Translations under genes and position numbers: made by a program
Virus record (IMG/VR): IMGVR_UViG_3300034092_003453
Location: 1 to 28,356 of that record
Direction: 5' to 3' (one strand)
DNA length: 28,356 bases
From: a virus
In this document: positions 1 through 28,356 of the stretch, one piece after another
How the letters are laid out: each line of letters opens with the position of its first letter
Position numbering within the stretch: position 1 is the first letter of the stretch
The notes under the pieces: generated by a model
Told to the model about the DNA's origin: nothing
What the model saw: only the letters and a program-made list of their open reading frames with translations
Database searches by the model: none

Positions 1-205
1 CAGCAACATTTGACGTGCCGTTAAAACTAATGTTGAAAATGTTGCGAGCCGTAGCAAGCGCCGTCGCCGTTCCTGCGTTTCCCGTAACGCTCGTTTGATC
101 GCCCGTGTTCGTGCCACTCACGCTGGAAGTCCCCGCGACAGTGAGCGTGTTAGCCCCCAGCACGATGTTCCCTGTGCCCGTAATTGATTGCTTGATTGCG
201 CTCAT
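1..205 (-). CDS. Tail-fibre-type structural protein, N-terminal part (partial)
   Basis: Leftward reading frame that starts at an ATG (205-203) and runs off the left edge; 68 codons are visible. An in-frame TAA lies 9 nt upstream, so this is the only available ATG. The peptide is rich in Gly, Thr, Asn, Ala and Ser, with segments SVSGTNTGDQTSVTG and NAGTATALATARNI followed by SFNGTSNV. This is the repeat style of phage tail fibres and other receptor-binding or appendage proteins. It lies downstream of the capsid gene and behind a terminator, so it probably has its own promoter or is reached by readthrough. The specific role (fibre, spike or decoration) cannot be told from the fragment. Confidence 0.75.
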   Translation of the reverse strand, partial: MSAIKQSITGTGNIVLGANTLTVAGTSSVSGTNTGDQTSVTGNAGTATALATARNIFNISFNGTSNVA

Positions 206-257
206 CCGTGTTTAATAGTTACCCAGAAAGTATGTCGCTCAACGTCCTGTGCTGTAA

Positions 258-277
258 CTCCACGAACGACAGTGGAG
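258..277. other. Short inverted repeat before the fibre gene
   Basis: CTCCAC at 258-263 and GTGGAG at 272-277 form a perfect 6-bp stem with an 8-nt loop. It lies between the capsid terminator and the fibre-type gene on the leftward strand. It could be a leader hairpin or an operator; its small size makes chance possible. Confidence 0.3.
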
Positions 278-278
278 A

Positions 279-314
279 ACAGAAGGGCCCGCCGCCGTTC
301 CCAGCGACGGGCCC
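279..314 (-). terminator. Rho-independent-type terminator after the capsid gene
   Basis: Read leftward, 314 to 285 folds into a 12-bp stem (GGGCCCGTCGCT paired with GGCGGCGGGCCC, two G-T wobbles) with a 6-nt loop. It is followed by a short T-rich tail (TTCTGT). It starts about 30 nt after the stop codon of the probable capsid gene, so it probably ends or attenuates the leftward head-gene transcript before the fibre gene. Confidence 0.6.
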
Positions 315-342
315 CGTGTTCGTAGGAGATTTCCCCTACTGA

Positions 343-1551
343 TTAGCTGCAGGCTGCGTAGAACGCGGTCTGGTTGCGGCAACGTGAGTGACGGATACGG
401 TAACCGAAGTCACTGAACATCGGCTCTGCGCCCATCGTGAAGATGCCGCGGAACTTACCGATGGTGCCGTCGGGGTTATCATCCTTGTGCAGGATGTTCT
501 GCCATTTCCATTCACCACGGTAGCTGACAGGCTGGAAGGACGTGCCTTCGCCTTCAGTCGTGATGCTGGTTGGGTAGAGCATCTTGATAACTTCAGGATG
601 AAACACGAATGAATCCTCCCAAGCTGCGGTGCGATAGGCGTCGTTCTTGACAAGAACGTAGCCGTTGTCGCCTGCGACGCGGGTGTAGGGCCATACGCGA
701 ACCCATGCCGAGTTGGTCCACTGCCAGCGAGGCGGGGTTGCATCGACCAGATGTTGATAGCCGCTCTGTGGAGCAGACATCGAACCGTAGGCCGAGTAGA
801 TTTTCGTGAGCTCTCCGACAAGCTGCGGGTTCCAGCGATAGTCATCGCGGGTTCCGGCAGCGACTTTCAGCAAGCGGCTCTGTTCCATGCTGGTGAACAG
901 CGAGAACAGGGGCGAGCCGTCGGCCTTGAGGAGGAGCGGGCTTTCCGTAGCACCGATATGGACGAGGTCACTATAGATGTCGCGCAACAGTTCATCGGTC
1001 ATATTCGCTGCCACCTTGCCAGCACCGCTAGGCATCGTGGTGCCCGAGGAGATTCCAGCCGTGGTAACGAGGACGTGATTGGTGCAAACGCGGGCATACT
1101 CAGTGCGGGCACGTTCCACGAGAGTAAACTTCGTGGCGTCGGCCAGACCTTTCTTCATCGCGCTCAACTGCTTGGCGACTTGCCAGGAGTTACGCAAGTT
1201 GGTAACGCAGAGCGGGTCAGACTCAAGTGCAGTCTGCGAGAGTTTGTATTCCGCCAGAGTGTTACCAGATTTGAGCGTGGTTACAGTAGGCAAACAGGCA
1301 CCGCCTGCGTTCCCGTAAGTAGCCGAGCTAGTGATGTCGCTCCAAGTTGGTTCGGATAGGACACCGTCAGAATCCGTAGGCAGGATTCGACCTGCGGTCA
1401 GGACTTTGACTGTGTCGCCCATTTCTGGGGTCCACTGACCCGTTTGCACGAGGTCAAGCCAAGGTGAGATGTTAGTGGTTCGGCGAAGGATGTCTGGGCC
1501 GATACGGCCAGACTCTTCAGCGAAGATTTTATTGATTGTTTCAGCGGCCAT
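343..1551 (-). CDS. Probable major capsid protein
   Basis: 402 codons, leftward, starting at ATG 1551 (MAAETINKIF). No catalytic motif is visible. The composition is that of a soluble mixed alpha/beta structural protein with no membrane segment. The call rests on gene order: it directly follows the coiled-coil scaffold-like gene, which follows the portal and terminase, and in tailed phages this slot is normally the major capsid (HK97-fold) gene. The length of about 400 residues fits. A strong terminator just downstream and a 223-bp gap upstream would allow separate high expression. Antisense frames over this gene have no independent support. A different abundant head protein is the alternative; structure prediction would settle it. 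Confidence 0.65.
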   Translation of the reverse strand: MAAETINKIFAEESGRIGPDILRRTTNISPWLDLVQTGQWTPEMGDTVKVLTAGRILPTDSDGVLSEPTWSDITSSATYGNAGGACLPTVTTLKSGNTLAEYKLSQTALESDPLCVTNLRNSWQVAKQLSAMKKGLADATKFTLVERARTEYARVCTNHVLVTTAGISSGTTMPSGAGKVAANMTDELLRDIYSDLVHIGATESPLLLKADGSPLFSLFTSMEQSRLLKVAAGTRDDYRWNPQLVGELTKIYSAYGSMSAPQSGYQHLVDATPPRWQWTNSAWVRVWPYTRVAGDNGYVLVKNDAYRTAAWEDSFVFHPEVIKMLYPTSITTEGEGTSFQPVSYRGEWKWQNILHKDDNPDGTIGKFRGIFTMGAEPMFSDFGYRIRHSRCRNQTAFYAACS

Positions 1552-1774
1552 GATGTGTGTAGGTTATTTGTTTTGGGTGCGGGCTCGGCAGAGTTATAGC
1601 CAACCCGCTAGGTTGGTTGATTGGTAGTGTCGTCTGGCCATCCACTAGGTGAATGTCGTAACGACTTGTCTCTCTGCGGTGTGTTGAGTCCGGTCTCACG
1701 CGAACCGTTCGATGTTAAGCAGACATCGTGCGCTAATGAACCTCTTGCCGGATACATAATGAAAAGCAAGGCCG

Positions 1775-3043
1775 TTATAGCAATCCGGCTTCGCGCATTC
1801 TAACTGTGATGGCTTCCTCAAACGGGAGTCTTGCCGTTGCGCTTGTTGGCTGAACTGCAGTTGCGGCCCCGCCGCCAGCCGCTGGAGTAGCCCCGCGCAT
1901 CCGTGTAATCAGTGCGTTGGCTTCCGCGAGTTGGGTTTTGGCTGTTTGAAGTGCGCCAACTAGCAAGGGGTGAGCAGCGGCTCTGGCCATAATTCCTGCC
2001 TGACTTGGCGTGTCGAAGGCCTCGTAAGTATATTTTGTAGGGAACGATTGTGCGTCGGAGAGTGCAGCGTTCCACGCATCGTTTCCGTCCACAGGCTTCA
2101 ACTCTGCCGCGGCTGCCAGCTCGTTCCAGAACTTTGGAACTGCTGCCTTATACTCGTCTGCGATTCGGGACTGCTCTGCTTGAGTTTGCTCCTGTTGTCT
2201 GGCGGTCAGCTGGCTTAGCGCGGCCTGAGCATTGGACATCAACGCGGTTTTCTTGTCGGCCAAAGCGTCAAACGCATCTACCTGACGGAAGAACTTCTGG
2301 CGGTCGTATTCGGCCATCTCAGACGCTACCTCTGAGATGAGCTTAGTTCTATCTTCAGTATTACTCGCCACTACTTTAGCTACCTGTGCTGGGTCCATGC
2401 CGTATCGCTTCACGATAGTCCCCATCTCTGCCTCCACTACAGCAAGCGGTTCACCTATCTCTTTACGGAAGACCTCAGACTTCTCTAACCGCGTGGCCGC
2501 CAGCTCTTGGTCGGCTTCGGAGAATCGTTTGCGGAGAGTTTCTGCCTCCAGCTTTACCTGCTCATAGTCCGGTGGAGCCGTAGGTGCTTTAGCTGCCGCT
2601 TCCTGTGCGGCCTTGAGTTGTGCCTCAAGCTCCACGGTCTTTGATGCGGTGGCTTCCAGCTCTTTTACCTTTCGCTTATAGTCACGAAGTTCATACGTCT
2701 TCTTAGTGAAGGCCTCGCGTTGGTCACGAGTCATCTTCTCTGTGGCGCTGCTAATCTCGCTCTTCAGAGAGTCCTCTTCCAAGTCAGCGGACTGAGGCGT
2801 CTTCACTTCCGCCGGAGGTGCTGGTGGCTCAACTTGCTTAGGGTGGGGGGTCGAGTCGGTCAGCAAGTCTAGGTCCCGCATCCGGCGAATGATTGCCTCT
2901 TCCGTGCTTTCTCCGGCCGCCGTCGAGGACGGAGTAGTCGTCGGGTTTGGGATTACTATCCCTGACTCAGCGGGCGTCGCTGAAGGAGAGTTGGCAGGAG
3001 TAGGAGCGACTACGGTCGCGGTCAGTGTAGGATTCTCTGGCAT
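1775..3043 (-). CDS. Scaffold-like coiled-coil head protein
   Basis: 422 codons from ATG 3043. The N-terminal 45 residues are rich in Pro, Thr, Ser and Ala. Residues about 95-200 are strongly charged and heptad-like (KVKELEATASKTVELEAQLK), predicting a long coiled coil. The C-terminal third is Ala-rich and helical. This composition and the position between portal and capsid genes are typical of capsid scaffolding proteins, which line the procapsid interior and are lost on maturation. A short motif appears twice: EEAIIRRMRDLDLL at residues 48-61 and EEAITVRMREAGLL at the extreme C-terminus (409-422), which is where scaffolds usually bind capsid protein. No protease motif is seen. The start lies in an AT-rich leader (AGAATAATATG) without Shine-Dalgarno. 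Confidence 0.6.
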   Translation of the reverse strand: MPENPTLTATVVAPTPANSPSATPAESGIVIPNPTTTPSSTAAGESTEEAIIRRMRDLDLLTDSTPHPKQVEPPAPPAEVKTPQSADLEEDSLKSEISSATEKMTRDQREAFTKKTYELRDYKRKVKELEATASKTVELEAQLKAAQEAAAKAPTAPPDYEQVKLEAETLRKRFSEADQELAATRLEKSEVFRKEIGEPLAVVEAEMGTIVKRYGMDPAQVAKVVASNTEDRTKLISEVASEMAEYDRQKFFRQVDAFDALADKKTALMSNAQAALSQLTARQQEQTQAEQSRIADEYKAAVPKFWNELAAAAELKPVDGNDAWNAALSDAQSFPTKYTYEAFDTPSQAGIMARAAAHPLLVGALQTAKTQLAEANALITRMRGATPAAGGGAATAVQPTSATARLPFEEAITVRMREAGLL

Positions 3044-3054
3044 ATTATTCTAAG

Positions 3055-3375
3055 TTATTTGGTTTGAGTTAAAGGACGAATGGCTAAGTCTGATTGAAGT
3101 GTCCCCCACTCAGCCAAAGTAGGTGATACGATTTGTTCAGGGGAGGCGAGCTTTTCCAAAAACCGAAGGGCTCCATACACGCCAGCCCTGTGTGCGTATC
3201 GACGGGCGAGCTCGCTATTAACTTCGGCAGTTATCAATCCCCCGTCACGGTCGGGGACCGTGGGTTCGTGTGCCTGCCTGATTACGTCAAACGCTGATTG
3301 CAATACGGGGTCAGCCAATAGCTCGGCCAGCCGCTGTTGATTGTGCGGGTTTACTTTCCACTTTGTTAGTGTCAT
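3055..3375 (-). CDS. Small phage protein of unknown function
   Basis: 106 codons from ATG 3375, leader CTTAATATATG. The protein is soluble with no cysteine. The N-terminal half (MTLTKWKVNPHNQQRLAELL) and the middle (ARRYAHRAGVYGALRFLEKL) look helical. It sits between the portal and the scaffold-like gene, with 3 and 11 nt gaps, so it is almost certainly cotranscribed with the head genes. Small proteins in this slot can be head-completion or assembly factors, but I see no family signature and assign none. Confidence 0.6.
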   Translation of the reverse strand: MTLTKWKVNPHNQQRLAELLADPVLQSAFDVIRQAHEPTVPDRDGGLITAEVNSELARRYAHRAGVYGALRFLEKLASPEQIVSPTLAEWGTLQSDLAIRPLTQTK

Positions 3376-3378
3376 ATA

Positions 3379-5766
3379 TTAAGTAGTCACTGCGGGAGTT
3401 TGGATTTGGGCTTGAGGTGATGGTGTCACTCCCGCGTCCCTCTGTTCTTTGAGCCGTTGTTCCCGAAGCTGAATAGCCATCTTAGTGTCAGCTTCTGCTT
3501 TACGCAACTCAATCTTATTCATCACGTCGGCAGCCTTCAACTGATTGTTCACGCGGTGCTTCTCAAGCAGCATCTGAAGTTCCATCGCTTGTTTCTGTGC
3601 CGTTTGTTTTTGTTCCTCAGGCTCTTGCTCTGGCTGTTCGCCCTCTGCGCCCATCTCTTGCTCGGAGCCTTGTGGCGCGGCGGCCTTGGCCTGCTGGTCT
3701 CGGAGTGTTTTCTGATACTGGTTGATGAACGTCTTCCAGCTTGCAGTGAAGTTGTTCAACGCCTCGCGGAATGATGCGGACTGCTGCACACGCATCGGGT
3801 CCTGACTCAATATCTCCACATGCGGGGTGGTGTGATCAATCAGCGCCCCGACAAACTTAAGCTCCGGCTCAAGCGCCATGAAGTCAAAGTCCTCGCCCAT
3901 CAAGCGACGTTTCTCAAGGTCCTGCATAATCTCAGCGATGGACTGCAAGTGAATCTGAGCATGAACCGCGTGGTTCTCGCCTTGCTGCACTTGGGCTGGG
4001 CTGCCGCCACGGAGCGCAGCGTTCTCGAGCTCAGCAATTTTCTCGTCAATGACTGGACGGGTCTGCGGAATCTTAGGCAGGTAACGGTCAGCGACTTCGC
4101 GCCCGAAGCGGGCCGAGATAGAATCCCGCAACACGTTGCGTTTTCCAACCTCATCAAAGCTACCAATCAACGACATCGCCGCATCCAAAGCTACCTGACG
4201 ATGACCGATGCTGCCGTAGCCCACTGCTTTGACGGGCTCAACATCTCGAATCGCCATGACATATTCGGGCAATACCTCACGCTCCATGCAGCGCATATAG
4301 AACTCCTGAACCTCAGGAAACCGTTCATCCATAGGTCCGATGCGCTGAACGCGGGAGAACATCTCACGCAGCACCCGTCTCCAAGAGCGGTAGAACACGT
4401 TGATTGCAGAGATAGACAGCGTAGTGTCTGCCTCTTGCATCGCTTGCACTTCATATTTAGTGCGCTCGATGCCTGTGGAGGACGACGTGTTTGCACGATA
4501 TGCTGGGGAATTATTCTGCGTAAGCATCGCCAAATCCCGAATAATCGGCATTGCGTGTTCGGCTGGATTCCCAAATTTCTTCTCGACTACGTTCATCTCC
4601 GGCGAGATGTAGGCCACTGGGCCATTCACAGTAATCGGCGGTTCCTCCATAGAGGCAGAGTCCTTCGGCTGCAAGTGCATGGACAACGAAAGCAGTGTGC
4701 CGTCCAATACGGAGCACCGCAGACGATTGCTGGTCTGCACCATCGGGAAGATTTTATACGCTAGGCCGCGGACTGAGTGGTAGCTGCCGTTGCCGACGCC
4801 GTAACTGAAGACCGTGAAAGCATTTGCGGCGGACTGAAAGCGGTCAATTTTCTTAAACAGAAACTCCGCTGTGGTCGGCTTCACTGGGGTCTCCATGCAA
4901 ATGTAGTGACTGTATTGGCCGTCGAACCCGCGCACCCAAAAGTGCAGGGTCTTCACCGCTACCGCGTCAGCATACGATACTTGCAGGTCGTTATTCTTCA
5001 GACGCTTTTGTAGCTGCATCCAGTCACCCCACCATCCACGCATGTCCTGACCGCGGGAACTGTTGGTAGCAATGACGAGATTCTGCCGGACTTCATTCAC
5101 ATTCCAGCCGACTTCTTTGGCGGCCGCTTCGTCCTCAATCATGTTATACAGCTCATGCACCATATAGCTGCGGCGGGCCACTAATACTTCGACAGCCTCC
5201 TCCGTAGCGGCCGTCTGTCGCGGAATCAAGAAATCATCCCAACCGCCTGGTGTCCACTTCCAACTGTCGTCATCTTGGAAAGTAGCGATGCTCACCCCGT
5301 GTGAGATAAACTCGCTGGCGAGCCGCGTCCAATACGAGTCGAACTCCGGCCAGCCACGCACCATCCGATGGAACTCTTCGGCAATTACTTCTTCTACCTC
5401 GTGTCGTGCTGTTGGGTCCCCTGCTGCTGGTGGAAGTTTAAGGGAGGCCAGATACTCAACAGAGTCAACTAAGTCTGTGTATGCCGTAATCGCTGCTTCC
5501 AAAATCGCTGCCCCCTCACCGAAGTTCAGGTTATGCCGGAATCCTGCACCCGACCTAATCAACGCTTCGTTGTTATACGGGGCCGCACCGTCCAACATGG
5601 CCTGCACCGTGGACCTGTTCAGAGCACTCAGCTCGTCCGCGGTCTTCAGGTTGTAGTATAGGGCCATCGCCGCCGTCACGGTAGGGAGCCTGTCGTTAGA
5701 CTTGGCTTTCCCAGAGGCGGGTAGGGGGGTTAGGTCGGTTTGTCCGTATGCGATTTCGGTGCTCAT
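3379..5766 (-). CDS. Portal protein (head-tail connector), podovirus-like
   Basis: 795 codons. I choose ATG 5766 (MSTEIAYGQTD) over a TTG four codons upstream because it follows the previous gene's stop (5774-5772) by 5 nt. Portals form the dodecameric ring through which DNA enters and leaves the head. The length is in the range of P22- or N4-type podovirus portals and longer than most siphovirus ones. Suggestive segments are the N-terminal ALNRSTVQAMLDGAAPYNN, a central SSSTGIERTKYEVQAMQEAD and the helical FYRSWRRVLREMFSRVQRI. The last 110 residues are Gln/Glu/Lys-rich and probably coiled coil, like the C-terminal barrel or tail of podovirus portals. Its position after terminase and before the scaffold supports the call. 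A 314-codon antisense frame inside it is a shadow. Confidence 0.8.
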   Translation of the reverse strand: MSTEIAYGQTDLTPLPASGKAKSNDRLPTVTAAMALYYNLKTADELSALNRSTVQAMLDGAAPYNNEALIRSGAGFRHNLNFGEGAAILEAAITAYTDLVDSVEYLASLKLPPAAGDPTARHEVEEVIAEEFHRMVRGWPEFDSYWTRLASEFISHGVSIATFQDDDSWKWTPGGWDDFLIPRQTAATEEAVEVLVARRSYMVHELYNMIEDEAAAKEVGWNVNEVRQNLVIATNSSRGQDMRGWWGDWMQLQKRLKNNDLQVSYADAVAVKTLHFWVRGFDGQYSHYICMETPVKPTTAEFLFKKIDRFQSAANAFTVFSYGVGNGSYHSVRGLAYKIFPMVQTSNRLRCSVLDGTLLSLSMHLQPKDSASMEEPPITVNGPVAYISPEMNVVEKKFGNPAEHAMPIIRDLAMLTQNNSPAYRANTSSSTGIERTKYEVQAMQEADTTLSISAINVFYRSWRRVLREMFSRVQRIGPMDERFPEVQEFYMRCMEREVLPEYVMAIRDVEPVKAVGYGSIGHRQVALDAAMSLIGSFDEVGKRNVLRDSISARFGREVADRYLPKIPQTRPVIDEKIAELENAALRGGSPAQVQQGENHAVHAQIHLQSIAEIMQDLEKRRLMGEDFDFMALEPELKFVGALIDHTTPHVEILSQDPMRVQQSASFREALNNFTASWKTFINQYQKTLRDQQAKAAAPQGSEQEMGAEGEQPEQEPEEQKQTAQKQAMELQMLLEKHRVNNQLKAADVMNKIELRKAEADTKMAIQLREQRLKEQRDAGVTPSPQAQIQTPAVTT

Positions 5767-5771
5767 GGTAG

Positions 5772-6035
5772 TTAGCAATTCCAGGCTCGGAGACTCTTGT
5801 TGATGCGGCTGTCTGGGTCGCGGGCAGTCTTTGCGCTGGTAAGCTTTTCTTTCATACCTGTCATTCGCGCACAGAAGGACTCCTTGCGTTTGCCTCCCTC
5901 AGGCTGTGGTGGCTTCAGCCCAGGCTTACCAGGATTTGCGGCGTTGTATGATGCGCGGCCCTTAGCGTTCAGGCCTCCGGATTCGGATTTGCCTTCCTTG
6001 CGGGTCCACGCGGGTGTGCTATGCTTTTTGTCCAT
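5772..6035 (-). CDS. DUF6321-type small basic phage protein
   Basis: 87 codons from ATG 6035. The sequence is very basic, with segments STPAWTRKEGKSESGGLNAK, KRKESFCARMTGMKEKLTSA and a C-terminal SRINKSLRAWNC. I recognise this pattern as the small conserved family named DUF6321, found mainly in phages and often near portal or terminase genes; its function is not known. The start overlaps the end of the upstream glycosyltransferase-like gene by 17 nt, and the portal start follows 5 nt after its stop, so the three are translated from one message. The charge suggests nucleic acid contact, but that is inference. Confidence 0.75.
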   Translation of the reverse strand: MDKKHSTPAWTRKEGKSESGGLNAKGRASYNAANPGKPGLKPPQPEGGKRKESFCARMTGMKEKLTSAKTARDPDSRINKSLRAWNC

Positions 6036-6933
6036 GTCGTTGTTTGGATTTGGATTTTAGTTTACGAGGGGGAATAATCTCCACCACTGGGAAAGACTCT
6101 GCGGAAGTATCCAGCGGGATTGGCGCAGGCTGCGGAGCCATGCGCTCTTTCAAGAGCAACTTGAGCAGGCTTAAGTCTTTGCACCCATGCACGACCGCGA
6201 TTGTTTCGTTCACTACGTGCGGCAGTGAAAAGCCTGCCTGTCCAGCGAGACGGCCTTCGGTTGGGTCGCAATGTATCTTCCCGTCCGCTTCTCTCCGATA
6301 GTTACAGGTGAGCCAGTTGTGCTGAATCAAGTTGGTGTGCTTGGCGAAGTTGCCGTCAACAATATCGGCCTGCATCGCCACGTCGAACGCAATCACACGG
6401 CCGTTCATTGGGTCGCGGGATTGTATGTGCGCTTGCGTGTATTGAAATAGGCGGGAGGGATAGACTCCAGTTCCGACCAAGTGCTGCCCCGCTGGGATTC
6501 GTTCGTTCTGTGGCATCAGGAGCCTCCAGCTCTGCTGTAGAACCCCAACAAACGGGCGGTCTGCGCTTGCATACTCGGCCTCGATGCGCTTCAGCCAATC
6601 GGAAGCCAGTGGAGTATTGTCAGGCTCAAAGAAATACCACGGAAGTTCGGGGAAGAGTTCTGGGGCAGCTGCTGCGGCAGCTCGGAACATTGCGTTGGGA
6701 CCAGCGGGCCATCCCTTATCGACTGAGGGGTCCAGCGAAGCGTATACCGCAGATACTGACTTGAACGCCTTCTCTAGTATTGCCCGCACCATTCTCCATT
6801 CCTCTGGGGGAATCTCAGGGTCGACCACAAGGAGCGCAGGAAAGTCCTGGACCCCTCCGAGGTCCACTATCCATCCGGCAATCGCCTTAGCTAACGTCAA
6901 ATCGAAGTTTGAGATCGGGTATACTAGCAGCAC
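6019..6933 (-). CDS. Glycosyltransferase-like protein in the head module
   Basis: 304 codons from a GTG at 6933. Residues about 73-82 (KGWPAGPNAM) and 99-114 (WYFFEPDNTPLASDWL) resemble the nucleotide-sugar and metal-binding region of GT-A type glycosyltransferases, with EPDN in the place of the usual DXD. A later NGRVIAFDVAMQADIV and HNWLTCNYR are compatible with the family. The basic tail (KLKSKSKQRHGQ) is unusual. The frame stays open upstream for about 20 codons into the terminase gene and reads like protein, but has no ATG, GTG or TTG, so the true start could be a rare codon overlapping the terminase stop. A glycosyltransferase between terminase and portal would fit glycosylation of a virion protein. 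The activity is inferred from motifs only. Confidence 0.6.
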   Translation of the reverse strand: MLLVYPISNFDLTLAKAIAGWIVDLGGVQDFPALLVVDPEIPPEEWRMVRAILEKAFKSVSAVYASLDPSVDKGWPAGPNAMFRAAAAAAPELFPELPWYFFEPDNTPLASDWLKRIEAEYASADRPFVGVLQQSWRLLMPQNERIPAGQHLVGTGVYPSRLFQYTQAHIQSRDPMNGRVIAFDVAMQADIVDGNFAKHTNLIQHNWLTCNYRREADGKIHCDPTEGRLAGQAGFSLPHVVNETIAVVHGCKDLSLLKLLLKERMAPQPAPIPLDTSAESFPVVEIIPPRKLKSKSKQRHGQKA

Positions 6934-6964
6934 AACAGACCATTCACTGGGGTTACCCCATTTG

Positions 6965-8797
6965 TCAATGCAGTAATCTAGTGTTTCCCCACCCAGACAA
7001 GGCGATGACCGGAGCTTTATACGCCCTGCGCAGGGGCAGGACGGGGGTGCTTATCTCGGCTAGGCCGTCCGAATCCGTCGTAGTTGTGGACGTTTGCGAT
7101 ACGCTATCTGTGTCTCGAACAAACATTTTCCACTTTTTTCGTTGAGTGTTGGACCTGACTTGGGCCGTGGCTGGCTTAAACTTCCCAACTGTCCGGCATA
7201 CATCTAGTAGAATGAACGCGGCGTCAGCTAAATCAGGTGATTTGCCTGTCCGCTTTCGCACTTCCTTTTTGGCTTCTACCTTTATGAGCACGGAGTCTCC
7301 TCGCTTGACGGTGCCACGCCGACGCGACGTCATCTCTATTGCCAGCTCACTGCTGATGCCCTTGAGCTGGCCTCCTCGCAGATAATCGCTGCCTACGTCC
7401 CAAAGCTCAGACACGCGGTCTGCGTATCGTGTAGTAGCGGGCACCCTGTCTAACCCAACTTCATACTCGCTGGGTCCTCCACCAAAATACACGCCTTTAA
7501 CGTCGGACGACCACGCTTCAGACAGAATATCGCCAAACGCCTGGCCTGCTCCGGTCTGATCATATCCTGCGTGCGAGGGCGTGACCCCGCGCCTGACACA
7601 CTCGTCTCTATACTTCTTAGCAATCTGCTGATTCCGTGGAGTCTTCGAGTCCTTGTCCTCGGCGAGCAAGATGTTGTCTGTGTATAGCAAGGTGACGAGC
7701 CCCTCTCTCGACATCCCGAGCAGCCCGAACTGCGCCCTCGTAGCATCTCCGTCGGAGGTGAACCCCAGGTCCAGTCCAGCATACGGCTCGGGTGTTGAGG
7801 CCCACTGAACTTTACTGGAGTCCGCTTCGGTGGCCGCGAGATCGACTTCCGTGTAGATTCCTTCGGACGAACCTTCAGGACACCAGAACGCTCGACACAT
7901 GCGCCAGTATGCGAGAGAGTTTTCCCCGTTCTGTTTCTTCGCCGTCTCAATCTTCTTCAGCGTCGGCAAAAACGGGTAGGTGTCTCTGCCCTCCAGAATG
8001 TTTGGCGAAAGCTCGGAGTCAAACCGAATGGCATACCCGAGTTCAGTCTCCCATTCGGTGTCGCGAACCGAGATAGATTTCCAACCAGCCTTGGGTTTCG
8101 ATAGGGCTCCGTGTGGGTCAAAAATAGAGTTTGGGTTTCCGATTCCGATAAACTGGAAGAACGGGTTCTGCGACAAGTTACTAGCTCCAGCCTCGACAAG
8201 TGCGGGCGACAACTCAGGCAACTCATCGCCGATCAAAAACACGCGCTGGTTCTTAATACCGATCAGTTTCCCGATACTCTCCTTCTCTTTGCGGGCATCA
8301 CCAGCAATCAGAGCGAGCCCCGCCCGATGATTGACCTTCCCATCCCCGAGGTCGCAGCGTATGATCCCGAGCGAGTCGACGGGCTTTCCCCACAGCTTTA
8401 CGGATGCGTGCTGCCACAAGTCCATAATTGCGCCCCAGATACGCTTCCGAGAATCCTTCAACGAAGTGGACGTCACCAAGACCATCGTTGTTTGCGGGGC
8501 CGCTAGGAAATTCACTATGCTCCACAGAGCGTAGGTCTCGGTCTTGGATGCCGACGCGGGGCCGGACACCGCGAGGTATTGCCAGCGACATGATTCTTCC
8601 ACCATCTTCTCCGACCACGGGTTTCGGACGAAACCCCTTGTGCTGCCTTCCGGCCACAGGATAGAGACGACGTTCCAAAAGTGTTCACTCTTTCCGAGGC
8701 CTCCGTCTTCGACAGATAGCCCGTGCAAGAAACACGCTAGCTCAATCTCCAACTGTCGGTTAAACGGCCACTCCCGACGATACATCAGCTTCGACAT
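6965..8797 (-). CDS. terL: Terminase large subunit (packaging ATPase-nuclease)
   Basis: 610 codons from ATG 8797. This is the motor that cuts concatemeric DNA and pumps it into the procapsid through the portal. The Walker A-like loop is GPASASKTET (about residues 79-88), Walker B is VFLIGDE (186-192), and IGIGNPNS (217-224) matches the coupling motif. The RNase H-fold nuclease follows: GLDLGF with Asp343 as first metal ligand, a middle acidic site near HAGYDQTGAGQAFGD, and SPDLADAAFILLD near residue 553. About 50 extra residues follow the nuclease. No small terminase gene is visible; it may be elsewhere or unrecognisable. The leader (AAAATATAATTTATG) has no Shine-Dalgarno. It is the first gene of the leftward unit, back to back with the integrase. 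Confidence 0.88.
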   Translation of the reverse strand: MSKLMYRREWPFNRQLEIELACFLHGLSVEDGGLGKSEHFWNVVSILWPEGSTRGFVRNPWSEKMVEESCRWQYLAVSGPASASKTETYALWSIVNFLAAPQTTMVLVTSTSLKDSRKRIWGAIMDLWQHASVKLWGKPVDSLGIIRCDLGDGKVNHRAGLALIAGDARKEKESIGKLIGIKNQRVFLIGDELPELSPALVEAGASNLSQNPFFQFIGIGNPNSIFDPHGALSKPKAGWKSISVRDTEWETELGYAIRFDSELSPNILEGRDTYPFLPTLKKIETAKKQNGENSLAYWRMCRAFWCPEGSSEGIYTEVDLAATEADSSKVQWASTPEPYAGLDLGFTSDGDATRAQFGLLGMSREGLVTLLYTDNILLAEDKDSKTPRNQQIAKKYRDECVRRGVTPSHAGYDQTGAGQAFGDILSEAWSSDVKGVYFGGGPSEYEVGLDRVPATTRYADRVSELWDVGSDYLRGGQLKGISSELAIEMTSRRRGTVKRGDSVLIKVEAKKEVRKRTGKSPDLADAAFILLDVCRTVGKFKPATAQVRSNTQRKKWKMFVRDTDSVSQTSTTTTDSDGLAEISTPVLPLRRAYKAPVIALSGWGNTRLLH

Positions 8798-8813
8798 AAA
8801 TTATATTTTGCTT

Positions 8814-8842
8814 TTGTTTGAACGAAACGCAACCCATATACT
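8814..8842 (+). promoter_or_regulatory. Sigma-70-like promoter before the integrase
   Basis: TTGTTT (8814-8819) and TATACT (8837-8842) are separated by exactly 17 nt and lie just upstream of the integrase ATG. The whole gap between the two divergent genes is 55 bp, so leftward terminase transcription must also start here or inside the integrase. An AAGG a few bases before the ATG is a possible weak Shine-Dalgarno, rare in this window. Confidence 0.45.
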
Positions 8843-8852
8843 CTAAGGGTCC

Positions 8853-9836
8853 ATGACAACACAACCCATAATCCGCACTAAACATAAAGTAAAAGTCAGC
8901 TCGCCGCAAGACGTAGCAGTAGCCTCAACCGTGTCAAGTTTTCTAGCGAAGTTCGGGGCAGACCGCTTGATGTCAATTCTTGCGGAATCGGTTTCGCCTG
9001 CGTCTGGTCCGAAGATTTCTGTCGCCAACGCTATCTCAATATTTCTAGATGCGCTAGGCCGCAACGGAGTTTCGCTGAGACATATCCGTTCGACCCGCAG
9101 TCACCTCAAGCGATTTGACGCTACGTTTACTGGCTATCTAACCGACATTAACGCGCTTGATCTTGACGGCTACCTTCAAGGCGTGAGCTATAATCAAAAG
9201 ACGCGCCTTAACCATCGCGTCACTTTGGTGTCACTGTTTAACTTTGCGAAACGAAAGTGCTGGCTCAGTAGCACTACCGCTCATGCAGCCGAGCTCACCG
9301 AACGACCTAAGGTCCCCGTTTCGGACCCGCAAGTTTTCACGCCAGAAGAGATGCTGAAGCTGTTGAGGGCTGCTCATAGTGAGCCGCTGTCTTCATACCT
9401 GGTGATCGCGGGATTTGCTGGTGTGCGTCGCGCCGAAATAGAGCGTATGCACTGGTCCGACTGGCAGCCTGAGAATAATTCTTTAGTGCTGCCGACCGCG
9501 ATTACAAAAACTAGCCGCCGCCGCATCGTTAATCTAGAGCCGAACGTAGGCGCCTGGCTCACAAAGCTGAGCGAAAGGTGGAATCCGGAGGACAGGATTT
9601 GTCCCATCTCAATCGGCAACCAGATTTTGATTACCTCAAAGGCAGCGGGAGTCCAATGGCGCGACAATGCGCTGAGGCATAGCTACGTCAGCTATCACTT
9701 AGAGCTGCACAAAAATGCTAGCATGACCTCGAAGAACGCTGGTCATGACGTGCGGACTCTGGAGACTTCTTATTTGCAGCTCGTGCCGTTCGCCGCAGCT
9801 AAGGCGTGGTTTAATCTTAGCCCCGCTGATCTTTAA
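8853..9836 (+). CDS. int: Tyrosine recombinase / phage integrase
   Basis: 327 codons from ATG 8853. It has an N-terminal SAM-like core-binding domain (about residues 55-150) and a C-terminal catalytic domain. Catalytic residues I can place are Arg192 (GVRRAEIERM), Lys219 (TAITKTSRRR), Arg275 (DNALRHSYVSY), His298 (NAGHDVRTLE) and the nucleophile Tyr307 (LETSYLQL). The first residue of box II, usually His, is Asn272 here, a substitution I associate with several environmental integrases. The enzyme would integrate the phage or resolve dimers by cutting and rejoining DNA through a covalent tyrosine link. No attachment site or repressor is evident nearby, so lysogeny is possible but not shown. 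It is divergent from the terminase gene. Confidence 0.9.
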   Translation: MTTQPIIRTKHKVKVSSPQDVAVASTVSSFLAKFGADRLMSILAESVSPASGPKISVANAISIFLDALGRNGVSLRHIRSTRSHLKRFDATFTGYLTDINALDLDGYLQGVSYNQKTRLNHRVTLVSLFNFAKRKCWLSSTTAHAAELTERPKVPVSDPQVFTPEEMLKLLRAAHSEPLSSYLVIAGFAGVRRAEIERMHWSDWQPENNSLVLPTAITKTSRRRIVNLEPNVGAWLTKLSERWNPEDRICPISIGNQILITSKAAGVQWRDNALRHSYVSYHLELHKNASMTSKNAGHDVRTLETSYLQLVPFAAAKAWFNLSPADL

Positions 9837-9875
9837 TCTTGTGTTAGCTGCAAGTGTTATCCATAGTGGTAGCCT

Positions 9876-10385
9876 ATGTCTCAGGCAACTTCTTATGTCG
9901 GCGTGGACAACGCCACTTCCGGTGCGCTCGCAGTTCTTCCACCTAACGGAATCCCAATCATCTACCCATTCGTGACCCTGCCTAAAGTGCCAAAGCAAAG
10001 CACAGAGCTTGACGACGCGTGGTTCTATTCGACGTGTCAGTCTATCGTAGCGGAGCATGGGCCTGTGCGCTTTGTTGTAGAGCGGGCGCAAAAGTTCAGC
10101 CCTGGGATTCTAGCACTGTGCTCCACGTGGGGTTGCTATGGCGCAATCCGAATGTGCCTGCGCGGAGGGCTGCGTGCTCCGTTTATTCCTATCGACCCAA
10201 AGACGTGGCAGGCGGTCATGTTCCGCGGTATGCTGTCCGGCGACTCCAAAGACAAATCAATTAGACGATGCAAAGAACTATATCCAAATATAAGCTTGCA
10301 GAAAACCCAGCGAAGCACTACACCCGATGACGGTATGAGCGATGCGCTGCTGATTGCGACCTACGCGAAAAACAATTCTCTATGA
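9876..10385 (+). CDS. RuvC-like Holliday junction resolvase
   Basis: 169 codons from ATG 9876. The RNase H-fold pattern of RuvC is clear: Asp11 in YVGVDNATSGALAV, Glu69 in RFVVERAQ, and acidic residues near the end in TTPDDGMSDALLIA (Asp151, Asp152, Asp156). IPIDPKTWQAVMF matches the region seen in phage RuvC-like nucleases. The length equals that of the family. The enzyme would cut four-way junctions in replicating phage DNA and debranch it before packaging. It is the first gene of the long rightward module; the 39-bp gap before it holds a weak TTGTGT-17 nt-CATAGT promoter-like pair. Its last codons overlap the next gene by ATGA. Confidence 0.85.
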   Translation: MSQATSYVGVDNATSGALAVLPPNGIPIIYPFVTLPKVPKQSTELDDAWFYSTCQSIVAEHGPVRFVVERAQKFSPGILALCSTWGCYGAIRMCLRGGLRAPFIPIDPKTWQAVMFRGMLSGDSKDKSIRRCKELYPNISLQKTQRSTTPDDGMSDALLIATYAKNNSL

Positions 10386-10633
10386 CTGCACTAAAGCCTG
10401 AGACTACAACACCACCAACACCCATCCAAGATGGGGGCCCTGCCTTCGCCGCGCAAGGTTCCGACCGCTACTCATTTCAGAAGGGCATGAGCTTGCGCGA
10501 GTATTACGCGGGGCAGGCAACTGAGGCCGACTTGCAGGACATCCTTTATAAGTCCTTCGGGTGTGGGGCGCTCCCTACACGAATACAGGCCCGCCTTTTG
10601 TTCGCCGACGCGATGATTGCTGCTCTACGGTAA
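10382..10633 (+). CDS. Small conserved phage protein of unknown function
   Basis: 83 codons, ATGA overlap with the resolvase gene. The core QDGGPAFAAQG followed by QKGMSLREYYAGQA and a helical C-terminus ending FADAMIAALR is a layout I know from many small phage proteins; their function is undescribed. The protein is soluble, with no cysteine pair beyond one Cys and no membrane segment. Its place between resolvase and glycosyltransferase genes says only that it is expressed early. Confidence 0.65.
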   Translation: MTALKPETTTPPTPIQDGGPAFAAQGSDRYSFQKGMSLREYYAGQATEADLQDILYKSFGCGALPTRIQARLLFADAMIAALR

Positions 10634-10638
10634 CATCT

Positions 10639-11364
10639 ATGACCACGTCCATATTCATACGCACCTACCGCGGCGACCGCGAATGGCTTAATTACTGCCT
10701 GCGCTCGCTGGAGAAATTCGCCAGCGGATTCCATGAAGTTGTCGTCAGCATCCCCACAGGTGACGAGCCTCACTTCGACCTATTCGATTTCCGTGGCGCA
10801 AAAGTCGTGTGGTATAACGACGCCAAGTGCGACCCATATGTTGCACAGCAGGAGAATAAACTGTGCGCCGACCAATACTGCACTGGGCAGTTGATATGCT
10901 TCGTCGACTCCGACTGCTTTGCTACGGAGCCAGTGACGCCAGCGTCGTTCTGCAATGAGCGCGGCAAGCCGCTTCAACTCATCAGGCACTGGGAAGAGAC
11001 AGGTGATGCAAAGATGTGGCTGCCAATTACTGCGGCTGCGCTGGGAGAAACCCCGATCTTTGAGCACATGGCCACAATGCCTTTGATTTACGACCGCCGC
11101 ACCTTCCCGTTGTTGCGCGACCACATCGCCGCCACGCACAAAGAGTCACTGCGGGAATACATCAGTAAAGTGAAAGGCCGCGAGTTTAGTGAGTTCAACC
11201 TGCTCGGCGCTTTCGCACTCCGTTACACCCCTTCGTTCTACGACTGGCGTTTAGCTGACCCGTCCACGGATGGTTACCCTCGCTCCATACGGCAGCAGTG
11301 GTCGTGGCAAAAAGGCGGCGTGGATCGTCACAGAGCGGAATACGAAGAAATCCTTGCACGATGA
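10639..11364 (+). CDS. Glycosyltransferase-like protein (DUF6492 type)
   Basis: 241 codons. I take ATG 10639, which lies 5 nt after the previous stop; an upstream start in the same frame would overlap that gene heavily. The opening SIFIRTYRGDREWLNYCLRS and the later LICFVDSDCF give the GT-A nucleotide-sugar and DXD pattern, as in DUF6492 glycosyltransferases. The C-terminal half keeps FSEFNLLGAFALRY, resembling the acceptor-side region of that family. The enzyme would transfer a sugar from a nucleotide donor, but donor and acceptor cannot be read from the sequence. It begins a three-gene glycan cassette with the next two genes, joined by ATGA and GTGA overlaps. Confidence 0.65.
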   Translation: MTTSIFIRTYRGDREWLNYCLRSLEKFASGFHEVVVSIPTGDEPHFDLFDFRGAKVVWYNDAKCDPYVAQQENKLCADQYCTGQLICFVDSDCFATEPVTPASFCNERGKPLQLIRHWEETGDAKMWLPITAAALGETPIFEHMATMPLIYDRRTFPLLRDHIAATHKESLREYISKVKGREFSEFNLLGAFALRYTPSFYDWRLADPSTDGYPRSIRQQWSWQKGGVDRHRAEYEEILAR

Positions 11365-12110
11365 ACTCCGCTACACCTAAACTCCCAGCGTGTGTAGTTG
11401 TCGCCCACAGCGCGGGACTGTTCTCACTCATCAACAAGGTCATCACCTGCGCGGAGCGTTACGAGCACGTCCACGTAGACTTCAGCAACGGCACCCTCTA
11501 CTCAAAGGAGGGGGACAACTTGTGGAATCATCTGTTTGAGCCTACGGAAAACAGGGGTGGCGACGTGATTGAGCCATACCCACATCAAGACTACACGTAT
11601 AAGAACGTCGCGGCCTATTACCACAGCGACGGAGGGTGGCGTTACCGACTCAATCAACTGTGGAAGCGATTCACCCCGCTGCCCACCATATCCAACAGTG
11701 TGGAGGACGATGTGGAAGACTATGACATCAGTGAAAGCGTCGCCGTGCAAGTGCGCTCTATACCCCACGCTGGGGAGCAAGTCACCGGAGAGTGCCAGAC
11801 ACTGGATCAATACGCCCACGCCATTCAAGCTTCTGGTGGTGGGCGCGTGTTTGCAGTGTGCAGCGATCAGTCCACCGTGGACTGGTTGGCCGCCCGCTTT
11901 GACGTGACAAGCTACCCCCAAACTCGCAGGTCGCCCGACCGCTCGGTCAACTTCCATGAAGTCGTCCCACAAACGGTGGAAGATGCTGTCCAGTGTTTCA
12001 AGGAAGTCATGGTGATGAGTCACGCCAAAGCGCTGATTCACCCCATCTCCAACATGGCCACCGCCGCACTCTACATGAACCCGACGCTGAAAAGTATTTA
12101 CCTACCGTGA
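11361..12110 (+). CDS. Fucosyltransferase-like GT-B protein
   Basis: 249 codons from ATG 11361, which overlaps the previous stop by ATGA; a GTG 21 codons upstream is less likely. The C-terminal half carries the donor-binding pattern of NodZ / alpha-1,2 and alpha-1,6 fucosyltransferase-like enzymes: SVAVQVRSIPHAGE (basic residue for GDP), GGRVFAVCSDQSTVDWLAAR (the Ser-Asp motif) and KALIHPISNMATAAL. The N-terminus (KLPACVVVAHSAGLFSLINK) suits a Rossmann strand-loop-helix. It probably transfers a deoxyhexose, perhaps fucose, to a glycan. Family membership is moderately supported and the sugar is a guess. It lies in the middle of the cassette. Confidence 0.55.
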   Translation: MNSATPKLPACVVVAHSAGLFSLINKVITCAERYEHVHVDFSNGTLYSKEGDNLWNHLFEPTENRGGDVIEPYPHQDYTYKNVAAYYHSDGGWRYRLNQLWKRFTPLPTISNSVEDDVEDYDISESVAVQVRSIPHAGEQVTGECQTLDQYAHAIQASGGGRVFAVCSDQSTVDWLAARFDVTSYPQTRRSPDRSVNFHEVVPQTVEDAVQCFKEVMVMSHAKALIHPISNMATAALYMNPTLKSIYLP

Positions 12111-12781
12111 AGATTCTACCAAACGACGTAGCCGTCGTCGAAGGTGACACCCTGCACGCCGAATGGTGCAAAGGCGGACTCATCCACGACCGCTGGTTCG
12201 CCGACCAACTCATCGCCCACCTGTCAGTTGGCGACGTAGTTTACGAGGGGGGTGCAAACATCGGCACGCTCACCCGCGCCATGCTCGACCACGGATGTCG
12301 TGTGTTCGCGTTTGAGCCGAACCCGCCAACGCTGGAATGTCTGCGACACAACTGTCCCGACGCGGTTAGCTACAGCTTCGGACTCGGCGCGTCGAAGCAA
12401 ACCGTCGGCTTCGTGCACAACACGAAGAACGCTGGGGCCAGTGCAGTCACCGATGTTCGGGAATCCCACACATCCGTGAAATTGGTCGCGCTGGACAGGA
12501 TGGGCCTGCCCCCGCCGAAGCTTATCAAGCTCGACATAGAAGGTTGCGAACTCCGCGCACTACAGGGCGCACGCAAGACTATTGCAGAACACCAGCCAGT
12601 CATTGTGCTGGAAATCAATCAGTCTGCGCTGGCCGCTCAAGGCACTTCCGAAAAGGAAATCGTGGAATGGCTGCTCAACCGATTCTACGTCTTGACGGTG
12701 ATACAGCCGGACTGTAAGTGGGGCGACCCCCAGTTCGACGTGCTCGCCGTTCCGATGAACTACATAGCACCCACAAAATGA
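12107..12781 (+). CDS. FkbM-family SAM-dependent methyltransferase
   Basis: 224 codons from GTG 12107, which overlaps the previous stop as GTGA; longer starts would run 38 codons into the neighbour. Motif I is VVYEGGANIGTLTRAML, followed by RVFAFEPNPPTLECLRHN, where the acidic residue after strand two binds the ribose of SAM. The hallmark KLIKLDIEGCELRALQGA of the FkbM family follows, then VIVLEIN. Such enzymes O-methylate sugars, commonly in surface glycans. With the two glycosyltransferase-like genes upstream it would cap or decorate a sugar. The C-terminus is complete. Confidence 0.85.
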   Translation: MKILPNDVAVVEGDTLHAEWCKGGLIHDRWFADQLIAHLSVGDVVYEGGANIGTLTRAMLDHGCRVFAFEPNPPTLECLRHNCPDAVSYSFGLGASKQTVGFVHNTKNAGASAVTDVRESHTSVKLVALDRMGLPPPKLIKLDIEGCELRALQGARKTIAEHQPVIVLEINQSALAAQGTSEKEIVEWLLNRFYVLTVIQPDCKWGDPQFDVLAVPMNYIAPTK

Positions 12782-12996
12782 GAACGATTGTGCATGTGAA
12801 TCAACACGCGGTAAAGTCAAACCGCAAGACGGGCAAGCGCGACCCCGTGCTCACAATCAAGACCTACAAGAGTAACACCTACGCGCACGAAGTTGAATTG
12901 ACAGGCCCGTCGAAAGTTGTATACTCGCCAGACAAGCCGCTGCCATGCGGAGCCGTCTGCTGGATTGAATCACAACACCCTGTCAAAATTAAATGA
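12778..12996 (+). CDS. Small conserved protein of unknown function
   Basis: 72 codons from ATG 12778, overlapping the methyltransferase stop by ATGA. The pattern MRTIVHVNQHAVKSNRKTG, then VLTIKTYKSNTYAHEVE, then GPSKVVYSPDKPLPCGAVCW, is one I recall from small proteins of unknown function in bacteria and phages. It is beta-rich and basic, with two Cys near the end. ATGA coupling to the helicase gene places it in the early operon. Confidence 0.7.
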   Translation: MRTIVHVNQHAVKSNRKTGKRDPVLTIKTYKSNTYAHEVELTGPSKVVYSPDKPLPCGAVCWIESQHPVKIK

Positions 12997-15641
12997 GCGT
13001 GACGCTTTTACCCTATCAGGTCCCAGCCGCCGACGCGCTGGAAGCCGCGCTGCGAAAGCACCGCGTGGCGTTAGATCTGTCGGACTGCGGAACAGGAAAA
13101 ACCATTGTAGCCTGCGAAGTCTTGAAACGGCTTAACGCGTCACAGAACATTGTAGTGTGCCCGAAGGTCGTAGTCCCTACATGGCTCCGCTGGGCCAAAG
13201 AAATGGGCGTTGCTGTGACGGCCCTCACCTATGAAAAGCTGCGGCTTGGAAAGACGGGGCTGGGCTATTGGAGAAACAAAACCTTTCAGTGGACGGTTGC
13301 CGACGACGCAGTGATCGTGTTCGACGAGGCTCACCGTGTTGGCGGCCAGAATACGCAGAACTCACGCATGGCCCGTGACGCTGGCCCGTTCCACAAGCTA
13401 TTGTTGAGTGCCACCCTCGCTGAATCCCCACTGCAAATGCGGGCTATCGGTCATCTGACGGGCCTCACGACATGGGCAGACTGGTATGGCTGGTGTCTTC
13501 GTAACGGTTGCGGAAGACAGCACTGGGGCGGGCTCATCTTCCCTGCGTGGCCCACAGGCCGCGGCATGTCTGCCGACGAGAAGGAAGCCGTCCAAGCAAA
13601 GGTGCGTTCAGAAGTGCTGGCGTCGGTTAATTCATACCTGCTGCCAGATTTTGGTTACCGCGTGAAGATTTCAGACCTTGACGACGCATTTCCTGAAGGC
13701 GTCGTCACTGCGGACGCCTACGATATGGGCAACGAGCAGGAAATCATTGCTGCATACGACCAGCTTAATAAGGACATAGTTGCCGCGACGTCTGAGTTAG
13801 AGCGCGAACAGGCGGAGACCAGCGCATTGCAGATTATCGAGCGGGTCAAAGTGTCGGCCTTCGCAGACATGGCGCGGGACTTAATGGAGCAAGGGCAATC
13901 GGTAGTCATCGTCACGAACTTCCGCGCTTCTCTACAAGCCTTGTGCGAAGAGTTGAAGTGCGGCGGGGTCTACGGCGGGCAGAACGACGCCGAACGCGCC
14001 ACCGTAGTGGATGAGTTCCAAGCGAACACTACGCACTGCATCATCGTGAACATTCAAGCGGGCGGCGTCGGCCTGTCGTTACATGACCTGCACGGACAGC
14101 GGCAGCGCGTGATGTTAATCAGCCCGACATTCAGCAGCAAGAATCTGCGCCAATGTTTATTCCGAACACGTAGACAAGGCTCCCAATCTGCGGCGATTGC
14201 CCACATCGTGTATGCCGCAAACACTCCGGAAGAAGATGTTTGCGAACGCGTTGCGATAAAACTAAAGAACATCGACCTACTCAACGATGGTGACCTTTCG
14301 ATTTCTCCAAAAAAACATTTGAACAAAACCAACGCCACGTTGTCAGAGCCGAGCAACCAAGTTATTATGACATGTCCACAAACACCTACAAGCCAGTCCC
14401 CCTCGCCGAGCACGCCAGCCGAACCCTTGCCAAACGATACCGTGAAGTCAGAGGCTACTTCTACGAAAACGGGAAGCTCTACGAAGAAACCCTCACGAAA
14501 GAAATCTCCCGAGACTACGTCTGGACTACCGACGGTGTCATCGGCAATAGAAGTCTCAGAAAACCGAAAGCACGCAAAGCACAGCCCGAGCAGCCTAAAA
14601 TATAAGCTGGAGTGCCCAGGCTGGCTCAACGAACAGTCTAATGAGCCTAACGTGTGGGCAGATCGCGGCACTCGCGGTCACGCTGCTGTAGAAGTCATGA
14701 GCAGCGCAGGCCTCGAAGACGATCCCAACTTGAAGTCGGCGGTAGATATGTGCATCGCATATGTTCGCTCGCTGCTAAACTCCATCCCAGGCAAGACGCA
14801 AACACTGCGCGAAGTGAAGCTCAAGGTCCTCGACCAGTATGGGCACGCGGACTTGGTGCTGCTGTGCGAAGACGGCACCGCCCACCTGCTCGACTGGAAA
14901 TTCGCGCACAACCTCTACAAAGCGGACGCGCCCCAGTTCTGGGCCTACTCGCTCGGCGTGTTCGATGGCTGGCCTGTGAAGTCTGTGGAAGTCCATGTGC
15001 TGCACCCTTGGCTGAACTCCATCAGCAAACAGAACTTCACCCGAGACGGCGACTATCTGACGTTGCTTGGGAAGGTTCGTCGAATCATTGCGCGTGCCAC
15101 GGCCTGCGACCCTAAGGACTTTACACTCAACTCGGGCTGCACCTATTGTGCCCGTGCTGGGACGTGCCCCGCGCTGGCAGCAACAGCCGCCACGATTGCA
15201 ACACGCTACGATTCTCAATTCCAACTGCCGGACGGGAGCCTGCACGGTAGCGAAATACGGGACCCAGAAATACTGGGCCGCTTGTTGGAGCTCGCTCCGA
15301 TTATCGAGAAAGCAACGGCGGGTTGGAGGAACGCTGCGCTCAACTTGTGGCAACAAGACGGCGTGCCGATTCCTGGATTCTCCCTCATGGAGCGGAACGG
15401 CTCCCGTAAAATCACATCACCCATCGTGGCCTACCAACTTTTCCTTGACAAGGGCGGCAAGGCAGAAGACTATGCACGCGTCGCAGATGTTCCAATGGGT
15501 GAACTCGAAGATTTGTTTGCATCACTTGCTCCGAAAGGCAGCAAGGGTGCAGCGAAGCAGGAACTGAATGACCTGTTACTTGATAGAGATGCAATCTCTG
15601 TCGGTAAATCATCATTCTTTTTGAAGAGAAACAAACAATAA
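12993..15641 (+). CDS. SF2 helicase fused in frame to a Cas4/RecB-like PD-(D/E)XK nuclease
   Basis: One uninterrupted frame of 882 codons, start ATGA-coupled. Residues 1 to about 455 are a complete SF2 helicase: GTGKT (33-37), DEAH (111-114), SAT (139-141), NIQAGGVGLSLHDL (motif V) and LRQCLFRTRRQG (motif VI). Residues about 530-882 are a nuclease in the DUF2800/Cas4 style: KHSPSSLKYKLECPGW, then GHADLVLL and HLLDWKFA for the metal site, with one early Cys (in ECPGW) and three late ones (CTYCARAGTC), the 1+3 arrangement of Fe-S nucleases such as Cas4 and AddB. The linker (about 459-525) is Ser/Thr/Pro/Lys-rich, and another gene lies in a different frame there. The nuclease may instead start separately, for example at GTG 14535. 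The pair would process DNA ends in recombination or replication. Confidence 0.8.
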   Translation: MSVTLLPYQVPAADALEAALRKHRVALDLSDCGTGKTIVACEVLKRLNASQNIVVCPKVVVPTWLRWAKEMGVAVTALTYEKLRLGKTGLGYWRNKTFQWTVADDAVIVFDEAHRVGGQNTQNSRMARDAGPFHKLLLSATLAESPLQMRAIGHLTGLTTWADWYGWCLRNGCGRQHWGGLIFPAWPTGRGMSADEKEAVQAKVRSEVLASVNSYLLPDFGYRVKISDLDDAFPEGVVTADAYDMGNEQEIIAAYDQLNKDIVAATSELEREQAETSALQIIERVKVSAFADMARDLMEQGQSVVIVTNFRASLQALCEELKCGGVYGGQNDAERATVVDEFQANTTHCIIVNIQAGGVGLSLHDLHGQRQRVMLISPTFSSKNLRQCLFRTRRQGSQSAAIAHIVYAANTPEEDVCERVAIKLKNIDLLNDGDLSISPKKHLNKTNATLSEPSNQVIMTCPQTPTSQSPSPSTPAEPLPNDTVKSEATSTKTGSSTKKPSRKKSPETTSGLPTVSSAIEVSENRKHAKHSPSSLKYKLECPGWLNEQSNEPNVWADRGTRGHAAVEVMSSAGLEDDPNLKSAVDMCIAYVRSLLNSIPGKTQTLREVKLKVLDQYGHADLVLLCEDGTAHLLDWKFAHNLYKADAPQFWAYSLGVFDGWPVKSVEVHVLHPWLNSISKQNFTRDGDYLTLLGKVRRIIARATACDPKDFTLNSGCTYCARAGTCPALAATAATIATRYDSQFQLPDGSLHGSEIRDPEILGRLLELAPIIEKATAGWRNAALNLWQQDGVPIPGFSLMERNGSRKITSPIVAYQLFLDKGGKAEDYARVADVPMGELEDLFASLAPKGSKGAAKQELNDLLLDRDAISVGKSSFFLKRNKQ
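14372..14605 (+). CDS. 77-codon gene inside the helicase-nuclease linker, other frame
   Basis: ATG 14372 to TAA 14605, in a different frame from the 882-codon ORF. The peptide (MSTNTYKPVPLAEHASRTLA, then VRGYFYENGKLYEETLTKEI, basic tail KPKARKAQPEQPKI) has a balanced composition with six Tyr, one Phe and two internal acidic clusters. The codon pattern supports it: all six Tyr are TAC, Phe is TTC, and third positions are C-rich, while the other frame over the same bases gives only low-complexity Ser/Thr/Pro/Lys. It ends about 20 codons into the nuclease domain, as overlapping phage genes often do. Function unknown. It is either a true gene between helicase and nuclease genes or an overprinted one. 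Confidence 0.6.
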   Translation: MSTNTYKPVPLAEHASRTLAKRYREVRGYFYENGKLYEETLTKEISRDYVWTTDGVIGNRSLRKPKARKAQPEQPKI

Positions 15642-15660
15642 ACAACAACAACAACAACAA
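15642..15660 (+). promoter_or_regulatory. CAA-repeat leader before the next start codon
   Basis: Six ACA/CAA triplets fill the whole 20-nt space between the nuclease stop (TAA 15639-15641) and ATG 15662. There is no Shine-Dalgarno. Unstructured A/C-rich leaders can favour ribosome access in hosts with SD-independent initiation; that role is inferred here. Confidence 0.5.
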
Positions 15661-15661
15661 T

Positions 15662-16009
15662 ATGCCAGACAACGTAAAACAAAAACTCACTACTGTATCC
15701 CCGCTAGCGGCACCCGTGGCTAAGCCTAAGCCTACGCCTACGCCTACGCCTACGCCCGCAGCGGCAGCGGCAGCGGCTCCGAAAAAGAAACTCAATACCC
15801 TAAGGAGCCAACTGTTAGATACGTTTAAGCAGTCTGGTGAAATAGGCCTGTCTGCGTTTGAGAAAGGAAAAGTAGGCGTGCGATTCTACTTGGGCCCAGA
15901 CGGAACCCCCGTCACCGAATCGACAAAAGACACCAACGTGTTTGAGCTTGATGGTAAAAAATTCCAACGAGCGGACATATTAAAAGTCTTAGACATTGAG
16001 CAAGAATAA
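15662..16009 (+). CDS. Protein with a Pro/Thr/Ala-repeat linker, unknown function
   Basis: 115 codons from ATG 15662. A short N-terminus (MPDNVKQKLTTVSP) is followed by a low-complexity linker KPKPTPTPTPTP and seven Ala at about residues 21-40, encoded by hexanucleotide repeats. A compact C-terminal domain of about 70 residues follows (LRSQLLDTFKQSGEIGLSAF, VGVRFYLGPDGTPV, FELDGKKFQRADILKVL). The linker suggests a tethered domain and its length may vary between relatives. I do not recognise the domain. It lies just before the possible ssDNA-binding gene, so a replication accessory role is conceivable. Confidence 0.65.
   Translation: MPDNVKQKLTTVSPLAAPVAKPKPTPTPTPTPAAAAAAAPKKKLNTLRSQLLDTFKQSGEIGLSAFEKGKVGVRFYLGPDGTPVTESTKDTNVFELDGKKFQRADILKVLDIEQE
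15725..15778 (+). repeat. Hexanucleotide repeats encoding the linker
   Basis: CCTAAG followed by four CCTACG units, one CCCGCA, and then three GCGGCA/T units in tandem, all in frame. Slippage here would add or remove Thr-Pro or Ala-Ala pairs without breaking the frame. Confidence 0.8.
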
Positions 16010-16017
16010 TTTCCCTA

Positions 16018-16064
16018 GAGCAACAACAACAAAACAAACAATAACAACTAACGTATCAAATTAT
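16018..16064 (+). promoter_or_regulatory. CAA/AAC-rich leader
   Basis: The 55-nt gap before ATG 16065 is almost free of G and built of CAA, AAC and ACA triplets, ending TCAAATTATATG. It resembles the leader 360 bp upstream, and again no Shine-Dalgarno is present. A TTG at 15996 in the same frame would translate this leader; the ATG is the better start. Confidence 0.45.
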
Positions 16065-16811
16065 ATGGCCGAAATTACATTCGACGAAGCAGCTAAGAAA
16101 CCAACCCCACCGCAAGCAACCCAGTTGGCGGTTAAACCTGACGCAACCCTAGCAGCTCCCGCTTCTTACACAGACGCTGGCGGATTCGACGGTGAGTTCA
16201 CACGTGAGGACCGACAGACCCCGCGTCTGCAAATCGTAGCCAAGACGGGCGCACTGAGCAACGACTTCAACCCTGGGAGCTTCCTGCTCAACAAGCAAGC
16301 GGACCTCGGGAAGAATCCGCTGGGCGTGGTCGCCCTCCGTGTCAAAAAACTCTACCAAGAGGTAACGTCCATCGAAGAAGGCGTCATGGGACGCACCTTC
16401 GCAACAGCAGAAGAAGTTCGCGCTGCTGGGCTCCGCGTAGGATTGCCGACTAGCAAAGTGGCTGGTGAAGAAGCTGCACCAATCATGCAGATTCTTTTCT
16501 TCATCGAGCTGCCGGACGGACTCAAGCCCGAAGTGGCCGACCACTTCTCGTGTGTTCTTCCAAGCGGCAAGCAGGGCGCACTGGCCTTGTATACCGCAGC
16601 ACGCACCAACTACCGCACTGTCGCACAGCCGCTGGTAACAGCGCGTGACATGAACAAGCAGGTCCGTGAAAACGGCGTTTGGTCACAACGCTGGCAGTTG
16701 TCCGCGAAGCTGGAGAAGTATGAGTCGTTCTCTTGGTGGCAGGGCCATCTTACCCCAAGTGGTAAGCTCGACCAAGCCGACGCGGATTATCTCAAAGACT
16801 TCGCGGCCTAA
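16065..16811 (+). CDS. Possible ssDNA-binding or recombination-associated phage protein
   Basis: 248 codons from ATG 16065. After a Pro/Ala-rich N-terminus the core begins at REDRQTPRLQIVAKTGAL and NDFNPGSFLLNK, continues with GVVALRVKKLYQEV and PIMQILFFIELPDG, and ends YLKDFAA after an acidic stretch (LDQADADYLKDF). A beta-rich core with aromatic residues (WSQRWQLSAKLEKYESFSWW) and an acidic C-terminus is the general plan of phage single-strand binding proteins. Position between the helicase-nuclease and polymerase genes fits. I cannot match a named family, so the call is tentative. A terminator follows directly. Confidence 0.45.
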   Translation: MAEITFDEAAKKPTPPQATQLAVKPDATLAAPASYTDAGGFDGEFTREDRQTPRLQIVAKTGALSNDFNPGSFLLNKQADLGKNPLGVVALRVKKLYQEVTSIEEGVMGRTFATAEEVRAAGLRVGLPTSKVAGEEAAPIMQILFFIELPDGLKPEVADHFSCVLPSGKQGALALYTAARTNYRTVAQPLVTARDMNKQVRENGVWSQRWQLSAKLEKYESFSWWQGHLTPSGKLDQADADYLKDFAA

Positions 16812-16825
16812 AGAAAACGTAACCT

Positions 16826-16868
16826 TGGGCGGGTCGTGCAATCCGGTGCGACCCGCTCATTCTTTTTT
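16826..16868 (+). terminator. Intrinsic terminator inside the early module
   Basis: GCGGGTCG (16829-16836) pairs with CGACCCGC (16849-16856). Flanking TG/CA pairs extend the stem, and the 12-nt loop can close further. A run of six T (16863-16868) follows. It is perfectly placed after the stop at 16811 and ends 10 nt before the next ATG, so it may lower expression of downstream genes relative to the preceding, possibly abundant, protein. Confidence 0.75.
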
Positions 16869-16877
16869 ATATTTATT

Positions 16878-17102
16878 ATGTCTTATAAATTACCATTCAC
16901 ATCGACCGAGCTAAACGAAATTAAGCTCAAAGCCTATCAGACAGGCGACAGTATGATCACCTCGTTGTTCGAGCATATCGAAAACCCTGAGCGCGTTGCT
17001 AAGCTGCAAGAGCAAATCGAAGAACTCCAAGCGGAGATTGCCGACTACCGCAGCCAGAACGAAGAACTAGAATCCCGCATCAAGAAATCACTCATTGTAT
17101 GA
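16878..17102 (+). CDS. Small coiled-coil protein
   Basis: 74 codons from ATG 16878 in the leader TTTTATATTTATTATG; an earlier start would lie in the terminator. Residues 37-68 form a clear heptad pattern (RVAKLQEQIEELQAEIADYR, then QNEELESRIKK), predicting a dimeric or trimeric coiled coil. The N-terminus (LPFTSTELNEIKLKAYQTGD) is helical. Function unknown; small coiled-coil proteins in early phage operons are often regulators or inhibitors of host proteins. It is coupled to the next gene by ATGA. Confidence 0.65.
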   Translation: MSYKLPFTSTELNEIKLKAYQTGDSMITSLFEHIENPERVAKLQEQIEELQAEIADYRSQNEELESRIKKSLIV

Positions 17103-17425
17103 ACCAAGAAGTATTCGACAAACTCCGCGCCGTGCTACACGCATCGGCAACCACCATCGCCACGGACAAACGCCCTGGCTACACGCAGGGAAACGAAGAC
17201 GTGCTGCACAACTTCAAAGCCGCCGCAGCAATGGCGGGCATCACACCACTCCAAGCATGGAGCGTGTATTTCTGGAAGCACGTAGCGGCAATCCTGAGCT
17301 ACGCAAAAGACCCGACAATGGCTCAAGCCGAGCCGATGCTGGGACGTATATCCGACGCACGGAACTACCTTGACCTGTTCTACGGACTGGTTGAGGATCA
17401 AAAAGCACCACCGACACACTCATGA
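17099..17425 (+). CDS. MazG-like / DUF6378-type protein
   Basis: 108 codons, ATGA overlap at both ends. The pattern GYTQGNEDVLHNFKAAAAMAG, with Trp and Lys in QAWSVYFWKHVAAIL and an acidic helix EPMLGRISDARNYLDLFYGL, matches the all-alpha MazG-like proteins of phages grouped under DUF6378 or DUF1599. MazG-fold enzymes hydrolyse nucleoside triphosphates to monophosphates, using Glu/Asp residues on helices such as those seen here (Glu, then Asp-x-x-Asn-Tyr). Catalysis is not certain in this subfamily. In the polymerase operon it could clean or adjust the nucleotide pool. Confidence 0.6.
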   Translation: MNQEVFDKLRAVLHASATTIATDKRPGYTQGNEDVLHNFKAAAAMAGITPLQAWSVYFWKHVAAILSYAKDPTMAQAEPMLGRISDARNYLDLFYGLVEDQKAPPTHS

Positions 17426-17745
17426 TCGCATCCTACAGTTCTCACCATATGTTTGCTGGCTGTCTGCTGTTGATTATAGTGGGCGTCGCTCTCTTAATAT
17501 GGCTCATTCCTCCACCGCCGCCCGCCGTAAATTGTATGAGCACCGAAGCCAACCCCAAAGACTACCATCTCCTGTCGGACGATACGCGAATCACTCTCTG
17601 CCGCTGTAAGATCATTGATGAGTCCGGCAAATCGGAAACACTGTTTCAGTGGCGTGATTGGGCAAATCGAACCGCCTACTCACCAATTATGCTGGACGAA
17701 TGCGAAGCGCGCAGCTACCCAGTTGAGCAACTTAAACCACAATGA
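17422..17745 (+). CDS. Small single-pass membrane protein
   Basis: 107 codons, ATGA overlap at both ends. Residues about 11-29 (FAGCLLLIIVGVALLIWLIP) form one strong hydrophobic segment, followed by a Pro stretch and a soluble C-terminal domain with three Cys. There is no lipobox at the usual place. It may be an inner-membrane anchor or a signal-anchored periplasmic protein. A lysis role such as spanin is not supported by a partner gene nearby. Confidence 0.55.
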   Translation: MIASYSSHHMFAGCLLLIIVGVALLIWLIPPPPPAVNCMSTEANPKDYHLLSDDTRITLCRCKIIDESGKSETLFQWRDWANRTAYSPIMLDECEARSYPVEQLKPQ

Positions 17746-18104
17746 GAACTCGCCAACCTAGTGTGCTCGTCGTCAACACGTGGCAGCCTCACGGGAGTCG
17801 TAAGTTCTACGCGACGCACGACCCAAAGCAGTGCTTCCCGAATCCCTGCTGCGTGCATCGCCCGAGTGAGCACCACATGAAAGACTGGCCGCAGAACTAC
17901 CGCGACGACACTGGAGTGACGGAGCGCGTTTGTGTGCACGGCGTTGGGCATCCTGACCCTGACCAGCCTTGGCCGACGGACGACGTGCGTTGGATGCACG
18001 GCTGCTGTGGCTGCTGCGCTGTGCCGTCGAAGGAGCCGGAACAACCGATAGACAACTCAATCGCGCTGATTGCTGCGATAGTCGGAGGGGCCGCTGCTGT
18101 ATGA
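17742..18104 (+). CDS. Cys/His-rich, probably metal-binding small protein
   Basis: 120 codons, ATGA-coupled to both neighbours. The centre is dense in Cys and His: QCFPNPCCVHRPSEHHMKDW, then ERVCVHGVGHPDPD, then WMHGCCGCC. Segments of this type (PSEHHM followed by a Trp and an HGVGHPDPD box) recur in small phage and metagenomic proteins without known function. The spacing would suit one or two zinc sites. The C-terminal 20 residues (NSIALIAAIVGGAAAV) are hydrophobic and could be a weak membrane anchor. Confidence 0.6.
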   Translation: MRTRQPSVLVVNTWQPHGSRKFYATHDPKQCFPNPCCVHRPSEHHMKDWPQNYRDDTGVTERVCVHGVGHPDPDQPWPTDDVRWMHGCCGCCAVPSKEPEQPIDNSIALIAAIVGGAAAV

Positions 18105-20500
18105 TCGTCGCAATCGATTTCGAGTCTTTCTACAGCAAGGACGTGTCCATCACGGTCCAAGGCATCTTCCATTACCTGCGTCACCCCGAGCAGGACATCT
18201 ACATGGTGTCTGTCGTGTCCGACACGGGCGTCCGTTTCTGCGGGAACCCGCGGGACTTCGACTGGTCCTCCATCGACGGCGCTACGTGGCTCTCTCATAA
18301 CGCGGCATTTGATAGCGCGGTGTATGAAAGGCTGCAAGAACTTGACCCGCTATGGTATACTGCGAAGCCGTCTGAATGGCATTGCACCGCAGACCTCGCT
18401 GCTTACTTGGGCTACCCGCGTTCGCTTAAAGAAGCGTGCAAGCACCTTCTTAACCTCGACCTTAGCAAAGACACCCGTGATAAAATGAAGGGCAAACGCT
18501 GGGAGTCCATGAGCGAAGACTTCCAGAAAGAAGTCACCGACTACGCGATGCGAGACTCTGAGTATTGCCTACAGTTGTGGCAGCAGCACAGTCACAAGTG
18601 GCCGCAATGGGAGCGCGAGCTAAGCGTGCTGACCCGCACGATGGCTGATGAGGGGGTCGCTGTAGATAAACCATATTTGGAAGAATGCGTTGGGAACCTT
18701 CGCAGACTCCTGTGGGAAGCCGACAAGCAAATCCCGTGGGCTCAGTCAGGTCCAGCATTAAGTTACAAGAAGTTGTGTGAGCAATGTAGGTCCGCTGGTA
18801 TCAAGCCGCCGCCATCACTGGCGATGGACGACGAGATGTGCGCAGCGTGGGAAGAAGAGTTTGGAGAAAAGTATCCATGGGTTTTTGCGATGCGGACGAA
18901 ACGTAGGGCAAATACTTTACTCAAGAAGTTTGAGGCGTTACTTCAGCGCATACGTGAGGACGGCCGCGTCTCAATGCCCACTAAATATTGTGGCGCTCAC
19001 ACCAGACGGTGGTCAGGCGACTCCGGCATAAATGCGCAGAACATGAGCCGAGAAGCCATGCTCGAAGACGAGATGAAACACTTCAAGATTAGTGACCACG
19101 GCGTAGAAATGCGGGCATCCATAGTTGCACCAGCGGGCCGCAAGCTCATCGCTTCGGACTTATCTCAAATCGAGCCCCGAGTATTGGCCGTGCTAAGCGG
19201 CAACACCCGTATGGTCGAACTGCTGCGAACCGGAATCGATATATACGAAGCACACGCGAGAGACACGATGGGCTACGATAGACCAGAGAAGCTTAAAGCC
19301 ATGGCGCACGTCCCAGAGTTCGAGCTGATGCGTCGTCTCGCCAAGGCCCGCGTTCTCGGACTGGGTTTCCAGTGCGGCTGGCACAAATTCGTGACCTTCG
19401 CCAAGACAACGCTCGGAAGTCCGGACGCATTCAACGCAATCTTTGGGGCGCCCATCAAGCCGAGGCAGCTAGAGGCGTTTACTGAAGCCCTCATTGCCCG
19501 CAGAGACCCCGTCTTGCTGGCCGAATGGAAGCGTTTGGATGAGTTTACCCAGCGGACTTGGGTCAATTCGTGGGTTCAAGTCACGGATTTTAGGGAGAAG
19601 AACCCGCATACGGTAGCCCTTTGGCGCAAATTGCAGGCCTTAATCGAGCGGTCAGTGGGGGAGGACATGGTGGTTAATCTGCCTTCCGGCAACAAGCTGA
19701 CCTACCATGGGGTTCACACGACCCCTGGCAAGACGGCCTCGGATGGCAAAGGCTACGCTTGTCACCTCAGTCGCATGGGTCGGATGAACCGAGTGCACAT
19801 TTACGGCGGACTAGTGACGGAGAACTGTCTGGCCGGAGATACCGAAATCCTGACGGATAACCGTGGATGGGTTCGTCTGGACTCTCTTTCCGCAGCAGAG
19901 AAAGTGTGGGACGGTGTGGAATTTGTGTCCCATGATGGGCTTCTTGACCAAGGAGTGCAATCCACCATAGACTGCCAGGGAGTCGACGCCACCCCCGACC
20001 ATCTCTTCCTAGTAAATGGGGAGTGGCTCTGCGCTAACACAGTTGCATGTTTGGAACAACCGCCGCTCGGACGTGCCTCAAGACTTCATAGAGTTAGCGC
20101 GAGCAGCGGGGATCAAGCGATCCACGTTGGCCTACCGCCTCACTCTAGGGATACCGTGGGAACAAATACTCAACACTCCCGTCAGCCTATCCAACAAGTT
20201 TACGACATCCTCAACTGCGGCCCCCGCCACCAGTTTGTTGTCCGAGGACGCACTGGGAAACGCCTAACCGCGCACAACTGCGTGCAAGCAACTGCGCGTG
20301 ATGTGTTTGCCACAGGCCTGCTACGAATTGCAAAGGCTGGCCACTCGCTAATCTTGCAGACGCATGACGAAGCCGTGCCTGAAGTGGACGAAGCGTTAGA
20401 CAAGCAAGCAATTGTCGATCTCATGACGGTCGTGCCTGACTGGATGCCAAGTCTGCCCCTCGCCGCGGAAGCCGCGGAAGGAAAGTCCTACGCGATTTAA
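18101..20500 (+). CDS. polA: Family A DNA polymerase with 3'-5' exonuclease, intein-containing
   Basis: 799 codons from ATG 18101; an upstream ATG at 17969 in the same frame would overlap the previous gene and is unlikely. Proofreading motifs are IDFES (Asp6, Glu8), LSHNAAFD (Asp71) and YAMRD (Tyr148, Asp152). Polymerase motif A is KLIASDLSQIEPR (Asp353), motif B lies in RLAKARVLGLGFQCG (Arg412, Lys415) with LG where FG is usual, and motif C is LQTHDEAVPEV (His755, Asp756). Between B and C, residues 576-726 are an intein. Without it the polymerase is about 648 residues, normal for phage enzymes of this type lacking a 5' nuclease domain. It is the main replicative polymerase of the phage. ATGA coupling precedes it. 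Confidence 0.9.
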   Translation: MIVAIDFESFYSKDVSITVQGIFHYLRHPEQDIYMVSVVSDTGVRFCGNPRDFDWSSIDGATWLSHNAAFDSAVYERLQELDPLWYTAKPSEWHCTADLAAYLGYPRSLKEACKHLLNLDLSKDTRDKMKGKRWESMSEDFQKEVTDYAMRDSEYCLQLWQQHSHKWPQWERELSVLTRTMADEGVAVDKPYLEECVGNLRRLLWEADKQIPWAQSGPALSYKKLCEQCRSAGIKPPPSLAMDDEMCAAWEEEFGEKYPWVFAMRTKRRANTLLKKFEALLQRIREDGRVSMPTKYCGAHTRRWSGDSGINAQNMSREAMLEDEMKHFKISDHGVEMRASIVAPAGRKLIASDLSQIEPRVLAVLSGNTRMVELLRTGIDIYEAHARDTMGYDRPEKLKAMAHVPEFELMRRLAKARVLGLGFQCGWHKFVTFAKTTLGSPDAFNAIFGAPIKPRQLEAFTEALIARRDPVLLAEWKRLDEFTQRTWVNSWVQVTDFREKNPHTVALWRKLQALIERSVGEDMVVNLPSGNKLTYHGVHTTPGKTASDGKGYACHLSRMGRMNRVHIYGGLVTENCLAGDTEILTDNRGWVRLDSLSAAEKVWDGVEFVSHDGLLDQGVQSTIDCQGVDATPDHLFLVNGEWLCANTVACLEQPPLGRASRLHRVSASSGDQAIHVGLPPHSRDTVGTNTQHSRQPIQQVYDILNCGPRHQFVVRGRTGKRLTAHNCVQATARDVFATGLLRIAKAGHSLILQTHDEAVPEVDEALDKQAIVDLMTVVPDWMPSLPLAAEAAEGKSYAI
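19826..20278 (+). other. Mini-intein inside the DNA polymerase
   Basis: 151 codons, from Cys576 to Asn726 of the polymerase frame, flanked by GGLVTEN before and CVQATARD after. Block A is CLAGDTEILTDNRGW, block B is GVDATPDHLFLVNGEW with the T-x-x-H motif, block F is VYDILNCGPRHQFVVRG, and block G is RLTAHN followed by Cys727. All residues needed for protein splicing (Cys1, block B His, penultimate His, last Asn, Cys+1) are present. There is no room for a LAGLIDADG or HNH nuclease. The central part (about 20050-20185) reads as low-quality sequence in this frame, while another frame holds a helix-turn-helix module. Insertion just before motif C makes polymerase activity depend on splicing. Confidence 0.85.
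20076..20189 (+). pseudogene. Out-of-frame helix-turn-helix remnant within the intein
   Basis: In the frame shifted by one relative to the polymerase, the bases read PQDFIELARAAGIKRSTLAY and then RLTLGIPWEQILNTPVSL. This matches the DNA-binding HTH tail of phage HNH endonucleases and inteins (AxxAGIxxSTLxxRLxxG-W-xExxLxTPV). It is not translated in the polymerase frame. An 83-codon ORF (20016-20267) covers it but has no upstream signals. The simplest reading is two compensating frame changes, one near 20044-20075 and one near 20186-20202, that scrambled a former homing module while keeping the splicing ends in frame. Confidence 0.6.
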
Positions 20501-20503
20501 TAT

Positions 20504-20872
20504 ATGACAAACACACGTCAGGAAACCGCGCAGCGAAAAATCCTTCGACTACGAACTGGCCGAGAATGGAAGAGATTGCTGTCCAAAATTGAGCTTCCAA
20601 TGCGCCTTAAACTATCGGCGCTCATCTGGTATGATTATTTCTCGCTCGCCACGTTCAATTCAAAGCCGTGCCCCAAGTATGGCGATCTCTTATACCCCGC
20701 TACGCTAGAGTGGATGCACCATCCACGGTGGGCGAACGTGGTAATTCCAGCGGCCGAAGTAGAAGCGGCGCTCTTGATGCTGGGCTTTGGCCACATACAC
20801 GCCTCTGCCCGCGCAAAGATAAATAATAAAAAGATTGAACAGTTCGAGCAAAACAGTATCCTACAGCCATGA
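20504..20872 (+). CDS. Conserved-looking small protein, unknown function
   Basis: 122 codons from ATG 20504, 3 nt after the polymerase stop, leader TTTAATATATG. The protein is basic at the N-terminus (QRKILRLRTGREWKRLLSKI), has an aromatic central region (LIWYDYFSLATF, LEWMHHPRWANV) and a basic end. The mixture suggests a small globular DNA-associated protein, but I recognise no family. It is coupled to the next gene by ATGA. Confidence 0.6.
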   Translation: MTNTRQETAQRKILRLRTGREWKRLLSKIELPMRLKLSALIWYDYFSLATFNSKPCPKYGDLLYPATLEWMHHPRWANVVIPAAEVEAALLMLGFGHIHASARAKINNKKIEQFEQNSILQP

Positions 20873-21498
20873 CCTGCAACGATACCCGAGAAAGCCACAC
20901 ACTAATGACAGTCCGACGCACAAACGTCGTCGAATACCGAGATGGTTCCGTAAGGTTTCTAGCCGGACTCACAGTCGATGCCGACGGCGCGCCACGCGCT
21001 TACGGCCCCGCTGGGACCCAGCCGCTGGACTACCTAGCTAATGCGGGGAGTCCAGGCCGCTGGTGGGGCATCGCGACCGATAAGTCGGGCAAGCCGTTCA
21101 TCCAAAAAGAACATGACCCAGCACCTGGATACTACGTCAGCACAACGAGCTACCAGCGGAGTGGCTTCGCCATCTGCGACCCGCGTCGTTACGTAGACAG
21201 CGAGAAAGTTCCCTTCGTTGTCGTGCCTGCCCCGTTGCGCAAGATGGTAAAGGGAATCGTCCTTGGATGTGCTGCGACCATCACGCGGGGCTCTTCGGGT
21301 GAGTCGATAGCCTGCGTTGTTGCCGACTTCGGTCCGGCTAAACATCTAGGCGAAGCAAGTATTGCCGCAGCGCGTATGCTTGAAGTTCCCTGCAATCCTA
21401 AAACAGGCGGTTCAGATCGGCAGGACTTTACCTATACAATTTTCCCAGGCATCGCCGCTGTTATCAACGGCGAAACCTTCAAACTGATTCCAGCGTAA
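20869..21498 (+). CDS. GH75 chitosanase-like glycoside hydrolase
   Basis: 209 codons from ATG 20869 (ATGA overlap); ATG 20905 is an alternative start. The order of conserved blocks fits glycoside hydrolase family 75: LTVDADGAPRAYGP, LDYLANAGSPGRWWGI, DPAPGYYVSTTSY, DPRRYVDSEKVPFVVVP, then CVVADFGPAKHLGEASIAAA, where the Asp and Glu correspond to the catalytic acids of fungal-type chitosanases. No signal peptide is visible, so export would need a holin or the protein may act on an intracellular or capsid-bound substrate. It could be a cell-wall lytic enzyme, but its position among replication genes is unusual. Family assignment is by memory of motifs. Confidence 0.6.
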   Translation: MTCNDTRESHTLMTVRRTNVVEYRDGSVRFLAGLTVDADGAPRAYGPAGTQPLDYLANAGSPGRWWGIATDKSGKPFIQKEHDPAPGYYVSTTSYQRSGFAICDPRRYVDSEKVPFVVVPAPLRKMVKGIVLGCAATITRGSSGESIACVVADFGPAKHLGEASIAAARMLEVPCNPKTGGSDRQDFTYTIFPGIAAVINGETFKLIPA

Positions 21499-21998
21499 TG
21501 CCAATCTTTAACGCTATTGCAGGTGTGGCGAACAACGGGGTGATTGGCTCGCGGAACACCATCCCTTGGAACGAGCCAGCCGACATGCGGAACTTTAAGA
21601 TGCTGACAAATGGCAGTTCGGTCATAATGGGCAGAAAAACATTCGAGTCACTGGGGCATCACCCGTTGATTAATCGAATGAACTACGTTATTTCTAGCAC
21701 TCCAGACGCTGGCTGGCCAGTGCAGGAGAACCTCGTGTGGCTCAATAGCGCGGTGCTGAAGAACCCCTCGCTGATGCCGTCTGGCTGGGTAATCGGCGGG
21801 GCGCAGCTCTACGAGACGCTGTTGCCCTACTGTAAGCACTTGTGGCTCACGCGAATCGAGTGCGAGCCTGAAGGCGACGTATTTTTTCCGCGCCTCGGCG
21901 TCGAGTGGCGGCTCGCGAGTTCCAAAGAGATTAGCCCGACGGCTACGTTGGAAATCTGGTGGAACTCCCGCGTGAAAGCATTCAGCATTCCCGAATAA
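21498..21998 (+). CDS. folA: Dihydrofolate reductase
   Basis: 166 codons, start in a TAATG overlap. DHFR motifs are clear: IAGVANNGVIGSRNTIPWN, the acidic substrate-binding residue in EPADMRNFK, the NADPH-binding VIMGRKTFESLG, VIGGAQLYETLLP and RIECEPEGDVFFP. The length is that of the bacterial enzyme. It reduces dihydrofolate to tetrahydrofolate with NADPH and supports thymidylate synthesis during phage replication. No thymidylate synthase is in the window, so the gene either backs up the host enzyme or has a partner elsewhere. In T4 the DHFR is also a baseplate part; nothing here shows that. Confidence 0.9.
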   Translation: MPIFNAIAGVANNGVIGSRNTIPWNEPADMRNFKMLTNGSSVIMGRKTFESLGHHPLINRMNYVISSTPDAGWPVQENLVWLNSAVLKNPSLMPSGWVIGGAQLYETLLPYCKHLWLTRIECEPEGDVFFPRLGVEWRLASSKEISPTATLEIWWNSRVKAFSIPE

Positions 21999-22000
21999 TT

Positions 22001-22303
22001 ATGGGCTTCTCCGACCTGAATCCCGATGACTCTGAATATTTCTTTGAACGAAATGAGACCGACGTCTGTCTACTCATGCACGCTGCGTATTGCGGGCGTT
22101 TAGCGTGCTATCTGCCATTCTATCAGTTGACTGAATGTGAAGAACATCATCAAGCTTTTGAAGAAGTCCGCCGAGCGTGGCTACTTGCTGATGTTGATGA
22201 CATGATGGATACCCAGCGACTGCTGCGTGAGCACGCGCATGTTACTGACACGCCCGATGCTGACGCTTTGCTCCTAGAGGTTCTGGGAGAGCTGCTTAAC
22301 TAA
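22001..22303 (+). CDS. Small acidic protein, unknown function
   Basis: 100 codons from ATG 22001, 2 nt after the DHFR stop; a longer start would lie inside the DHFR gene. The protein is strongly acidic (DLNPDDSEYFFERNETDV, ADVDDMMDTQRLL) and probably all-helical, with a His/Glu cluster (CEEHHQAFEEVRRAW) that could bind metal. Small acidic early proteins may mimic DNA or inhibit host factors; this is speculation. No family recognised. Confidence 0.6.
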   Translation: MGFSDLNPDDSEYFFERNETDVCLLMHAAYCGRLACYLPFYQLTECEEHHQAFEEVRRAWLLADVDDMMDTQRLLREHAHVTDTPDADALLLEVLGELLN

Positions 22304-22364
22304 CAAACTCAACCGTTGTGACTGTCGTCGCAACATCAATGAATCACTCTGTCTTTTTATATTT

Positions 22365-24572
22365 ATGAATCTGCCTGAACTGCCTGAACTTTTCTGCATT
22401 ACAAACCGCCTCGACCAAATAGCCACACGGCTGCGCCCTTGGGACCACGTGCCAGCCAAAGGTAGCGTGCCTGAGTCAGCGTTCCTCTCCAAAATTGCGT
22501 TCGATGCCTACGCCAAGAGCGGCGACACCAAGCATGTCTTCTATTATGCTGTCGAGCCCTTGAATCCGTCGATGCGCCCAGGCAAGCAGAACCCTCCGGT
22601 GTCACTTCACGGTCTGATCGCAGACTACGACGTCAAAGGCGGTAAACATATTACCGAAGCCGAGGTCCAATCAATTACAAAGTCCTTGCCGGAGCACTTA
22701 CTTCCTACTTTTGCGCACGCAACCTTCAGCGGGGGTGCTCGACTGGTCTGGTTGTTCGACCGCCCCGTGGCTTGTGAGCTGGAAGTTGTCAGGACTGCGT
22801 TCTTGGACATGGCCTCGAAGCGATTGACCCTACAGAACCTGCTTCCTGGCTGGGACAAGCCCGCTTTCCACGCCTACCAGACCACTTACGACGTCGGCAC
22901 ACGCGACTGGTCTCGTATTGGCGCCCCGTTGCCCGCGAGTTTGCTCGAACAGTGGCTGATTGAGGCAAGTTTGTTGCTCAAGCCAGGCAGCATCAAGACC
23001 GACGGCGTAGAAATCCCCATTGACGAGGTCTCAAAGAAGGTTTCCGAGGTCTTCCCCAACCGCTGGGTGGGTGAATTTGATATTGGCCGACGCGGCGTGG
23101 TGTTTTTCGACCCCGTTTCCGTGAATCCGACTGCTGCTATCGTGACGGCGACGGGCGTGCTGTGCTTTGGACAGGCAAAATGTCACTACTCATGGGCGGA
23201 CATCTTCGGCAAGGCATGGGTAGAGGGCTTTGTGCAGGACAAACTAGGCGACGTTACCAAAGACATATGGTCAGATGGCAAGAACTATTGGTATGCCGAC
23301 TTGCGAGGCGTGATGCTGCCACACAATCGTGAGACTGCGGTGTTGCACCTCCGCGCTATGGGCCTCTCAGCTGAGAAAGCATCTGGCCTGAGCGAAGTGG
23401 AGAAGGCTCTTCAGCACATCAATCAAGCGAAGTGGGTAGACACGGTCGCGCCGCTGGTTTTCGATACTCGCTCCGTTGTAGACGTGCAGGGCAAGCGCAC
23501 GCTGAACACCAGCAGAATCAAAGTGATGCAGCCGTCGGACGACGCTGGGGTCTGGGGCCCCGAAGGCAACTTCCCTTGGCTATCAAAGCTCTTGGACTCG
23601 GCGTTTGAACCCACCGTCGGCGATAACCCTACGGACCAGCTTGACCATTTTCTAGCGTGGTTCGCTCACTTCTATAAAGGCGCGCTATCCGGCACGCAGT
23701 CAAAAGGACACGCCCTGTTTTTGTGCGGCCCAGCAGAAACAGCGAAGAGCTTCCTCTCGAATATCATCGTTGGTAGCGCAGTTGGGGGCGGCTTCCCAGC
23801 GTCCGACTTCATCCAAGGCCGCACCGAGTTTAACAAAGGTTTGTCCGAGTCGGGCTTGTGGCTGATGGACGACAGCAGCCCCGCCGAGGGCAATGATGCC
23901 GATGCACGGAAGTTCGCCAGTCGTTTAAAATCACTGGTCGTTAACGGAACCTTCGTCGTTCGAGCCCTATACAGAGACGGCGTCGACGTCTCCATGGCTG
24001 GCCGCAGGATCATCCTGACAGTAAACAACGACCCGCACTCCATGCGTATGCTGCCAACTTTGGATGGTAGCATCGCGGACAAGGTGATGATGCTCTTGGC
24101 GAAGCGACCAGAGGTCGACTTCTCTAGGGACTACTCCAAGAACGAAGCCAAAGTGTTGTCGGAGCTCCCCTGTTTTCTGCGGTGGTTGCTCGACCATGAG
24201 CCGCCAAAGCGCGTAGTCGAACACCGCGGTCGGCTGTTCTGCAAGCCTTACATCCATGAGAGCCTACGCCTAGGCAGTAGCGTAGCCAACGGTGTTACTG
24301 ACCTGCTCCAAATCATGGACGTTTACTTCAGGTCAATCACTGACCCGCTCTCAAGCTCAGGCAGCGAGGCCCTAATCGGGACTGCCGCGGACTTGCTCGG
24401 GAAGCTTAACCAGTGTGATGCCACCAGAGCCCTAGCCAATAAAGAGACGGTTCGGTCAGTCGGAAGGAAGCTCGGACTGCTGGCCTCTACCCACTCGGAC
24501 AGAGTGAGCAAGGCGCTCGGCCACAATGCGCAAGGGGCCACCAGCACATGGAGCATCCTACCCCCCGCTTAA
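22365..24572 (+). CDS. Primase-helicase: AEP-type primase fused to SF3/D5-like helicase
   Basis: 735 codons from ATG 22365, leader CTTTTTATATTTATG. The N-terminal 250 residues look like an archaeo-eukaryotic primase: LHGLIADYDVKGG (Asp87, Asp89 as metal ligands) and ATFSGGARLVWLFDRP (118-133). The C-terminal part is an SF3 helicase: Walker A CGPAETAKSF near 454-463, Walker B GLWLMDDSS near 497-505, and GRRIILTVNNDPHSMRML (sensor / motif C with Asn-Asn). It would unwind the fork and lay primers for the polymerase. A 61-nt gap upstream allows a separate weak promoter. AEP-SF3 fusion beside a family A polymerase is a workable replication set without a DnaB-type helicase. Confidence 0.8.
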   Translation: MNLPELPELFCITNRLDQIATRLRPWDHVPAKGSVPESAFLSKIAFDAYAKSGDTKHVFYYAVEPLNPSMRPGKQNPPVSLHGLIADYDVKGGKHITEAEVQSITKSLPEHLLPTFAHATFSGGARLVWLFDRPVACELEVVRTAFLDMASKRLTLQNLLPGWDKPAFHAYQTTYDVGTRDWSRIGAPLPASLLEQWLIEASLLLKPGSIKTDGVEIPIDEVSKKVSEVFPNRWVGEFDIGRRGVVFFDPVSVNPTAAIVTATGVLCFGQAKCHYSWADIFGKAWVEGFVQDKLGDVTKDIWSDGKNYWYADLRGVMLPHNRETAVLHLRAMGLSAEKASGLSEVEKALQHINQAKWVDTVAPLVFDTRSVVDVQGKRTLNTSRIKVMQPSDDAGVWGPEGNFPWLSKLLDSAFEPTVGDNPTDQLDHFLAWFAHFYKGALSGTQSKGHALFLCGPAETAKSFLSNIIVGSAVGGGFPASDFIQGRTEFNKGLSESGLWLMDDSSPAEGNDADARKFASRLKSLVVNGTFVVRALYRDGVDVSMAGRRIILTVNNDPHSMRMLPTLDGSIADKVMMLLAKRPEVDFSRDYSKNEAKVLSELPCFLRWLLDHEPPKRVVEHRGRLFCKPYIHESLRLGSSVANGVTDLLQIMDVYFRSITDPLSSSGSEALIGTAADLLGKLNQCDATRALANKETVRSVGRKLGLLASTHSDRVSKALGHNAQGATSTWSILPPA

Positions 24573-24574
24573 CC

Positions 24575-25381
24575 ATGAATGCTAACTCTTACGAAATCTA
24601 CAGGTCAGAAGCTGCCGAGTATCCCCTAGTTACTCCCGAAGAGGAGCGGCGGCTGGCAGTGAGAGTGCAAGCGGGGGACTCCGACGCACGAACGGTCCTG
24701 GTGAACGCAAATCTTAGAATCGTTTTGGCTCTGGTGCAGGACTACAAACAATTCGCGGTCCCAATCGAAGAGCTGGTGGCCGAGGGGAACCTCGGGCTAA
24801 TCGAAGCGGCGACGCGCTACGACGGCAGGGTAAGCTTCTGGCACTTTGCAAAAGTGATTGTTCATCGATACATCCAAAAGGCGATGGCTGCGCAGGGCTG
24901 GGCGGTGAGGGTGCCTGGCGAGGTTCACTACCAGATGCTGCAGCTGCGGAGGGAGTCCAACAGGCTCGAAGAGAAGACTGGTAATGAGCCAGACGACGAA
25001 GCTCTGGCGGAGAGCCTCGGCATCGCAGCACACAGGGTGTCCTCGCTGCGGGGTATAATGTCAACGGTCGCGAGTATTGGCACCTCTGAGGACGACGGGG
25101 CTGGCCTTCAACTGAGTGACGGCACTTACGAAAGTTCAGGCATGGATGAGGCTCGGTCTGACCGCCTCTATAATGTCAGGAAGCTGCTGGCTGGCCTGGA
25201 ACAGCGGGAGCAGTTGGTGCTCGGTGCGCGGTATGGGCTAAAGTCCGGCGAGCCGATGCGGTTGGAAGCTATTGGCGAGCGGCTGGGAGTGTCACGCCAA
25301 CGTGTGGAACAAATAATACAGGTTGCGGAACAAACGATTCGCGACTTAGTGCTGACTGCGAAGTCGGAGGTCCCGCTGTGA
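24575..25381 (+). CDS. Phage-encoded sigma-70-family RNA polymerase sigma factor
   Basis: 268 codons from ATG 24575, 2 nt after the previous stop; ATG 24548 overlaps the primase gene and is less likely. Region 1.2 is YRSEAAEYPLVTPEEERRLA with VNANLRIVLALVQDY, region 2 is EELVAEGNLGLIEAATRYDG and WHFAKVIVHRYIQKAM, region 3 follows with EPDDEALAESLGIAAHRV, and region 4 has REQLVLGARYGL and the HTH LEAIGERLGVSRQRVEQI. It is a full group 2/3 type factor, not an ECF. It would direct host RNA polymerase to phage promoters, plausibly for the leftward virion genes or the unit at 27.5 kb. The target promoters are not identified. Confidence 0.88.
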   Translation: MNANSYEIYRSEAAEYPLVTPEEERRLAVRVQAGDSDARTVLVNANLRIVLALVQDYKQFAVPIEELVAEGNLGLIEAATRYDGRVSFWHFAKVIVHRYIQKAMAAQGWAVRVPGEVHYQMLQLRRESNRLEEKTGNEPDDEALAESLGIAAHRVSSLRGIMSTVASIGTSEDDGAGLQLSDGTYESSGMDEARSDRLYNVRKLLAGLEQREQLVLGARYGLKSGEPMRLEAIGERLGVSRQRVEQIIQVAEQTIRDLVLTAKSEVPL

Positions 25382-25785
25382 TTACTCACAAGAGGTGTGT
25401 TACCTGCGAGGAGTTCAAGAGTGTGGCTGACTTTGCTATGCGCGCTGCCTCAAGTGACGGCAAAAAAAGCAAGTGCAGACGGTGCGACGCTGTTGACAAT
25501 CGACGCAGGCGTCTCCCAGAACGCGAACGATCCGCGGCATACAGACACGCGTTGGCCCACGCCTCCGAGAAAACGCTGCTAGCACGGGCCAACGCTGCCG
25601 ACGAAGCGGCAAAAGCGCGGGTCCTCGCACGGGCCAGCGCGGCCGCGGCAGCCAGAGACGCACAGGTCTGCGCCATGGCCTCGGCCTTACAACAGCTCGC
25701 CGAGCTAGTCGCGGCCCGCAGGTTCAAGCAGGCATGTGTCGCCGAGCCGGAGGTCATAACCCAGCCCCCTAATCCACTAGCATAA
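25378..25785 (+). CDS. Zinc-finger protein with Ala-rich helix
   Basis: 135 codons from GTG 25378 (GTGA overlap with the sigma gene). Cys7, Cys10, Cys33 and Cys36 form a CxxC-x22-CxxC zinc site followed by a basic run (DNRRRRLPERERSA). It resembles the zinc-binding start of recombination endonuclease VII (T4 gp49-like) proteins, but the His-Asn catalytic core of that family is absent. The rest is a long Ala/Arg/Glu helix. DNA or RNA binding, perhaps with the sigma factor, is the likely role. It is the last gene of the rightward early module. Confidence 0.6.
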   Translation: MITHKRCVTCEEFKSVADFAMRAASSDGKKSKCRRCDAVDNRRRRLPERERSAAYRHALAHASEKTLLARANAADEAAKARVLARASAAAAARDAQVCAMASALQQLAELVAARRFKQACVAEPEVITQPPNPLA

Positions 25786-25846
25786 TCCGCTAAAATAAAA
25801 CCCTAAAAACACGTATAAGAACCTGCCTGTTTTAGCACCAGAAAAA

Positions 25847-25873
25847 GGGCCCAAATATTGGGCTCTTTTTTTT
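25847..25873 (+). terminator. Terminator at the end of the early module
   Basis: GGGCCCAA (25847-25854) pairs with TTGGGCTC (25858-25865, one G-T pair) around a 3-nt loop and is followed by eight or more T. Five A precede the stem, so it could also work on the other strand. It lies 62 nt after the last early gene. Confidence 0.8.
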
Positions 25874-25983
25874 GTGTGTAATTGAATCAAACTTAGATGA
25901 CAATAACCAAAATCGTGGCTCCCTCAAAATCTTACAAGCGGCCGACCTTATCGCCATTTGGTGGCGAGAAGCGAGTTTTGGCT

Positions 25984-26061
25984 GTGGAACATTGTTCCAC
26001 ACGGAGCTTGTGGAACATTGTGGAACATTCTGTGGAACATTGTGAAACGTGTGGAACATTG
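25984..26061 (+). repeat. Iteron-like GTGGAACATTG array
   Basis: GTGGAACATTG or one-base variants start at 25984, 26010, 26020, 26032 and 26051, with a degenerate GTGAAACGTG at 26042. The first is followed by the inverted GTTCCAC, giving the perfect inverted repeat GTGGAAC-ATT-GTTCCAC (25984-26000). Two more GTTCCAC occur at 26471 and 26484. Spacing of the last copies is about one helical turn (10, 12, 10, 9 nt), as in iterons or operator arrays. GTGGAAC / GTTCCAC are also the half-sites of many ParB parS sequences, although here in a different arrangement. Confidence 0.8.
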
Positions 26062-26097
26062 GAAAAAGGGCAAAGAACACCAAGGTTTTTCTTAATC

Positions 26098-26404
26098 TGA
26101 TCGAGCTTGAGAATCTGATCTAGTAAACATTATCATCAGGGGTAACTGGCTCAACCCGTGGGGCTAACGAGTGGGCACATCTAAAAAAATCACCCCCTAA
26201 AAACGCATACTCGATCAAGGTCCCAAGACCGTTTCCTAAAACAATGACGCATGTTCACGGTCCCTGTGGGCTGTCTATATATATTTTTTCAATAAAAAGT
26301 TAGAATAGATCGAGTCTTCGAGTAACCGATATGCGTTTTCTAGGGGTAGAAGGGTTACTCGATCAAGCAAACTCGATCAGCCTCGATCAAGAAATCTGAT
26401 CGAG
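26098..26404. repeat. TGATCGAG / CTCGATCA repeat cluster
   Basis: TGATCGAG at 26098 and 26397; its complement CTCGATCA at 26210, 26358, 26372 and 26382; degenerate copies at 26116 (TGATCTAG) and 26307 (AGATCGAG). Several are followed by AAG or preceded by TTA. Six exact 8-mers in 307 bp is far above chance. Both orientations are used and an AT-rich stretch (26275-26309) lies in the middle. Confidence 0.8.
26194..26346. repeat. Long-range inverted repeat around the AT-rich stretch
   Basis: CCCCTAAAAACGCATA (26194-26209) and TATGCGTTTTCTAGGGG (26330-26346) are inverted copies differing by one inserted base. They bracket about 120 bp that includes the AT-rich segment, and each arm is next to CTCGATCA- or CGAGTAA-type repeats. 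Confidence 0.65.
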
Positions 26405-26520
26405 TGCACGAGTAAATCGGCTAAAGTTTGAACCTGTTGGACTCTGTAGAATCTTGAGATGCTGTCTGATGTTCCACAGCTTTGTTCCACGCGTCGGGAT
26501 TTCGGCCGCATTTTTGGCGC

Positions 26521-26567
26521 AGAAAACAGGGGCAGATTTTGACGTAGAAAACGGGGGCTATTTTTGA
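26521..26567 (+). repeat. Imperfect 25-bp tandem repeat
   Basis: AGAAAACAGGGGCAGATTTTGA and AGAAAACGGGGGCTATTTTTGA lie 25 nt apart. Further GACCCGTATTTTTGGCAGGGG downstream is a more diverged relative. The function is unknown. Confidence 0.55.
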
Positions 26568-26628
26568 ACCCGAGTTTGACCCGTATTTTTGGCAGGGGTT
26601 TGTGACTCGGGTTTTGGATTACTATGAC

Positions 26629-26788
26629 CCCGTCTCCCCTACCCCCTTGGTCGGCACCTCCCCCGCTTGCCGCGGTCCCCGTCTCCCCTACCCCCTTGGT
26701 CGGCACCTCCCCCGCTTGCCGCGGTCCCCGTCTCCCCTACCCCCTTGGTCGGCACCTCCCCCGCTTGCCGCGGTCCCCGTCTCCCCCG
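26629..26788. repeat. C-rich 49-bp tandem repeat, three full copies and a partial fourth
   Basis: The unit starts CGTCTCCCCTACCCCCTTGG and ends in GCTTGCCGCGGTCCC. Copies start at 26631, 26680, 26729 and 26778 and the three full ones are identical. The plus strand has runs of four or five C at regular intervals, so the minus strand could form G-quadruplexes. A related CCGTCTCCCCCACCC recurs at about 26971. The period is constant and there are no variable spacers. Confidence 0.9.
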
Positions 26789-26986
26789 CCCCAGCTACAT
26801 TGCTCCCGTGTAACGCACAGCGTGTTGTGGCCGCCGCCGCTCCAGGATGCCCGTGGCCGCGTTTTTATTTCAAATCCATAGCAGGACAGCGGAGGCCTCA
26901 TAAAAATCCCAAAATCTTCTAACCCTCCCATAGAACGATTTACGATGCGGCGATTCCCCTGCGTAGTGACCCGTCTCCCCCACCCT

Positions 26987-27014
26987 CGCGCCGCGCACGG
27001 CGCGCCGCGCACGG
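26987..27014. repeat. 14-bp direct repeat, two copies
   Basis: CGCGCCGCGCACGG twice in tandem (26987-27000 and 27001-27014). GC-only palindromic elements (GGCGCGCC across the junction) are included. Confidence 0.8.
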
Positions 27015-27535
27015 CTGCTTCTACTCTGTTGGGTTATGGGCTTTGAAACCACATGCAAGCCTAGTTTTTTACCCTTCGCGCGAGTTAGGCGCGACTAACA
27101 TCATAGAACACGCGATGCGGAAGGTGCGGGATAATTTCTAAAAACGAAACTTTTCTTAAAATCGGGAAACAATTTTCGTCGATTGCATGGAAACAGTGTA
27201 GAGAGTGACCGCTTCAAACGGCTCCGGTTTTCCGAGAGTCCACGAAAGTTACTCAGTTCTTTGAAAAATCAGCTCGGCGCATCCCAAGGGGGAGCGAAGG
27301 GCAGCGACGTGAAAGCTTGGAGGTGTCCTAAGGGAGACTCTGGGTGATGCGTAGGTGTAGCTTGCAAAACGGGCAAAAAGTCCGTCACAGGTGGGAGCAC
27401 AGGGATGCGGAAAAAGTAACGTCGTGAAATTGCGAAAATCGTCAATGGCCTATATGCCAAGCCCTGACGAAGATTCGACGCTATTATTGCACAAGGGGAA
27501 GCAAGGCGCGGCGTGCCTCACTCGGACTGTCACAC

Positions 27536-27565
27536 TTGACAACCGTGTCTTGCTTTCTCTATTCA
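27536..27565 (+). promoter_or_regulatory. Promoter-like TTGACA with TATTCA
   Basis: TTGACA (27536-27541) is followed after 18 nt by TATTCA (27560-27565). The -10-like hexamer lies at the base of the leader hairpin, so only one of the two roles may apply. It is the best promoter candidate for the rightward unit that starts with the gene at 27622. Confidence 0.4.
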
Positions 27566-27590
27566 GCCTCCATTTCATGGGGGTTGAATA
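27560..27590 (+). promoter_or_regulatory. Leader hairpin A
   Basis: TATTCAGCCTCCAT (27560-27573) pairs with ATGGGGGTTGAATA (27577-27590) in a 14-bp stem with two G-T wobbles and loop TTC. It lies 31 nt before ATG 27622. Its outer part and the preceding CTTTCTC resemble hairpin B at 28116-28157. Confidence 0.65.
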
Positions 27591-27621
27591 TGAGAAAATA
27601 AACCCAAATAACACAAAAAAT

Positions 27622-28065
27622 ATGAGCAATAACATCGTAGAAAATCCAGAAAACGCACTCGCCACCTACAACAGCCAGATGGATTCCGGCTTGCTGCAGC
27701 CCACTGGAAAGCCACTCGGTTTAACGGCATGGGCGGAGAAGAACTCCGTGGACTTGGAGGACACGACGGAGCGCAAGGCGGCACTTAAGGCATGGCGTCA
27801 CTACGTGAAAGAGTGTCAATCCGGCCTTAAGGCCGTCGGCGCACTCATCCTCTCACAGCTGGAGGAAAATGGACAGGCAATTAAGCAAGTGAAGCCAGCC
27901 GGAGGTGGATATAACATCTGCGTCCGTCCTCTCACGAAGGTTGAAAGCAAGGGCGGAAGTGCGGAGCTGGCCGCTGAGAAGGCAAAGGTTGCCAAGTTGG
28001 AGGCGGATATGGCCGCGATGCGTGCAATGATGGAGAGCCTCATGGCTCGCCAGCTCGCAGCATAG
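27622..28065 (+). CDS. Unknown phage protein with C-terminal coiled coil
   Basis: 147 codons. I choose ATG 27622 (MSNNIVENPENALATYNSQM, leader CACAAAAAATATG) over upstream starts, which would translate the leader hairpin. The middle (GLTAWAEKNSVDLEDTTERK, then ALKAWRHYVKECQSGLKAVG) is helical. Residues about 118-145 (LAAEKAKVAKLEADMAAMRA) form a coiled coil rich in Met and Ala. Function unknown. The separate promoter-like leader and position beyond the repeat region suggest independent control from the early module. Confidence 0.65.
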   Translation: MSNNIVENPENALATYNSQMDSGLLQPTGKPLGLTAWAEKNSVDLEDTTERKAALKAWRHYVKECQSGLKAVGALILSQLEENGQAIKQVKPAGGGYNICVRPLTKVESKGGSAELAAEKAKVAKLEADMAAMRAMMESLMARQLAA

Positions 28066-28087
28066 TCACACAAGGTAGTCGTAAGGG

Positions 28088-28117
28088 AGGACGCGCTCTT
28101 TGAAAGGAGCGCGTCCT
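28088..28117 (+). terminator. Strong GC hairpin after the 27.6-kb gene
   Basis: GGACGCGCTC (28089-28098) pairs perfectly with GAGCGCGTCC (28107-28116), and A28088 with T28117. The loop has 8 nt. Only TTTCCC follows, so it is a weak intrinsic terminator or a pause/attenuation hairpin, and it abuts the next hairpin. Confidence 0.55.
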
Positions 28118-28157
28118 TTCCCTATTCAGCGCATCATGGTGCGTTGAATAGGGAAAG
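28116..28157 (+). promoter_or_regulatory. Leader hairpin B
   Basis: Eighteen consecutive pairs (one G-T) join CTTTCCCTATTCAGCGCA (28116-28133) and TGCGTTGAATAGGGAAAG (28140-28157) with loop TCATGG. It is related to hairpin A in CTTTCYCTATTCAGC, CATGG and GTTGAATA. A second fold, GAAAGCA (28153-28159) with TGCTTTC (28163-28169), would compete with its right arm. It precedes the gene at 28207. Confidence 0.75.
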
Positions 28158-28206
28158 CATCCTGCTTTCTCATACTCCCCTAATAGAAAATCAGCACTCA
28201 CAAAAT

Positions 28207-28356
28207 ATGAACGCACACACAAAAGCCACGATGCCCCAAGCGGGTTACAGAAGGCCGAAAATCTACGACATGTTAGCCGCTACAGAGCGGAAAAGTCACT
28301 GGGTCTGGCAGAATCGTCTCGCGAAGTATCGTCCAGACCAGTATCAAAAGCCGGAG
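28207..28356 (+). CDS. Unknown protein, N-terminal part (partial)
   Basis: 50 codons from ATG 28207 to the window edge, no stop. The leader CACTCACAAAATATG resembles that of the previous gene. The peptide starts MNAHTKATMPQAGYRRPKIY and continues with a helical, aromatic and basic part (LAATERKSHWVWQNRLAKYR). The basic character suggests nucleic acid binding. Too short for a family call. Confidence 0.55.
   Translation, partial: MNAHTKATMPQAGYRRPKIYDMLAATERKSHWVWQNRLAKYRPDQYQKPE

Follow-up and report, generated by a model that had tools for sequence, protein, structure and literature searches.

A mini-intein in a phage family-A DNA polymerase gene very probably descends from an intein with an overprinted HNH homing endonuclease gene

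Introduction

The DNA polymerase gene of a viral contig of 28,356 bases (the whole stretch analysed, called here the window) contains a mini-intein whose middle reads unlike protein in the polymerase frame and as DNA-binding peptides in the +1 frame. The locus raises the question of how two reading frames came to carry meaning within one short element. A preliminary description proposed that a DNA-binding module had been scrambled by two compensating frame changes, or else that assembly indels were responsible. The analysis presented here leads to a different answer: the window very probably holds a splicing-competent-looking PolA mini-intein derived from an ancestor with an overprinted HNH homing gene, which was lost by a net deletion of about 516 nt. 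The features of the locus are as follows.

18101-20500, plus strand: phage family-A DNA polymerase, the extein host gene (open frame; DNA_pol_A E=2.5e-17; phrog_17 DNA polymerase E=4.6e-69)
19826-20278, plus strand: intein of 151 aa, Cys1 to Asn151, with the Cys+1 codon at 20279-20281 (splice blocks invariant in relatives; mini-intein fold)
19826-20053, plus strand: N-terminal splicing domain, blocks A and B, residues 1-76 (pLDDT; mismatches to the relative L020 peak at host third positions, 26/18/40)
20054-20185, plus strand: disordered linker in the polymerase frame, residues ~77-120, mostly the shadow of the nested remnant (pLDDT ~48-66 over residues 81-120; indel-free alignment to the L020 nested region)
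20186-20278, plus strand: C-terminal splicing domain, blocks F and G, residues 121-151 (pLDDT ~96-97 up to residue 150)
20016-20267, plus strand: +1-frame ORF of 83 codons (its ATG differs from the ancestral start and has no Shine-Dalgarno sequence)
20043-20210, plus strand: remnant of an HNH homing endonuclease, C-terminal HTH/DNA-binding tail, +1 frame (match to the L020 nested HNH)
20044-20065, plus strand: junction, located approximately, of a net deletion of ~516 nt with respect to L020 (nucleotide alignment offset -3 upstream and +513 downstream)

Results

The polymerase intein of the window

The preliminary description had placed a mini-intein with intact splice motifs at 19826-20278, and all of the splice residues were indeed found in the polymerase frame. 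The residues of a class 1 Hint domain are present in full (C1, T56/H59 of the block-B TxxH, H150-N151, and C152), block F reads VYDILNCGPRHQFVV in the polymerase frame, and the insertion site is the conserved motif YGGLVTEN/CVQATARD, the slash marking the position of the intein. A Hint fold was recognized in the structure search, where the top PDB matches were mini-inteins such as DnaX (7cfv) and NpuDnaE (4kl5), with a Foldseek probability of 1.00. In the AlphaFold model the pLDDT is ~97 at residues 1-70 and ~96-97 at residues 121-150, drops to 81 in residues 71-80, and is only ~48-66 in the middle (residues ~81-120), in line with the earlier remark that this part is unlike protein. The mini-intein therefore looks splicing-competent, and from general knowledge of inteins its precursor would be expected to splice.

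Elsewhere in the window are a helicase-exonuclease fusion ORF (12993-15641), an integrase (8853-9836), a dihydrofolate reductase (21498-21998), and a sigma factor (24548-25381); the phage has an integrase and replication genes of its own. Five large ORFs, located in 343-8797 (minus strand) and 22365-24572, had no PHROG match.

A remnant of an HNH gene in the +1 frame

The +1-frame peptides, ascribed in the preliminary description to an HTH of the type found in HNH tails, lie in the 83-codon ORF, and that assignment was borne out: by BLASTP the ORF matches the C terminus of the +1-frame HNH ORF of L020 with 58% identity over 53 aa (E=6e-22), a likeness that sequence statistics place far above chance. 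The remnant itself aligns with residues 156-210 of the L020 nested HNH (56% identity, E=3e-17). It was also recovered at E=8e-7 by a profile of 37 nested HNH proteins from which the window was excluded; six frames of 12 mini-inteins were scanned in that search, and the window matched in the +1 frame only. The rest of an HNH protein, namely the zinc and catalytic core parts, gave no further match anywhere in the window record, which thus has no HNH core, and a search of the +1 peptide against phage records matched nothing. Residues ~78-120 of the intein look meaningless in the polymerase frame because the DNA there is the 3' end of a +1-frame gene.

The nearest relatives of the window PolA are L048 (41%) and L020 (39%); no other exceeds about 28% identity over most of the protein. 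Both share the insertion site of the window and carry a +1 HNH; they came from the intein search, an extein search of IMG/VR for close polymerase relatives having found none. Aligned as DNA, the window and L020 are separated by a single large gap of net 516 nt, a multiple of 3, with zero frame-changing indels between the remnant and block F; the edges of the deletion and the order of events are approximate, since even the nearest relatives reach only 39-41% identity in the polymerase. Mismatches between the two, counted by host codon position, peak at the host third position in the N-intein (26/18/40), at the nested third position in the tail (26/17/10), and again at the host third position in the C-intein (6/3/11). 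The difference in phase between tail and flanks is significant (Fisher p=0.001). As judged from this alignment, the deletion took the nested start, the zinc and the HNH core, leaving the HTH tail; the ancestral nested start and Shine-Dalgarno region were lost with it. Given a single in-frame net deletion and the flip in substitution phase, two compensating frame changes become unnecessary.

Nested HNH genes in related inteins

Viral contigs and phage records were searched with the window intein, yielding 88 inteins with defined ends. By length they form two groups: 12 are mini-inteins of 114-180 aa, that of the window being one of them, and 76 have at least 261 aa. A nested same-strand ORF of at least 180 codons is present in 75 of the 76 longer inteins (75 of 88 overall), in the +1 frame in 55 and in the +2 frame in 20. 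These ORFs span 190-345 codons and overlie the unstructured intein middle. HNH endonuclease PHROGs, on which the HNH assignment rests, were matched by all 51 non-redundant +1 ORFs (best 3e-61) and all 19 of the +2 ORFs (best 2e-39), and by none of 45 polymerase-frame translations of the inteins. A complete HNH core of the PHROG 374/3377 type was found in 70/70 nested ORFs of the relatives, which share invariant Cys pairs, a YGGRGI-type motif, and conserved Arg and Asn residues. A Pfam scan of the nested ORFs returned no HNH, merely weak HTH or irrelevant matches; the best PDB sequence match was I-HmuI (E=0.14), and no meaningful match came from searching the PDB by fold with the nested HNH model.

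Nested HNH genes in the +1 frame occur, for example, in APSE-1 to APSE-7, Shewanella SFCi1, Caulobacter GB2A/RW/RLK/KcrB, Streptococcus Javan255, and Gardnerella AB1, and in the +2 frame in Pseudomonas MR14, Vibrio 97.13, EBPR siphovirus 2, and Jerseyvirus YMFM0293. The host genes include PolA, ResIII/DEAD helicases, and SNF2 helicases. The HNH homologues of large phages are free-standing. APSE-1 and a single APSE-2 record (DQ092617) were the only places where the nested gene was seen annotated, as P46; annotation pipelines omit it because it lies inside a larger ORF.

Several of these loci have features of their own. The cultured Jerseyvirus, Salmonella phage YMFM0293, has a gene annotated 'putative intein-containing DNA polymerase' (L104:495-3593) with the +2-frame HNH ORF unannotated. 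A 719-aa span in L021 (4003-4878 and 4656-5402) resembles two inteins in one polymerase; it has a PHROG-confirmed +2-frame HNH and, in the +1 frame, another long ORF. In the polymerases of L049, L057, and L071, a second C-terminal intein half, NCGPRHRFAANGKLVHNS-like in sequence, precedes the main intein by ~100 aa. An SNF2-type helicase (L008:1784-5206) combines an in-frame LAGLIDADG match with an intein bearing a +1 nested HNH, that is, two kinds of homing endonuclease within one gene, and a single ORF in L050 (1454-5551) contains uracil-DNA glycosylase and family-A polymerase domains together with an intein.

Selection on both frames and nested starts

Substitutions were counted in unbiased nucleotide alignments of 37 pairs, which share members so that about nine are disjoint. 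In the nested region of the +1 pairs, mismatches by host codon position were 2560/1049/844, with a nested third-position peak in 31 of 31 pairs; in the +2 pairs they were 139/473/254, with such a peak in 6 of 6. For these +1 pairs, the flanks that encode intein alone gave 370/258/942, a peak at the host third position. Host-frame stops over the nested genes numbered 0 in 68 genes, against ~442 expected from synonymous codon shuffling of the nested genes, while the third, unused frame had as many stops as expected under shuffling. L048 is the only gene with host-frame stops (5 against 6.9 expected). The nested third-position peak and the stop-free host frame, taken together, indicate at the sequence level that in the relatives the nested frame is under purifying selection and the host frame is kept open, as in an overlapping gene pair of which both members are selected. 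The nested protein is therefore conserved, and translation of the host frame has to pass across the region.

A Shine-Dalgarno sequence is located 4-11 bases 5' of the nested +1 start in 28 of 36 cases, compared with 51 of 476 internal NTG codons (p=2e-18), and the starts share the motif M/V-HHRA..D-x-TG. The enrichment lends indirect support to translation of the nested frame. The Shine-Dalgarno sits within conserved (K/E)GW intein codons, and part of the signal may be a by-product of these conserved K/E-G-W codons.

Decay and fates of the nested gene

In L048 (positions 4001-4963 of a record of 103,827 bases), the five host-frame stops, comprising TAG, TAA, and TGA, all lie inside the nested region. 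Codon reassignment as their explanation was ruled out, since all three stops occur, solely within that region. The HNH ORF is intact; its ATG overlaps the end of the N-intein, and its stop overlaps the ATG (ATGA) that opens the C-intein half, MKVYDILNAGPRRRF. L048 is probably a natural split intein, its three-gene polymerase being derived from the overlapping arrangement.

Two further mini-inteins keep different pieces of the HNH in the +1 frame, L017 the start and second half and L018 an N-terminal piece, which indicates that the nested gene has been lost through internal deletion more than once. Profile matches in the +2 frame of mini-inteins were weak and were rejected as remnants, being shadows of intein block B. 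In the 281-aa intein at L056:4072-4581, the +2 nested ORF is shortened to 170 codons and may be an overlapping-frame HNH pseudogene.

Discussion

Alternative explanations

The explanation from which this work set out, that two compensating indels, arising by mutation or by assembly error, shifted an originally in-frame HNH/HTH intein module out of frame, draws on the in-frame intein blocks that flank the +1 peptide. However, the L020 alignment, in which small indels are absent, rules out such a pair, and a complete HNH gene already stands at the same +1 offset to the polymerase in L020, L010-L012, L048, APSE-1, and the Caulobacter phages, among dozens of independent relatives in which the polymerase frame is open. 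Moreover, the substitution phase marks the +1 frame as the selected one. Neither the scrambled module nor the assembly indels proposed earlier thus survive, and this explanation retains practically no probability. The preliminary description had also held that relatives whose intein centre matched the present polymerase-frame sequence would speak against it; such a match was found for the retained part of the centre.

That the 83-codon remnant is still a gene, encoding an HTH-only DNA-binding protein that acts at the homing site as, for instance, a repressor or endonuclease blocker, is very unlikely. The ORF remains open, is 58% identical to a tail of the active type, and shows third-position bias in the +1 frame; yet that bias can be older than the deletion, a short remnant easily stays open, the more so under host-frame constraint, and the ancestral start has been deleted, the chance ATG at 20016 lacking a Shine-Dalgarno. 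It is very improbable, too, that the nuclease is made by programmed ribosomal frameshifting from the polymerase, fused to the N-intein, rather than by internal initiation. Some +2 ORFs do open back to the intein start, but most +1 nested frames have stops just 5' of the conserved NTG with its Shine-Dalgarno, the homologous HNHs of large phages stand alone, and in L048 the nuclease is intact although stops close the host frame.

A model for the element

The favoured explanation, loss of an overprinted HNH gene by deletion, builds on what the sequence comparisons establish, namely an intein of the splicing type, the homology of the remnant, its common frame with the relatives, the deletion, and selection on two frames in the relatives; to these we add splicing, internal initiation, and homing activity by inference. 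In the ancestral arrangement, a single mRNA would be read in two frames. Reading in the polymerase frame would give the polymerase with its intein; the nested region would amount to no more than an unstructured, stop-free linker within the Hint domain, and splicing would then remove the intein. Translation of the +1 frame would begin at an internal start, served by a Shine-Dalgarno of its own in the (K/E)GW motif, and would give a free-standing zinc-ribbon/HNH/HTH endonuclease, which would cut intein-less polymerase genes so that the entire element is copied in. In the window, the net deletion of ~516 nt, being a multiple of 3, would have left the polymerase open and the intein intact, with the HTH tail alone surviving and homing presumably dead; the element would persist because splicing is needed for the polymerase.

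On balance, we lean towards a broader generalization, that these loci represent a class of phage inteins that is widespread but mostly absent from annotations, its hosts being PolA and the SNF2 and ResIII-type helicases. Instead of an intein domain, the homing endonuclease would here be a separately translated, overprinted gene, mostly in the +1 and otherwise in the +2 frame; loss of the nested gene would give mini-inteins (the window, L017, L018), and breakage of the host frame would give natural split inteins (L048). Such an arrangement would explain the nonsense-looking middles of many phage inteins and would provide a clean double-coding system, where one frame needs merely to avoid stops. 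One polymerase clade holds a decay series of intact nested nuclease, split intein, and mini-intein, and with it the homing-cycle model can be tested, as can the origin of split inteins.

Comparison with known systems

In canonical inteins, such as PI-SceI and others, the LAGLIDADG or HNH endonuclease is an in-frame domain of the same polypeptide. The inteins described here resemble them in the combination of a Hint domain with a homing endonuclease, in insertion at a conserved active-site motif, and in decay to mini-inteins, and differ in that the nuclease has a gene of its own, which overlaps the intein in a different frame. In group I introns that carry HNH genes (I-HmuI, I-PfoP3I), the HNH is likewise a separate translation product, encoded in a self-removing element that interrupts a phage polymerase; their splicing, however, is of RNA, and the element need not stay open in the exon frame. 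APSE-1 (NC_000935) is alike in its PolA intein with a +1 HNH, P46 being listed as a separate CDS within the P45 polymerase, and unlike the window in that its nested gene is intact. As annotated, P46 has 140 aa and so falls short of the full +1 ORF of 222 codons; no paper discussing the P45/P46 arrangement was found in the literature searched.

An out-of-frame HNH insertion has been described in mycobacteriophage methylases, the ShiLan-type element (Arsenault et al. 2025, PMC11855218). There, too, the HNH gene lies in the other frame of an insertion free of host-frame stops, and homing is presumed; that element, however, has no intein or intron splicing domain, and its authors found no ribosome-binding site (PMC11855218). 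Here, in contrast, Hint splicing domains with splice residues flank the nested gene, and the nested starts of the relatives have Shine-Dalgarno sequences; the window differs further in that its HNH is dead. For overlapping reading frames, the same paper cites two works: a 2025 bioRxiv preprint by Gosselin, Arsenault and Gogarten (10.1101/2025.01.02.630785), which deals with actinobacteriophage inteins of 'non-canonical architecture', and the study 'Non-canonical inteins' (Gorbalenya 1998, PMC147447). Going by these citations, inteins with out-of-frame endonucleases may already have been described there; no other description was found in the literature searched. Out-of-frame HNH insertions as such are already known, and the intein version is a variant of them, of which the window is a decayed member.
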